Source: Candidatus Eiseniibacteriota bacterium
GTDB lineage: Bacteria; Joyebacterota; Joyebacteria; Joyebacterales; Joyebacteraceae
Direction: 5' to 3'
DNA: 54,026 bases
Assembly: GCA_030600655.1 (NCBI GenBank)
Contig: JAUVLP010000004.1
Coordinates: 1-54,026 of the forward strand
In this document: positions 1-54,026 of the stretch, piece after piece
Layout: the number at the start of each line of letters is the position of its first letter
Position numbering within the stretch: position 1 is the first letter of the stretch
The notes under the pieces: model-generated
What the model saw: only the letters and a program-made list of their open reading frames with translations
Told to the model about the DNA's origin: nothing
Databases searched by the model: none
Translations under genes and position numbers: made by a program

Positions 1-1384
1 CATCGACGAGCGTGCGAACTACGCGCCCGGCAATATCGTGGACGCGAATCGTCACGCGGCCGGGCGAGGCAACGCTGTACGCGACCGTCGTCGTTGGATT
101 GAACGGGTTGGGACTCGGCGCGAACAGGCGCGTTGCATAGACGGGTTCGTCGGGCACCTGCGTCAAGAGCTGCACACCAAGGCGGAACCGGTCGAGCATG
201 AACCCCATACCGTGGCAGCCGAGCGAATCCGCGGGCTCGTAGTTGACCGCCACGAACCGCGCCTTGAGCCAGTCGCTCCCGGCGAACACGCCCCAGTCAT
301 CCTGCATCATCCAGGCGAACGGTCCGCCGTAGTACGGAATCGGCGGCTCCCAGAGCCAGAAGTCTATGCACTCCGGCACATCCCCGGTCGCGCACCATAC
401 CTCCAGAAAGTCGTTGGAGCAGACGGGCATATCCAGCCACCCGTACCACTCCGCGACCAAGTACGGAGCCCCGCTGACATCGATCGCCGGCGACTGTAGC
501 TGCGAGTACTGCCCATCCACCATCACCCCGCTCCCTTCGTCGTAGGCAACCATCATCCAGCGTGGGTCGCCCAGCACAGTCTCGAGTGAGCGCCTGAATG
601 TGAGGCCCGTCTGCCCGGCCGGCGGAATGTCCGGGTGTTGCCATTCGTTATCGCCGGGCGACTCGCAGTCGTCGAGCCAGACGGTCGCGTCGTTGACCTT
701 CCACTCGATGTTGTCGAGCTGCCAGGCTCCATCCAGTACGGAGTGGTACGCATTGTCGGGTTCGTCCTGCGAGGAGTAGACCAGGTCGGACTCGAACCGG
801 AAGCGGACACGAACATCCAGTCCCGCGTACGCATCAAGGTTGTGAACCGGATGCCCCAACTCGGGATGATCCCACTGGCGCGGCCACCCCGGCTGCCCTG
901 AGAAGTGCATGTTCGAATACGAGACGAGCGTGGTCCACGTCATGCCGCCGTCATCGGAGATGTCCACATATCCGTAATCGTAGCCGCCCTCTATCGCGAA
1001 GCGCTGGTCCCACTCCAGGGAAACCTCATCGCCCGCCTCGCTCCACTCCGAGAGCGGGATGTCGCGCCACATCAGCTGACACCAGTCGTTGCCGTACCCG
1101 CGCGGCTGACGCCAGCACGGGTCGTAGGTTCCGCACCACCAGGTCGAGTCACCTAGATGCTCGAACCCGCCTATGCGGATCGTGTCCTTGTGCCAGTAGT
1201 TCTGGTGGCCGAGAGTGCCCGAACAATCCTCCGACAGCCAACCGGCATTGTCACCCTCAAGATCCTCGAAGTCTGCATCGAAGATCCAGAGGGTCTCGGA
1301 GCGGGCCTCGACCGCGTGTACCGATGAAACAGCAAGGAGAATGAGGAGCGCGAGGAGTCCGGCCATCATCCACGATGCGCGCAT
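1..1384 (-). CDS. Secreted protein with C-terminal sorting-type domain (3' end cut by window)
   Basis: The frame stays open for 461 codons from ATG at 1384 to the window edge. The N-terminus is a signal peptide (basic start, then a leucine/alanine core ending in VHA, about residues 1-23). The middle has the pattern DISDDGGMTWTTL, which resembles the MAM/immune-inhibitor-A-like adhesion modules of secreted proteins, but no catalytic motif was seen. Near the window edge the product reads PSPNPFNPTTTVAYSV then HDIAGRVVRTLVD, the FlgD/type IX-like C-terminal domain found on seven other proteins here. Roughly 50 residues are probably missing. A TTGACG/TATCAT promoter lies about 90 bp upstream. The function is unknown; probably a surface-attached or exported structural protein. 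Confidence 0.8.
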   Translation of the reverse strand, partial: MRASWMMAGLLALLILLAVSSVHAVEARSETLWIFDADFEDLEGDNAGWLSEDCSGTLGHQNYWHKDTIRIGGFEHLGDSTWWCGTYDPCWRQPRGYGNDWCQLMWRDIPLSEWSEAGDEVSLEWDQRFAIEGGYDYGYVDISDDGGMTWTTLVSYSNMHFSGQPGWPRQWDHPELGHPVHNLDAYAGLDVRVRFRFESDLVYSSQDEPDNAYHSVLDGAWQLDNIEWKVNDATVWLDDCESPGDNEWQHPDIPPAGQTGLTFRRSLETVLGDPRWMMVAYDEGSGVMVDGQYSQLQSPAIDVSGAPYLVAEWYGWLDMPVCSNDFLEVWCATGDVPECIDFWLWEPPIPYYGGPFAWMMQDDWGVFAGSDWLKARFVAVNYEPADSLGCHGMGFMLDRFRLGVQLLTQVPDEPVYATRLFAPSPNPFNPTTTVAYSVASPGRVTIRVHDIAGRVVRTLVD

Positions 1385-1657
1385 GGTAGCTTCCTCTCTG
1401 GGGCGGGTCCTTCGGTTCGCTCTCCGGCTGGAGTGCGTGATTCTCCCAGCCAGTCTAATTTTCCAGCGCGTTTATGATATCACCTCCTCCGCACCCCGTC
1501 AAGGCTGTAATGAGTAAGACACAGTAACGCACAGCTACATCGTCACCGGCCTCTTTCCTCTCGCCGTCCCGCGTTCGCCGTCGTAGAATGGCAGCCACGG
1601 ATCTTCACACGAACACGCGCGGCGGCCCGGCCGCAGCAGTACCCTACAGGAGGCATC
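1385..1657. other. Divergent intergenic region
   Basis: This 273-bp region lies between the divergent secreted-protein gene and rmlB. It contains the minus-strand promoter at 1474-1502. On the plus strand an AGGAGG ribosome site sits just before the rmlB ATG, but no convincing plus-strand promoter, terminator or RNA gene was seen. Confidence 0.5.
1474..1502 (-). promoter_or_regulatory. Sigma-70-type promoter for the secreted protein gene at 1384
   Basis: On the minus strand, TTGACG (1502-1497) and TATCAT (1479-1474) are separated by exactly 17 bp. They stand upstream of the ATG at 1384. The same arrangement recurs upstream of other minus-strand genes in the window. Confidence 0.65.
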
Positions 1658-2674
1658 ATGCGCATCCTCGTCACAGGCGGAGCCGGCTTCATAGGCAGCA
1701 ACTTCATCCGCATGTATCTGGCACGTCATCCGGACTCGGAAATCGTCAACCTCGACAAGCTGACGTACGCCGGCAACCTCGAGAATCTGAGGGAGATCGA
1801 GGAGGACCCGCGCTACTCGTTCGTCGAGGGAGACATCTGTGACGCCGGCGTGGCCGATGATGTAATGAAAGGCGTGGACGCTGTCGTGAACTTCGCAGCC
1901 GAGACGCACGTCGATCGCTCGATCGGCGATCCGGATGCGTTTCTCAAGACGAACGTTCTCGGAGTCCACGTTCTTCTGGAAGCCGCCAGGAAACACGATG
2001 TCGGGCGATTCATCCAGATAAGCACCGACGAGGTCTACGGCCCGGCCCCTAATAAGCCGTTCAGCGAAGGCGATGTCCTCACGCCGCGAAACCCCTACTC
2101 GGCGAGCAAGGCGGGCGGCGAACTCCTTGCGCGGTCGTACTTCATTACGTATGGCTTCCCCGTCATCATATCGCGCGCGGCCAACAACATCGGCCCAAAC
2201 CAGTATCCGGAAAAGGTAATCCCGCTCTTCGTCACGAACGCCATCGAGGACAAACCTCTCCCCCTGTACGGAGACGGGAACCAGGAGCGCGACTATATGC
2301 ATGTCCTCGATCATTGCTCGGGAGTGGAGATCCTCCTCGAGAAGGGTGAACCCGGCGAGATATACAACATCGGAGCGGGCAACCACATGCGGAATATAGA
2401 GATGGCGAAGCTCGTACTCGATGAGCTCAAGAAGCCTGAGAGCCTCCTCACCCACGTCAGAGACCGCGAAGGCCACGATATCCGGTACGCCATCGACTCA
2501 TCGAAGATGAGGGCGCTCGGCTGGGAACCCGAGTTCGGCACCAAGGCGGCCATCCTTGACGCCGTCCACTGGTACGCGGCCAACCGGGACTGGTGGGAGC
2601 CGATCAAGTCGGGTGAGTTCCGCGAGTTCTATGAACGCCAGTATCGCTCCCGCCTCGAGGAAGCTGGAGCCTAG
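1658..2674 (+). CDS. rfbB: dTDP-glucose 4,6-dehydratase
   Basis: This is a cytosolic NAD-dependent short-chain dehydrogenase. It converts dTDP-glucose to dTDP-4-keto-6-deoxyglucose, the second step of dTDP-rhamnose and other deoxysugar synthesis for surface polysaccharide. The 338-residue product is of normal family length. It opens with the Rossmann motif GGAGFIGSN (residues 7-15), has TDEVYG (catalytic Asp-Glu pair) and the YSASK catalytic Tyr/Lys motif, and ends with the sugar-binding half containing RDYMHVLDH. An AGGAGG site stands six bases before the ATG. No rmlA, rmlC or rmlD gene is adjacent, so the rest of the pathway must be elsewhere. The alternative, another nucleotide-sugar epimerase/dehydratase, is less likely given these motifs. 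Confidence 0.93.
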   Translation: MRILVTGGAGFIGSNFIRMYLARHPDSEIVNLDKLTYAGNLENLREIEEDPRYSFVEGDICDAGVADDVMKGVDAVVNFAAETHVDRSIGDPDAFLKTNVLGVHVLLEAARKHDVGRFIQISTDEVYGPAPNKPFSEGDVLTPRNPYSASKAGGELLARSYFITYGFPVIISRAANNIGPNQYPEKVIPLFVTNAIEDKPLPLYGDGNQERDYMHVLDHCSGVEILLEKGEPGEIYNIGAGNHMRNIEMAKLVLDELKKPESLLTHVRDREGHDIRYAIDSSKMRALGWEPEFGTKAAILDAVHWYAANRDWWEPIKSGEFREFYERQYRSRLEEAGA

Positions 2675-2863
2675 GACGCACCCACTCCGAAGGATCCGGT
2701 ATCCAAATCCCGGATGCCCTGCGAAATATCTTGAACATCAAGGTCTGCAACCATATCATGTCGGCGAAGCTCGCTCTGGGCTTCGTCGACCTCTTCTATC
2801 CACGATCGACACACGGCACCACTGACACGGGGAACCGCCCTGGCGCGGAAGGAGATATGCTCA

Positions 2864-4180
2864 ATGACGAGAGATGAAGTGCTCGCCAAGGTCGAAGAGC
2901 GCAAGATCGGATTCGTACGCCTGCTCTTCGCCGACATCGCCGGCTTCCCCAAGTGCGTATCGATACCCAGCCGCGAACTGAAAGAGGCGCTCGAGAACGG
3001 CAAGGGCTTCGACGGTTCATCTATCGAGGGGTTCACGCGAATTCACGAGAGCGACATGATCGCGATGCCCGACCCCTCCACGTTCAAGATGGTCCCGTGG
3101 GACGGCAAAGATGAGGAAGCGATACTCTTCTGCGACATCCTCGTTCCTGACGGCAGTCCGTATCCGGGCGACCCGCGATTTGTTCTCAAGCGCGTCCTTA
3201 AGAGAGTCGAAGAGCGCAAGTGGACGTTCAACGTCGGCACGGAGATCGAGTATTTCTACTTCAGAAGCTCGGAGCATCCGGAGGTCCTGGATCACGCCGG
3301 CTACTTCGACCTCACGCCACCGGACCTCGGTGAAGAGCTTCGGAAGAAGACGATGATGACGCTTCACTCGCTCGGCATTCCGGTCGAGTACTCGCACCAC
3401 GAAGTAGCACCCAGCCAGCATGAGATCGATCTCAAGTACAAGGATGCACTGGCGATGGCCGACGATACCATGCTCTGCAAGCTGGTCGTGAAGGAGGTCG
3501 CGCGCAAGGAGGGTGTCTACGCTACGTTCATGCCGAAGCCGATATTCGGAGAGAACGGAAGCGGAATGCACACTCACCAGTCGATCTTCGAAGGTGACAG
3601 AAACCTCTTCCACGACGAGAGCAAGCCGCAGCATCTGTCATCCATGGCAAGAGCGTACGTCGAAGGAGTCCTCAGGCACGCGCGAGAGATCGCCATCGTC
3701 ACCAACCAGTGGGTAAACTCGTACAAGCGCCTGGTGCCCGGCTACGAGGCGCCCGTCTATGTCTCGTGGGCGCAGCGCAATCGCTCCACACTCGTCCGTG
3801 TCCCTCAGTACAGGCCAGGCCACGAGCTCTCAACAAGGATCGAGCTCAGATGCCCTGACTCGGCCTGCAATCCGTATCTCGCCTTCGCAGCCATGCTCGC
3901 CGCGGGTCTGGAGGGAGTTGAGAAGGAATACGAACTGAGAGACGCCGTTGAAGCCAACATCTACACGATGACATCAGAAGAGCGGAAAGAGAGAGGCATC
4001 AGTGTGCTTCCCGGCAGTCTTGGGGAAGCGATCGGAGCAGCCAGGAAGAGCGACATCCTCCGTGAGACTCTTGGGGATGAAACGTTCGAAAAGCTTCTCA
4101 GAAACAAGACGGCGCTCTGGGACAATTACAGGAGCATCGTCACACCGTACGAGATGGAGAAGGATCTGCCAGTGCTGTAG
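2864..4180 (+). CDS. glnA: Type I glutamine synthetase
   Basis: ATP-dependent ligation of ammonia to glutamate, forming glutamine in the cytosol. The 438-residue product has the family motifs: DGSSIEGF (residues 50-57), the metal and glutamate-binding NGSGMHTHQS, and RNRSTLVRVPQYR near the ATP/active site. Its length and its C-terminal end (YEMEKDLPVL) fit the shorter GSI-alpha class rather than the roughly 470-residue GSI-beta class. The Tyr in NIYTMTSEER is therefore probably not an adenylylation target. An AAGGAGA ribosome site precedes the ATG by about ten bases. The gene stands alone, about 190 bp after rmlB and 220 bp before iorA. The region upstream shows no clear promoter or riboswitch. 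Confidence 0.95.
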   Translation: MTRDEVLAKVEERKIGFVRLLFADIAGFPKCVSIPSRELKEALENGKGFDGSSIEGFTRIHESDMIAMPDPSTFKMVPWDGKDEEAILFCDILVPDGSPYPGDPRFVLKRVLKRVEERKWTFNVGTEIEYFYFRSSEHPEVLDHAGYFDLTPPDLGEELRKKTMMTLHSLGIPVEYSHHEVAPSQHEIDLKYKDALAMADDTMLCKLVVKEVARKEGVYATFMPKPIFGENGSGMHTHQSIFEGDRNLFHDESKPQHLSSMARAYVEGVLRHAREIAIVTNQWVNSYKRLVPGYEAPVYVSWAQRNRSTLVRVPQYRPGHELSTRIELRCPDSACNPYLAFAAMLAAGLEGVEKEYELRDAVEANIYTMTSEERKERGISVLPGSLGEAIGAARKSDILRETLGDETFEKLLRNKTALWDNYRSIVTPYEMEKDLPVL

Positions 4181-4401
4181 TTCCGCAGGTGGGTGATCCC
4201 AGCCACACCGTAGACAGCGCTCCATGGCGCCATGTCTGATGCAGCTTTACATCCCTCCCGGGAGCCTATAGACTCAACGGGCTAATGATTGTTTCCCAAA
4301 TGCGATTCACAAAGGCTTGCGCCTTCCCTCTCACCATATCAGCGAAGGCGCCTGGCAGAGTCCGCCTGATTCAATCGAGCGGACGCCGTTAAGGAGGCCG
4401 C
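4181..4401. other. Intergenic region with one inverted repeat
   Basis: This 221-bp gap lies between glnA and iorA. GCGCCTTC (4319-4326) is complementary to GAAGGCGC (4344-4351), giving an 8-bp stem with a 17-base loop and no T-run. It could be a leader structure for iorA or a weak terminator. No gene, tRNA or riboswitch was recognised. Confidence 0.4.
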
Positions 4402-6147
4402 ATGCGCGTTCTACTCTCAGGCAATGAGGCCGTAGCTCGCGGTTGCTACGAGCACGGTGTTAAGGTCGCCACGGCCTATCCTGGCACCCCCTCCACGGAG
4501 ATTCTGGAGAACGTCGTCAAGTACAAGGACGACATCTACTGTCAGTGGTCACCGAATGAGAAGGTCGCTTTCGAGGTGGCAATGGGCGCCTCGTTCGGTG
4601 GTGTCAGAACGCTTGTGGCGATGAAGCACGTCGGATTGAACGTGGCCGCCGACCCTCTCATGACATCGACGTCCGTCGGCGGGGACGGTGGGTTTGTGAT
4701 CGTCACAGCAGACGACCCCGGCATGCATTCGTCGCAGAATGAGCAGGACAATCGTTACTACGCCAAGTTCGCGAAGATCCCGCTCATCGAGCCGTCCGAC
4801 TCGCAGGAGGTTCTTGACTTCCTCGGCACCGCCTACGAAATCTCCGAGCAGTTCGGAACGCCCGTGCTCTTCCGCCTCACAACCCGCCTCTCGCACGCGA
4901 AGACCCCGGTTGAGATGGGCACGCGCACGGAAGTGGCACAGAAGGAGTATGTGAAGGACACGTCCTTCCGCGTCGTCATCCCCGCCCACGCCCGCAAGCT
5001 CCATGTCAAGGTTGAGAAGCGTCTCGAATCGATTCGTGAGTATGCCGAGACGAGCCCTCTCAACAAGGTCATCGAGGGCGATCCCAAAGTCGGCGTCATA
5101 TCGAGCGGTATCTCGTACCAGTACGCGCACGATGCATTTCCCGAGGCCACGTTCCTCAAGCTCGGTCTCAGCTACCCCTTCCCCATCGAGCTCGCCAGGA
5201 AGTTCTGCGCGCGATTTGAGACCGTGTATGTGGTTGAGGAGAACGAACCCTTCATCGAGGAGTTCCTGAGGTACGCGGGCATCACCAATATCATCGGGAG
5301 AGAGAAGAGCCCGGCCTGCGGAGAGCTCAACCAGCGGATCGTGCGCGACTCGATCTCCGGCGAGGACACTGCAGGTGAGAAGACCTCCGTATCGCCTCGC
5401 CCGCCGGTACTCTGCCCGGGCTGCCCCCACAGAAGCACGTTCTACACTCTCAACCGCCTCAAGATCGGCTCGACGTCCGACATCGGGTGCTACACACTCG
5501 GCGTTATGCCGCCACTTGAGGGAATCGATACGTGCATCTGCATGGGCGCGTCCATCGGCAACTCGCTCGGTATGGAGAAGGCGATCGGCAAGGAGTTCGC
5601 GAAGAAGATGGTCGCCGTCATCGGCGACTCGACATTCGTGCACTCAGGCATGACCGGCCTGGCTGACGTGGCCTACAACAAGGGCGCCACAACAGTCATC
5701 GTCGTCGATAATTCGATCACAGCGATGACTGGACATCAGGATCACGCGGGGACAGGGACGACACTCATGGGCGAGTCGACCACCAAGCTCGACTACATCA
5801 AGCTCGCCGAGAGCGTGGGGGTCAAGGATGCCAGACGCGTGAATGCCTTTGACATGGAGGCCGTTAAGACCGCCATCAAAGAGGCAACCGGCAGTGATGA
5901 GGCAACGTTGCTCGTCATGGAAGGCCCGTGCGCCCTGCAGGCCCGAAGCCAGTGGGGACCGGCGCTCGTGGTCGATTCCGAAATGTGCACGGCCTGTGGG
6001 CTCTGCCTGAGGCTCGGGTGCCCTGCCATCAGCAAGGACGAGAACGGCAAGGCTACGATCAACCCGCTCTTCTGCGTCGGTGAGTTCTGCTCGATGTGTG
6101 CCCAGGTGTGCCCGGTAGATTGCATTGCGGTTCCTGACAAGTCCTGA
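4402..6147 (+). CDS. iorA: Indolepyruvate ferredoxin oxidoreductase, alpha subunit
   Basis: Thiamine-diphosphate and iron-sulfur subunit of an oxygen-sensitive enzyme. It oxidatively decarboxylates aryl pyruvates from aromatic amino acids to acyl-CoA, reducing ferredoxin, and can run in reverse in anaerobes. The 581-residue product has the N-terminal pyrimidine-binding domain (TAYPGTPSTEILE) and then CPGCPHRS. The TPP-binding core is GDSTFVHSGMTGL with DNSITAMTGHQDH. At the C-terminus are two cysteine clusters (CTACGLCLRLGCP and CVGEFCSMCAQVCP) for [4Fe-4S] centres. AAGGAGG lies four bases before the ATG. iorB follows 25 bp downstream in the same operon, and the ferredoxin at 7587-7772 is a plausible electron acceptor. 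The exact 2-oxoacid preference cannot be read from sequence. Confidence 0.93.
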   Translation: MRVLLSGNEAVARGCYEHGVKVATAYPGTPSTEILENVVKYKDDIYCQWSPNEKVAFEVAMGASFGGVRTLVAMKHVGLNVAADPLMTSTSVGGDGGFVIVTADDPGMHSSQNEQDNRYYAKFAKIPLIEPSDSQEVLDFLGTAYEISEQFGTPVLFRLTTRLSHAKTPVEMGTRTEVAQKEYVKDTSFRVVIPAHARKLHVKVEKRLESIREYAETSPLNKVIEGDPKVGVISSGISYQYAHDAFPEATFLKLGLSYPFPIELARKFCARFETVYVVEENEPFIEEFLRYAGITNIIGREKSPACGELNQRIVRDSISGEDTAGEKTSVSPRPPVLCPGCPHRSTFYTLNRLKIGSTSDIGCYTLGVMPPLEGIDTCICMGASIGNSLGMEKAIGKEFAKKMVAVIGDSTFVHSGMTGLADVAYNKGATTVIVVDNSITAMTGHQDHAGTGTTLMGESTTKLDYIKLAESVGVKDARRVNAFDMEAVKTAIKEATGSDEATLLVMEGPCALQARSQWGPALVVDSEMCTACGLCLRLGCPAISKDENGKATINPLFCVGEFCSMCAQVCPVDCIAVPDKS

Positions 6148-6172
6148 CCGACGTCACGTGAAGGAGACTTAG

Positions 6173-6748
6173 ATGGCGAACAAGACAACAGACGTTTTCA
6201 TCTGCGGCGTCGGCGGACAGGGAATCCTCCTTGCCAGTGAGATCCTGTCGGACGTGGCGCTCGCAAAGGGACTCGACATCAAGAAGAGTGAAGTTCATGG
6301 GATGGCGCAGCGGGGCGGCTCTGTAGTGAGTCACGTCAGGTTCGGCGAGACGATCTACTCGCCCGTTATCGCTGAGGGAGAAGCCGACATCCTCGCATCG
6401 TTCGAGAAGATGGAGGCCCTCCGCTGGATTCAGTTTGTGAAGCCGGGCGGCAAGGTCATCGTCAACTCGCAGGAAATCGTTCCCAGCGGGATGGAGACTT
6501 ACCCTCCGGCCATCGATCGCAAGATCACTGAACGCGTTCCAGATACCATGTTCATCGACGCCCTCAAGCTCGCCAAGGAGGCGGGTCACCTGCGCGCGGT
6601 CAACATCGTCATGCTCGGCGCATTCTCTCATTTCCTCGGATTCAGCGAGGACGAGTGGAAGTCGGCCATCAAGGCGCGCGTGCCTGAGAAGACGATCGAG
6701 ATCAACCTCAAGGCCTTCGAGCTTGGCCGAGCGGCTGTCTCCGGGTAG
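6173..6748 (+). CDS. iorB: Indolepyruvate ferredoxin oxidoreductase, beta subunit
   Basis: Partner of IorA; it carries the gamma-type domain of the 2-oxoacid:ferredoxin oxidoreductase family. The 191-residue product has the family's opening FICGVGGQGILLASEIL and the KKSEVHGMAQRGGSVVSHVRFG stretch, both diagnostic. It starts with an AAGGAG site seven bases before the ATG, 25 bp after iorA, so the two subunits are made together. Its length is normal for IorB. Nothing is missing or altered. Confidence 0.93.
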   Translation: MANKTTDVFICGVGGQGILLASEILSDVALAKGLDIKKSEVHGMAQRGGSVVSHVRFGETIYSPVIAEGEADILASFEKMEALRWIQFVKPGGKVIVNSQEIVPSGMETYPPAIDRKITERVPDTMFIDALKLAKEAGHLRAVNIVMLGAFSHFLGFSEDEWKSAIKARVPEKTIEINLKAFELGRAAVSG

Positions 6749-6807
6749 CTGCTCGCGCTGGCCGGGTGGATGGCCCGGCGCCGATGCCCGAGAGTCGTGG
6801 AGATGCG

Positions 6808-7533
6808 ATGACAGGGAAGCCCGGCAGGACTGACGGTCCGGACGATGCACGGGGACCGTGGGATGAGACCCCATCTGACACGCGCAAACGTGCGCTCAGA
6901 GTCCTGCGTGCCCTCAAGAGGGCATATCCTGACGCGCGTGTCCCTCTCAACTACACCTCGCCTCTTGAGCTCATGGTGGCAACCATTCTATCTGCGCAAT
7001 GCACTGACAAGAGGGTCAACGAGGTAACGGCTCCCCTGTTCATGAAGTACCGTGAGCCGGCTGACTGGGCCGCCGCTTCGCAGGATGTCCTCGAGGCTGA
7101 GATCCGGACAACGGGGTTCTTCCGCAACAAGGCCAGAGCAATCAGAGAAAGCACGGCCGACCTGATCGAGAAGCACGGCGGCGAGGTACCGAACACGATG
7201 AAGGAGTTGACGGCGCTCCGGGGCATCGGGAGAAAATCCGCCAATGTGCTTCTGGTCCATGCATTCGATCTCCAGGGCATCATCGTCGACACGCACTTCA
7301 GACGCATCACACGACGACTCGGCATGACGGCGGAGATGGACCCGGTGAAGATTGAGTTTGAGCTGCAGGCCGCTGTTCCGAAACGCCGCTGGTCCGATTT
7401 CTCCCTCTTCGTGAATTGGCACGGACGAGAGACCTGCTTCGCGCGGAAGCCGGAATGCAGCCGCTGTGTCATAGCAGGAGACTGTCCCGCGCGGGAGTCG
7501 CTCGGTGAGATCGTGTGGAACGTAAAGGAGTGA
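6808..7533 (+). CDS. nth: Endonuclease III (DNA glycosylase/AP lyase)
   Basis: Base-excision repair enzyme that removes oxidised pyrimidines and cuts at the abasic site. The product has the helix-hairpin-helix LRGIGRKSANVLL, carrying the catalytic Lys, then VDTHFRR with the catalytic Asp. The C-terminal [4Fe-4S] loop is C-X6-C-X2-C-X5-C (CFARKPECSRCVIAGDC). An in-frame ATG at 6766 would add 14 residues, but the ATG at 6808 has GGAG five bases upstream and is preferred. Even so, the N-terminus carries an extra acidic, proline-rich stretch of about 25 residues compared with the roughly 211-residue E. coli enzyme. It lies 59 bp after iorB and converges on the ferredoxin gene. Confidence 0.92.
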   Translation: MTGKPGRTDGPDDARGPWDETPSDTRKRALRVLRALKRAYPDARVPLNYTSPLELMVATILSAQCTDKRVNEVTAPLFMKYREPADWAAASQDVLEAEIRTTGFFRNKARAIRESTADLIEKHGGEVPNTMKELTALRGIGRKSANVLLVHAFDLQGIIVDTHFRRITRRLGMTAEMDPVKIEFELQAAVPKRRWSDFSLFVNWHGRETCFARKPECSRCVIAGDCPARESLGEIVWNVKE

Positions 7534-7586
7534 CGAAGGGGCCGGACATACAGTCCCGACCCCTCTCGATTCCCGCCGCACGCCGT

Positions 7587-7772
7587 CTACTCGACCGTTA
7601 TGGCCTCCACGGGGCAGCTCTCAGCCGCTTCTCTCGCAGCATCCTCATCACCCTCAGGCACGATATCCACCTTTACGGTCGATCTGTCGTCATCCATTTC
7701 GAACACACTGGGACAGATGCTGGGGCAGACCCCGCATCCGATGCACGTATCCCTGTCAACACTCGCTTTCAT
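7587..7772 (-). CDS. Small [4Fe-4S] ferredoxin
   Basis: A 61-residue cytosolic electron carrier. Cysteines at 10, 13 and 16 (CIGCGVC) and 53 (ESCPVEAI) are placed as in single-cluster ferredoxins of the Thermotoga type, with an extra Cys20. Asp/Glu-rich surfaces are typical. AAGGGGG lies four bases before the ATG at 7772. It faces nth tail to tail and is divergent from the rubrerythrin-like gene, with the 18-bp palindrome at 7834-7851 between them. It could serve IorAB or the rubrerythrin-like protein; neither is proven. Confidence 0.93.
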   Translation of the reverse strand: MKASVDRDTCIGCGVCPSICPSVFEMDDDRSTVKVDIVPEGDEDAAREAAESCPVEAITVE

Positions 7773-7833
7773 ACGGCCCCCTTGTTCCCGTTCATGCTCC
7801 GTTCAACTGGTATGGCCCGTGTAGTCTGATGCC

Positions 7834-7851
7834 AATCCGCTGCAGCGGATT
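7834..7851. promoter_or_regulatory. Perfect 18-bp palindrome, operator candidate
   Basis: AATCCGCTGCAGCGGATT is its own reverse complement over all 18 bases. It lies 62 bp upstream of the ferredoxin start and about 140 bp upstream of the rubrerythrin-like gene. It has no T-run and sits before both genes rather than after one, which fits a dimeric repressor or activator site better than a terminator. The regulator is unknown. Confidence 0.45.
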
Positions 7852-7992
7852 CACTACCCTTGTGCCCATCACATTCGAGGATCCAGGGTGCAAATGGCGG
7901 CCCATATGCTCCGCATCGTCGCTATTGTCTACGGAGTGGCCTTGCAGTACCATGCTTAATGTCAGAGGTGTTGAACTGTGTAAGGAGTGGGC

Positions 7993-8517
7993 ATGTCTAA
8001 ACCTACATCGGACAGGGGCCGAGTCGAGTACGCCCTGCAAACGGAACGGGATGGGATCAACTTCTACGAGCACGCTTCCCGGCATATCGCTCACAAACTC
8101 GCAAGGGCAGCGTTCACGATGCTGGCCCGTGAGGAAGAACGCCACGTCGACACCATCAAGTCGCTGGCCAGATTCCTCGACGGCAAGGGTGAACCCATCG
8201 ACCTCGACCCAACTGACCCGGGGTCGCTCAACAAGACGATTCACACGATCTACAGCGCTGCATCGGCAGAGGACCTCGATGGCAGCATGAATGCGGCCGA
8301 GGCGTACGCCGAGGCGATAGAAATCGAGACGAGAGTCATTGATCTCTACGGACAGTGCGCGAAGGAATGCGATACTGACGAGGCCAAACATCTCTTCGAT
8401 GTGCTCCATCGAGAAGAGGTCGAACACCTGAAGCTGCTGGAGGACATGCAGGGTTACCTGATCAACCCCGAGCAGTGGTTCGTTGACCGGAAGATGATCC
8501 TGCGCGAAGATGGATAG
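7993..8517 (+). CDS. Rubrerythrin-like ferritin-fold diiron protein
   Basis: A four-helix-bundle protein of 174 residues. Carboxylate/His ligands appear in the expected order: ERDGINFYEHA, EEERHVDTI, EIETRVIDLY and HREEVEHLKLL. Rubrerythrins reduce hydrogen peroxide in anaerobes. This one lacks the rubredoxin CxxC tail, so its electron donor would have to be separate, possibly the divergent ferredoxin. The ATG at 7993 is chosen because AGGAG stands five bases before it; a GTG two codons earlier overlaps that site. A ferritin or bacterioferritin-like storage role is less likely given the length and helix spacing. Confidence 0.85.
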   Translation: MSKPTSDRGRVEYALQTERDGINFYEHASRHIAHKLARAAFTMLAREEERHVDTIKSLARFLDGKGEPIDLDPTDPGSLNKTIHTIYSAASAEDLDGSMNAAEAYAEAIEIETRVIDLYGQCAKECDTDEAKHLFDVLHREEVEHLKLLEDMQGYLINPEQWFVDRKMILREDG

Positions 8518-8570
8518 AATCCGTTTCCAGCAGGTCGAAGCGCGCCCCCACCCATCGGAAGTTCCGCAAG

Positions 8571-11500
8571 ATGACAGACAAGCATGACCGAACCCAGCCC
8601 GGATCGCTGCTCATCACCGGTGAATTTCATTCGGGACTTGAGAGCGCGCTCCTTGCGCATCTCGAGAAAGCCGTGGATGCCGCGCCGCTCCACGCCAGCA
8701 CCGTCGTTGTCCCGGGCAACCTTCTCGGGATCAGGCTCTCACGTGAGCTGGCTCTGGCAACCAATGGCCATGCGAATGTGAGGTTCGTCACGCTCAAGGA
8801 CCTTGCTGTCTCGATGTCCGGGAGTGCGATCTGCGGAGGCGTGACATCCGGAAGCACGGTGTCCGGAGGACGGGCGCTTCTTCCGAAACGGGGCGACGAA
8901 TTGATCATCCGTCGCCTCCTCGATGAGGGAATCGCAGACAACGGTTACTTCTCTGCGATCGCGGACCGGCCGGGCCTCGCTACGGCCCTGAGAGACACCA
9001 TTGCGAATCTCAAGGAAGCGGGCTACGAACCGGACTCGCTAAGCAGATCAGCGAAGCTGGCCCATCTGGCAGGCAGGTCGAAGCCGGACAAGATCACGGA
9101 GATCGCGAGGATATGGAAGGCGTACGAGCGCGAGCTTCACAATGGCGGATGGATCGACCACACCGATATGATGTCGACGGCAGTGGACCGTTTGAGAACC
9201 GAACCAGGGATCGCTCCCTCCCCTCTCACTCTCTACGGCTTCTACGACCTGAACTCCCTCCAGAAACGATTGGTTGCCGCGTGCATTGCCGGCAATGAAG
9301 TAACCGTCTTCTTCCCTTACCTTGATGTCGATGACTGGACCTACGCCCGACCAACTCTCGATTGGTTCCTCTCCCTCGGGTTTGAATGGAGTCCCCTTCC
9401 CGAGGAAGGCGCGCGTGGTGTTCCACTTCCGGCCAGGACCCTGATCATCTCAGCGCCAGGTGAGGCCAGGGAGGTAAGGGAAGACGTGCGAACGCTTGCC
9501 GTCGCTCTGGATGACCGCGAAGCGCCGTTTCAGAGCGCCGCTGTCCTTACACGCACACCATCTCTCTACTCCAGGCTCTTTGACGAGGAACTGAAGCTCC
9601 TCGGCGCTGAGCCGTACATCGAGACTCCGCAACCACTTGCTCACACACGTTCAGGCATGAGTCTGGTCAGATTCATAAGAGCCGTGGAGTCCGGCTTTGA
9701 CCGAACTGAGATCATCGAGCTTCTGAGTGTCGCCAACTTCGACCACGACAGCGTTGTATTCGAGAGCGATTCCGCGCCGGTCGCAGACTGGGCCAAGGCC
9801 GCCGCGCTCGCGGGCATCACCACCGGAGCTGCATCCTGGCCGCGAAGGCTCCGCTCGCTGCTCTCTCGCCTGGAAGGGGCTTCTCCGGGCAGCAGGTTCG
9901 GAGGCAGGCACGCTCACATAGGCAGCGCCATACACTCGCTTCTCTCCCTTCTTGAAGCCCTTCTCCCCCAGCTCGAGGCCATACCGTCGCGATCCACAGT
10001 GGAAGGATATGCCGGCAAATTCTCAAAGATGCTGACTGCCTGGACAAGGGACACGAGAGAGAGGGAATCCGTTCTTGGTGCGATAGAGGGCCTGAAGCCC
10101 CTGTCGAAGATAGCGGGCCGAATCACGCTGGCGCGCTTCGGCGAGCTTGTGCGCGTGGCTCTCGATGAACCCGGACCCCGCTCTGCAAGATTCGGGCAGG
10201 GCGGGCCGACCGTTCTCAACCTCATGTCTGCCAGGGGGCTTCCCTATCCCGTCGTCATCGTTCCGGGCCTGGTGGAGAAGCAGTTCCCCCTCGGTCACCG
10301 TCAGGATCCCATTCTGCTCGACCGCGAGCGCATGATGCTGAACGCAACCCTGCAGAATGATCCGCTCCACCTCCTTCCCATCAAGGGAAAGAGCACGGGC
10401 GAAGAGAAGTTGCTCTTCAGACTCGCAGTCTCCGCCGCAACCGAGCTCCTCATCCTGAGTTACCCTCGTCTGGATCCGGCCACTGCCCGACCACGGATCC
10501 CGTCCGTCTTCATGCTGCGCACGCTTGAGGCGATGACGCGCAAACCACAGGACTACAAGTCGTTCGAATCCAGCCCTCTCGCGACGAGAATCCCTCTCGC
10601 GAGGCGTTTCCCGAAGGAGCGAGCGCACGCACTGACCGAGCACGAATTCAACGGGTGTTCAATTCTCAACGCCCTGGAAGGCGCCGGGTCCGAAGAGATC
10701 GCGTATCTTCTTCGCGAGGCCGGACCGCTCCCGAAACGTATCGAAATGGAAACAACACGGTGGACGACGCCGGGATTCACGCGATTCGACGGCGCTCTCG
10801 AATCGCCGGAAGCTCTGGCCGCCGCGCGCGAACTCTCGGGCTTCCAGAAGGACGGACTCGCGCCCGGAAGACGCGTCTCGCCGACATCACTTGAGAGCTA
10901 CGCATCCTGTCCATTCAAGTACTTCCTTGAGCGCGTACTCGATATCGAGCCGCTCGACGAACCGGAGGAAGCGCTTGAGCTCTCACCGCTTGAACGAGGC
11001 AGCCTCTACCATGGAATTCTCGAGAAGTTCATGAGGAGTCTGCGCGACTCAGATAGGCTTCCACCCTCGGCGGACGATCTTGAGGAACTCTTCCGGATGG
11101 CCGGGCGGATGATGGAGGCAAATGAGCAGTACCTGTCCCGATACCCCGGAGCACGGGATCTGGAATCCAGGCGGCTGAGGATCAACCTGGCCCTGTGGCT
11201 GGCTGCCGAGTTGAGAGAAGAGGGCGGTTTCGTGCCAACCTATTTCGAGACTCGATTCGGCGGTGATCCGCAGAAGGGTGACGACCCGGAACTTTCTCTC
11301 TCTGACGGAGTGTCTTTCGAGGCTTTCGGCGGCGTCAGAGTGGAGTTCAGCGGCAAGATAGACAGAATCGACATCATTCCAGGCAAGGAAAAGGCCCGGG
11401 TGATCGACTACAAGACCGGAAGACCGTGGTCGCGCGGCAAGAAGGGCGCGAAGATGTTTGAGCACGGCAAGCGCCTGCAGCTTCCCGTCTACATCCTCGC

Positions 11501-11828
11501 CGCTCAGCGCATGCTCGCAGATGGAGGCCTTGGAACCAAGATCGAGCTGGCCGAATACCGATACATCTCCTCCCCGGGCGGTGTCACTTCGACTGTACTC
11601 ACGTCCGCGGATCTTGAAGAACGCATGGAGGATCTCTCGAAGGCCATCGGTTTCATCATCCATTCGATCTCCCGTGGTCTCTTCTTCCCGTACCCGAGTG
11701 ATGAACGACGGTGCAAGAACTGCGACTATGCGGACGCCTGTGCGTCCACAAGTCTCCCTCTGGCCCTCATGAAGAACGGTGACCCCAAGGCAGCATCCTT
11801 CGTAAAGGGACTGGGGGGAATCGAGTGA
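8571..11828 (+). CDS. addB: AddB-type subunit of helicase/nuclease, PD-(D/E)XK nuclease
   Basis: Subunit of the AddAB complex, which processes double-strand breaks for RecA loading. The 1085-residue product is an inactivated UvrD-like helicase fold: its N-terminal loop reads ITGEFHSGLESAL, without the GKS/T of a working Walker A. At the C-terminus is a RecB-type nuclease with GKIDRIDIIPG, VIDYKTG and QLPVY. It is clamped by an iron-sulfur cluster of the AddB type: one Cys in SYASCPFKYFLER before the nuclease, and C-X2-C-X5-C (CKNCDYADAC) at the end. It overlaps addA by four bases (GTGA), so the subunits are translationally coupled. The ribosome site before its ATG is weak. Confidence 0.88.
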   Translation: MTDKHDRTQPGSLLITGEFHSGLESALLAHLEKAVDAAPLHASTVVVPGNLLGIRLSRELALATNGHANVRFVTLKDLAVSMSGSAICGGVTSGSTVSGGRALLPKRGDELIIRRLLDEGIADNGYFSAIADRPGLATALRDTIANLKEAGYEPDSLSRSAKLAHLAGRSKPDKITEIARIWKAYERELHNGGWIDHTDMMSTAVDRLRTEPGIAPSPLTLYGFYDLNSLQKRLVAACIAGNEVTVFFPYLDVDDWTYARPTLDWFLSLGFEWSPLPEEGARGVPLPARTLIISAPGEAREVREDVRTLAVALDDREAPFQSAAVLTRTPSLYSRLFDEELKLLGAEPYIETPQPLAHTRSGMSLVRFIRAVESGFDRTEIIELLSVANFDHDSVVFESDSAPVADWAKAAALAGITTGAASWPRRLRSLLSRLEGASPGSRFGGRHAHIGSAIHSLLSLLEALLPQLEAIPSRSTVEGYAGKFSKMLTAWTRDTRERESVLGAIEGLKPLSKIAGRITLARFGELVRVALDEPGPRSARFGQGGPTVLNLMSARGLPYPVVIVPGLVEKQFPLGHRQDPILLDRERMMLNATLQNDPLHLLPIKGKSTGEEKLLFRLAVSAATELLILSYPRLDPATARPRIPSVFMLRTLEAMTRKPQDYKSFESSPLATRIPLARRFPKERAHALTEHEFNGCSILNALEGAGSEEIAYLLREAGPLPKRIEMETTRWTTPGFTRFDGALESPEALAAARELSGFQKDGLAPGRRVSPTSLESYASCPFKYFLERVLDIEPLDEPEEALELSPLERGSLYHGILEKFMRSLRDSDRLPPSADDLEELFRMAGRMMEANEQYLSRYPGARDLESRRLRINLALWLAAELREEGGFVPTYFETRFGGDPQKGDDPELSLSDGVSFEAFGGVRVEFSGKIDRIDIIPGKEKARVIDYKTGRPWSRGKKGAKMFEHGKRLQLPVYILAAQRMLADGGLGTKIELAEYRYISSPGGVTSTVLTSADLEERMEDLSKAIGFIIHSISRGLFFPYPSDERRCKNCDYADACASTSLPLALMKNGDPKAASFVKGLGGIE

Positions 11829-14800
11829 CGAACTGCAAATCGACTATAGACGCGCGCGCTCGACGCCTCGCCTCCGGACTCGACGGAGGCCTTGCCCACA
11901 CCTACCTGGTCGAGGCCGGCGCGGGGACAGGTAAGACAAGCGTCCTCGTTGACCGACTCCTTGCCCTCGTTCGGACCGGTGTCGGAATCACCAGGATCGT
12001 CGCGATCACGTTCACGGAGAAGGCAGCCGGTGAGCTGCGCATCAGACTGCGCTCAGGGCTCGAGGAAGCGCTCGCGGCTGAACGTGATGATTCGGAAGCA
12101 GGCGCCCTCGTCACGAAAGAGCAGGAACGGTTCCGGACCGCCCTCCACGAGATAGACCGCGCGCAGGTCTCGACCATTCACGGCTTCTGCACAAGCCTTC
12201 TGAAGGAGCGTCCAGTGGAGGCGGCCGTAGACCCCAACTTCGGCGTCGCCGACGCTCTCAAGCAAACGGTGCTCCTGGATGAGGCATGGGAGGAATGGCT
12301 CCGGGCGGAGCTGGCCGGGAAGCCGCCGGACGCAGTTGGCCAGAGCCAGGCGCTCGGTCTAACGCTCTCCGGCATCAGAGAGCTGGCGTTCATGCTCATC
12401 AAGAACAGAGATGATGTCGAACTGATGCCCGATCCCGTCACCCCCCCGGACACAGACATCTTCCTCAGTGAATTGGAGACGACTGCTCGCGAATTTCTCG
12501 ACCTCTCGGAACGACACTGCACAGACCCGGACGACAAGGGTGCAATCGCGATCCGGGCATTCGCCCGGCAGGTCGATGAGCTCGGCATGCTGCCCGTGGA
12601 AGCCCGGGCCCCGCACGCCCTCAAGCACGTGAAGCTCTTCCCGAAAAGCGGCAAGGGAAGAAAGGACAACTGGGACGATGACGTCCTTGCCACCCTTAGA
12701 GAGCGGGCGGCCGATCTCGCAGAAAAGCGAGACCTGCTGCAACAGGACATCTCTCACAACACCGCCGTAGAACTGCTCGACTGGCTCGCGGGGTTCATCG
12801 CTGCCTACGAGGCGAAAAAGCGGAGCTCCGGAGTTCTCGACTTTCAGGACCTTCTGACAAAAGCCCGTGATCTCGTCAGAGACAACATTGAGGTTCGCAA
12901 TCACTTCAAGGAAGCGTTCGACAGAATTCTCGTGGATGAATTTCAGGACACCGACCCGCTCCAGTGTGAGATAGCCTTCTTTCTCGCGGAGAAGAAGGGA
13001 TCTGCCGCACGTGACTGGACGAGAATCGACCTCGAACCCGGGAAACTCTTCATAGTCGGAGATCCGAAGCAGTCCATCTATCGATTCCGCCGGGCCGACA
13101 TCGAGACCTACGAACAGGCCAAGGAGATCGTGAGAGCTGCCGGCGAGGTTCTCAAGCTTGTGGAGAATTTCAGAACGCGACCGGCCGTCATCGAGGGCGT
13201 AAACGCCGTCTTTTCAGACATTATGAAGCCTCCCAGCGACGGGCGGCACTACCAGCCGGACTACGCTCCTCTCGTCCCACACCGCCCTCCAGACACGGCT
13301 GGCGCAGGTATCGTCGTCCTCGGACCCGCCCACCCAGACGTTGACAAACCGTCCGCGAGCAAGATCCGTGTTCTCGAAGCTGCAGCCGTCGCCGCTTTTA
13401 TTGAGCGGCTGCCCACGAGCGGCGAGCTCGTCTATGACAGGGACACGGAGGCCTGGCGCGCTCCCGAACTCAGGGACATCGCCATTCTCTTCAGGACCAT
13501 GACCGCCCTCGACGCCTACGAGGATGCGCTCAACAACTACGGGATCGAGTACCGCATCCTCGGTGGCAAGAAATTCTACATACGCCGGGAGGTCCAGGAA
13601 CTGGCCACGGTGCTCACGGCTATCGAAGACCCTCATAATGCCGCAGCCATTGTCGGCGCTCTCAGAACCCCCTTCTTCGGGATCTCCGACGATGCGATAG
13701 TCCTGCAAAAGTGGCAGACCGGAGCGCTCAGCTACCTATCGCCTTCACCGGACGGAGTCCCTGAGGTCGAGGAGGCCTTTTCGCTCCTGAGAGAACTCAA
13801 TGCCGCCAGAAACGCCGACGGTATCGTGCGCGTGATACTGCGGCTGTTCGATCGAACGTCTGCACTCGAGCTGTTTCTCCTGAAGCCATCGGGGGAACAA
13901 CGCCACGCAAACCTGCTCAAGGTCGTGGAGCTGGCTACGTCGATGGAGCAGGACGAGCTCATGTCATTCGGCGGGTTCGTGAGGTGGCTTCGCGACATCT
14001 CGCAGCTCACACCCGAGGAGGCGGAGTCCCCCCTCTCCGAGGAGGGAGACAATTTCGTACGCCTTCTGACGATTCACAAAGCGAAGGGACTCGAGTTCCC
14101 GATCACAGTACTGGCGGATCTCGGCCGCTTCCGGAACAGGAGCGAGCGCATCGTCATCGACCGCGGGACGGGGCGCATCGATCTGGGTATTGGAAACAGG
14201 GACAACAAGTTCTGCACAAGGGCGTTTGCGGAGGCGTCGAAGCTCGAGGACTGCAGGCGGGAGGCTGAACTCATACGGCTTCTCTACGTTGCGGCGACAC
14301 GGTCACGCGATCTCCTTGTCGTCCCGTGGTTCACACAGGACGGGACCGATTCCGGCCTCCTGACGAAGCTCTCCGCTCTGAGGGAGATGGCCGCCGCACC
14401 GGTCGGAGCCGTATCCGGCATTGCCGGCGACCCCGCCGTCGTAAGCTACGACATCGCTGAACTCGATCTCACGCGCTTGCGGCGCTCCGAAGTCCGGCTT
14501 GACCTCGAAGCCGCAAAGGGTGTCGATTACGAGAAGACTGAGGCGTTTCTGGAGAAGGAGCGCTGGCGGGACTGGCTTGCCGGCTACGCAGGTAAGCGTC
14601 ACTCCCCACTTTCCACAGTCACGCCGTCTTCGTTGGACTACGGCAGCAGCGCGGCGGCACCCCAGGACTCACCACACGCATGCTCCGGGGCTGAAGACTC
14701 ACAACACGCATGCTCCGGGGCCGGAGACTCACAACACGCATGCTCCGGGGCCGGAGACTCACCACACGAGTTCTCCGGAGCCGAGGGACTCGCGGACACA

Positions 14801-15376
14801 TCCGCCGGGCCCGCTGATTCTCCGGACAGATTCTCCGGACGGGAATTCGGCACCCTGGTGCATCGCGTACTTGAACGGATCGATCTTCGAATCCCGGGTG
14901 ACGTAACGGCAGTGGCTCACTCTCTTGCGATAGCAGAGGGACTCGACAAGGACAATGCAGAAGCTGCCTCGGCCCTCATCAAACATGCGCTGAAGTCGGA
15001 TGTTATGATCCGCGCAGCGAATGCTGATCTAGCAGTTAAGGAGATGCCGTTCTGCCTTCCCCACGGTAACGGGTTCCTCGAAGGCTCACTCGATCTCGTC
15101 TTCGAGGAGAACGGAGAGCTCGTCGTCGTGGACTACAAGACCAACCTCCCCGGCCGTGGCGGACTCGACACACTCGAGAAGCACTATACGGCCCAGGCCC
15201 TCACCTACGGGCTGGCTCTCACGAAGATCCTCAGGAGACCCGTCAAGGAAGTCGTTCTGCTGTTCATGCGAGGCGGTGAGAACGGAAAACCGGCGGAGCG
15301 ATCGATCCCCGTTGGGATTGATCCGGTCTCCGCCGGCCGCGAACTCGATACCATGCTCGGAAAGCTTCTTCACTAG
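11825..15376 (+). CDS. addA: AddA-type UvrD helicase/exonuclease
   Basis: Motor and nuclease subunit of the AddAB recombinational repair complex. The 1183-residue product has Walker A AGAGTGKTS (residues 31-39), motif Ia ITFTEKAAGELRIR, DEFQDTDPLQ (motif II), GDPKQSIYRFRRAD (motif III), motif V LLTIHKAKGLEFP and motif VI LLYVAATRSRD. A C-terminal PD-(D/E)XK nuclease follows, with EGSLDLVF, VVVDYKTN and AQALTYGL. It begins at a GTG overlapping the addB stop. Between helicase and nuclease (residues about 948-1007) lies a six-unit 10-residue tandem repeat that is not part of the family fold; it is listed separately. No frameshift was seen. Confidence 0.92.
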   Translation: MTNCKSTIDARARRLASGLDGGLAHTYLVEAGAGTGKTSVLVDRLLALVRTGVGITRIVAITFTEKAAGELRIRLRSGLEEALAAERDDSEAGALVTKEQERFRTALHEIDRAQVSTIHGFCTSLLKERPVEAAVDPNFGVADALKQTVLLDEAWEEWLRAELAGKPPDAVGQSQALGLTLSGIRELAFMLIKNRDDVELMPDPVTPPDTDIFLSELETTAREFLDLSERHCTDPDDKGAIAIRAFARQVDELGMLPVEARAPHALKHVKLFPKSGKGRKDNWDDDVLATLRERAADLAEKRDLLQQDISHNTAVELLDWLAGFIAAYEAKKRSSGVLDFQDLLTKARDLVRDNIEVRNHFKEAFDRILVDEFQDTDPLQCEIAFFLAEKKGSAARDWTRIDLEPGKLFIVGDPKQSIYRFRRADIETYEQAKEIVRAAGEVLKLVENFRTRPAVIEGVNAVFSDIMKPPSDGRHYQPDYAPLVPHRPPDTAGAGIVVLGPAHPDVDKPSASKIRVLEAAAVAAFIERLPTSGELVYDRDTEAWRAPELRDIAILFRTMTALDAYEDALNNYGIEYRILGGKKFYIRREVQELATVLTAIEDPHNAAAIVGALRTPFFGISDDAIVLQKWQTGALSYLSPSPDGVPEVEEAFSLLRELNAARNADGIVRVILRLFDRTSALELFLLKPSGEQRHANLLKVVELATSMEQDELMSFGGFVRWLRDISQLTPEEAESPLSEEGDNFVRLLTIHKAKGLEFPITVLADLGRFRNRSERIVIDRGTGRIDLGIGNRDNKFCTRAFAEASKLEDCRREAELIRLLYVAATRSRDLLVVPWFTQDGTDSGLLTKLSALREMAAAPVGAVSGIAGDPAVVSYDIAELDLTRLRRSEVRLDLEAAKGVDYEKTEAFLEKERWRDWLAGYAGKRHSPLSTVTPSSLDYGSSAAAPQDSPHACSGAEDSQHACSGAGDSQHACSGAGDSPHEFSGAEGLADTSAGPADSPDRFSGREFGTLVHRVLERIDLRIPGDVTAVAHSLAIAEGLDKDNAEAASALIKHALKSDVMIRAANADLAVKEMPFCLPHGNGFLEGSLDLVFEENGELVVVDYKTNLPGRGGLDTLEKHYTAQALTYGLALTKILRRPVKEVVLLFMRGGENGKPAERSIPVGIDPVSAGRELDTMLGKLLH
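14666..14845 (+). repeat. In-frame 30-bp tandem repeat (six units) in the addA linker
   Basis: Four well-conserved 30-base units (14666-14695, 14696-14725, 14726-14755, 14756-14785) are followed by two degenerate ones (to 14845). Each encodes ten residues: DSPHACSGAE, DSQHACSGAG, DSQHACSGAG, DSPHEFSGAE, then GLADTSAGPA and DSPDRFSGRE. Units 2 and 3 are identical at the DNA level. The unit length is a multiple of three, so copy changes keep the frame. It lies between the helicase and nuclease domains. Confidence 0.9.
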
Positions 15377-15475
15377 GTAGCGCATCCCGCAAGAGTATCT
15401 CCGGTGGCGCTCTCCGGGAAAGCAGCCCAGAAGCTTCCTTCGGGAAAACCGCAGCGCCAGCGCGCTGAAACACAC

Positions 15476-18289
15476 CTACTTCAAGAGCAGCATCCTCTTC
15501 AGCAGCACATCATCGCCCGTCTCGAGCCTGTAGAAGTAGACTCCTGAAGCGACGCGCTCTCCGTTGTCACCACACCCATCCCACGGCGTAGTGTGCCGCC
15601 CTGCCGACATCACGGTCGCGCGCTCAAGCGTCCGCACGACTCGACCGCTGAGATCATGCACGACGAGTGTCACATTGGTCGGGCAGGGAAGCTCGTACTG
15701 GATAAGGGTCACGGGATTGAATGGGTTCGGGTAGTTCCCGCTGAGTATCGTCCCTCGCGGCAATGCACCGTCGTCCGGCATCCCTGTCCACGTTCCCTCA
15801 ACAACATGGAGCATCTGGTCGACGGCCACGCCGACGGCCCGCTCTACGATACCTGATGGCCATAGGATCTCGAGCGTGTCGACAGTCGCCGTCGCCCCCA
15901 GACCGAATTCAAGTGGAAGTGAACCTTGACTCATGTAGCCGGAGCCGCCGGAGACCTCTCGGATCTGTGTTACCCCTCCGGCTACCACTCTCACGCGCGC
16001 ACCGATCGCTGACACGTTCGAGATGCTCCCAGTCAGCTCCACGTGCAACCAATGGTTGGAACCGCCCGTATTGTTTTCAAACAGTCTGTTCGCGGAGCCG
16101 TTCACAATGTGGAGGTCGCTGGTCCCATCCCCGTTGAAATCACCGAAAGCGAGACCCCATGTCGTGCCATCGGAGCTCGCCGGCTTGATCGACGCATCGA
16201 AGAAGCCCCACCCCGGAGCGCCCTCGTTGCGATACAGAACATTGGGCTCGCCGTAGCGCCCCACATACAGGTCCAGGTCTCCATCGTTGTCCCAGTCCGC
16301 CCACGCCACACCGGTCCCAAGCCCTATGCTCCCGAGCGGAGCTGTAGTGGCGTCCACGAAAACGCCGTCGTCGTTGCGGAACAAACGGTCTGCGCTGTAC
16401 AGGTTTGTGATGAAGATATCCAAATCCCCATCGTTGTCGTAATCTCCCCAGGCACAGCCGATGGTGCCACCGCCATCGTTCATGGGTGCCACTGTCGCGT
16501 CCACGAAAACGCCGTCATCATTGCGGAAAAGTCTGTTGGCGCTTCCTCTATTGGCGACGTAGAGATCCGGGTCCCCATCGTTATCGTAGTCTCCCCAGGT
16601 AGCTCCCCGCGAGTAGGTGGAAACGGCTGAGACCGCACCGTCGACTGCCGTGAACTCCCACGATGGAGGCCCCCCGTTCCTGAGAAGGACATTGTTGCCG
16701 TCGTTTGCGAGGAAGATATCGACGCACCCGTCGAGATCGTAGTCCGCCCACGCAACCGTCCAGCAGTTGCCGGCATCGGCTAGCGCGCCGATCGAAGCGT
16801 CGACGAACGCTCCCCCGCCCTCATTCCTGAAAAGCTTGTTCGCCCCGTAGGAAGTCCCCACATAGAGATCAAGATCCCCGTCGTTGTCATAGTCGGCCCA
16901 CGCGACGCCAGTGTTGTACCCGGCATCACCAAGTGGAAGGGTAGTCGCATCCACGAAGACCCCACCATCGTTTCGATAGAGACTGCTCGCGGACTCGGTA
17001 TCAGACACGTAGAGATCGAGATCTCCATCACCGTCGTAGTCGCCCCAGGCAACCCCTCCGTCTCTCGTGCTGGTCTCGAGAATCGGGTTCATGACCCGGA
17101 TCCACGGCGCCTCCTCCCGCGAGATGATGGGGACTACCGTCACAGTATCGTCACCCTGGAAACGCATGCAGTTGTTGCTGCCGGCGCAGATGGGCCAGTC
17201 AGCGTTGGCCTGCTCGTATGCGGCGTGCACGGTCCAGCCCTGGTCCATGTAAGTGAACAGAGAGGTCTGCCAATTGAGGGAGTAGCCCCAACACGTGGCG
17301 CACTGTGGATCCCCCATACCGCAGTACCCAACGACTGAAGCGCCTTCGGACGCACCCTTGCGGAACTCACTCGCAAAGGTGCCGTTTCCAACCGAGCACA
17401 TTCCGCCGCAGCTTCCGATGAACGCGAACGGCATTCGACCGTAGTTCTCCATCCACGTTTCGATGTTGTCCGCCGACGTATATTGGGTCGTCGTACCTCC
17501 GGTACATCCACCGCCGAAATAGTCGCTGCCACCGTGTGCGAGTTCGTAAAAGAGCGTGACATCGTTGTCCTGGATGTGGCTCCTGATTTCGATCATCGTC
17601 GGCCAGATGATCTCCTCTGTTGGGTAGCCCATGACCTCGAACCAGGTCTTGGCGTTACCCGACCAGCTATCCCAAGCCCCGCTGCACGGCCCATCATCCC
17701 AAGGCCCCGTCAGCGAGAAACCGGCAGACGGTGGCGGTATCCCAGGACCTACGATAGCGCCTGTGACCGCATCAATGACGGACACCGTGCGGACCCCGTC
17801 GATACTCACGCTGTGAACGGCCCAGCAGGGGTTCGTGGGTGTCGGGTCAAACGGGAAGACGTCCGAATCCGGAGAGATGACGAAAAGATCTGTGAAGAGG
17901 ATCTCGCCCTCGATCATGGCCTCCGCATCGAGGTCGGAAAGAGAGATCACTGGAAGACTCGGGGGAAGATCATCGCGCCAGTGGCTCTTGCGAGCCAGAA
18001 GTTCCCCAGTGTGGCGGTTGAATTGGTAGACCACGTAGTTTTTCTCGACGATGGCGCCGTCGAGCATCCGCTGGTGAAAGAGAACAGCAAGATCCTCGCT
18101 GATGGTGATCTCATCGAAATACCGGCCACCATCTTCGAACTGCTCCAACAGGGCCGCTTGTGAAGCAACCGCCCATGGTTCCGCCGCCGTGCATGCCGCT
18201 GCAGAGACCAGAATCGCCACTGTAACAAGAACGAGAACCAGGAGTGGCGTTGTCACCCACAATCGGGCCAGATGACCAACTGATCTCAT
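15476..18289 (-). CDS. Secreted clan CD-like peptidase with VCBS/FG-GAP and ASPIC repeats
   Basis: A 937-residue exported protein. Order of parts: signal peptide (1-36); a caspase/gingipain-like region with YELAHGG (His252) and AFIGSCGG (Cys294), the His-Gly...Cys arrangement of clan CD peptidases; six or seven FG-GAP/VCBS repeats of the DYDNDGDLDLYV type with calcium-binding Asp clusters; an ASPIC/UnbV domain (ATVDTLEILWPSG); and a C-terminal sorting-type domain with NYPNPFNPVTLIQY. GGGGGGA stands before the ATG. It is the last gene of a three-gene cluster after the C25-like and M14 genes (22 bp after the latter). The peptidase assignment rests on two short motifs, so activity is an inference; the repeat and terminal domains are clear. 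Confidence 0.8.
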   Translation of the reverse strand: MRSVGHLARLWVTTPLLVLVLVTVAILVSAAACTAAEPWAVASQAALLEQFEDGGRYFDEITISEDLAVLFHQRMLDGAIVEKNYVVYQFNRHTGELLARKSHWRDDLPPSLPVISLSDLDAEAMIEGEILFTDLFVISPDSDVFPFDPTPTNPCWAVHSVSIDGVRTVSVIDAVTGAIVGPGIPPPSAGFSLTGPWDDGPCSGAWDSWSGNAKTWFEVMGYPTEEIIWPTMIEIRSHIQDNDVTLFYELAHGGSDYFGGGCTGGTTTQYTSADNIETWMENYGRMPFAFIGSCGGMCSVGNGTFASEFRKGASEGASVVGYCGMGDPQCATCWGYSLNWQTSLFTYMDQGWTVHAAYEQANADWPICAGSNNCMRFQGDDTVTVVPIISREEAPWIRVMNPILETSTRDGGVAWGDYDGDGDLDLYVSDTESASSLYRNDGGVFVDATTLPLGDAGYNTGVAWADYDNDGDLDLYVGTSYGANKLFRNEGGGAFVDASIGALADAGNCWTVAWADYDLDGCVDIFLANDGNNVLLRNGGPPSWEFTAVDGAVSAVSTYSRGATWGDYDNDGDPDLYVANRGSANRLFRNDDGVFVDATVAPMNDGGGTIGCAWGDYDNDGDLDIFITNLYSADRLFRNDDGVFVDATTAPLGSIGLGTGVAWADWDNDGDLDLYVGRYGEPNVLYRNEGAPGWGFFDASIKPASSDGTTWGLAFGDFNGDGTSDLHIVNGSANRLFENNTGGSNHWLHVELTGSISNVSAIGARVRVVAGGVTQIREVSGGSGYMSQGSLPLEFGLGATATVDTLEILWPSGIVERAVGVAVDQMLHVVEGTWTGMPDDGALPRGTILSGNYPNPFNPVTLIQYELPCPTNVTLVVHDLSGRVVRTLERATVMSAGRHTTPWDGCGDNGERVASGVYFYRLETGDDVLLKRMLLLK

Positions 18290-18311
18290 TTGAGTCCCCC
18301 CATCAAGCGTT

Positions 18312-19907
18312 CTATCTTATGAGTACGACCTTCTGCTGGTCTGTTCCCGTATCTGTCACAAGCCTTGCAAAATAGATGCCCGACGGCACGCTTCGGCCGG
18401 CTAGATCCCTCCCCGTCCAGATACTCTCGCCCTCACCCGTCGAGCTTGCACTTGTGCTCATCCGGTTGATCAGCCGTCCCGACACGGAATAGATCTCCAC
18501 AGTGACGGCATCATAACCGGGAGCGATGAAGCTGACCGTCGTGCTTCCAAGGAACGGATTCGGTGAGACCGACCGGATCATTGCCGCGCGAGTTCCGGTG
18601 TCGGGGATGCCGGTCCCGGTCGGCCAGAGCACCGCGTCCAGCTCGGTCAGTCCGCATGCATCGACCACAACTCCGTAGGTGGTCTGTGTGTCGTATCCGG
18701 CGCAGGAGAACTCAACCGTGTACGTTCCATCGACGAGCATTCGCCAGTAGCGACCGTAGGTTGCACCAGTCAGTCTCGGCATGATCTCATCCGACGAGTT
18801 CTCAATGACCTTGACCTCAGCCACCAGCGGATCCCCGGTCGCGCCGTCAGTCACATGACCCGTGAGGCCCGGTCCGTAGACACGATCGAGCAGGTAGTAC
18901 GAACCCAGCGATACTCTCTCACAGTACTCATCAACATCGGCCGCGAGCGGGATACACATCTGGCTCATGATCTCCATCGTCAGACCGATCGTACCCAGAA
19001 CTCCATACTGCCAGTTCCGGGCCTTGCCGGCCGTTGCGTACCCGTAGATGGCCGTGTAAGAGGTATCGTCCAGCTTCGTCGTCTTTCCCGCGAGGCCAAG
19101 TGCGATGCTGTAGACAACGTCGTAGTCCGGGCAGAACCCGATCGTCGGCCAGTACCACGGGTAGTAGATGCAGTCCCCCATCGAGATCAGCGGGCTGTGG
19201 TAGTTGAGCGCGAAGACGGGCTTCTCGGCTATGCACAGATCGCGCATGATTTGAGTCTCGTTCTCGGAGAAGGGAGCAGTCCCGCGATAGTACGGAGACG
19301 TCCACTCCCCTGACCCACCCACGGCCCAGTTGAAATCGTAGTTGTAGTTTGGATCGACTCCATCCAGATCCAGTTCGAGCGTGCCGTTCCCGTTGTTGTC
19401 GTGGATGTTCTTTCGATATGTCGTGTCCAATCCCGACGTAACCACCCAGTGTCCATCCGGATTCAGGAGAGGAACGAACCAGATTTCGATATCATCGACC
19501 CACTGTGTGATCGAATCGACCACGCCGTAGTTGCTCGTCAGTTCGTCGATCATCCACATGCAGACCTCAAGCCCCACCACTTCTTCTGCGTGGTGCAACC
19601 CGTCGTAGAGTACGACAGGCTCATCCTCATCGATGCCCACATTGTCCGAGATCTTGAGCCCCCAGATGGGCTGCCCGTTTGTGGTGGAGTAGCCTAGTGT
19701 CTCGAGCCTTGTGATCTCAGGATAGGCCGCCGCCACTGCCGCAAGCTCAGCACCCACCTCAGCATGGGTGTGGTAACGCTCGTGCAACGCGAGAGCGTCT
19801 TGAGCCACACCAGCAACGAGAAGGCATGCAATGGCCGAGATGACCAATACCGTTCGCACCGCGATAGACCGGGTCTTGACGTCCCCCGTCGCACTGTACC
19901 GGTTCAT
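18312..19907 (-). CDS. Secreted M14-type zinc carboxypeptidase
   Basis: A 531-residue exported metallocarboxypeptidase that would trim C-terminal residues from peptides. The signal peptide is followed by the M14 zinc site HAEE (His106/Glu109), the NPDG and YRKN substrate-binding motifs, a third-ligand His in ALNYHSP and a catalytic-type Glu in GLTMEIMSQ. A carboxypeptidase-regulatory-like beta domain follows (GHVTDGATGDPLVAEVKV), then the sorting-type domain (SVSPNPFLGSTTVSF). The ATG at 19907 has GGAGG five bases upstream; the in-frame ATG at 19922 has no such site and is rejected. It starts 20 bp after the stop of the C25-like gene, so the two are likely co-transcribed. Confidence 0.88.
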   Translation of the reverse strand: MNRYSATGDVKTRSIAVRTVLVISAIACLLVAGVAQDALALHERYHTHAEVGAELAAVAAAYPEITRLETLGYSTTNGQPIWGLKISDNVGIDEDEPVVLYDGLHHAEEVVGLEVCMWMIDELTSNYGVVDSITQWVDDIEIWFVPLLNPDGHWVVTSGLDTTYRKNIHDNNGNGTLELDLDGVDPNYNYDFNWAVGGSGEWTSPYYRGTAPFSENETQIMRDLCIAEKPVFALNYHSPLISMGDCIYYPWYWPTIGFCPDYDVVYSIALGLAGKTTKLDDTSYTAIYGYATAGKARNWQYGVLGTIGLTMEIMSQMCIPLAADVDEYCERVSLGSYYLLDRVYGPGLTGHVTDGATGDPLVAEVKVIENSSDEIMPRLTGATYGRYWRMLVDGTYTVEFSCAGYDTQTTYGVVVDACGLTELDAVLWPTGTGIPDTGTRAAMIRSVSPNPFLGSTTVSFIAPGYDAVTVEIYSVSGRLINRMSTSASSTGEGESIWTGRDLAGRSVPSGIYFARLVTDTGTDQQKVVLIR

Positions 19908-19927
19908 TCGTTCCTCCGTCATCGGTG

Positions 19928-22900
19928 CTATTTGAGAAGCACCATCTTGGCTGAGCTCTCTTCGCCGAGCGCCGAGAACCTGGCGAAGTAGACGCCACTT
20001 GCGACCTTATCGCCGACCGAATTCGTTCCATCCCACACGGTGTTGTGATAACCGGCATCGATTTCACCATCCAGAAGCGTGTTCACAAGACGCCCGGTCA
20101 CATCGAACACCTCAAGTTTGACGTTGGTCCTACTCGGCACTCCGTAGCTTATGGTCGTAACGGGATTGAACGGATTCGGCTGGTTGCCGGCCAGAATCAC
20201 GGCCCTCGGGATATTCGCTTCATCGGGAACGTCCGTGGAGTCGTGCCCGTCCGGCCGGTCGGTTGTGAACTTGATTGCGCGTCCGCCTGCGAGCGTCGCT
20301 GCCGCGTCGTCGTATATGTTCGCATACGTGTAGAGCACGCCGTCAGTCTGGGGATGGTTCTCGATCCCTACTGTGGCATAGTTGGCATTTGCGTCCGTGT
20401 TCGAGATCGTGTGGTACTGAAGGACAATCTCACCGTCGCCTGTCTCCGTCGTGTAGACAGCCGGGTCGTAAAGAATGATCTCAAAGACCTCGTCTGCGTA
20501 CGGTTCGTACGCCGTCGGCACTCTGCTCCACTCGATGACGAACCTGCCGTCTCCCATGTTTCGATGCAGAACCTTGCCTCCTGCGGACGGATCCAGATCG
20601 TCCCAGAACCCGGCTACCATCGCATCCGGCCCCGGGGCGCCAGGGATGAACCAGTTGCGGAACTCGTGATGGAACGGAGGCGTGTCGCCCATCCCGATCC
20701 ATCCATTCGAGCAGACACCTATCTCGGTGTAGTCATCACCGTAGTAGGTGAACGTAAACGGGAGACTCACGGTCATCGTCTGGTCATCGGCCAGACCCAG
20801 ATCAGTCCCACTGCCACCATAGTCCGGGTCGATCTCGATCCATGAGTACATTGGAGCCTCATCGTACGCCGTGTCGGTGTCGTCGTAGGCGTAGTAACCA
20901 TAGTCGTCCGGACCGATCGGGTCGTCGCTCGACGGAACTCCCACGATCAACGGGAAGAAAATGAACTGCGAGAGACCATTGTCTCCCACCAGTTCGAGGA
21001 TCATTGTAAACGCGTGTCCCACGGCCACGTCCGATTCGGCCTGCACCTGGAATGGATTCCCTGAATTGGTGGCTATCCCACCAGCTGCGACAGTAGCATA
21101 CGATCCATGGTCATCGGGAACAAGCAGGCCCGATGATGGTCCGACGAGGGTTCCCGTCACCGATGTCGCGTCCTCCTCGCCACCGTTCGAAAGCGTCACG
21201 GTCAGCGTCGCGGTCTCACCCGGATCCAGAATGCCGTCGCCACTGATTGCGAGCGAGTAGTACTCCAGACTGGGTGCGCCGACGACGATACGAGCATAGC
21301 TGATGGACGTGGCCCGGCTCCCGTCGGTCACCGTGAATTCAAAGCCTATCTCCGTCCCGTTCGGGCATCCGTCATCTACCGTGAAAACGAACGGACTTGA
21401 GCCGGACGCGATCGCACCCGCGGCCATAGTGCCGTAGCCGGCGGTCTGACCCGGCGTGATCGTCACCCATTCGCCGTTGGTTCTCGGCGGACCGCTGTCG
21501 AAGCCCGCAGTCACACCAGCCGCGGTCAGGAGACCGTAGTTCTTGAGGTCGACGTCGAACTCGATCGTCTCACCGGGATTCACAACGCCGTCACCATTTC
21601 CGTTTGAGGCGCCCGAGCCATCATCATCAATGGTCTGGCTATACCAGCCCACGAACTCATCCTCCTGGTCGATCGACACGTCACCTACGTAGGGCTTCAT
21701 ATTGGTGGCCCATACGGTCACATAGGCATCACCCTGTGTTGTCGCGCCAAGCGGCACCTCCACATTGTACCCACCGCTCAGGGTCCGAATCTCATACACC
21801 TCGTCGCCCTTCCAGATGATGACCTCGGCGCCGGGGACCGGACTGCCGCTATCATCCTCGACGTGGACCGTAAGTATGTTCTGTCCGAATGGCACGATTG
21901 CATCGTACGTAGCTAGAATCGTCCCGGGCCGTTCTGTGCGGAGGACGAGTTCAGGATCGCCTATGAGATTGTAGACATTGAAGTAGAAATCGACATTCTG
22001 TCCATCCGGATCCGCGGAACCGGGATCCACATACTCCGGATAGTTCAGGTAGATCTCCATCTTGCCTCGCAAGAGAGACTGCCCGAAGTGCTCGATCCCC
22101 TCATTGAGGATGCCCTCGTAGATGCCGGTGTCTATGGCGTTGTTCCACTTGGTATGCGTCCAGAACTCGCTCGGCCCGATCATGGCCGGACCGCCCTTGA
22201 GAGCGAATGGGCTCCCGGCACGGATCCACGCCTCTCCGAAGCACGGGTCGGTCCCGCTGTCGAAGTTGCCCGTTCCACATACAATGCTGGTCATCACCGG
22301 CAGCATGCGATCGTTCGAAAGCTGGTTGATGTGATCCGTGTAGAACTGCGGGTAGTACCAGCCCGGCGCCCCACCCCAACCCCGGTAGTTCACAAACGTA
22401 ACTCCGGCGTTGATCGAGTTCTGAATGTCCTCCGTCTGCGTCCTTGATCCGTTCTTTGCATACGTCCAGAACACGGTGTCGACCTGGGTGTAGGCGTTCT
22501 CCATGAGCATTTCGCGCACGCGCAGCTTCGTCGTCCTGGGGGTGGTAGGCTGGGGACTCCCGCAGCAGTTGGCGGCAACCATGAGTGCATGCTCGTACCA
22601 GTCGTCGGCCGGAGCATCGCAGTCGCGCTCATAGACCTGAGGCTTCAGCGAAGCCACGACGGCGCCGGCCGGCGTATCTACCGCCATCCTGCCGACCATG
22701 ACGTCGGGCAGGTAGTCGCTGCCCTCCAGCTCGGAGTAGGGATGATCCGTGACGTCGCCGGCATGGAACCACGCGGGCATATCTCCGTAGCTGCCACTGT
22801 CTCTGTCACCTACGAGACAGACATAGTCCGGCGGATTGTCCCACGTGTCGTATGCGTTCTGTATGAAATCCTTCACGTCCTGCGAGGACGGACTAATGCC

Positions 22901-23725
22901 GATGTCCGAGAGTGAGACAAGCACGGTCTCAACACCACGACGGTGCTTCCATGTAACGAAGTCCGTGAGCTGATCCGCAAAGTTGTCGTTCGATATCACA
23001 AGATAGCTGCCGCGACGAATCTCGACCGTGGGCAGCAGGTCGTAGTTCGCGACCAGGCTGCGATAGATAGGCTCGAACGCCTCCGAGCGGTACGAGCGTG
23101 CAGCAGTGCGCGGATTGATCTCCTCACCGCTTGCGTAGTTGAGAGTGACGCTGACACGACCAGCAACCACAAGCTCGCGCGTCACGGGGTTGTAACGCGC
23201 TGGGTTGACTCTGAGTTGAACGAGTCTCAGATCTCGCATGATCATCGGCTCGCTGATAGAGGCAATCTCCGTCGGGTAGAGGGCATCGTGGCCGTAGACA
23301 GCGCCATCCGCCAGCGTGGGATCGGCCTCTTTCCCCTCCATTCTGAAAGGCGGGGTGGGGTCGATATCGACGTCTGTGAAGGTCCTCTCATCGAAGGCCG
23401 TCACGGAGAGCTCAACACCGCCAAGATCCGGGATCGCGATCAGATACGTGAACGTAGGGAGATCCGGCATACCGGGCAGGTTGATTCTGCGGGAACCTGG
23501 GATCTCGAGCGCCGGCGTCCCATCGAGCGCCCGGCCCGCGGTCTCGAGGAACAGACCCGGGATCGCGATCTCGATAGTTGTCTCGGTGATATCAGATGCG
23601 ATAACCTTGGCCGTCGCCTCGGACGGGTCGAGCGTATCACTGATGGGAATCCACTCCCCGGCAGGCACGGCTGTCGCGAGTGCGACCAGAGCGACTATAC
23701 AAAGCGCGGTTGTCCACCGTGTCAC
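19928..23725 (-). CDS. Gingipain-like C25 family protein with catalytic His replaced by Trp
   Basis: A 1265-residue exported protein. Signal peptide (1-22); gingipain-type propeptide region (about 45-210); C25 core (about 235-570) with YLVISNDNFADQL, DYVCLVGD and LPDVMVGRM; then beta-sandwich modules, including repeats about GDGVVNPGETIEFDVDLKN and GDGILDPGETATLTVTLSN; and a C-terminal sorting-type domain (QPNPFNPVTTISY). The nucleophile is present (Cys483 in SIVCGTGNF), but the catalytic His of the family's GHG motif is Trp450 in NYRGWGG. Trp450 and Cys483 are 33 residues apart, the spacing of His211 and Cys244 in gingipain R. It may be inactive or use another base. It starts at GTG with AGGAG upstream and leads a three-gene peptidase cluster. 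Confidence 0.87.
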   Translation of the reverse strand: MTRWTTALCIVALVALATAVPAGEWIPISDTLDPSEATAKVIASDITETTIEIAIPGLFLETAGRALDGTPALEIPGSRRINLPGMPDLPTFTYLIAIPDLGGVELSVTAFDERTFTDVDIDPTPPFRMEGKEADPTLADGAVYGHDALYPTEIASISEPMIMRDLRLVQLRVNPARYNPVTRELVVAGRVSVTLNYASGEEINPRTAARSYRSEAFEPIYRSLVANYDLLPTVEIRRGSYLVISNDNFADQLTDFVTWKHRRGVETVLVSLSDIGISPSSQDVKDFIQNAYDTWDNPPDYVCLVGDRDSGSYGDMPAWFHAGDVTDHPYSELEGSDYLPDVMVGRMAVDTPAGAVVASLKPQVYERDCDAPADDWYEHALMVAANCCGSPQPTTPRTTKLRVREMLMENAYTQVDTVFWTYAKNGSRTQTEDIQNSINAGVTFVNYRGWGGAPGWYYPQFYTDHINQLSNDRMLPVMTSIVCGTGNFDSGTDPCFGEAWIRAGSPFALKGGPAMIGPSEFWTHTKWNNAIDTGIYEGILNEGIEHFGQSLLRGKMEIYLNYPEYVDPGSADPDGQNVDFYFNVYNLIGDPELVLRTERPGTILATYDAIVPFGQNILTVHVEDDSGSPVPGAEVIIWKGDEVYEIRTLSGGYNVEVPLGATTQGDAYVTVWATNMKPYVGDVSIDQEDEFVGWYSQTIDDDGSGASNGNGDGVVNPGETIEFDVDLKNYGLLTAAGVTAGFDSGPPRTNGEWVTITPGQTAGYGTMAAGAIASGSSPFVFTVDDGCPNGTEIGFEFTVTDGSRATSISYARIVVGAPSLEYYSLAISGDGILDPGETATLTVTLSNGGEEDATSVTGTLVGPSSGLLVPDDHGSYATVAAGGIATNSGNPFQVQAESDVAVGHAFTMILELVGDNGLSQFIFFPLIVGVPSSDDPIGPDDYGYYAYDDTDTAYDEAPMYSWIEIDPDYGGSGTDLGLADDQTMTVSLPFTFTYYGDDYTEIGVCSNGWIGMGDTPPFHHEFRNWFIPGAPGPDAMVAGFWDDLDPSAGGKVLHRNMGDGRFVIEWSRVPTAYEPYADEVFEIILYDPAVYTTETGDGEIVLQYHTISNTDANANYATVGIENHPQTDGVLYTYANIYDDAAATLAGGRAIKFTTDRPDGHDSTDVPDEANIPRAVILAGNQPNPFNPVTTISYGVPSRTNVKLEVFDVTGRLVNTLLDGEIDAGYHNTVWDGTNSVGDKVASGVYFARFSALGEESSAKMVLLK

Positions 23726-23813
23726 GTCGTGTCTCCTCTCCTCGAGCAGTTGCTCAACTTCAGCTAGGTCAGCATCTATCCATGCTTGTGGAGAGGAGTC
23801 GGATCAAAGCCCG

Positions 23814-24932
23814 TTACTCCTCCTCCGCTATCACCACTCCCCAGTCACGGTCAGCCACGTAGATGTAATCGTCCGTGACACAGATCCCGTTTGCGTACGG
23901 CGTCTCTAGATACCCTGCGGTCGTCGGCGCCAGGGGATCATCCACGTCCACCACTCTCAGTCCGCCGTACCTGTCCGCGATGTATACTATTCCGTCCAGG
24001 TAACATATGTCCGTGGCGTAGTCGTCCGTCTCGATCGAAGTCACGATCTCGGCATTCGCGGGATCGGAGATATCCAGGATCTGGAGTCCCCCGAGCCCAT
24101 CGGCGACGAACGCGTAGTTCCCGAATGCCGCTACTGCCTGCGCGTTGCCCGGCGTGTCGAACGTGCCGAGCTTCGTCGCGGTCCCCGGGTTCGTCAATTC
24201 AAAGATCGTGAGCCCGCTCTGACCCGAGGCGACCAACACGTAGTCGCCGTGAAGACAGAGACCACGAGCATAGCCCGTCGTGTAACCGTGGTAGACCTCG
24301 ATCGGGAACCACGGAGGCCCCCAGTCAAGATTGAGTTCCCAGATCCTGAACCCGCCGTTCTTGTCGGCCACGTAGATGTGTATCAAATGCCCGGGATTCG
24401 TCTCCGAAATGACGACATCCTGGCCGCTCGTGCTCTGCAATACTGTCTTCCACTCCGGACTTGTCGGATCACTCACATCGTACGCTAGGACGCCGTTCGG
24501 TCCGTCGGTGACGAACGCCATCTCTGAGCCCGGGGCGTACGCACACTTGACGGATGTGAAGTCGTTCCCCGCGGTGCCAAGATAAACGGGCGCTGCCGGA
24601 TCCGACATGTCGAGGATGACCAACCCCACCTCACCCGTCGCAACCAGTCCTATGCCACCCACCACATCGACGCCTTCTCCGTAGCCCGCCACTGAGAAGG
24701 TCGCCACGAGACGGTAGCCCGAGGGCTGATCCGAACCGTCACCGGATACGGGGTCACCCTTCCGCGCACAACCACACAGAGTGAAGACAGCGGCAACCAG
24801 GAGACCAGCGCCAATCCATGCGGCGATGCTCAACGGGCGTCGAGCCGCACCGTGATCAGGCGCTTCAGCGGTCCGCTTGCACCCTGCATCCTCGTAATTC
24901 TTGATTATACCATCATTTAGAAGGTCAGTCAA
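23814..24932 (-). CDS. LVIVD-repeat beta-propeller lipoprotein, last gene of the pgs operon
   Basis: A 372-residue protein with an RR-containing N-region, a hydrophobic helix ending LCGC (lipid attachment at Cys55 by this start), and then a beta-propeller. The propeller is built of at least six LVIVD-type repeats, for example GLVILDMSDPAAPVYLG, GVLAYDVSDPTSPEW, GLTIFELTNPG, GLQILDISDPANAE and GLRVVDVDDPLAP. Such repeats are common in secreted proteins of unknown role. No sorting-type tail is present, consistent with lipid anchoring. The TTG start at 24932 overlaps the end of the barrel gene by eight bases and lacks a good ribosome site, so a later start near 24833 is possible. Its position at the end of the poly-gamma-glutamate operon suggests an envelope role there. 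Confidence 0.75.
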   Translation of the reverse strand: MTDLLNDGIIKNYEDAGCKRTAEAPDHGAARRPLSIAAWIGAGLLVAAVFTLCGCARKGDPVSGDGSDQPSGYRLVATFSVAGYGEGVDVVGGIGLVATGEVGLVILDMSDPAAPVYLGTAGNDFTSVKCAYAPGSEMAFVTDGPNGVLAYDVSDPTSPEWKTVLQSTSGQDVVISETNPGHLIHIYVADKNGGFRIWELNLDWGPPWFPIEVYHGYTTGYARGLCLHGDYVLVASGQSGLTIFELTNPGTATKLGTFDTPGNAQAVAAFGNYAFVADGLGGLQILDISDPANAEIVTSIETDDYATDICYLDGIVYIADRYGGLRVVDVDDPLAPTTAGYLETPYANGICVTDDYIYVADRDWGVVIAEEE

Positions 24933-26421
24933 GGAAGCACACCCCCTCTGCGACTAGCCGCAACGTGATGCTATCGGCATCGTAATCCTTTGTGTCTCCT
25001 ATAGTTGCAATGATATCAGAATCCGATCTCCGGCTCTTGTGTTCGTAGAACCCCTCCAGCTTGACTCCATCGGCCAGCGAGAGTGAGAATCCTGTCCCAA
25101 GCGTTACGTATAAATCGTCGCGACCGGCATGATATGCATCATCCGGATCACTCGCCAGATAGTACCGCTGGGCCAGCTTGCCGCGCAGTCGCAGTACCAG
25201 GCTCCGTCCCAACACCTCTCCCACCTCCCACCGAGCCCGGAGTTCGTATTCGTTCTGATCGTAGGTTGTGTCGCTGTCGTCCGAATCCGACCGGGTCTCC
25301 CCTACCTCGTCGTACCCGCGGGCGGCCAGCATGCGTAGCGCATATGCCGCATCAAGCCTGAGGCCTCTCACCGGGCGCCACGTACCGGACAGACCGAATG
25401 TTGTCGCCCGTGAATCGTACTCGACGAAATCCTGGTCGTAGCCGTACGAATCGACCTTCCACCAGGCCGTGAGATCGACCGGCAACGACCGGTCGCTTCC
25501 CGCACGGGCGAGAAGCGAGTGCTTCCTAAAGTCGCACGACCGGTACATGGACTCGCCCTCACCGGTAGCATCGGCGTCCCACACATACTTCAGGTGATAG
25601 AGAGGGATGGCGGAGTACTCGAGTCTGAGCCACGCGACACCAACCCTGGTCTCGGTCACAGCGACTCTGAATTTCGAGAAGCTCTTCTGCCCGTTCGATC
25701 CGGCAAGAAACCAGCTCCCGGAGAACTGGAGCTCGGTCTCTCGCACTCCAGGCTCCTCCCTGACGAACCCAAGTGCGACGCTCGGTTCCAGACGGAGCTC
25801 GTCGAGCGTGTCGAATGGGTAGCGCTCGTACCGCTCACCATCCAGAAAGTCATCTACATCTCCATCCGAGTAGCGAAACAGGTTGCTGTCGTACGTACTG
25901 CCGAAGCTACCGCGCCACTCAACCCTCCAAGGAAGAAGATCAAGAGTCTTCGACAGTGGGTTGACATCGAGCGTACCGCCGACAGGAGAGATCAGCCTGA
26001 GTTCGATGGTGTGCTCACCGGAAGGAACGTCGAACGCAAGCCTCTCCGAGTTACCAGGAGTAGCATCGGGATTGTCAGGATAGGCGGCAGATCCGGGAGT
26101 TGCATGGATGACGTAACGAAACTGGATTTCACCATCAATCACAAGCTCCACGATGGCATCGACCGGATCCAATGAGTCATCGAAGCGCCAGCGCACCAGC
26201 GCCTCAAATGCCGCCGGACCATCCAGTCTCACCGAGAGCGGCCTGTCGGACGTGAGCGCATAGTACCTGTAGACCGTGCCGTTCACCTGCACCGCCACCG
26301 GAGTGTGCCTCCCAAGCGGATCGAGCTTCGCTCCTCGCACGTTGAACGGCATGAGTGCAAGAATGGAGAGAACCAGACAGGCCACAAGGGGAACGCGAAC
26401 ACTGTGAAGGCTACGGCTCAT
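24925..26421 (-). CDS. Putative outer-membrane barrel protein in the pgs operon
   Basis: I do not recognise a named family. The 498-residue product has a signal peptide (about 1-30). An N-terminal beta module follows, with RYYALTSDRPLSVRLDGPAAF, resembling the repeated module of its neighbour. A second module contains SGEHTIELRLIS. From about residue 170 the sequence shows alternating polar/hydrophobic strands (WRVEWRGSFGSTYDSNLFRYSD, then ELRLEPSVALGFV, ETELQFSGSWFLAG, WLRLEYSAIPLYHL). This is typical of outer-membrane beta-barrels, where YDSNLFR-like openings are common. It overlaps the upstream gene by 11 bases and the downstream lipoprotein gene by eight. It would be the natural candidate for passing polymer across the outer membrane, but that is inference only. 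Confidence 0.65.
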   Translation of the reverse strand: MSRSLHSVRVPLVACLVLSILALMPFNVRGAKLDPLGRHTPVAVQVNGTVYRYYALTSDRPLSVRLDGPAAFEALVRWRFDDSLDPVDAIVELVIDGEIQFRYVIHATPGSAAYPDNPDATPGNSERLAFDVPSGEHTIELRLISPVGGTLDVNPLSKTLDLLPWRVEWRGSFGSTYDSNLFRYSDGDVDDFLDGERYERYPFDTLDELRLEPSVALGFVREEPGVRETELQFSGSWFLAGSNGQKSFSKFRVAVTETRVGVAWLRLEYSAIPLYHLKYVWDADATGEGESMYRSCDFRKHSLLARAGSDRSLPVDLTAWWKVDSYGYDQDFVEYDSRATTFGLSGTWRPVRGLRLDAAYALRMLAARGYDEVGETRSDSDDSDTTYDQNEYELRARWEVGEVLGRSLVLRLRGKLAQRYYLASDPDDAYHAGRDDLYVTLGTGFSLSLADGVKLEGFYEHKSRRSDSDIIATIGDTKDYDADSITLRLVAEGVCFLD

Positions 26422-27430
26422 TCGCGATGTCTCCCCGGGGGATGTAGAACTTGAGTGCCAGCTCGCCGCCGTCGATTCCGAGCAGCCTCAGTGTTATGGT
26501 GTGCAGACCTGGCTCCACAGGGAGCTCAAAACTCCTGAGTGCTCCTGGAAGCACATCTTCCCTGTCCCGGCAGACGACCGTCTGGGAAGCCTGTGACTCC
26601 AGGCGATAGACGATCTCCTCACTCTCCCCGCTACGGGTACCTGAACTCTGATTCCCGTCGCCTGCGCCCGAGACCCTGTTCCAATCGCGGACACCCAGCA
26701 TGTACACCTGCTCCCCGAACATCGAAGCCGAGAAGAGAATGCGCGTATTCACCTTGACCGTGGTCGGACCGACGACATCGAGTACGACGGGCGATGAACC
26801 AGTGGTGATGTAGTAAGTCAGTTCCTTCTCCTTGTGGAGAAGCGTCTCGACGGCTCCGTATTCACGCGGGGCGATCGAGACGCGCTTCGGCACTTGTGTT
26901 GTCGATTCGAAGATGCGTGCATCGATCATCGCCCGCCCCACAACCTTGAGCGAGTAGCTGTGTGTCCCTGTGGGCACGTCTATGTAGATGCGGCGTATCT
27001 TCCCCGGAGTAAACGCAGTCAGCGCCACGTAGTAGGCCTTCCCACTCGCCGCCTCCGTCGCGAGCTCTCTCGTGTCTATGAGCACGCCGTCCCTGTGAAC
27101 CTCCACAGAGTAAGCAACGGTGGATGCTCCAGCTGGAACGCTCTCGCCTCTGCCCACGCCCCCGAGGTTGTTCGACACGCTGAGGCGAGTCAGTATCTTG
27201 ACGCGGGTCGGCCCCTCGACCACAAATCTGAGGGCGTTCTCTGAATCGAAGCGATAGTAGGTGAGCGCGCGCGATTCCACCATGATCCTGGTGCTGGATA
27301 CATCACCGCCCGGTGCGAGCGACCGCCAGTCCGCAGCCTGTGCAACCGTAGCTGTCAGGGCGACCGCAACCGATGCTATCATCACACAGCAAACGGCTCC
27401 GAATCCCGTGGTCCTCCTCGTCTTCCCCAC
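26411..27430 (-). CDS. Secreted two-module protein of unknown function in the pgs operon
   Basis: No family recognised. The 339-residue product starts at GTG (27430) one base after the pgsW stop. It has a signal peptide ending AQAA (about residue 33). It then holds two copies of a beta-rich module: first ALTYYRFDSENALRFVVEGPTRVKILTRL, later ELTYYITTGSSPVVLDVVGPTTVKVNTRI. Each is followed by a strand-rich stretch containing a G-H-T/S pattern (TGTHSYSLKVVG, PGLHTITLRLLG). The barrel protein next door has a related module, so the two may bind the same ligand or each other. It has no membrane anchor or sorting tail and is predicted to be periplasmic. Confidence 0.65.
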   Translation of the reverse strand: MGKTRRTTGFGAVCCVMIASVAVALTATVAQAADWRSLAPGGDVSSTRIMVESRALTYYRFDSENALRFVVEGPTRVKILTRLSVSNNLGGVGRGESVPAGASTVAYSVEVHRDGVLIDTRELATEAASGKAYYVALTAFTPGKIRRIYIDVPTGTHSYSLKVVGRAMIDARIFESTTQVPKRVSIAPREYGAVETLLHKEKELTYYITTGSSPVVLDVVGPTTVKVNTRILFSASMFGEQVYMLGVRDWNRVSGAGDGNQSSGTRSGESEEIVYRLESQASQTVVCRDREDVLPGALRSFELPVEPGLHTITLRLLGIDGGELALKFYIPRGDIANEP

Positions 27431-27431
27431 G

Positions 27432-28532
27432 CTACCGTGCCCCCTTGAACAGATAGTGTTTGATGTCGATCCTCACAACAACAAAGATCACGAAAGCGTA
27501 GAGGACAGCAAACACAGCGGCGAGCGGTACATTGTAGCGGTCTCTGTAGAAGACGCCGCCTGTCCCCACGGCCGGGAGCGGGATGGGCTCTGAGCTCAGA
27601 TCGTAACGCTCAATGAGATCTTCAGGTCGGGGCACGTGGATGATCGGCACGCCGTTCTCCGCCATCCTCACAAGCACTCCCCTTCTCGGGAAATTCTTGG
27701 TCGGGAGATTGCGCCAGAGACCCGGCTTGATGAGCTTGCCGGTCTGACTGCTCCCGAGACTGGCCAGACCGCCTCCGATATTCACATAGACCCGGTAATC
27801 GCGCCCACCGGACGCCTCGCGGAAGATCTCCATCCTTCTCTCTATACTCTCGTCAAGCGACGGCTCGTCGATGAGCGCCACGCCGTTCCTCTCGAACGCA
27901 TCCCGGAGCAGGCCGCGGCCCTCGGGTGACAACCCACGGCCCATGTCATTACTGCCTCCCAGTGAGGCCGCGATCGACCTGTGCGAAATTATCCCCTCTC
28001 GCTCAAGCGCCGCTTCCATATCGAGCCACGTGAGATCAGGATCATTGGCGCCCCACATCGAAGCGCCAACCGATGGAACTGACACCGGTATTGCACCCAG
28101 TGCTTCGACGGCGATCACCATACCCGCGTTCATGAGCGGGAACGAACCAGTAGAACCAAGCGCCACGAGATCACCGTCGGCGACACCTGCTCGCTTCAAC
28201 ATATCGACGAAGGCAGCGGAGATGTTTGGATCGAGCGCTTTGAGTTTCTGCTCGTGCGACCCACGACTTGTCGTTGTCGGAGAGACCTTCACCCCGATCA
28301 GCCCCGTCTCATTGGGATCGTTGACTACATCTATCACGCCACCGCGATCGAGACGCTCAGCCTTGAGCACTACTATCGCGAGGTTCGTTCTGGTAGCGGC
28401 GTCCATCTTCTCCGCGAAGTGCTGCTGCATAACGGGTGTCTTCGATCGCTCGGCGATCGTTGCGAGAACCAGGCCGAGCACCGCGAGCCCCACCAGGCTC
28501 ATCACATGAACCCTACCAGGTCGGTATTTCAA
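27432..28532 (-). CDS. pgsW: Poly-gamma-glutamate system protein
   Basis: A 366-residue membrane-anchored protein of the family that accompanies PgsB/PgsC in Gram-negative-type poly-gamma-glutamate loci; its biochemical role is unknown. One helix near the N-terminus (MSLVGLAVLGLVLATIA) and one at the C-terminus (AAVFAVLYAFVIFVVV) flank a soluble region with GSTGSFPLMNAGMVIAVEALG, GASMWGANDPDLTW and VNIGGGLASLGSS. It starts at TTG 28532 with GGAGG eight bases upstream, inside the end of pgsC (20-base overlap); an in-frame ATG at 28502 is the alternative. It ends one base before the next gene. The symbol is used by family resemblance from memory. Confidence 0.78.
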   Translation of the reverse strand: MKYRPGRVHVMSLVGLAVLGLVLATIAERSKTPVMQQHFAEKMDAATRTNLAIVVLKAERLDRGGVIDVVNDPNETGLIGVKVSPTTTSRGSHEQKLKALDPNISAAFVDMLKRAGVADGDLVALGSTGSFPLMNAGMVIAVEALGAIPVSVPSVGASMWGANDPDLTWLDMEAALEREGIISHRSIAASLGGSNDMGRGLSPEGRGLLRDAFERNGVALIDEPSLDESIERRMEIFREASGGRDYRVYVNIGGGLASLGSSQTGKLIKPGLWRNLPTKNFPRRGVLVRMAENGVPIIHVPRPEDLIERYDLSSEPIPLPAVGTGGVFYRDRYNVPLAAVFAVLYAFVIFVVVRIDIKHYLFKGAR

Positions 28533-29001
28533 TCGGGGCCCCTCCTGTTCCCACGATCAGCACAAGACGAACCAGCACGGCCGCCATGAGCATCGCCATG
28601 AGCGTCGTGAGCGCTCCCTGCCGCTCCATCCAGTAGGCAATGAGACCGGGAATGATATAGCCGATGGCCTCGAAGCTCAGAAGTTCAGGGATCTCCGGGC
28701 GTCCGAAGACGAAGCGTGTGAGGTGGCCTACGATGAACCCGATGAGAATGACCATCACCAGGTGTCTCCGTCCGTAGAGCAGCATGAACTGCCCCATCAG
28801 CCGCACGATGAGAAATGTGATTATCGCCGCTCCGATCGTCCCAACCACACGCCACGGTTCTGCCAGAGCAAGCGCGAGATAACCCGGCACGACCATTCCA
28901 CCAGCCGCCAACCCAAATGCTTCTGAGAAGACAAGGCTGACGATCAGTCCCAGCCCAACGGCTGTCGGTATCGTCTTGGCTCCACCCAAGAACTCAATCA
29001 C
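28513..29001 (-). CDS. pgsC: Poly-gamma-glutamate biosynthesis membrane protein PgsC/CapC
   Basis: A 162-residue integral membrane protein that pairs with PgsB to form the poly-gamma-glutamate synthase. The sequence shows about five hydrophobic segments, beginning TAVGLGLIVSLVFSEAFGLAAGGMVVPGYLAL, the conserved PgsC opening. Translation starts at GTG 29001, overlapping the pgsB stop by four bases (GTGA), the usual coupling for this pair. Longer in-frame extension to 29133 would lie inside pgsB and is rejected. It overlaps pgsW by 20 bases at its 3' end. Confidence 0.88.
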   Translation of the reverse strand: MIEFLGGAKTIPTAVGLGLIVSLVFSEAFGLAAGGMVVPGYLALALAEPWRVVGTIGAAIITFLIVRLMGQFMLLYGRRHLVMVILIGFIVGHLTRFVFGRPEIPELLSFEAIGYIIPGLIAYWMERQGALTTLMAMLMAAVLVRLVLIVGTGGAPIEIPTW

Positions 29002-30203
29002 TTGGCTTCGCTCCTCTTGTGAAAGAGAGAGACAATGCTCGCTCCCGTGCCTCCTATATTGCCTACCCCGATGGCGATGGAGCGAGATTTCGTCAGCTCC
29101 AGGATCCTCGAGAATACCTCGTCGGCAGTGCATCCGGCCATATCCACGATCTTCTCTTTCGGAAGCCCTCGCTTGAGGGCTCCGCTCTTCACCGGATGCG
29201 TCAGGCCACCTGTGAGTATGAAGAAGTCAGCCTCGATATCCTCAGCGATGATCTCGCCGAACTGGAATGCGCGATCAGGCCTGTCGGCCCGCATGCTCAC
29301 AATCCCTATCACGGTTCTGTCGGGGACGGATCTGGGTGCAACCATGTTCCAGGCTGCCCTCGTGGACTCCTTGTCGTTGGCGGCGAAGGCATTGACGAAT
29401 TCAATGTCCTTACCCGCCTCCCGCACTCTGTGAATCGTGAGAGCCCCCATGTCCGGGGTCACGCTCCTCATGCCGCCGAGCGCTACATCTTGCGGCACAC
29501 CAACGTGACTGCAGACCGCCAACGCGAGTGCCACGTTCTCACGGTGCTCTATGTATGCGAAGCCCCCGGCGATTCCGTCGTCGTAGTCCGATTCGTGGAC
29601 CTCGTGATAGACGGACCCGTTTTCCCTCGCGGCCTCACGAATCGCACCGCTCCGGATGTGCTCCGCGGTGAAGATGACCTGACCGTCCGGAACGGTGCCG
29701 GAGAGTGCGACTGCAACATCGTCCGCGGTCGGCCCCATGACATCGAGATGATCCGGACGCGCATTGGTTATGACCCCGATCGTGGCACGGACTATCCGGT
29801 GCTCGCTCAGGCGTTGCAGATCGGGTCTCAGGGCCATGCATTCGATCACGAGTGCACGGGCGCCCTCTTGCGCCGCTCGGCTTATGATATCGAGCTGTTC
29901 GCGGATGTTCGGAGGGCCCGGTCTGGAGACAATATCCTCACTACCGTCCGGGTGGATGTAACGCGCTGCGGATCCCGTGGTCTTGGCAGACGTGCGAATC
30001 CCACCTGCGCGCAAACCTGCGGCAATCAGTCGTGTCACAGACGATTTGCCGCGTGTCCCGTTGACGTGTATGCGAATGGGAACCGCATCGAGGTTCCTGG
30101 TGTGGAAACGGTACTCGACAGCACCATAGATGAGGAATAGGAACGCAAGTATCAGAACGAAGAACATCCGGCGCCCTGCCCTGGCTTCAGATTCGCCGAC
30201 CAT
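28998..30203 (-). CDS. pgsB: Poly-gamma-glutamate synthase PgsB/CapB
   Basis: ATP-dependent amide ligase that polymerises glutamate through gamma-carboxyl bonds, related to Mur ligases. The 401-residue product has an N-terminal membrane helix (FFVLILAFLFLIYGAVEY), the ATP loop HVNGTRGKSSVTRLI, KTTGSAARYI, a Mur-like acidic segment (VIECMALRPDLQ), TNARPDHLDVMG and the C-terminal GIGNIGGTG-like end (GVGNIGGTGASIVSLF). It is the first gene of a six-gene operon running to 23814. A TTGACG/TACTAT promoter lies about 145 bp upstream. An AGGTGG ribosome site precedes the ATG. No pgsA/capA gene follows, unlike Bacillus loci. Confidence 0.92.
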   Translation of the reverse strand: MVGESEARAGRRMFFVLILAFLFLIYGAVEYRFHTRNLDAVPIRIHVNGTRGKSSVTRLIAAGLRAGGIRTSAKTTGSAARYIHPDGSEDIVSRPGPPNIREQLDIISRAAQEGARALVIECMALRPDLQRLSEHRIVRATIGVITNARPDHLDVMGPTADDVAVALSGTVPDGQVIFTAEHIRSGAIREAARENGSVYHEVHESDYDDGIAGGFAYIEHRENVALALAVCSHVGVPQDVALGGMRSVTPDMGALTIHRVREAGKDIEFVNAFAANDKESTRAAWNMVAPRSVPDRTVIGIVSMRADRPDRAFQFGEIIAEDIEADFFILTGGLTHPVKSGALKRGLPKEKIVDMAGCTADEVFSRILELTKSRSIAIGVGNIGGTGASIVSLFHKRSEAK

Positions 30204-30345
30204 CAGTCGACTGCCACCTGAGGCCGCGGCTCAGTGACCCAAGGCCGTGGCCCACGCAAAGATAGGCCGCCCTCGTCACCATCTCCTTGCGGCCCAGTCC
30301 CTCCCGACGTGCGCCGCGCGGACAGATACGAAGCCGGCAACCGTT

Positions 30346-30374
30346 ATAGTACCAGAGGGGGGATCCCACGTCAA
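30346..30374 (-). promoter_or_regulatory. Sigma-70-type promoter of the pgs operon
   Basis: On the minus strand, TTGACG (30374-30369), a 17-bp spacer and TACTAT (30351-30346) point into pgsB. No terminator separates this from the M16 genes upstream (30434-33786), so read-through from them is also possible. Confidence 0.6.
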
Positions 30375-30433
30375 GCTTGAGCTCGGACCGTGAGACGCCC
30401 CCCTCCGCTATACGCTTACTCCAGAGTGCTCGC

Positions 30434-31846
30434 TCATTCCAGTTCGATCGACCGGACCTCTCCGAAATTCGAGAGCGGCTGATCGAAAGTGCTCTCGTCC
30501 CCTACGACCATGATCGCCAGGCCGTCCGGGTGCAGATATGTCGCGGCGGCTCGCTTGACATCTTCCAGGGTCAGCGCCGTGATCGCATCGATATCACGCT
30601 CGGGCGTGTCGAGCGGTCTCCCCTCCCACTTGAGATTGACGAGTCGTGAGACGGCCTGCGATTTCGAGTCGTACTCGAAGACGAAGCTGTTGATGTAGCT
30701 GTCCCTGGCTCGCTCAAACTCCTCATCGGTCGGCCCCTCATCACGCATCTCACGAATGATATCGAGAATGAGAGTGATAGCTCTTCCCGCCGCATCCGCC
30801 CTCGTCTGAGACGAAGCGATGAACGTTCCGAAGGTCCACGGATCGTCGCCATAGCGCGAGTAGGCCGCGTACGCGAGTCCCTCGTCGGTCCTCACCTTCT
30901 GCGTGATCCGCGAGGAGAAGCTTCCACCACCGAGGACGTAGTTCATTATCCGCACCGCCATGCGGTCTTCGTTACGGCTGTTGAGCCCCAGGTGACCGAT
31001 CATGATGACGGCCTGGTTCAGGTCCTTGTACGCATAGCTTATGGACGGCTCGAACGAGAGCTCCAGCGGAACGTCCGGCTGCACAACCATGGTGGCAGGC
31101 TGCCATCCGACGAGCGCAGCATCGAGCCCGGCCATGATCTCGTCGCGAGTCACATCGCCTGAGATACCTATGATCGCGTTATTCGGATGAAAGAAGTTGC
31201 GGTGGAACTTCACGAGGTCGTCGCGCGTTATGGCGGCGACCGTCTCCTCGGTATCGTGCCAAGCCATCGGATGGTCTCCGTAGACGACCTTCCTGAACTC
31301 CCTGATCGCGATCCTGCGCGGCTCGTCGTTCTCGCGCCTGATGTTCTCAAGCATTGTCGATCGCGTGAGTTCTATCTTCTCTTCGGGGAAGCTCGGGCTT
31401 TTCAGCAGTTCTCCCAGGATCTCCAGGCAAAGATCGAGATCCTTCTTGAGGCAGTTGACGTGAACCGTCGTCCTGAGATCTGAGCCGACGATCTCGACCC
31501 TCGCGGCGACGAATTCGAGCTCTTCATTGATCCTCTCAGCCGGCCACTCCTCGGTCCCGCCATTTCGCATCACCCAGGCGGCAAGTTCGTTCAGTCCGGT
31601 CTTGTCCCTCGGAGCTCTCGAGGTCGGGATCAGCATGTAAATGTCCACGACCGGAATCTCGTGGTCCTCCACAAGAAACCCGGTCATATCATTGTCGAAA
31701 GAGATCTCTTCGTACATCAACGGTTCAAGCGTAATGTCATCAAATCTGAGCTTGCTCGGATGCTTCACTTTGCCGGCATCGGCCTGCACAGGAAGCAGGA
31801 TGATAACCGCCAGAAGAATTAGTGTGACTGCAAGTGGTCTCCTCAT
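30434..31846 (-). CDS. M16 peptidase-family protein lacking the zinc motif
   Basis: A 470-residue exported protein of the pitrilysin/processing-peptidase fold. After a signal peptide (MRRPLAVTLILLAVIILLPVQADA) it has the M16 halves: residues following TGLNELAAWVMRNGG align with the usual HxxEH position but contain no His pair, and later it has RYGDDPWTFGTFIASSQT and GGGSFSSRI, typical of the M16 C-terminal half. It is therefore the structural, non-catalytic partner of the upstream gene, as in known heterodimeric M16 enzymes. AAGGAG stands six bases before the ATG. It lies 44 bp after the catalytic gene, in the same operon. Confidence 0.87.
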   Translation of the reverse strand: MRRPLAVTLILLAVIILLPVQADAGKVKHPSKLRFDDITLEPLMYEEISFDNDMTGFLVEDHEIPVVDIYMLIPTSRAPRDKTGLNELAAWVMRNGGTEEWPAERINEELEFVAARVEIVGSDLRTTVHVNCLKKDLDLCLEILGELLKSPSFPEEKIELTRSTMLENIRRENDEPRRIAIREFRKVVYGDHPMAWHDTEETVAAITRDDLVKFHRNFFHPNNAIIGISGDVTRDEIMAGLDAALVGWQPATMVVQPDVPLELSFEPSISYAYKDLNQAVIMIGHLGLNSRNEDRMAVRIMNYVLGGGSFSSRITQKVRTDEGLAYAAYSRYGDDPWTFGTFIASSQTRADAAGRAITLILDIIREMRDEGPTDEEFERARDSYINSFVFEYDSKSQAVSRLVNLKWEGRPLDTPERDIDAITALTLEDVKRAAATYLHPDGLAIMVVGDESTFDQPLSNFGEVRSIELE

Positions 31847-31890
31847 CGTGCGCTCCTTGATCTTGACGGTGGTCGGCCTGATCTCGCGCT

Positions 31891-33786
31891 CTAGCGTGGA
31901 TCCGTCTCGGTCTCTGATCCGCCGCCCTGCTCATCCTGCATCCGCGCCCACAGTTCCTCTGTGAGCTCCTGCCTGTCCTTGTCGCTCATGGACTGGATCT
32001 GCATCATGAGATCGCTCCGCTCCTCCTCGGGAAGCGTGGTCATCACCCACTGCATGAGCGCACGCATGTCCACCTCGTCACCGCCTTCTCCTCCGTCCTC
32101 GGAAGCGGTCTCCACGAGCCACCCAACCGTCCTGTTCTCTTCGGTAAGGTACTTGTTGGCGACGCGAACGATATCATCCGACGTCACCTGCTTCATCCGC
32201 TCCACGTCCAGCAGAAGCTCACGCCAGTCGCCGCGCAACGCCTGGTACATCCCGACACGAAACGCCAGTCCGATGTTCGAACCCAGGGCTCGCACAAGAT
32301 CGGCTTCGTTGGAGTTCAGCTTGCGCTCGATTTCGCGCTCGGAGACACCCTCGGCCTTGATGAGCTCAAGCTCCTCGTAGATGGCCGTTTCGACATCCTC
32401 AAGCGTGTGCGGTTCCTGTGGCTCCGCACCGATCTGGAGGATCGGATCCAACCGGTTGCCGGGTCCGATGTAGGCGTACGGCGCGCCGCGCGTCAGCCCC
32501 TTCTCATCGTAGATGGAGCGATAGAAACGGCTGGTGCGTCCGTCCGAGAGAATCGAGGACAGCATCCCAAGCGCGTAGAAGTCGGGGTGTGGCGCCTTCG
32601 GCACGTGATAGCCAATCGTGAGGATGGGCTTTGCATCCAGCTTGATAACCACTCGACGCTCACCTTGCTGCGCAGGCTCGATGTCGGTAATGTGAGGCAG
32701 CGGCTCTCCGGCGTCGACCTTCCCGAAGTACTTCTCGGCCAGCTTCTTCACATCATCGAAATCCACGTCGCCGACTACCATCGCTGTCGCGTTCTGCGCT
32801 CCGTAGTACCGTGCGTAGTACGCGGCCAGGTCCTTGCGCGTTATGTCCTCGATATCGGTCATCCACCCAAGCACGGGGCTTCCATACATGCAGGCGCTGT
32901 AGGCGGTGGCCATGAACGCCTCATCAAGCACGTCCTCAGGCCTGTTCTCGCTCATGCGCCTTTCCTCCATGACCACATCCTTCTCCGAGTAGAACTCCCG
33001 GAAAGTAGAGTTGGCCATCCGGTCGGACTCCATCAACATCCAGAGCTCGACCCTGTTGGAGGGAAGGTAGGCAAAGTAGAAGGTGCCGTCGTATGAAGTT
33101 CCCGCGTTGAGCATGCGGGAACCGTTGTTCATGTAGGTCTCCCAGAATTCGTTGGAAACTATGAGCTCCCGGTGCTCGGTCATCGTGTCGTAGAGCTCCA
33201 TCTCGAGCCCCAGGAGTTCCAGATAGTGCTCGAAGTGGTCGACCCCACCCTGTCGCACGAGCCCGAACACATTGAGCATCTCATCCGTGGGTCCCACGTC
33301 GGAGAGTCTCTCAACGAGGAGCTCAAGTTCGAGCGCCCTGTCCGCCCCCATCACCTCCCGGTCCTCTTCGGAAAACCCCTCGATCACATCGTCGGCCAGG
33401 CTCTGGAAGAACTCCAGCCTCCACGGTTCGAGTTCGCGCCTAAGATCCCGCGCCGCCTCGGCAAGTTCGTCCTCGCGTTCCAGATATGGGATCTCTTTCT
33501 TGTAGTCGGTCGTTCCGACGGTCTCGGTCCCCTTGAAGAGCATGTGCTCAAGAAGATGCGAGATTCCCGTGATGCCGGGACGCTCGTATACGCTACCCAC
33601 CTTGAAGGCGACAGCGCCGAAGAAGACGGGCGCCTCGTGGCGTTCAACGACCAGGAAGGTCATCCCGTTGTCCAGCGTGAACTCCTGGACCTTGTCTTCG
33701 ATAGTCTGGGCATTCGCGACCGTCACGAGTGCGAGGCACACGGACAGCGCAACCCAGAGGAAGCGAGAACTCCCCCTCATCGGCAT
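31891..33786 (-). CDS. M16 zinc peptidase with long insertion after the zinc motif
   Basis: A 631-residue exported metallopeptidase. It has a signal peptide (RFLWVALSVCLALVTVANA), then HLLEH (residues 77-81), the inverted zinc motif HxxEH with the catalytic Glu. The third ligand is the Glu of DVVMEERRMS near residue 274. In most M16 enzymes that Glu follows about 75 residues after the motif; here it is about 190. The extra 120 or so residues are acidic and helix-like. The C-terminal half has YHVPKAPHPDFYALGMLSSILSDG. The end is another acidic helical tail. The ATG at 33786 is used (AGGA upstream); the longer frame would run into the promoter at 33871-33899. It pairs with the non-catalytic gene downstream. 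Confidence 0.87.
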   Translation of the reverse strand: MPMRGSSRFLWVALSVCLALVTVANAQTIEDKVQEFTLDNGMTFLVVERHEAPVFFGAVAFKVGSVYERPGITGISHLLEHMLFKGTETVGTTDYKKEIPYLEREDELAEAARDLRRELEPWRLEFFQSLADDVIEGFSEEDREVMGADRALELELLVERLSDVGPTDEMLNVFGLVRQGGVDHFEHYLELLGLEMELYDTMTEHRELIVSNEFWETYMNNGSRMLNAGTSYDGTFYFAYLPSNRVELWMLMESDRMANSTFREFYSEKDVVMEERRMSENRPEDVLDEAFMATAYSACMYGSPVLGWMTDIEDITRKDLAAYYARYYGAQNATAMVVGDVDFDDVKKLAEKYFGKVDAGEPLPHITDIEPAQQGERRVVIKLDAKPILTIGYHVPKAPHPDFYALGMLSSILSDGRTSRFYRSIYDEKGLTRGAPYAYIGPGNRLDPILQIGAEPQEPHTLEDVETAIYEELELIKAEGVSEREIERKLNSNEADLVRALGSNIGLAFRVGMYQALRGDWRELLLDVERMKQVTSDDIVRVANKYLTEENRTVGWLVETASEDGGEGGDEVDMRALMQWVMTTLPEEERSDLMMQIQSMSDKDRQELTEELWARMQDEQGGGSETETDPR

Positions 33787-33870
33787 CCCCTTTCCTGAGG
33801 CCCGGGTCTTACGACCCAAAGCCGCCGAGTGTGGTGTGTGTTCTATTATGAAACGCACGCAGCACCAACG

Positions 33871-33899
33871 AGGATACACACCCGCTAGGGGTGCGTCAA
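33871..33899 (-). promoter_or_regulatory. Sigma-70-type promoter of the M16 pair
   Basis: Minus strand TTGACG (33899-33894), a 17-bp spacer and TATCCT (33876-33871), about 85 bp upstream of the ATG at 33786. It has the same form as the promoters at 1474, 30346 and 51566. Confidence 0.55.
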
Positions 33900-34069
33900 G
33901 AATAGGGCAGTCCTAGCAACTGATCAACGCCCCGCGGACCAGTACACTTCCAGCACAGGAGGATTCAACTGTTGATCTACCGTCGTGATCGCGTGGCCGC
34001 ACGCGGCGGGAAGCAGGATGATCACGCCGTGGTTCTCGCCCTCATTGCTCACCCAGTACTGGAGAGATC

Positions 34070-34099
34070 TTGTGGTAACCCGACCTCACGTGGTAGACT
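34070..34099 (+). promoter_or_regulatory. Promoter candidate with extended -10 for the beta-helix gene
   Basis: TTGTGG (34070-34075), an 18-bp spacer, and TAGACT (34094-34099) preceded by TGG (the TGn extension). It lies 41 bp upstream of the chosen ATG at 34140. Confidence 0.4.
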
Positions 34100-34139
34100 A
34101 TTGGTGACTGCTCTTCATGTGAAGCGGAGGTTTCGGTTC

Positions 34140-35423
34140 ATGTACCCACCGCACCGAGCTTCAGCTCTTGCGCTCCTGCTCCTCACACTGCTCGCAACTG
34201 ACGCGACGCTGGCGTCTGCCGCCACAATCCACGTCGATCAAGCCGGGGGCGGCGACTACCTCACCATCCAGGAGGGTATTGACGCGGCAGCATACGGCGA
34301 CACTGTCCTTGTGGCGCCAGGCACGTACTACGAGCATCTCTATGTGGGACCCACCGCAGACGGGGTGACTCTGCTGAGTGAGGCCGGCCCTGAGTCGACC
34401 ATCATCGACAACGAGGGCGCATCCTACTACTCGGTCATCCACTGCGAGAACGTCGGACCCGACACACGGATCGAGGGGTTCGCGATCACGGGGGGAGACT
34501 CCTACGAGTGGGGCGGCGGCATCAGAGCCGACGACGCCGATGTGCGGATAGTCTCGTGCACGATCATAGGCTGCCGTGCGCTCTGGATGGAGGGAGGTGG
34601 CATCGGAAGCACCGACTCGTCCATCGAGGTGAGCGGCTGCCGGATCGAAGGAAATCGCGCCGGCGATGGGGGCGGCATCGGTGTGTGGGGCGGAGAGGCG
34701 ATCATCAAGGAGAACACGATCATCAGTAATGCCGCCGACTCCTTCGCCGGCAACCAGTCAGGTGGTGGCATCTATGTCTACTGCAATCATGCCGAGATCA
34801 CCGACAATCTCATTGAGGGGAACTCTGCTCTAGATGGTGGGGGTATCCAGGATTGGGGAGGCGATGAGACATCCATCATCAGCAACAGGATCATCGGCAA
34901 CTACGCAGGCTCCATTGGTGGAGGAATGGCTCTCTACAACAGCGCCTGCTTCGCTAGCGGCAACACCGTTGCCGGTAACCACGCTAACCAGTTCGGCGGC
35001 GGTGCGGTGGACGTGCGAAACACTGGTAGCTCGCCGCCACGAGCGTCAGCGCAGTTCATCAACAACGTCTTCTTCGGCAATACGAGCGACGGGGACGAAT
35101 CCGCCATCCGGATCCGCCAGAGCGGCCCCACCCCTATCTTCAACCACAACTTCTTCGCGGACGATACGACCTACGAGGTTCTCGTAACCTCAACCCCCTC
35201 CGCCGACACAATCGACTTCACGGGCAACTGGTGGGGAACCGACGACCCGGACGAAATCGCGGCGAAGATCTACGACTGCAACGATGACCCCGGACTCCTC
35301 TGGTGCATCGACTTCTCCGACTGGTGCACCGACGCGTCCTGCGACGGCCAAGTGACATCGGTCGAAGATCCGCCCGAGGCAGCCCCTGTGAGCTGGGGAC
35401 GGATCAAGAGCCTGTACAGGTAG
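34140..35423 (+). CDS. Secreted right-handed parallel beta-helix protein
   Basis: A 427-residue exported protein. Signal peptide (ALALLLLTLLATDATLASA), then the entry strand ATIHVDQAGGGDYLTIQEGIDAAAYGDTVLVAPGTYYEHL, characteristic of pectate-lyase-like beta-helix proteins. Coils of about 22-30 residues follow (GGGIRADDADVRIVSC, GGGIGSTDSSIEVSGC, GGGIYVYCNHAEITDN, GGGMALYNSACFASGN). It probably binds or cleaves polysaccharide, but no catalytic residues could be assigned. It has no PNPFNP domain; the C-terminus instead ends SWGRIKSLYR after a Cys-containing segment (WCIDFSDWCTDASC). ATG 34140 has GGAGG nine bases upstream; the frame open from 33972 is not used because it would bury the signal peptide. 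Confidence 0.85.
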   Translation: MYPPHRASALALLLLTLLATDATLASAATIHVDQAGGGDYLTIQEGIDAAAYGDTVLVAPGTYYEHLYVGPTADGVTLLSEAGPESTIIDNEGASYYSVIHCENVGPDTRIEGFAITGGDSYEWGGGIRADDADVRIVSCTIIGCRALWMEGGGIGSTDSSIEVSGCRIEGNRAGDGGGIGVWGGEAIIKENTIISNAADSFAGNQSGGGIYVYCNHAEITDNLIEGNSALDGGGIQDWGGDETSIISNRIIGNYAGSIGGGMALYNSACFASGNTVAGNHANQFGGGAVDVRNTGSSPPRASAQFINNVFFGNTSDGDESAIRIRQSGPTPIFNHNFFADDTTYEVLVTSTPSADTIDFTGNWWGTDDPDEIAAKIYDCNDDPGLLWCIDFSDWCTDASCDGQVTSVEDPPEAAPVSWGRIKSLYR

Positions 35424-35475
35424 GCATCTCGCATCCACGACCGGTCCCGATGTTCCGCACGATGCACCGCGCAAG

Positions 35476-37047
35476 CTAGGAGCACCAGTGCCTGCGCACC
35501 GCCTGCACCTTCCGCGAGCGAGACTTGAGGTGAACCGGACCGACCTCCTTCTCCACTGCATCAAGAAGCTCCCAGCTCGCGATCAGAGCCGCAATCCGCT
35601 CGATGTCGGGAGAAACGATCCTGTCCCTCAGATAGGTGGGAACGACGTCCCGAATGGCACGATGCGCAATGGCCGTGCCCTTTCCGGGTCGTCCATCCAG
35701 AAGATCGAACGCCTGCGCGGCGCACATCATCTCAATGGCAACGACGTTCAGCACGTTGCTCATGATCTCTTTGAGCTTCCGGGCCGCGATCGGCCCCATC
35801 GAAACGGTGTCTTCCTGATCGGCCGCCATGCTGAAATTGTCCACGACGGCAGGGTGTGACAAAATCTTGTTCTCCGAACAAAGCGCGGTTGCCGTGTAGT
35901 GCGCCAGCATGTAGCCAGAATTCAACCCCTCGCTCTTGACCAGGAACGCCGGCAGACCGCCGTTTAGGTACGGATTCACGAGCCTGTTGATATGCCGTTC
36001 CGAGAGAGAACCTATCTCGCTCATCGCGATCCCGAGGAAGTCGAGCGGCATGGCTATCGGCTGGCCATGGAAATTCCCGCACGAGAGCTGCTCTCCATCG
36101 TCCGGGAAAAACAGCGGGTTGTCCGTGACCGAGTTCATCTCGATCTCGATCTGGTTCCGCGTGTAGTTCAGCGTATCGATCGAAGGACTGTAGACCTGCG
36201 GGATGCATCGGATGCTGTACGCATCCTGCACCTTGCCGGAGCCGCGCTTGATGAAGCCGCTTCCCTTGAGAAGCTTCCTCATGTTCTCAGCGACGGCATT
36301 CTGACCATTGAAGGGCCTGAGTTCGTGGATCCTCTTGTCGAACGGCGTCAGAGGCGTTCGCAGCGCATCGGCGGACATCGCGCTCGCAATGATGGCGCTC
36401 TTCATGAGACGCTCTGAATCATACACCCTGAGAGCGCCACAGCCCGTGAAGAACTGCGAACCATTGATCAGCGCGAGTCCTTCCTTGAAGGCAAGCTTGA
36501 CGGGCTCGATCCCTGCCCGTCTCATCGCGGCACGTCCGCCCATAAGGCGACCACCGAAATAGGCCTTCCCCTCTCCCATCACCACGCACCCGATGTGAGC
36601 GAGCGAGCAAAGATCACCGCTCGTCCCCACCGAACCCTTTTCGGGAACAGCCGGCACAACGTTCTTGTTCAGCATCTCGATCAGTGTTTCGAGGAGTTCC
36701 AGTCTCACGGCAGAGTACCCGCGGGCGAGAACATTCGCCCTCAGGAGAATCGCGGCGCGGACCTCGTCCTCCTTGAAGTGCTCCCCCACACCCGCTGAGT
36801 GGCTGCGAAGGATACGCTTCTGCAGCTCTTCCCCATGCTCCGGCGACACGGTGACACGCGCCAGCTCACCGATGCCAGTCGTTACGCCGTAGATAAGCTG
36901 TCCACTCTCGCGGAGATCCGCGGCGACCTTGCGGCATTTCACCACGGCCTTCCGCGCGTCGGACGCAAGCTTGACTTCCGCGTGATTCCTGGCCACATCG
37001 TGAACCTGCTCGATGGTCAGACTTGATCCGTTCAGAACTACCGTCAT
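35476..37047 (-). CDS. hutH: MIO-type aromatic amino acid ammonia-lyase (histidine ammonia-lyase-like)
   Basis: A 523-residue cytosolic lyase that removes ammonia from an aromatic amino acid, using a self-made MIO electrophile. From the ATG at 37047 the key residues fall at the numbers of Pseudomonas HutH: Tyr53 (YGVTTGIG), His83 (SHSAG), the MIO triad at 142-144 and Asn195 (INGSQ). The triad is Thr-Ser-Gly, not the usual Ala-Ser-Gly. The signature QEDHVSM reads QEDTVSM. The substrate could be histidine, another aromatic amino acid, or the enzyme could be an aminomutase. GGAGG lies ten bases before the ATG. It follows the DASS transporter gene by 28 bp; no other hut genes are present. Confidence 0.85.
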   Translation of the reverse strand: MTVVLNGSSLTIEQVHDVARNHAEVKLASDARKAVVKCRKVAADLRESGQLIYGVTTGIGELARVTVSPEHGEELQKRILRSHSAGVGEHFKEDEVRAAILLRANVLARGYSAVRLELLETLIEMLNKNVVPAVPEKGSVGTSGDLCSLAHIGCVVMGEGKAYFGGRLMGGRAAMRRAGIEPVKLAFKEGLALINGSQFFTGCGALRVYDSERLMKSAIIASAMSADALRTPLTPFDKRIHELRPFNGQNAVAENMRKLLKGSGFIKRGSGKVQDAYSIRCIPQVYSPSIDTLNYTRNQIEIEMNSVTDNPLFFPDDGEQLSCGNFHGQPIAMPLDFLGIAMSEIGSLSERHINRLVNPYLNGGLPAFLVKSEGLNSGYMLAHYTATALCSENKILSHPAVVDNFSMAADQEDTVSMGPIAARKLKEIMSNVLNVVAIEMMCAAQAFDLLDGRPGKGTAIAHRAIRDVVPTYLRDRIVSPDIERIAALIASWELLDAVEKEVGPVHLKSRSRKVQAVRRHWCS

Positions 37048-37075
37048 TGCTTCCGTTCCTCCACGATGCTCCCGG

Positions 37076-38539
37076 CTAGACAGGGAACATTCCAAATACC
37101 TTCCCGGTTATGAAGTAGACGAGCACTATCATGACGACCAGACCTATCAGATGTAACCAGAATCCGGTTCGCATCATGTCGGACATCTCCAGCTTACCCG
37201 AACCATAGACGATGGCATTCGGCGGCGTCGAGATCGGCAACATGAACACGTTCGAGCATGCGAGAGTCGCTGGGATGGCCAGAAGGAACGGTGAGACATT
37301 GATGGCCGTCGCGACCGCGATCAGAAGCGGGATCATCATATTGGCCACCGCCGTGTTCGATGCGACCTCGCTGACGAACGATGCAATGACGGTCACGATC
37401 AGGATCAGGACGAGCGGGCTCAACTCGCTAGAGAGAGGAAGCGACTCCGCAATCCACTGGGCAGCTCCGGATTCAAAGAGCCCCTTGCCCAACGCCAACC
37501 CGCCTCCAAAGAGATATAGGATACCGAACGAGATCGAACGCGTATCGGCCCACACGAGCGGGAACTCCCACTTCTTGATGCTGGTCGGTACTACGAAGAG
37601 GAGGAGAGCGCAAGTGAGCGCGATAAGCGAGTCATCGAACCTTGATTGAACGAGCGTCATGCCGGGAATCGGCAGACTGTCCCAGAACGGACGCGTGAGC
37701 CACAGTGCCGCAACCAGTGCGAAAGCAGCAATCGTGTACTTGCCGCCCCTCTCGAGCGGGCCGAGGAGCTTGCGCTCGTCTTCAATGGTGTCGCCGCTAT
37801 CGATCACCACCACCTTCGGCTTGTGCATGACCCACAGGAACCACCACGTGAGAGGAAGCATCACGATGGCGTACGGCAGGCCCACCTTCAACCAGTCGAA
37901 GAACGTAATTTCCTTACCCAGAAGTGTCTGAGAGAAACCGGCAAGTAGTACGTTCGGCGGCGTTCCCACGAGCGTCGCCACTCCACCAATCGTAGAGGCA
38001 TATGCGATCCCCAGAAGCAACACCGTCCCGAAGCGCGATTCGGCACTCAGCTTCGAATTCGTGAGTATCGCCATGCCTATGGGAAGCATCATGGCTGTAG
38101 TCGCAGTGTTCGAGAGGAAAGCAGACAGGAACGCCGTAAGGCCCATGAAGTAGAGAACGAGCATCTTGGGATTGCTGCCGACCCGCCCCAGGATCAGGAG
38201 CGCGAGCCTTCTGTCGACACTCCACTTCATCATTGCTCGCGCGATCATGAACCCGCCGAGGAAGAGAAAGATGAGACGGTTGGCATAAGGCGATAGCGCA
38301 TCCTGCAGAGATAGAACGCCAAGGAGTGGAAGCAGTATTGCCGGCAGAAGGGCCGTCGCGTATATGGAGATGGCCTCGGTTCCCCACCAGATCGCACAGA
38401 GCGCAAGTACAGCCAGCGTCCTCTGGATCATGGGACCAAGCCCGAGGGGAACGCACACCAGGAAAACGAATGCCAGAATTCCAGCCAGGAACCCTACCTT
38501 GTGCTTGATCAACGATCTGTCACCACTTGTTTTCGTCAT
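37076..38539 (-). CDS. DASS/SLC13-family sodium:anion symporter
   Basis: A 487-residue inner-membrane transporter with about 11-12 hydrophobic segments. Both SNT motifs of the family, which bind sodium and the carboxylate, are present: FLSNTATTAMMLPIG and EVASNTAVANMMIPLL. The family imports dicarboxylates, tricarboxylates or sulfate; the substrate cannot be read here. The ATG at 38539 overlaps the larC stop (ATGA) and has GGGAG six bases upstream, so it is translationally coupled to larC. Its place between larC and the ammonia-lyase suggests it brings in an organic acid used by the same pathway. Confidence 0.88.
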   Translation of the reverse strand: MTKTSGDRSLIKHKVGFLAGILAFVFLVCVPLGLGPMIQRTLAVLALCAIWWGTEAISIYATALLPAILLPLLGVLSLQDALSPYANRLIFLFLGGFMIARAMMKWSVDRRLALLILGRVGSNPKMLVLYFMGLTAFLSAFLSNTATTAMMLPIGMAILTNSKLSAESRFGTVLLLGIAYASTIGGVATLVGTPPNVLLAGFSQTLLGKEITFFDWLKVGLPYAIVMLPLTWWFLWVMHKPKVVVIDSGDTIEDERKLLGPLERGGKYTIAAFALVAALWLTRPFWDSLPIPGMTLVQSRFDDSLIALTCALLLFVVPTSIKKWEFPLVWADTRSISFGILYLFGGGLALGKGLFESGAAQWIAESLPLSSELSPLVLILIVTVIASFVSEVASNTAVANMMIPLLIAVATAINVSPFLLAIPATLACSNVFMLPISTPPNAIVYGSGKLEMSDMMRTGFWLHLIGLVVMIVLVYFITGKVFGMFPV

Positions 38540-39768
38540 TCCGATCTCCCCGTCCACCGGTCCGAATTCTGAGCGTCTCCCTCTGTGTCTCCATCGGCCC
38601 GCACGGTCTCCCGTGCGACCGCTCTCACCTCATCGTAAACATCCGCCAATGGGACACCGCACCTCAGCGCCGCCTCCCTGCAGTCTTCGTATTCGGGCGC
38701 CAGAGTCACGACACGGCCGTCCGTGCGACCAAGCTTGACCCCTATCTTGCCAAAGCGCGTTTCCACGCAGAAGAGTTCGCGGGTCAGTTTCCTTCGTTCG
38801 ACCTTGGTCATCCGAACACCGAAAGTGGTAGTTTCACTGAAAATCGTCGAGACGATCTCGTCAACGTGCTCCTGCGGCGCGACCACGGTGAGCACCGTCC
38901 CGGGACGATTCTTCTTCATGAAGACCGGTGTCAGGAACACGTCGAGTGCTCCCCGCGTCCATAGGAGATCGGACACGTGACCGAAGAACTCAGGATTCAT
39001 GTCATCGATGTTCACCTCTATGAGAACCACCTCATCCGTTTCGTACGTCGCGGAACTGATGTCGCCGATCACTATTCGCAGCACGTTCGGCATCTCGAGC
39101 TCGCGGGTTCCAGCGCCGTACCCGACGGCCTCTACCTTCATCTCCGGAACTGGACCGAAGTCCTGTGCGAGGACTCTGAGCAGAGCGGCCCCCGTCGGTG
39201 TGGCCAGTTCTGACTCTATGCCTCTGGAGTAGACGGGAATTCCCTTGAGAAGCGCCAGCGTCGCAGGCGCCGGTACGGGGAGCGTACCGTGTGCGCATTC
39301 CACAAATCCTGTCCCGACGTGTATCTTAGACGCAAACACAGCCTCGACACCGAGCATCTTGAGCCCGACGATCGATGCGACGATATCTATGATAGAATCA
39401 AGCCCGCTCGTCTCGTGAAGGTGGAGTTCATCAGCGGACGTTCCATGGATCCGCGATTCAACCTGAGCGATCTCGCTGATAACGCTGCGCACGGATGAAC
39501 GGACGTCGTCGTCGAGAGCGCTGTCGCCCAGGATCTGCATGATCTCCCCGACCGTTCTCCCGTGCCCGGTCTCGTCGGTCTCAACCAGAAACTTAGTTCC
39601 GGTGATCGCGCCACGCCCTACGCGTTCGGCGCTCACCGAATATCCTTCCAGCCCAAGCTTCAACAGCTCGGCCTCGAGATCCTGCAGGTCGAGGCCGGCA
39701 TCGAGAAGAGCGCCGACGATCATGTCGCCGCTCACCCCCGAGAAACAGTCGAAATACGCAATCTTCAT
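38536..39768 (-). CDS. larC: Nickel-pincer cofactor biosynthesis protein LarC (nickel insertion)
   Basis: CTP-dependent cyclometallase that inserts nickel into the bisthiolated pyridinium precursor to make the nickel-pincer nucleotide. The 410-residue product has the family's opening YFDCFSGVSGDMIVGALLDAG, a HLHETSGLDSIIDIV segment rich in possible nickel ligands, the ATPTGAALLRVLA motif, and the C-terminal half with EVNIDDMNPEFFGH and FGVRM. It is one continuous frame, unlike the two-frame larC of Lactobacillus. GAGGAG precedes the ATG. It lies 31 bp after larB and overlaps the transporter gene by four bases. Confidence 0.92.
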   Translation of the reverse strand: MKIAYFDCFSGVSGDMIVGALLDAGLDLQDLEAELLKLGLEGYSVSAERVGRGAITGTKFLVETDETGHGRTVGEIMQILGDSALDDDVRSSVRSVISEIAQVESRIHGTSADELHLHETSGLDSIIDIVASIVGLKMLGVEAVFASKIHVGTGFVECAHGTLPVPAPATLALLKGIPVYSRGIESELATPTGAALLRVLAQDFGPVPEMKVEAVGYGAGTRELEMPNVLRIVIGDISSATYETDEVVLIEVNIDDMNPEFFGHVSDLLWTRGALDVFLTPVFMKKNRPGTVLTVVAPQEHVDEIVSTIFSETTTFGVRMTKVERRKLTRELFCVETRFGKIGVKLGRTDGRVVTLAPEYEDCREAALRCGVPLADVYDEVRAVARETVRADGDTEGDAQNSDRWTGRSE

Positions 39769-39799
39769 CCGCGTCAGCTCCTCACCGAAATGCTGCGAA

Positions 39800-40543
39800 C
39801 TACCGATTCACACTACTGGCGAAGTACCCCGCCCCGAAACCGTTGTCTATGTTCACGACGACCACTCCCGGCGCGCAGCTGTTCAGCATCGTCAGAAGAG
39901 CCGAGAGTCCCTCAAAGCTCGCGCCGTAACCGACGCTCGTTGGAACAGCCACCACGGGTTTGTCGGTAAGCCCCCCGACGACACTGGCAAGCGCACCTTC
40001 CATACCGGCTACCACGATAATAACACTCGCGCGCTCGAATTCATCGCGGTGAGCGAACAGGCGATGAATACCTGCAACCCCTACGTCGTAGAGCCGAACG
40101 ACATCGTTGCCCATGATCTCCGCCGTAACAGCGGCTTCCTCGGCAACCGGCATGTCGGAAGTCCCGGCACTGACGACAAGGATGCTCCCCCCACCGCCTT
40201 TCTCTCTAGCCGGGCCCGCCGTCACAATCCGGGCCTTCTCGTGATAGGTCGCATCGGGCACTGCCTCACGAATGGCGTCGAAGGCAGCGACGTCCGCCCG
40301 TGTGGCCATCAGAAGACCGCCGCGCGCAACAACCGCGCCGCCCACGGCAGTGAGCTGCTCCGGTGTCTTGCCCTCGCAGAAGATGACCTCGGGAAAACCG
40401 GTTCGGAGATCCCGGTGCGTGTCGATCTTGGCGAAACCCAGATCCTCGTACGGAAACGCTCTGAGCTCCCTCATGGCTTCATCTATCTCAAGCCTTCCAC
40501 ACTGTACGTCATCCAGAAGGCGTTTGATGCGCTCACCATCCAC
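39800..40543 (-). CDS. larB: Nickel-pincer cofactor biosynthesis protein LarB
   Basis: Carboxylase/hydrolase that acts on nicotinic acid adenine dinucleotide, giving the dicarboxylated pyridinium mononucleotide, the first step of the cofactor pathway. The 247-residue product has the PurE/AIR-carboxylase-like C-terminal core: SAGTSDMPVAEEAAVTA, VVAGMEGALASVVGGL, VAVPTSVGYGASF and VVNIDNGFGAGYFAS. It starts inside the end of larE (11-base overlap). Length and motifs are normal. Confidence 0.92.
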   Translation of the reverse strand: MDGERIKRLLDDVQCGRLEIDEAMRELRAFPYEDLGFAKIDTHRDLRTGFPEVIFCEGKTPEQLTAVGGAVVARGGLLMATRADVAAFDAIREAVPDATYHEKARIVTAGPAREKGGGGSILVVSAGTSDMPVAEEAAVTAEIMGNDVVRLYDVGVAGIHRLFAHRDEFERASVIIVVAGMEGALASVVGGLTDKPVVAVPTSVGYGASFEGLSALLTMLNSCAPGVVVVNIDNGFGAGYFASSVNR

Positions 40544-41366
40544 TGTTGCTAGTCCCCTTCACATCGCCGAGCCCGACATTCATACTCCCACGCCGGTAGC
40601 CCTTCAGATCGAGAGTCACAAATGTGAATCCTAGTTCTCTGAGTCCTGCTACTACCGTCTCCCTGTTCGCCGGATCAAGCAGAAGCTTCATGTCATCGAC
40701 ACCAACCTCGATGCGGGCTACTGAACCATGATCCCTGACCCTCAGCTCGCGGACCCCTAGACCCGCGATGATCGCTTCGGCCCGCTCGATGCGGGCAAGT
40801 CTCTCCGGCGTTATCTCGACACCGTACGGGATCCTCGTCACCAGGCACGGCGATGACGGCTTGTCCCACGTCGGAAGCCCCATCTCCCTTGAGATCGCTC
40901 TGATCGCGGGTTTCGTAAACCCGACCTCTTTGAGCGGACTCCTGACATCAAGCTCTGCGAGCGCTCTCATCCCGGGACGGTAATCGCCTTCGTCATCCTG
41001 GATCGACCCATCCATCACACAGCTCATTCCGCGCTCTGCCGCAATGCGGACGAGTTCCGCGAAGAGACCTCTCTTGCAAATGTAGCATCTGTCCGGAGGA
41101 TTCGACGTGAAAGCGTCTGCCTCCAGCTCGTGCGATTCTACGATAATGTGTTCTACACCCAGTGAAGCCGCGAATGCGCGCGCATCATCAAGCTCCCGCG
41201 CCGCCCGGACGGCCGAAGTCGCCGTCACTGCGACAACATTGTCACCGAGCACATCCACCGCAACCTTGAGAAGGAACGTGCTGTCCACGCCCGCCGAAAA
41301 CGCGACGACCGCGGTTCCCATCTCCGAGAGGAGGCCCCTCAGCTTCTCCAGTTTCTCGCTCTGCAT
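40533..41366 (-). CDS. larE: Nickel-pincer cofactor biosynthesis sulfur transferase LarE
   Basis: ATP-dependent PP-loop enzyme that adds sulfur to the pyridinium carboxylates. The 277-residue product has the PP-loop VVAFSAGVDSTFL (SAGVDS in place of the usual SGGVDS), RCYICKRGLF, and Cys174 in SSPCLVTRIPYG at the place of the sacrificial Cys176 of the Lactobacillus enzyme. This suggests the self-sacrificing form, though Cys94 and Cys97 leave other chemistry open. First gene of the larE-larB-larC-transporter-lyase operon. The 220-bp upstream region is shared with the divergent Fur-family gene. Confidence 0.9.
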   Translation of the reverse strand: MQSEKLEKLRGLLSEMGTAVVAFSAGVDSTFLLKVAVDVLGDNVVAVTATSAVRAARELDDARAFAASLGVEHIIVESHELEADAFTSNPPDRCYICKRGLFAELVRIAAERGMSCVMDGSIQDDEGDYRPGMRALAELDVRSPLKEVGFTKPAIRAISREMGLPTWDKPSSPCLVTRIPYGVEITPERLARIERAEAIIAGLGVRELRVRDHGSVARIEVGVDDMKLLLDPANRETVVAGLRELGFTFVTLDLKGYRRGSMNVGLGDVKGTSNSGW

Positions 41367-41520
41367 GCGTCGCTCTCACAACCATGATGCCGGCATTCCG
41401 CACGCCAACCTGCCTTGCGGAGTCCGCAACACTCAGGGAATCTCGATCGTACAACATGAACTCTGGAAGTTTACAACGTCCTCATGAAGCGTGATACCAG
41501 TAACTACCGCAAGGAACCGC

Positions 41521-41549
41521 TTGACATCCCCCCGAACCGGCAATATTAT
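41521..41549 (+). promoter_or_regulatory. Strong sigma-70-type promoter of the Fur-family gene
   Basis: TTGACA (41521-41526, a perfect -35), a 17-bp spacer, and TATTAT (41544-41549, five of six). It lies about 40 bp before the GTG start. A perfect palindrome covers the -10, so repression by a bound dimer is likely. Confidence 0.75.
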
Positions 41550-41552
41550 TGC
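41540..41552. promoter_or_regulatory. Palindromic operator over the -10 of the Fur-family gene
   Basis: GCAATATTATTGC is a perfect inverted repeat of 6 bp arms around one base. An outer pair, GGCAAT...ATTGCC, spans 41539-41559. It is centred on the -10 box and is AT-rich in a GC-rich genome. It is probably the site of autoregulation by the downstream Fur-family protein. Confidence 0.6.
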
Positions 41553-41585
41553 TATTGCCTCTCACAAGCAACAAGGGGATCCTGG

Positions 41586-42011
41586 GTGATTGACGCTGAA
41601 CGCAAATTTCGCACCTATCTCTCGGAGAAGGACCTCCGCTTCACCTCCGAGCGTCTCGCCATACTCCTCCACGTGATGTCACTCCATCACCACTTCGAGG
41701 TGGACGACCTCCATCACCAACTCCGTCAGAAGGGACTCAGCATCTCTCACGCCACGGTCTTTCGAACCCTGGCCCTGCTGATCGACTGCGGCATCGTCCA
41801 GAAGATCCCTTGCCAGAAGATGCCGGCTCGGTATGAACACGTCTTCGGCCACGATCATCACGATCACATGTTCTGTCTGCGATGCGGCACGATCATAGAG
41901 TTCCACAATGCGCCGATCGAGCGCTCCCAGGAGAAAGTCGCCAAGGAACATGGGTTCCTGATGACTGGACACCATTTGATCATCAGGGGCTACTGCAAGA
42001 AGTGTCAGTGA
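41586..42011 (+). CDS. Fur-family metal-responsive transcription regulator
   Basis: A 141-residue DNA-binding repressor. N-terminal winged helix: RFTSERLAILLHVMSLHHHFEVDDLHHQLRQKGLSISHATVFRTLALLIDCGIV. C-terminal metal-binding/dimer domain: HDHHDHMFCLRCG with Cys97/Cys100, and a closing YCKKC with Cys137/Cys140, the two CxxC pairs of structural zinc. Whether it senses iron, zinc, manganese or peroxide cannot be told. The GTG at 41586 is chosen because the open frame upstream (to 41484) crosses the promoter; AAGGGG lies seven bases before it. It is divergent from the lar operon and followed by a porin gene with another palindrome, a likely target. Confidence 0.88.
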   Translation: MIDAERKFRTYLSEKDLRFTSERLAILLHVMSLHHHFEVDDLHHQLRQKGLSISHATVFRTLALLIDCGIVQKIPCQKMPARYEHVFGHDHHDHMFCLRCGTIIEFHNAPIERSQEKVAKEHGFLMTGHHLIIRGYCKKCQ

Positions 42012-42036
42012 AAGAGAGAGCCTTTTTTTCTCTCCC

Positions 42037-42057
42037 TATTGCGAATGAGTCGCAATA
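42037..42057. promoter_or_regulatory. Fur-box-like inverted repeat upstream of the porin gene
   Basis: Arms TATTGCGA (42037-42044) and TCGCAATA (42050-42057) are perfect complements around ATGAG, giving a 21-bp site. The ATTGC/GCAAT half-site is the same as in the palindrome on the regulator's own promoter. It lies 78 bp before the porin start and 26 bp after the regulator stop. Confidence 0.6.
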
Positions 42058-42134
42058 GCAACCAGGGGTCGCCCGGCTATGTCCTCAGAATGCGCCGGCG
42101 CAAGAGGATCCCAACCAAGCAAGGAGGAAGCATC

Positions 42135-43211
42135 TTGACTGCAACCGCTCTACCTCTTCTCATCCTTATCCCCCTCGTTCTGTTATCTCAAATTGCCGGG
42201 GCCACAGAGCTTACGGGGCCGGAGGTCCATGCCGCCGTGACGATCCAGGCCGAGTTCTTCGGCGACGGTCTTCCTCTCCTGACTTCATTCGGGCCACACA
42301 TCGACAGATACGCGATTCGGCACGCCGCTGTCGGAATCAGTGGAGAGCTGGGCGACCGCGTTGAGTATGGCATGGAAGTCGGCACGGCGACGTGCGTCGG
42401 AGGTGGGCAGCTGAGACTCATGGAGGGAGGCGTCTACTACAGAATCACCCCCCAAGTGAGACTTGGTGTGGCGCAAGGACATGTGATGCGCGGGTTCGAC
42501 CTCCACCAGGAATGCGTCAGCCTGCTCACAGCAGAGAAACCACTCTGGGCGTTCGCTGTCTCACCGTGCCATCCGGCAGGCGTGGTCTGCGATTTCGACT
42601 TCCGGACGGGCGACCACGCGGGGATCGAAGGACAGCTCGCCTATCTCAACGGCGCCGGCGAGACCCTGGACGATGAACATGACGCGAACATCGGGCTCAC
42701 ATTCCGCACTCCCCTGCCAGGCCTCTCCGTCTCGAGCTTCTACAACCACGTCGAACTGGACCTCGGCTACTCGGACGACTCGAATCTTCTCCACGGGACC
42801 GGCTATAGAGCGGGCCTCGGCGTCGACTACCAGACGGACGCCGTCTTCCTGCGTGGGGAGTACTACACGGGAAGAGGATTCCGAAGGGGCGTGGGCGTGG
42901 GCGAGGTCGAGATACCGATCGGCCCGGAGGACCACGAGATGATGGCGTACTACGTGGAGGGAGCCTACACAATTTCAACGGGTCTTGACGCACTGCCCAG
43001 CGTACAGCCGTACGTGAGATATCAGGTTTGGGACAGAGCATCCAACGATCCAGAGGATCTCGAATTCACATACATCACTGCGGGGGTCACGGTTCGGCTG
43101 GGAGAAGGAATTTGCTCTCTCAGGGCCGAGTACGAGGCTCCCCTCTCCACACCTGAACAAGAGGACAAGGAGGCAAGCCGCTTCATGATCAGACTGCAGG
43201 CTGAGAACTAG
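42135..43211 (+). CDS. Outer-membrane porin-like protein (phosphate-selective porin O/P type)
   Basis: A 358-residue outer-membrane protein with a signal peptide (ALPLLILIPLVLLSQIAGA). Alternating strands follow, in the style of the OprO/OprP family: HAAVGISGELGDRVEYGMEVG, GVYYRITPQVRLGVAQG, EGQLAYLNGAGE, DANIGLTFRTPLPGLSVSSFYNH, AVFLRGEYYTGRG and SVQPYVRYQVWD. The start is taken as TTG 42135, with a perfect AAGGAGG seven bases upstream; upstream in-frame ATGs would place a charged stretch before the signal. The Fur-box-like repeat at 42037 suggests metal-dependent control. Its solute is unknown. The last residues (RFMIRLQAEN) lack the usual terminal aromatic residue. Confidence 0.75.
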   Translation: MTATALPLLILIPLVLLSQIAGATELTGPEVHAAVTIQAEFFGDGLPLLTSFGPHIDRYAIRHAAVGISGELGDRVEYGMEVGTATCVGGGQLRLMEGGVYYRITPQVRLGVAQGHVMRGFDLHQECVSLLTAEKPLWAFAVSPCHPAGVVCDFDFRTGDHAGIEGQLAYLNGAGETLDDEHDANIGLTFRTPLPGLSVSSFYNHVELDLGYSDDSNLLHGTGYRAGLGVDYQTDAVFLRGEYYTGRGFRRGVGVGEVEIPIGPEDHEMMAYYVEGAYTISTGLDALPSVQPYVRYQVWDRASNDPEDLEFTYITAGVTVRLGEGICSLRAEYEAPLSTPEQEDKEASRFMIRLQAEN

Positions 43212-43255
43212 TGGAAGCGCGTACACACAGAACGAAGGAAAGGGAGGCATTCGCT

Positions 43256-44131
43256 ATGAGAACTCACCATACGATTCTCGCAGCGCTGTTGATCGCAGCG
43301 ATCGTCTCTTCCGCGTGGGCGGACACGGTCACCCTCGCACCAACCGACGATATGTACACCGACCCGGACCAAGCGAGCGTAGACACGACCATGCTCTGGG
43401 TCGGCAACTTCTCCGGCGGCTGCGGCACATACCGCGAGCAGATCATGATCAAGTTCGACCTCAGCAGCATCGAGGGAACCGTGGATAGCGCGACTCTGAA
43501 CCTCTACCGCTGGTGGCGATGCCCCGGTGACTACTACACCAGTACCGACGTCTACGCCATCACCCAGGACTGGAACGAGCATACGTGGCCTTTTGCCCAA
43601 CACATCGGACACGAGACGACACCGAGCTGTGCGTACAATTTCGGGCCGCACCTCGGCTGGTATGAGGTGGACGTCACGGACCTGGCGCAGAGCTGGGTGG
43701 AAAACGGCACTGACAACTACGGTCTCGTGATCATCGGCAGATGGGGAGCGAAGTGCAGCAAGTTCCACTCAAAGGAGTATGCGAACCCAAGCATGTCTCC
43801 GTCACTCGATGTGACGTACACCGGCACCGGCGTTGGCGATGAGGACGTAGCAACACGCCGACTGACGGTAACCAACTACCCGAACCCCTTCAACCCCGTC
43901 ACAACGATTCGGTACCATTTGCCCACAGAGACTCGTACCACACTGCGGATCTACGACACGCGCGGACGTCTCATCCGTCAGCTGTTCGATGCTCCGCGTT
44001 CTCCCGGCGATCATGAAACCGTTTGGGATGGCAAGGACGATGCCGGTCGATCCGTACCGTCCGGCATCTACCTGTCCATCGTGAATACGGAGACCGACAG
44101 AACAGTGAGCAAGATGGCTTTGATCAAGTAG
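43256..44131 (+). CDS. Secreted DNRLRE-domain protein with C-terminal sorting-type domain
   Basis: A 291-residue exported protein. Signal peptide (ILAALLIAAIVSSAWA), one DNRLRE-type beta-sandwich (EQIMIKFDLSSIEGTVDSATLNLYRWWR, then YAITQDWNEHTW and WYEVDVTDLAQSWVENG), and the sorting-type domain NYPNPFNPVTTIRYHLP. DNRLRE domains occur in surface proteins and some bind carbohydrate. The ATG at 43256 has GGGAGG eight bases upstream. It follows the porin gene by 44 bp and may share its transcript. Tandem hairpins follow its stop. Confidence 0.83.
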   Translation: MRTHHTILAALLIAAIVSSAWADTVTLAPTDDMYTDPDQASVDTTMLWVGNFSGGCGTYREQIMIKFDLSSIEGTVDSATLNLYRWWRCPGDYYTSTDVYAITQDWNEHTWPFAQHIGHETTPSCAYNFGPHLGWYEVDVTDLAQSWVENGTDNYGLVIIGRWGAKCSKFHSKEYANPSMSPSLDVTYTGTGVGDEDVATRRLTVTNYPNPFNPVTTIRYHLPTETRTTLRIYDTRGRLIRQLFDAPRSPGDHETVWDGKDDAGRSVPSGIYLSIVNTETDRTVSKMALIK

Positions 44132-44165
44132 ATCGACGCACCGACAACACCTCGACACGCTCGCT

Positions 44166-44195
44166 CTTCCGACCGGACCACGGGCCGGTCGGAAG
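44166..44195 (+). terminator. Hairpin after the DNRLRE gene
   Basis: CTTCCGACCGG (44166-44176) and CCGGTCGGAAG (44185-44195) form a perfect 11-bp stem with an eight-base loop. There is no long T-run; it may act together with the next hairpin. Confidence 0.55.
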
Positions 44196-44204
44196 GCGAC
44201 ATAG

Positions 44205-44240
44205 GAGCGGCGTCCACGTGTACTCGCGTGGACGCCGCTC
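44205..44240. terminator. Strong hairpin between convergent genes
   Basis: GAGCGGCGTCCACG (44205-44218) pairs perfectly with CGTGGACGCCGCTC (44227-44240), a 14-bp stem with an eight-base loop. It lies between the ends of two convergent genes and could stop transcription from either side. Confidence 0.6.
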
Positions 44241-44293
44241 GATGAAAGCAAATTGTCTCTTCGTGAAGGGGTGCTACCGCAGCACGCCTGCTG

Positions 44294-46258
44294 CTACCGC
44301 AGCAGGACCACCTTTCTCACTTCGCGCCAGTCGCCAACGGTGGCACGACAAAAGTAGATGCCGGAAGCGGCCTGCCTTCCCCTGTCGTCCCGGCCCGTCC
44401 ATGCGATCTCGTGCTCGCCGGCGGGAAGGACTCCCGACTCGAGCGTCCGCACAAGCCTGCCCGCGATGTCGAAGATCTCGACCTTCACGCTCGACGAACT
44501 GGGAAGCGCAAACATGAGTGATGTGCGTTCCGTGAACGGGTTGGGCGCCCCGGAGCTCAATGCAAGTCTGAGAATGCCGTCGTCCGACACACCCGTCCAC
44601 TCATCAACGAACGCCTCGAGGTAAACGGTAAGATCGCTCAGCGCCCCGCCTCCCCCGTGAATCCCGGATTCATCCCTGTTACTCAGAGTCAGGATCGCGG
44701 TGTAGAGTGTGGACTCTGTCGCGCCTGCATCGTCGAAGTGGAGCGTGTACTCTGCCGCGTCCGCACCGGCCGACTCCTCCGTGAACCCACCTACGAACGA
44801 GAACCTGCCGTCTCCACCAACGATCGCCGCATCGTAGATCTCAAGAAGCGCCTGAAGACTACCGTAGCCGTCGTTGTAGACGCTCAGGACCATATCCGAG
44901 AACGCCCCAATTTCATGAGAACCGAAGTCGAGCGTGTCTGCAGGATCAACCGAAGCAGCATCAAGCGAAGGGCTCGCATGGTTAACGACGGTACCGCTCA
45001 GCGCCACGTCCTTGGCGGGATCATCAAGGTCGTTGGAGCTGACTGTAAGATCACCGGCCTTCTCCCCGGTACTGGCCGTCTCCATCGAGATGGTGTGATC
45101 AGCGCCGCTTCCAGCAGAAAGCTGGAACGAACCTCCGGGCGCCGTGAAGCCGCCAGGATCCGCAAGTGAGTAGTCGAGTTCATCGGCAGGAGCTGAGGCC
45201 GAGTTCGTCACGGTCAGGAGTTCCTCAGCCGTCGAACCGATGATGGCCTTCCCGAAGACCAACGATGCTGCAACATTTACCTTGGCTGGGATCTGTAGCT
45301 CGAGCAGAAGAGGAATGTGATCGGACGCGTAGTAAAGAGCGTCCGCCATCACCTGGCTGATCTCCATATTGGTGGGGCTATTGATATCGTTGTTCAGCCG
45401 GTAGCCGTCGTTGCCGAACGCCTTATGGCTGTTGGTGATGTACGAGAGGCCATCTCCATCCTGGAGCGCTACTGATATGAGCAGCTGGTCGTAGCGGTCA
45501 TCCATGCCTCCGCCCGTGAAGCCACTCGGCGGGCTCACGCCCGGCGCCTGGGTGTGCAGCCGCCTGAACGTGTAGCTGTCGTGCCAGTAGCCCGGCTTGT
45601 TGACGGGATCGAAGCATCGACCGTCATTGTCGGCCTGAGAACCCACGAGATCCTGATAGCCGGCCTCGCTGCTCGTATACATGTTGAAGTCGCCGCCCAG
45701 GATGAAGTGCGTACCCGTTGGGTAGCCGTTCATGTGCGCACGGATCTCCTCGCACTGGTCCTCTCGCGTGGCTATGTCTGAGCTTGATGAGCCGGCCTTG
45801 AGATGTGTCGAGAGGATCTTGAACTGCGCTTCCGATGAATCGTAGCCGTTCAGGGTAACGGTGTACTCCATCGTCCAGCGCACGTCGGTCATGATCGTCA
45901 CGTGCGTAACAGTATCAACGACCGAGTTCTTGTAGAAGATGGCGTTGTCGGTGTCGGGCCCGTTTATGAAGAGGTCGGCGGAGTATTCGCCGGGGACGGA
46001 GGCGTTCAGACAGTAGTTCAGAAATTGATTGGTCCCAGTCTGGCTCTGTATCTCCTGGACGATGATAACATCGGCATCGAGCGAATCCATGACGGTCTGG
46101 AAATACAGATACCTGCCCGGCCAGTCCAGACCCGGCCAGTTGAGAATGTTGTACGTGACAACCCTCAGGGCTGATGCCGGCTGCGCCACGGCAAGAAGCA
46201 GGAACACGAGAATCGCGAATGTCATCAGGGGGCGTCTGATAGGGGTCCTCGGTAGCAT
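44294..46258 (-). CDS. Secreted endonuclease/exonuclease/phosphatase-fold protein
   Basis: A 654-residue exported protein. Signal peptide, then an EEP domain (about 30-330): RVVTYNILNWPG, VIIVQEIQSQTG (metal-binding Glu), LSTHLKAGS, FILGGDFNMYTSS (Asp/Asn pair) and ASDHIPLLLEL (catalytic Asp-His). Substrates of the fold include DNA, RNA and phospholipids; which applies is not visible. Two Ig-like/choice-of-anchor modules (about 345-560) and a sorting-type domain (GAPNPFTERTSLMF) follow. The ATG at 46258 is used because the promoter -10 at 46302-46307 lies in the longer frame. AAGGAGG stands ten bases upstream. Confidence 0.87.
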   Translation of the reverse strand: MLPRTPIRRPLMTFAILVFLLLAVAQPASALRVVTYNILNWPGLDWPGRYLYFQTVMDSLDADVIIVQEIQSQTGTNQFLNYCLNASVPGEYSADLFINGPDTDNAIFYKNSVVDTVTHVTIMTDVRWTMEYTVTLNGYDSSEAQFKILSTHLKAGSSSSDIATREDQCEEIRAHMNGYPTGTHFILGGDFNMYTSSEAGYQDLVGSQADNDGRCFDPVNKPGYWHDSYTFRRLHTQAPGVSPPSGFTGGGMDDRYDQLLISVALQDGDGLSYITNSHKAFGNDGYRLNNDINSPTNMEISQVMADALYYASDHIPLLLELQIPAKVNVAASLVFGKAIIGSTAEELLTVTNSASAPADELDYSLADPGGFTAPGGSFQLSAGSGADHTISMETASTGEKAGDLTVSSNDLDDPAKDVALSGTVVNHASPSLDAASVDPADTLDFGSHEIGAFSDMVLSVYNDGYGSLQALLEIYDAAIVGGDGRFSFVGGFTEESAGADAAEYTLHFDDAGATESTLYTAILTLSNRDESGIHGGGGALSDLTVYLEAFVDEWTGVSDDGILRLALSSGAPNPFTERTSLMFALPSSSSVKVEIFDIAGRLVRTLESGVLPAGEHEIAWTGRDDRGRQAASGIYFCRATVGDWREVRKVVLLR

Positions 46259-46301
46259 TGTAGGGGTCCCTCCTTGGCTAGATGATACCTCTCTATCTTC
46301 C

Positions 46302-46330
46302 ATTGTAGCACAATCTTAGCAAGTTCGCAA
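46302..46330 (-). promoter_or_regulatory. Sigma-70-type promoter of the EEP protein gene
   Basis: Minus strand TTGCGA (46330-46325), a 17-bp spacer and TACAAT (46307-46302, five of six), 44 bp upstream of the ATG. Confidence 0.6.
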
Positions 46331-46406
46331 GCGTGCGTGGCTGTTTCCATTAGCGCCACGGGATGACGCGCCGCCCCTGACGCTGCTCGCCACGCCCGGC
46401 GTACGA

Positions 46407-46444
46407 CGCACAGGGGCCGCCCACGGGAGTGAGCGGCCCTTGCG
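46407..46444 (-). terminator. Hairpin downstream of the HExxH metalloprotease gene
   Basis: GGGCCGC (46414-46420) pairs with GCGGCCC (46433-46439), and CGCA (46407-46410) with TGCG (46441-46444), with a small bulge. It lies 26 bp past the stop of the gene ending at 46470 and before the next promoter. No clear T-run. Confidence 0.45.
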
Positions 46445-46469
46445 TTCCAATAGCTGAGTTTCACATCAG

Positions 46470-49400
46470 CTACTTCAGAAGCACCATAGTCTTCTGATCA
46501 ATGACACCCGGCGCGTAGACGCGGTAGAAGTAGATACCCGATGCGACTCGTTCACCGCCTTCATCGCGGCCATTCCACTCGAGCTCATAGATTCCCGGAG
46601 ACAGTTCTTCATTGCCCAGTTCCCGGACAACTCGGCCCGCGATGTTGTACACGCGTACAGTCGTACGGCCACCAAGTGAGGGAACCTCGAACCGGATGAT
46701 GGTGCTGGGATTGAACGGATTAGGGTAGGCCCCAAGCACACCCTGATATGCGACAACGTCAGTCCCTGAAGGCGCGGGTCTCCCCGCCTCGCGCTCGTAG
46801 TTGCCTTCCGTCACAAGGACGAAGCTTCGTGTCATTGCAGGATCCAGCTTCGGAGCTCGAAAAGTGAGCTCGATAGTCTCACCTGGTGCCAGGTCCACTC
46901 GGTCCCCGTCGTTTGAGATGATCCCGCCGGCACATTCCCCGCTCACAGAGTGTGTGGCATCGAGAAGAAAACAGGGCTGTGTGTGAAGGGGGTCTGCGGG
47001 AAACTCGGTGAGAAAGAGCTCGTCGACGAAGTACTCGACGGGTGATGTGAGGCGGAAGCAGATGACTCCGTCCTCAACGGCGGCGTCTCGCGGTATGGGC
47101 CGCACGCTCGTGCAAGCATTCGCACGGAGGCACAGATCGGTAAGATCCAGCTCCGCGTCCGATCCGACTACTGCCCTTCCTGGAGGTGGCTCGATCTTCT
47201 GGCCGGGGCTGCCGCGTCCCCCGGCTCCTCCGCCGGCACGCGTGGCTTCTGTTTCGTAGCTGACCTCCATTGAAGCGCCGGGAGCCACAATCGCTGTGCG
47301 ACCATCGGACGCCAGCACAAGATCAAGGAGATCTCTTCCATCCTCACCGCGACAGGACACGGGGCCTGCTCCGCGTCTGTACGCGGCAATCTCCCCATCA
47401 GGAAGAATGCATACTTCCACGTCGACTGGATGGTCGATCGCAAAAAGCTCGACACTATCGAAGTGCGACAGCTCTTCAAACGGCTCCGTCAGCCTCAGCC
47501 GGTATGTACCGCCGACGATTGCAGGATTCTCTTCAAGAACGTACATGTCGGACTCATCGGAGCCAAAGAGCGCACCTGCAAGAACGTTGTTGTCGGTGAC
47601 CCAGCCGGATGAACCCAGCACATCAATGAAGGGACAGCCGCCCCCGGGAAGTGTCTTCTTGGCTTGGAAGGAATAGGAATAGGCAAGATCGATGTGGTTT
47701 GCCGTTGTGCGCTGCATGCACCACTCCACGTAGCCGGGACCACACTCCTCCTCTGATCTCTCGTAGTCTGTCTGAACCAGCGACAGTACTACCACGACGG
47801 ACTCCGCACCGCCCTCACCGAATTGGTGAAACCTGTAGGTCGCGCCCGTCTGGCCGGGCCCATATTGATACTCGTTGATGTCATCGAGCTCGTCCCCGAA
47901 CAAGTACAGGGCATCTCGAACGCACCCGTACTCGAGCACACTGACTCTCAGCTCCGTTCCCTCAGCCATGCCATCACCGCTCCAATCGAGGGTGACTGTG
48001 AGATCGTCCCCTGCGTAGTATGTCGTATCGGCCACGAAGACGATGTAGTCAGATCCCCACAGGCTGACTTCAACAGGATGGCAGTACTCGTTCTCGCAGA
48101 AGTCGTTGTTCGTTGGATCATTCCATCCACCGTCGGGGCAGTCGGTGCCATATGCTGGGACTGTTCTCCACATCGCCTCGTGCGCCGCATCCATGAGGTG
48201 TTTCGGTGGTATGGCGATCTCCCAACAATTCAGATGAGCATCGCCATAGGGCCCGGTTCCCCCATCGAGCTTCTGGAACAACCCAAACGAACCTCCAGGG
48301 GACACATACCCGCCGAAGTCATAGACCGAGTCCAGCGAGTCGGAATCGACCCATTTGGCGACACCGAAGTCACTAAAGACCTCGCGAAGACGGAACTCCC
48401 CCGGATTCGGAGCAGTCCCCCCAAGATCGGAGAACTGATCCCCGTCAAAGACGTCCGCCAGCCCACACATGTCTGGCGCCAGCTTTTGCTCCTCATCCCT
48501 TGCCCGAATCCAACCGTAGACCGGATGTTCATCATAGGGGAGCTCACCGAACCGGTGCGAGAGATACGATGTCCAGAGCGCAAAGGTCGCGTATCGGGTC
48601 CGGCAGTCTTCCTCCACAAGCCCGGCGATCGAAGGACATGGCGCGGTCGCTCCCACCGTACGACAGAGAAACGTGGTATCGATGAACATGGTGATCAGGG
48701 ACTGCCCATATGGGATATCGTCTTCTCCAATCCCCCCGATGTGCGGCTTCACGATGACTGAAGCAGCACTTGGGAACAGCTCCACAAAGGCGGCACCGAT
48801 GTCGTCACGGATGCCGTGCGTCGAGTAGTTGCTGAAGTCGATCATGTGCGTGAACTCGTGGGCCACGCCGTCGGATACATAGCGAACCCAAGTCGTGTCG
48901 CCCTGGCACTTGCCGCGACCGTCGGTGACGCCGACGGAGTTCTTCGCATACTCGAGCGAGTCAGCGTGAATGTAGAGGTACGGTGGATCCTCGACCATGC
49001 TCACAAATGGGGACGGATGCTGACCCACGTCCTTGTCTCCGTACTCCAGCCGTCCATTCGAAAGCATGCAGTGATTCGGTTGCGATGGATACCCCCACTT
49101 GTAAAGATACACATCAACGTGATTCCGCTCAGTGATGTCTATCTCCGTACACGTGGGAAAGACCTCGAATCCGTCGTCGGGGTCATATTCATCGGAGTCG
49201 GAGAAGTAGTTGAACACGAGCTGAAGATCCGTGAAGTCCGACGTTCCCGCTTCCGTGAAAAGATTGTCGGTATGGACATCCAGTGTTCGCACTAGCTTGG
49301 CCAGTTCTGTGTCCAGTACTATGGTGGAGGCATCCTCCGCGAATGTGGCGCTGAGCAGCAGGTCCAGATCACGCTCGGCGTCACCCAGGAGCGGCTGGTT

Positions 49401-49601
49401 GAAGGTCCACCGGGCAAACGTCGGAGAAGATGTGTAGTTGCCGGTCGTTTCGCAGTAGTCGGTGTACCTGACCACCGAATCTGGCGGCGATCCCAGGCCG
49501 ACGATGCGGAGCCCCTGGATCTCAGCGGGTGATGGTTGAGCGAGAAGAAACAGATGGAGCGCGATGACGGCGCACATCGTCCACATTGAAGAGCGGGGCA
49601 T
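46470..49601 (-). CDS. Secreted HExxH metalloprotease-like protein with sorting-type domain
   Basis: A 1043-residue exported protein. After the signal peptide (CAVIALHLFLLAQPSPA) comes a region with DGVAHEFTHMIDFSNYS, a zinc HExxH motif at His248/Glu249/His252; a Glu in AAFVELF about 22 residues later may be the third ligand. The rest, about residues 480-950, is beta-rich with many paired cysteines and a Gly-rich spacer (ATRAGGGAGGRGSPG). The end is a sorting-type domain (AYPNPFNPSTIIRF). I could not place it in a named peptidase family; M30-like or an unassigned gluzincin are possibilities. The ATG at 49601 has GGAGGTGA upstream. It follows the beta-propeller gene, with a palindrome between. 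Confidence 0.8.
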   Translation of the reverse strand: MPRSSMWTMCAVIALHLFLLAQPSPAEIQGLRIVGLGSPPDSVVRYTDYCETTGNYTSSPTFARWTFNQPLLGDAERDLDLLLSATFAEDASTIVLDTELAKLVRTLDVHTDNLFTEAGTSDFTDLQLVFNYFSDSDEYDPDDGFEVFPTCTEIDITERNHVDVYLYKWGYPSQPNHCMLSNGRLEYGDKDVGQHPSPFVSMVEDPPYLYIHADSLEYAKNSVGVTDGRGKCQGDTTWVRYVSDGVAHEFTHMIDFSNYSTHGIRDDIGAAFVELFPSAASVIVKPHIGGIGEDDIPYGQSLITMFIDTTFLCRTVGATAPCPSIAGLVEEDCRTRYATFALWTSYLSHRFGELPYDEHPVYGWIRARDEEQKLAPDMCGLADVFDGDQFSDLGGTAPNPGEFRLREVFSDFGVAKWVDSDSLDSVYDFGGYVSPGGSFGLFQKLDGGTGPYGDAHLNCWEIAIPPKHLMDAAHEAMWRTVPAYGTDCPDGGWNDPTNNDFCENEYCHPVEVSLWGSDYIVFVADTTYYAGDDLTVTLDWSGDGMAEGTELRVSVLEYGCVRDALYLFGDELDDINEYQYGPGQTGATYRFHQFGEGGAESVVVVLSLVQTDYERSEEECGPGYVEWCMQRTTANHIDLAYSYSFQAKKTLPGGGCPFIDVLGSSGWVTDNNVLAGALFGSDESDMYVLEENPAIVGGTYRLRLTEPFEELSHFDSVELFAIDHPVDVEVCILPDGEIAAYRRGAGPVSCRGEDGRDLLDLVLASDGRTAIVAPGASMEVSYETEATRAGGGAGGRGSPGQKIEPPPGRAVVGSDAELDLTDLCLRANACTSVRPIPRDAAVEDGVICFRLTSPVEYFVDELFLTEFPADPLHTQPCFLLDATHSVSGECAGGIISNDGDRVDLAPGETIELTFRAPKLDPAMTRSFVLVTEGNYEREAGRPAPSGTDVVAYQGVLGAYPNPFNPSTIIRFEVPSLGGRTTVRVYNIAGRVVRELGNEELSPGIYELEWNGRDEGGERVASGIYFYRVYAPGVIDQKTMVLLK

Positions 49602-49626
49602 GACAGTCACCTCCAGTGTCTCAATC

Positions 49627-49647
49627 GCAATTGGATAATCCAATTGC
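49627..49647. promoter_or_regulatory. Perfect AT-rich palindrome between two secreted-protein genes
   Basis: GCAATTGGAT (49627-49636) and ATCCAATTGC (49638-49647) are perfect arms around one base. It touches the stop codon of the beta-propeller gene (reading from 49647) and lies 26 bp upstream of the metalloprotease ATG. It may be an operator or a terminator stem; the GCAAT ends resemble the Fur-gene palindrome. Confidence 0.45.
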
Positions 49648-51524
49648 TACCTCACGACGGTGACTCTGGCTGTCTGTCCCTCGATGCGGCGACCGTCATG
49701 GATGAGTTGAATGAAATACACACCACTTGCTGTTGGGCTGCCGTCACCTCCTCGTCCATCCCACTGAAGAAGTTCACCGGGCGTGTCGTATGCGCCAACC
49801 GAGCGGGAGCCGGCCGAAACCCGGGCTACACGGCGACCCGAGACATCGTAGATCTCGATGCCCACAACCCCCGCCTCCGCAACTTCATAGCCGATGGTGC
49901 ATCCGCTATGCTGGGGGTTCGGGCCGGCAAACAGGATGCGCGCCGGACCGGAAGCGACCGACCCGGGTACGTTCACTTCGACCGGACCAAGAAAAGCCGA
50001 GCCTGTCGGCTTCGCCCACTCAACCCAGTAGCAGTAGCGGACGCCGGGGACCACACTCTCATCATCCCACGTCGCGGTCCCACCCGCGAGCGGCTCCGGA
50101 GTGATACAGATCGCTGTGAACTCAGAGGGTTCAGGCGCACAGATATCCCCCTCAGCCGGCACATCCCGCCAGATGAGGAATGGGCCGGCGGCAGCACTTC
50201 CACCCGCGTACCACGAAAGCGTCACCGAGCCTGTCCCCACAATGCTCTCAGGACAACAGAAGTCCACGGGCGTTGTCTGGGTACCGTGGGATGCCCGGAT
50301 GTCCTCGTCGAACGGCCCTAGCTCAAAATAGCACTGCCAGACCACCCACACGCTGCTATCTGGAGAGACCGCCACATCGGGCCAATGATCGAATTTCCCC
50401 GGGGTGGTCGCCGTGTCGCTCACGGCCTCCTCCGAGCTCCAGTGATTACCCTCCCACCTGCTTGCCGCTACTCGACTGGAGAACATATCCATGTAGCGAC
50501 CGTAGGTCCATGCGGCCCAGATCCCGCCCGAGGGTGAGGAGTCAACGTTGGGCGGCCCGTTAGTGTCGGGGTACACATCGGGCTCATTGACATACCCGGG
50601 CTGTGTCCACGAGCCCTCGATACGTCTGCTGTACTTGACGTTGTTCGCGGCCGTGTTCCCGTCCCCAAGCCACACCACCATCGGGACACTCTGCTCGTCG
50701 AAGGCGATTACCCCCCCTCCCATGTTTCCGGGTGAGCTGTCGACGATCTCCGGGACGTTCCATGACTCACCGTCGAACACGGCGCACGCAACAGCATCAC
50801 CGCCTGGCGCGTGCCCCTCAGCCCCCCAGGTTGCCCAGACCGTTCCATCGGGGCTCACCGCGATGTCCCCCCCGTAGTCGCCGGTCTCCTCGAAACCGAG
50901 CGCGAAAGGGCCTTCCCACTCCACACCGTTCCAGTGGTATGTCAGGAGGATCCGGGAGGTCCACGGCGGCTCATACGTGCTCGTGATGATCCAGATATCG
51001 CTGCTATCTGCTACGTGGATGCTGTACACGTCGTAACGTGACGCACCAGTCCTCACAGTATCCGCCTCTGACCAATGCGCGTCATCCCAGTGAGAAACGA
51101 GAAGGCTGTGGTTCCCGCCACCCATGTTCTTCTTCCATACAACCCATGGGACTCCGTCGGCGCCGGACGATATCTTCGGGGATCGATCCTCCGCTGGATC
51201 GGATGGATGAACCAGCTGTCGCGGCGTCCATCCGGAACCATCGTTGACCGAGAAGACGATATCCTCAGGCATATCTGCCCCCCAGACGCACCATGCAGCA
51301 CCATCCACGGTGACATCAACGGAGGGAGTCCAGTCGTTGTCGGAATCGTCCCCCCCGACGATCTCCTCGGGCGACCAATCAAGTGCTAGGGCGCTCGATG
51401 CAGCAAGGCTCACAAGGAGAAGAGCCAGCAGGATTGGCTGCAGCAGATTATGCCGGGTTCGATCGGTTGGCAGATTTGGTTGGTCAGGCTGGCAAGTGCG
51501 CTTGAACGATCTCATGACAAACAT
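49647..51524 (-). CDS. Secreted beta-propeller (sialidase-like) protein with sorting-type domain
   Basis: A 625-residue exported protein. Signal peptide (LLQPILLALLLVSLAASSALA), then repeated blades with Asp-box-like and W-rich strands: TPSVDVTVDGAAWCVWGA, SPKISSGADGVPWVVWKK, GDIAVSPDGTVWATWGAEG, IAFDEQSVPMVVWLGDG, and DVAVSPDSSVWVVWQCYF. A fibronectin-type-III-like segment (SVTLSWYAGGS) and a C-terminal sorting-type domain (GPNPQHSGCTIGY) follow. No catalytic residues of sialidases were identified, so a binding role is as likely. The ATG at 51524 has GGAGG five bases upstream; the ATG at 51557 has none. First gene of the run to 46470. Confidence 0.8.
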   Translation of the reverse strand: MFVMRSFKRTCQPDQPNLPTDRTRHNLLQPILLALLLVSLAASSALALDWSPEEIVGGDDSDNDWTPSVDVTVDGAAWCVWGADMPEDIVFSVNDGSGWTPRQLVHPSDPAEDRSPKISSGADGVPWVVWKKNMGGGNHSLLVSHWDDAHWSEADTVRTGASRYDVYSIHVADSSDIWIITSTYEPPWTSRILLTYHWNGVEWEGPFALGFEETGDYGGDIAVSPDGTVWATWGAEGHAPGGDAVACAVFDGESWNVPEIVDSSPGNMGGGVIAFDEQSVPMVVWLGDGNTAANNVKYSRRIEGSWTQPGYVNEPDVYPDTNGPPNVDSSPSGGIWAAWTYGRYMDMFSSRVAASRWEGNHWSSEEAVSDTATTPGKFDHWPDVAVSPDSSVWVVWQCYFELGPFDEDIRASHGTQTTPVDFCCPESIVGTGSVTLSWYAGGSAAAGPFLIWRDVPAEGDICAPEPSEFTAICITPEPLAGGTATWDDESVVPGVRYCYWVEWAKPTGSAFLGPVEVNVPGSVASGPARILFAGPNPQHSGCTIGYEVAEAGVVGIEIYDVSGRRVARVSAGSRSVGAYDTPGELLQWDGRGGDGSPTASGVYFIQLIHDGRRIEGQTARVTVVR

Positions 51525-51565
51525 GAACCCCTCCAGCTGTGAGGAACGCACCTCCACACACTTTC

Positions 51566-51594
51566 ATCGTATGGGCTCGGGTGCTCCGCGTCAA
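51566..51594 (-). promoter_or_regulatory. Sigma-70-type promoter of the beta-propeller gene
   Basis: Minus strand TTGACG (51594-51589), a 17-bp spacer and TACGAT (51571-51566), about 42 bp upstream of the ATG at 51524. Confidence 0.55.
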
Positions 51595-51659
51595 GGATGA
51601 AGCTGTACCGGTGCAGTTCACCTTGTCCCCACCTCCCCGCTCTGCTAGAGTCCGATCCC

Positions 51660-52277
51660 ATGACATATGGTGCGTTTCTCATCCAGGCTATTCTCATATC
51701 GCTCTCCGGGGTTATGTCTCCAGGACCACTCACAGTGGTCGTCGTAGGCAAGGGCGCGAAATCGCCCCACGCCGGAGTTCTCATCGCGCTCGGGCACGGC
51801 ATCGTCGAATTCCCTCTGATGGTACTCATACTGGTCGGTCTTGGACCTCTGCTGCGCCACAGCGTGGCCGGCGCAATCATCGGCTTCGTCGGCGGACTGG
51901 TGCTCCTCTGGATGGGAATCGGGCTCCTGCGCTCTCTTCGGGCTGGACAGGAAACGGAGCTCTACAAAGGGACTTCACCGCTCATGGCAGGGATTCTGAT
52001 GTCGGCGGGCAATCCCTACTTCCTCGTCTGGTGGGCGACTGTCGGTGCTACGCTCGTCTTCCGTGCCTCCGGATACGGGCTGTGGCAACTCGCAGTATTC
52101 GCAATCGTCCACTGGTCCCTCGATCTTATCTGGTACTTCTTCCTCGCATCGGCATCCTATCGGGGGACTCGCATCCTGGGGGAACGCTTCCTCGAGGGCG
52201 TTCGCCTTGTCTGCGGCATTTTGTTGCTCTTCTTCGGAGCCCGCTTCATCCTCGACGCGACAGGGGCATTCGCGTAA
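51660..52277 (+). CDS. LysE/RhtB-family amino acid exporter
   Basis: A 205-residue inner-membrane protein with about six hydrophobic segments. The family motif is near the start (SLSGVMSPGPLTVVVVGKG), followed by ALGHGIVEFPLMVLILVGLG, and a second-half motif GNPYFLVWWATVG. LysE/RhtB proteins export amino acids or related compounds; the substrate is not predictable. The ATG at 51660 fits the family N-terminus; the frame is open 21 codons further up, but those residues are unlike the family. The ribosome site is poor. Confidence 0.85.
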   Translation: MTYGAFLIQAILISLSGVMSPGPLTVVVVGKGAKSPHAGVLIALGHGIVEFPLMVLILVGLGPLLRHSVAGAIIGFVGGLVLLWMGIGLLRSLRAGQETELYKGTSPLMAGILMSAGNPYFLVWWATVGATLVFRASGYGLWQLAVFAIVHWSLDLIWYFFLASASYRGTRILGERFLEGVRLVCGILLLFFGARFILDATGAFA

Positions 52278-52361
52278 CCCGCCAATCGGCCAGTCCTCTG
52301 CATCGCGGACGGACCAGTGCAACTCATTCCGAGAACGTTCTATCTTCTGACCTCTTGCCAT

Positions 52362-52370
52362 GTTATAATA
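52362..52370 (+). promoter_or_regulatory. Extended -10 promoter for the deiminase-like gene
   Basis: TGTTATAAT: a perfect TATAAT (52365-52370) with the TGn extension, about 55 bp before the ATG at 52426. No good -35 was found, as expected for an extended -10 promoter. Confidence 0.6.
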
Positions 52371-52425
52371 ATGATGATATGTGGATTCGGATGATGGATA
52401 GGTGAATCAACGGAGGACAGTAAGG

Positions 52426-54026
52426 ATGACACGATTCCGGGCGCGCACAGCAGCAACAGTGCTTCTCTCGCTCACGCTTCTTGCGCTTCTGGTCGGAGCC
52501 ATGTCGGCCGGGGCAGCGCAGGCGACGCGGGAGAACCCATACGAGGACTCCCTCCCTATCTGGATGACGCTCGAGGAGCAGGCGCGCATCCACGAGATCG
52601 GCACCTACCAGCAGCCCACGGCGGCGCCGCCGGGTCCCGTAAGGAATCCGGGTGAGTTCGAGCCGATGACGGGCGTGATCGTCCGCTATCCGTTCGGGAA
52701 CCCTACGGATCTCCTTGCTGAGTATTCGCAGGACACCGATCTCCTGGTCATCTGCGCGACCTCCTCGCAGCAGAGTTCCGCATCAAGTGCGCTCTCGAGT
52801 GCAGGCGCCAACATGTCCAATGTGAGCTTCTTCCTCGCACCGACCGATTCGTACTGGACGCGCGACTACGGCCCCTGGTTCATCATCAACGGCAGCGACG
52901 AGCAGGGCATAGTCGACCACGACTACAACCGCCCGCGCCCGAATGACGATGTCATCCCCAGCCTACTGGCCACTCATTGGGGCATCCCGGCATACGTGAT
53001 GGATCTTTCCTCCACGGGCGGAAACTACATGGCGGACGGTCGCGGTGTCGCGATCTCGTCCCGACTGATTCTGGATGAGAACACGGGCCTCACCGAACTC
53101 GAGATCGACGATATCATGTACGAGTACGTCGGCATCGATAACTTCGAGAAGCTCGAGTACGTCCAGACCGGCGGGATCCACCACATCGACTGCTCCGCGA
53201 AGTTCCTGGCTCCCGACAAGATCCTCTACAAGCAGGTTGATCCGGGTCACTCGGACTACGCGCGCATCGAGGCAAACGTCACATATCTCTCGCAGATCCA
53301 GAGCTCATACGGGACACCGTATCAGATCATCAGAATCTACACACCGAACGATGAACCGTATACGAACTCGCTTATCGTGAACGACAAGGTCTATGTGCCT
53401 ATGTATGACACCGGCAACGATGCCGCCGCGATCACGACCTACGAAAATGCGATGCCGGGCTACGAGATCCTCGGATATACAGGATCATGGCTCACCGATG
53501 ATGCGATCCATTGCCGAGCGATGGGAATCACGGACCGGTACATGCTCTATATCGACCACGTGCCGCTACGGGACACCGCCAGCTCCGGATCCGACTATCG
53601 CGTCGAAGCTTACATACACGACTACAGCAACACGGGGCTCAAGGCCGACTCGCTCCTGGTCTACTGGGAGACGGACGGAGCGCCGGGATACGCGCCGATC
53701 GTCATGACCTCCGCCGCGAGGGCCGGCAGTTACTACGCCGACATCCCTGCGCAGGCGGTAGGCACCGAGGTCTCATACTACATCTACGCGGTCGACAACT
53801 CCGGTCGCCGCGAAGCGAAACCGTACGTGGCCCCGGGTGACGCATACGGGTTCAGCATTCTGGTGGACACCGAGGCGCCCGACGTCGCGCACACACCCGT
53901 CACCGATACGCCCGAGGCTTCGTGGCCACCGACGGCAGATGCAACGGTCACCGACAACATCCAGGTGGGAACCGTCACGCTCGAATCGTGGATCAACGGA
54001 ACGCCTCAGACAGACGTCACGATGAC
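52426..54026 (+). CDS. Secreted peptidylarginine deiminase-like protein (3' end cut by window)
   Basis: At least 533 residues, exported (signal peptide ATVLLSLTLLALLVGAMSAGAAQA). The domain is of the Porphyromonas-type peptidylarginine/agmatine deiminase family, which hydrolyses guanidino groups: FEPMTGVIVRYP, SYWTRDYGPWF (substrate-binding Asp), STGGNYMADGRG, GIHHIDCSAKF (catalytic-type His/Asp) and Cys363 in DDAIHCRAMG, near Cys351 of the Porphyromonas enzyme. Ig-like modules follow, still open at the window end; a sorting-type domain is expected beyond. GGAGG stands nine bases before the ATG. An agmatine deiminase is unlikely because of the signal peptide. A gingipain-like protein is encoded in the same window. 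Confidence 0.85.
   Translation, partial: MTRFRARTAATVLLSLTLLALLVGAMSAGAAQATRENPYEDSLPIWMTLEEQARIHEIGTYQQPTAAPPGPVRNPGEFEPMTGVIVRYPFGNPTDLLAEYSQDTDLLVICATSSQQSSASSALSSAGANMSNVSFFLAPTDSYWTRDYGPWFIINGSDEQGIVDHDYNRPRPNDDVIPSLLATHWGIPAYVMDLSSTGGNYMADGRGVAISSRLILDENTGLTELEIDDIMYEYVGIDNFEKLEYVQTGGIHHIDCSAKFLAPDKILYKQVDPGHSDYARIEANVTYLSQIQSSYGTPYQIIRIYTPNDEPYTNSLIVNDKVYVPMYDTGNDAAAITTYENAMPGYEILGYTGSWLTDDAIHCRAMGITDRYMLYIDHVPLRDTASSGSDYRVEAYIHDYSNTGLKADSLLVYWETDGAPGYAPIVMTSAARAGSYYADIPAQAVGTEVSYYIYAVDNSGRREAKPYVAPGDAYGFSILVDTEAPDVAHTPVTDTPEASWPPTADATVTDNIQVGTVTLESWINGTPQTDVTM

Follow-up and report, generated by a model that had tools for sequence, protein, structure and literature searches.

The locus considered here lies within a 54,026-nucleotide stretch of DNA from an uncultured lineage, Candidatus Eiseniibacteriota, analysed as a whole and called the window below. 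Its genes and sites are the following:

28998..30203, minus strand: pgsB, a poly-gamma-glutamate synthase of the Mur-ligase-like amide ligase type, 401 aa (TIGR04012, PF08245)
28513..29001, minus strand: pgsC, a membrane subunit of 162 aa with a GTG start (TIGR04011; PF14102, E 5e-34)
27432..28532, minus strand: pgsW, a TIGR04332 'poly-gamma-glutamate system protein' of 366 aa
26411..27430, minus strand: Sw, a secreted two-module beta-sandwich protein of 339 aa (AlphaFold2 pLDDT 84.6)
24925..26421, minus strand: Ob, an outer-membrane protein of 498 aa with a signal peptide, a sandwich module and a 14-strand beta-barrel
24904..24932, minus strand: a sigma-70-type promoter of the extended -10 kind, lying where the barrel gene ends (TTGACT-N17-TATAAT, the -10 preceded by TG)
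23814..24932 as listed, minus strand: LVIVD beta-propeller lipoprotein (PF08309, E 2e-33)
19928..23725, minus strand: C25 gingipain-like secreted protein of 1265 aa (PF01364, E 6.5e-59; PF08126; PF13860)
18312..19922, minus strand: M14 zinc carboxypeptidase (PF00246, E 5e-46) with a type IX secretion (T9SS) sorting domain, over the TIGR04183 cut-off

The six reading frames from pgsB to the LVIVD gene lie on the minus strand where the preliminary description had placed them, and curated models bear out its naming of the first three. PgsB, which has an N-terminal membrane helix and the P-loop NGTRGKSS, scores 409.3 bits against the TIGR04012 equivalog cut-off of 222.7, PgsC 130.2 bits against the TIGR04011 equivalog cut-off of 96.45, and PgsW 290.1 bits against the TIGR04332 cut-off of 100. 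PgsW has a predicted periplasmic domain flanked by N- and C-terminal membrane helices, and its TTG start is preceded by the Shine-Dalgarno sequence AGGAGG. None of the six proteins matches PF09587 (PgsA/CapA), an absence that had been pointed out before but is less telling than claimed: PgsBC suffice for production of poly-gamma-glutamate (PGA) in B. subtilis (PMC6029982), CapsuleFinder treats CapA as accessory only (PMC5542703), and the same genome carries unlinked PF09587 proteins on contigs C76 and C144. A missing PgsA is thus not unusual. Nor does PgsA qualify as a hidden distant part of the system, since PF09587 is present in the pgs-negative genome G012 and missing from the complete pgs-positive genome G016, and therefore does not track the cassette; it was likewise not found in pgs-bearing G017 or in barrel-bearing G019.

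The gene junctions had been given as overlaps of 4, 20, 11 and 8 bp and a single-base gap, and read as strong translational coupling throughout. The arithmetic is exact on the listed frames, including the 4 bp shared by pgsB and pgsC, and the 11-bp overlap of the Sw and barrel genes is found again in most Effluviviaceae loci retaining both. The 8-bp overlap, however, fares differently. The TTG listed as the LVIVD start, at 24932, turns out to be the -35 box of the promoter at 24904..24932. All 14 of the 14 Effluviviaceae loci retain this promoter, with no second site in the window or in those loci. Promoter-like and terminator-like sites across 19.8–30.5 kb are no commoner than in shuffled sequence, and this promoter is the only such site used here, for its conservation. 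Because the listed start coincides with a conserved -35 box, the LVIVD gene, and probably the next one too, look like a second transcription unit; the 8-bp overlap is thus probably a false start call, and the LVIVD gene is probably uncoupled from those before it. A lipobox (LCGC) lies near codon 52 of the listed frame, and the true start is probably inside that frame, downstream of 24904, as read from the sequence. The boundary drawn earlier at 23814 also has to be moved, as the conserved cassette runs on into the C25 gene. The M14 gene is associated with the cassette and not part of its core; in other Effluviviaceae loci the gene after C25 is of similar size and carries the same tail.

Structure prediction gives the clearest view of the two proteins between PgsW and the LVIVD lipoprotein. 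Sequence profiles find no solved relatives of Sw or of the barrel in the PDB at E <= 1, and none of the six proteins matches a TPR family in Pfam. The Sw model consists of tandem jelly rolls resembling carbohydrate-binding modules (CBMs), its fold matches in the PDB being CBM51 and CBM22 tandems, and this likeness could point to a sugar partner. A homologous module, the third copy after the two in Sw, occupies about aa 35-158 of Ob and is a beta-sandwich in the model. The remainder (aa 166-496) is the barrel that had been postulated, and AlphaFold2 predicts it with high confidence, as 14 long strands (pLDDT 89.5, pTM 0.77 for the Ob model). The nearest solved folds are OmpG and CymA (E 7.5e-9 and weaker; target-normalised TM 0.5-0.6), and lower among the matches are the exporters 4y25, a polysaccharide secretin, and 9h80, PelBC. 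Along the modelled strands, lipid and lumen faces alternate in the amphipathic manner of an outer-membrane beta-barrel. An outer membrane is present in this phylum, as the T9SS translocon SprA (TIGR04189) occurs in 19 of its 20 genomes, the one studied here included. As for Sw, the earlier placement in the periplasm holds, and it can be made narrower: PgsW and Sw are fused as one protein in six genomes of the phylum Krumholzibacteriota, which suggests that Sw probably lies towards the inner membrane, on the side of PgsW.

With lumen residues assigned through strand parity and not from coordinates, 36 of the 38 homologues have an inferred lumen of net positive charge; positions K300 and R434 within it are Lys or Arg in all of them, and K278 and R464 in 95% or more. 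Such a lumen suits a polyanion, but it also fits an ordinary anion porin. One alternative is that the gamma-glutamyl polymer stays in the periplasm or tied to the surface, the barrel and sandwich modules displaying or anchoring it or acting as an osmotic or anion pore. The resemblance of the sandwich folds to binding modules, their three copies over Sw and Ob, and the surface or lipid anchoring of the LVIVD and T9SS proteins all agree with this. Anchoring alone, however, hardly explains a 14-strand barrel with an amphipathic wall and a net positive lumen, and the distribution of the barrel is unlike that of a general porin. We therefore regard this alternative as unlikely, while giving it some weight.

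That distribution was followed in 496 genomes, in which the barrel never occurs without pgsBCW save on contigs ending inside the cassette. In a set of 396 genomes, 7 of 7 strong barrel matches accompany pgsBCW; in another of 80, 23 of 26 do, and the other three are on contigs that stop within the cassette (Fisher p 1e-11 and 3e-12, uncorrected for kinship). These scores come from a barrel-only profile, since the fused PgsW-sandwich frames draw PgsW into an iterative one. Ten Bacteroidota-type genomes were rejected as carriers, their weak matches (E about 1e-4, inside frames of 870-940 aa) being taken as general barrel similarity and not as homology. The possibility raised at the outset, that barrel homologues occur mostly without pgsBC, is thus contrary to what was found. 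The loci with a barrel group in a single PgsBCW clade (SH-aLRT 99) that spans Effluviviaceae, Krumholzibacteriota and Ignavibacteria-type genomes, and every locus in it long enough to show gene order has B-C-W-Sw-Ob. PgsBCW loci outside this clade are barrel-less, and those checked carry a gamma-glutamyltransferase. Some of them belong to other T9SS-bearing bacteria, so that the barrel is not the sole solution among diderms. In a proteobacterial sample of 399 genomes, PgsW was present in a single one, that of the Comamonadaceae seed, which has no barrel. It could still be argued that the barrel and sandwich are passengers kept through descent of a gene block and functionally unrelated to the polymer, as the similar distance matrices of the cassette genes are what any linked, co-inherited block would give. 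Against this speak the PgsW-Sw gene fusion, a gene order retained over phyla at 20-30% identity, the joint absence of the cassette genes from some genomes and the positively lined lumen, and we consider it the least probable of the readings.

The neighbouring secreted proteins invite two further explanations. The C25 protein combines a C25 propeptide with a T9SS/FlgD-type sorting domain. Aligned with gingipain R, it retains the catalytic Cys but has Trp in place of the catalytic His, and the His of the GHG motif is replaced in all 46 homologues (YRGW, YRGE, YRGY, YRGQ), the Cys being kept. An active cysteine peptidase is thereby rejected, and the homologue is probably inactive, judging by these replacements. 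It is not the T9SS sortase PorU either, scoring 60.7 bits against the NF033707 cut-off of 420. This weak PorU likeness, the presence of SprA, and the linkage of C25 and LVIVD to the cassette in three groups, although C25 changes sides, would nonetheless be expected if PgsBCW made an anchor that holds type IX secreted proteins at the surface, with C25 and LVIVD attaching them and the barrel serving as the pore of the attachment complex. SprA, however, is also found in pgs-negative G001, G005, G010 and G012, so T9SS can do without the cassette; loci L170 and L171 keep the barrel and lack both LVIVD and C25; and the catalytic His is lost. To us this reading is improbable. More improbable still is an inward system, in which the barrel would import external PGA, peptidases would trim it and the PgsB/C homologues would serve turnover. 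It would account for the peptidase-like C25 and M14 neighbours and for the gamma-glutamyltransferase beside other PgsBCW loci, but PgsB is a synthase-type ligase far over its cut-off, neither a TonB-type receptor nor a solute importer is matched by any cassette protein, and the missing His counts here as well.

We therefore favour, as reasonably likely, a system that spans the cell envelope, producing PGA or a close anionic polymer and exporting it. PgsB and PgsC would polymerise at the inner membrane, with PgsW as their inner-membrane partner in place of Bacillus PgsA. Within the periplasm Sw would be bound to PgsW, by a covalent link in some lineages and probably a non-covalent one here. The Sw-type module of Ob would lie on the periplasmic side. 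Ob would form the outer-membrane exit, a 14-strand barrel, probably monomeric, whose lumen is positively charged. The LVIVD protein, the C25 homologue, which is probably inactive, and further proteins with T9SS sorting, under their own promoter here, would have their role at the cell surface, where they might for instance hold the polymer or shape it. As a barrel is predicted, and is found only with pgsBCW or on contigs that stop within the cassette, export is well supported as the reading we infer. Inferred too are the identity of the polymer, the direction of export, the contacts among the components and what the surface proteins do. The interpretation first proposed is thus supported in part. 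The Francisella capBCA locus, a homologue of the PGA capsule locus, is dispensable for the capsule of that organism and of unknown function (PMC4688374), so that PGA may not be the product of every PgsBC homologue.

PGA synthase genes have been reported from most phyla, diderms included (PMC5542703), and diderms need at least one further protein for crossing the outer membrane, for which the PGA model names none (PMC5542703). Our literature search on PgsW/TIGR04332 and outer-membrane export of PGA found no relevant open-access paper. Sw and the positively lined 14-strand barrel are a strong candidate for a route by which double-membraned bacteria export PGA. The locus thus offers a candidate for the outer-membrane step that is specific, predicted in its structure and tested by phylogeny, as well as a contrast with the barrel-less PgsBCW loci, and the open question of how PGA crosses this membrane becomes experimentally tractable.

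We finally compare the locus with known systems. First of all, the PgsBCA/CapBCA loci of Bacillus (TIGR04012, TIGR04011) likewise have adjacent, overlapping pgsB and pgsC over the curated cut-offs, whereas here PgsA/CapA is replaced by PgsW, followed by two envelope proteins, one of them an outer-membrane barrel. Second, PgsBCW loci with gamma-glutamyltransferase, such as L175 and L181, share the pgsB-pgsC-pgsW core but lie outside the barrel clade; they have no Sw, barrel or LVIVD, and carry the transferase upstream and further conserved uncharacterised genes. Third, the linked 1265-aa protein has the C25 domain, propeptide and sorting domain of gingipains and PorU, and differs from them in its replaced catalytic His. 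As regards the barrel, the monomeric 14-strand porins OmpG and CymA share its fold, at 8-13% identity, and Ob differs in having an N-terminal module and a fixed genomic partner. The EpsL outer-membrane proteins of XrtB/PEP-CTERM polysaccharide loci are weakly similar over the C-terminal barrel (matches for 4 of 38 members, the best at E 8e-6), but Ob, at 20.8 bits against the TIGR03014 cut-off of 275 and with its extra sandwich module, is not a member. Capsule export of the Wza type was rejected, as none of the six proteins has an OPX-domain match in Pfam. Finally, synthase-dependent exopolysaccharide export (PgaA, PelB/PelC, AlgE/AlgK) has the same layout of inner-membrane synthase, periplasmic partner and polymer-specific outer-membrane barrel, while here the synthase makes a polypeptide, not a sugar polymer, and a CBM-like beta-sandwich stands in the periplasm instead of TPR repeats. 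We give even chances to the broader proposal of a secretion system that crosses two membranes and is dedicated to a polypeptide polymer, found in one clade across at least three diderm groups. In it the PgsBC synthase would be physically continued via PgsW and shared sandwich modules to a positively lined 14-strand barrel, and the whole would be to a polypeptide what the Pga, Pel and alginate exporters are to their polysaccharides.

All six open reading frames that the preliminary description placed at 23814-30203 are present there, all on the minus strand. With NCBIfam profiles, PgsB scores 409 bits (cut-off 223), PgsC 130 (cut-off 96) and PgsW 290 (cut-off 100); Pfam finds six LVIVD repeats in the last gene. 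From its sequence, PgsW would have a periplasmic domain flanked by two helices. SprA, the translocon of the type IX secretion system (T9SS), occurs in 19 of the 20 genomes that make up our sample of the window's own phylum, the window's genome among them, and the host cell thus has an outer membrane. The locus does lack PgsA, as had been remarked, but this is a weak argument, since PgsA is dispensable or accessory elsewhere: B. subtilis makes poly-gamma-glutamate (PGA) without it (PMC6029982) and CapsuleFinder counts it as accessory only (PMC5542703). PF09587 proteins are distributed in the own phylum without relation to the cassette. Upstream of pgsB, an M16 peptidase-like gene pair (window 30434-33879) takes a position common to several loci of the window's relatives, the Effluviviaceae (L085, L089, L092, L093, L094). 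Two genomes carry two pgs loci each, G006 (L091 and L093) and G004 (L095 and L097); in L097 the sandwich gene is apparently broken by a frameshift (8007-9002 and 8084-8623).

We focus here on the fourth and fifth products, neither of which matches a Pfam family above cut-off. The suggestion that the 498-residue product (24925-26421) is a barrel is borne out by an AlphaFold2 model built from an alignment of 38 homologues (mean pLDDT 89.5, pTM 0.77), which predicts a beta-sandwich at about residues 35-158, then 14 long strands at 166-496. Its only family match, to EpsL, is sub-threshold (20.8 bits, cut-off 275), and its best Foldseek matches are OmpG and CymA. When the predicted strands are split by residue parity, a heuristic rather than a reading of coordinates, the putative lipid face is rich in FWY and AVILM and the putative lumen face holds 21.5% K/R against 14.4% D/E; the lumen net charge has a median of +7 and is above zero in 36 of 38 homologues. 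Lumen positions K300 and R434 are K/R in all homologues, K278 and R464 in at least 95%. The window's whole protein has a net charge of -24; the positive lumen thus does not stem from a general basic bias. An 864-residue distant relative of the barrel in G028 (L237:7850-10444) lies away from pgs, between genes with T9SS-type tails.

The 339-residue sandwich protein (26411-27430) is modelled as two beta-sandwiches (AlphaFold2, pLDDT 84.6), the nearest folds being tandem CBM51 and CBM22 modules; whole-chain TM is low, so how the two modules sit relative to each other is uncertain. Residues ~12-156 of the barrel protein resemble each of them, and one module thus appears three times in two adjacent genes. 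Furthermore, PgsW and the sandwich protein form a single open frame in six genomes of the Krumholzibacteriota-record phylum:

L148, L150, L151, L153, L158, L162: PgsW-sandwich fusion

There the old sandwich signal peptide persists as an extra hydrophobic stretch behind the final PgsW helix; this would hold the sandwich on the periplasmic side.

The expected co-occurrence with pgs holds in three phyla, a barrel without PgsW being found only on contigs that end inside the cassette. First of all, in the own phylum PgsW occurs in 13 genomes, the barrel in 14 and both in 12; the contigs of the three mismatches (G009, G013, G019) stop within the cassette, and G001, G005, G010, G012 and G018 have neither. 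Second, among 80 genomes of the Krumholzibacteriota-record phylum the counts are 28, 26 and 23; the barrel-only cases (G069, G074, G090) are 4-7 kb contigs ending in the sandwich or barrel gene, and the five PgsW-only genomes (G057, G058, G060, G061, G067) fall outside the barrel clade. Third, among 396 sampled genomes of the Ignavibacteriaceae-record phylum PgsW occurs in 14 (one below cut-off), including all seven with a strong barrel match. The Fisher p-values (0.007, 3e-12 and 1e-11, respectively) ignore kinship, and the clade and fusion evidence therefore weighs more. In a joined PgsB+PgsC+PgsW tree, quick, unrooted and with a long-branch warning, all barrel-bearing loci fall in a single clade (38 rows, SH-aLRT 99), whose five rows without a barrel are each a truncated contig; a Comamonadaceae locus adjoins it and other barrel-less loci stand apart. 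Every barrel-clade locus of sufficient length keeps the order B-C-W-sandwich-barrel, with LVIVD next in all except L170 and L171. Distance matrices of the cassette genes correlate (Spearman 0.64-0.94), which fits a co-inherited block and alone is no proof of function. Those barrel-less loci that were checked have, in place of the sandwich and barrel genes, gamma-glutamyltransferase (TIGR00066 above cut-off in L175 and L181) and further conserved but unassigned genes beside pgsBCW:

L175:2963-11112; L181 ~9714-17051; L172-L177: barrel-less PgsBCW loci of the other type

At its downstream end the earlier outline needs revision, both in the 8-bp barrel/LVIVD overlap and in the extent of six genes.

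24904-24932, minus strand: extended -10 promoter, conserved in 14/14 related loci
19928-23725, minus strand: gene for a gingipain-like C25 protein that has a propeptide and a T9SS/FlgD-type tail

The promoter, TTGA[CT]T-N14-TGnTATA[AC]T, spans the barrel-gene end in all 14 Effluviviaceae loci reaching that point, and no second copy occurs elsewhere in the window or those loci. In L090 the barrel stop codon is shifted and the promoter spacing is the same, which argues for selection on DNA. The LVIVD 'TTG start' coincides with the -35 box, and the overlap is thus probably not genuine. In Krumholzibacteriota the gene after the barrel begins right behind its stop, with a ribosome-binding site; the LVIVD protein there has ~810 residues (L026:10639-13077 and other loci), and that of L026 ends in an FGE-sulfatase/GldK-like domain missing from the window's. 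The C25 gene belongs with the cassette as a seventh gene. Its side varies: Effluviviaceae and two Ignavibacteria-type loci have it downstream, whereas Krumholzibacteriota and others have it upstream of pgsB, and the linkage is kept all the same. In gingipain the catalytic His lies in NYTGHG; in the cassette homologues, on the other hand, it is replaced (46/46 aligned) and the Cys is retained. Judged by these residues, the C25 homologue is probably a conserved pseudo-protease tied to the pgs cassette rather than an active protease. After it (window 15476-19922) stands a T9SS-tailed tandem of an M14 carboxypeptidase and an FG-GAP/ASPIC-UnbV protein.

We thus propose that PgsB/C would polymerise glutamate at the inner membrane and PgsW would hold the sandwich protein, as family membership and the fusion suggest; that sandwich modules at both sides of the periplasm may guide or gate the chain; that the barrel would be the exit, given its predicted fold, lumen charge and exclusive linkage; and that LVIVD and the C25 homologue may form an outer surface layer under separate control. 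The chief reservation is that the Francisella capsule does not depend on capBCA (PMC4688374); until the polymer is identified, PGA export by this cassette is at most a strong inference. PgsBC and PgsW are known families; a search of the open literature, outside which most subscription journals lie, gave no description of the sandwich family, of the barrel family, of the constant association of both with a single PgsBCW clade or of the PgsW-sandwich fusion. We read the locus, on sequence and models, as one for PGA synthesis that brings along its own probable conduit through the outer membrane. The barrel's top fold matches, OmpG and CymA, are porins that are monomeric and have 14 strands; 4y25, a polysaccharide secretin, and PelBC (9h80) match lower, amid many porins.
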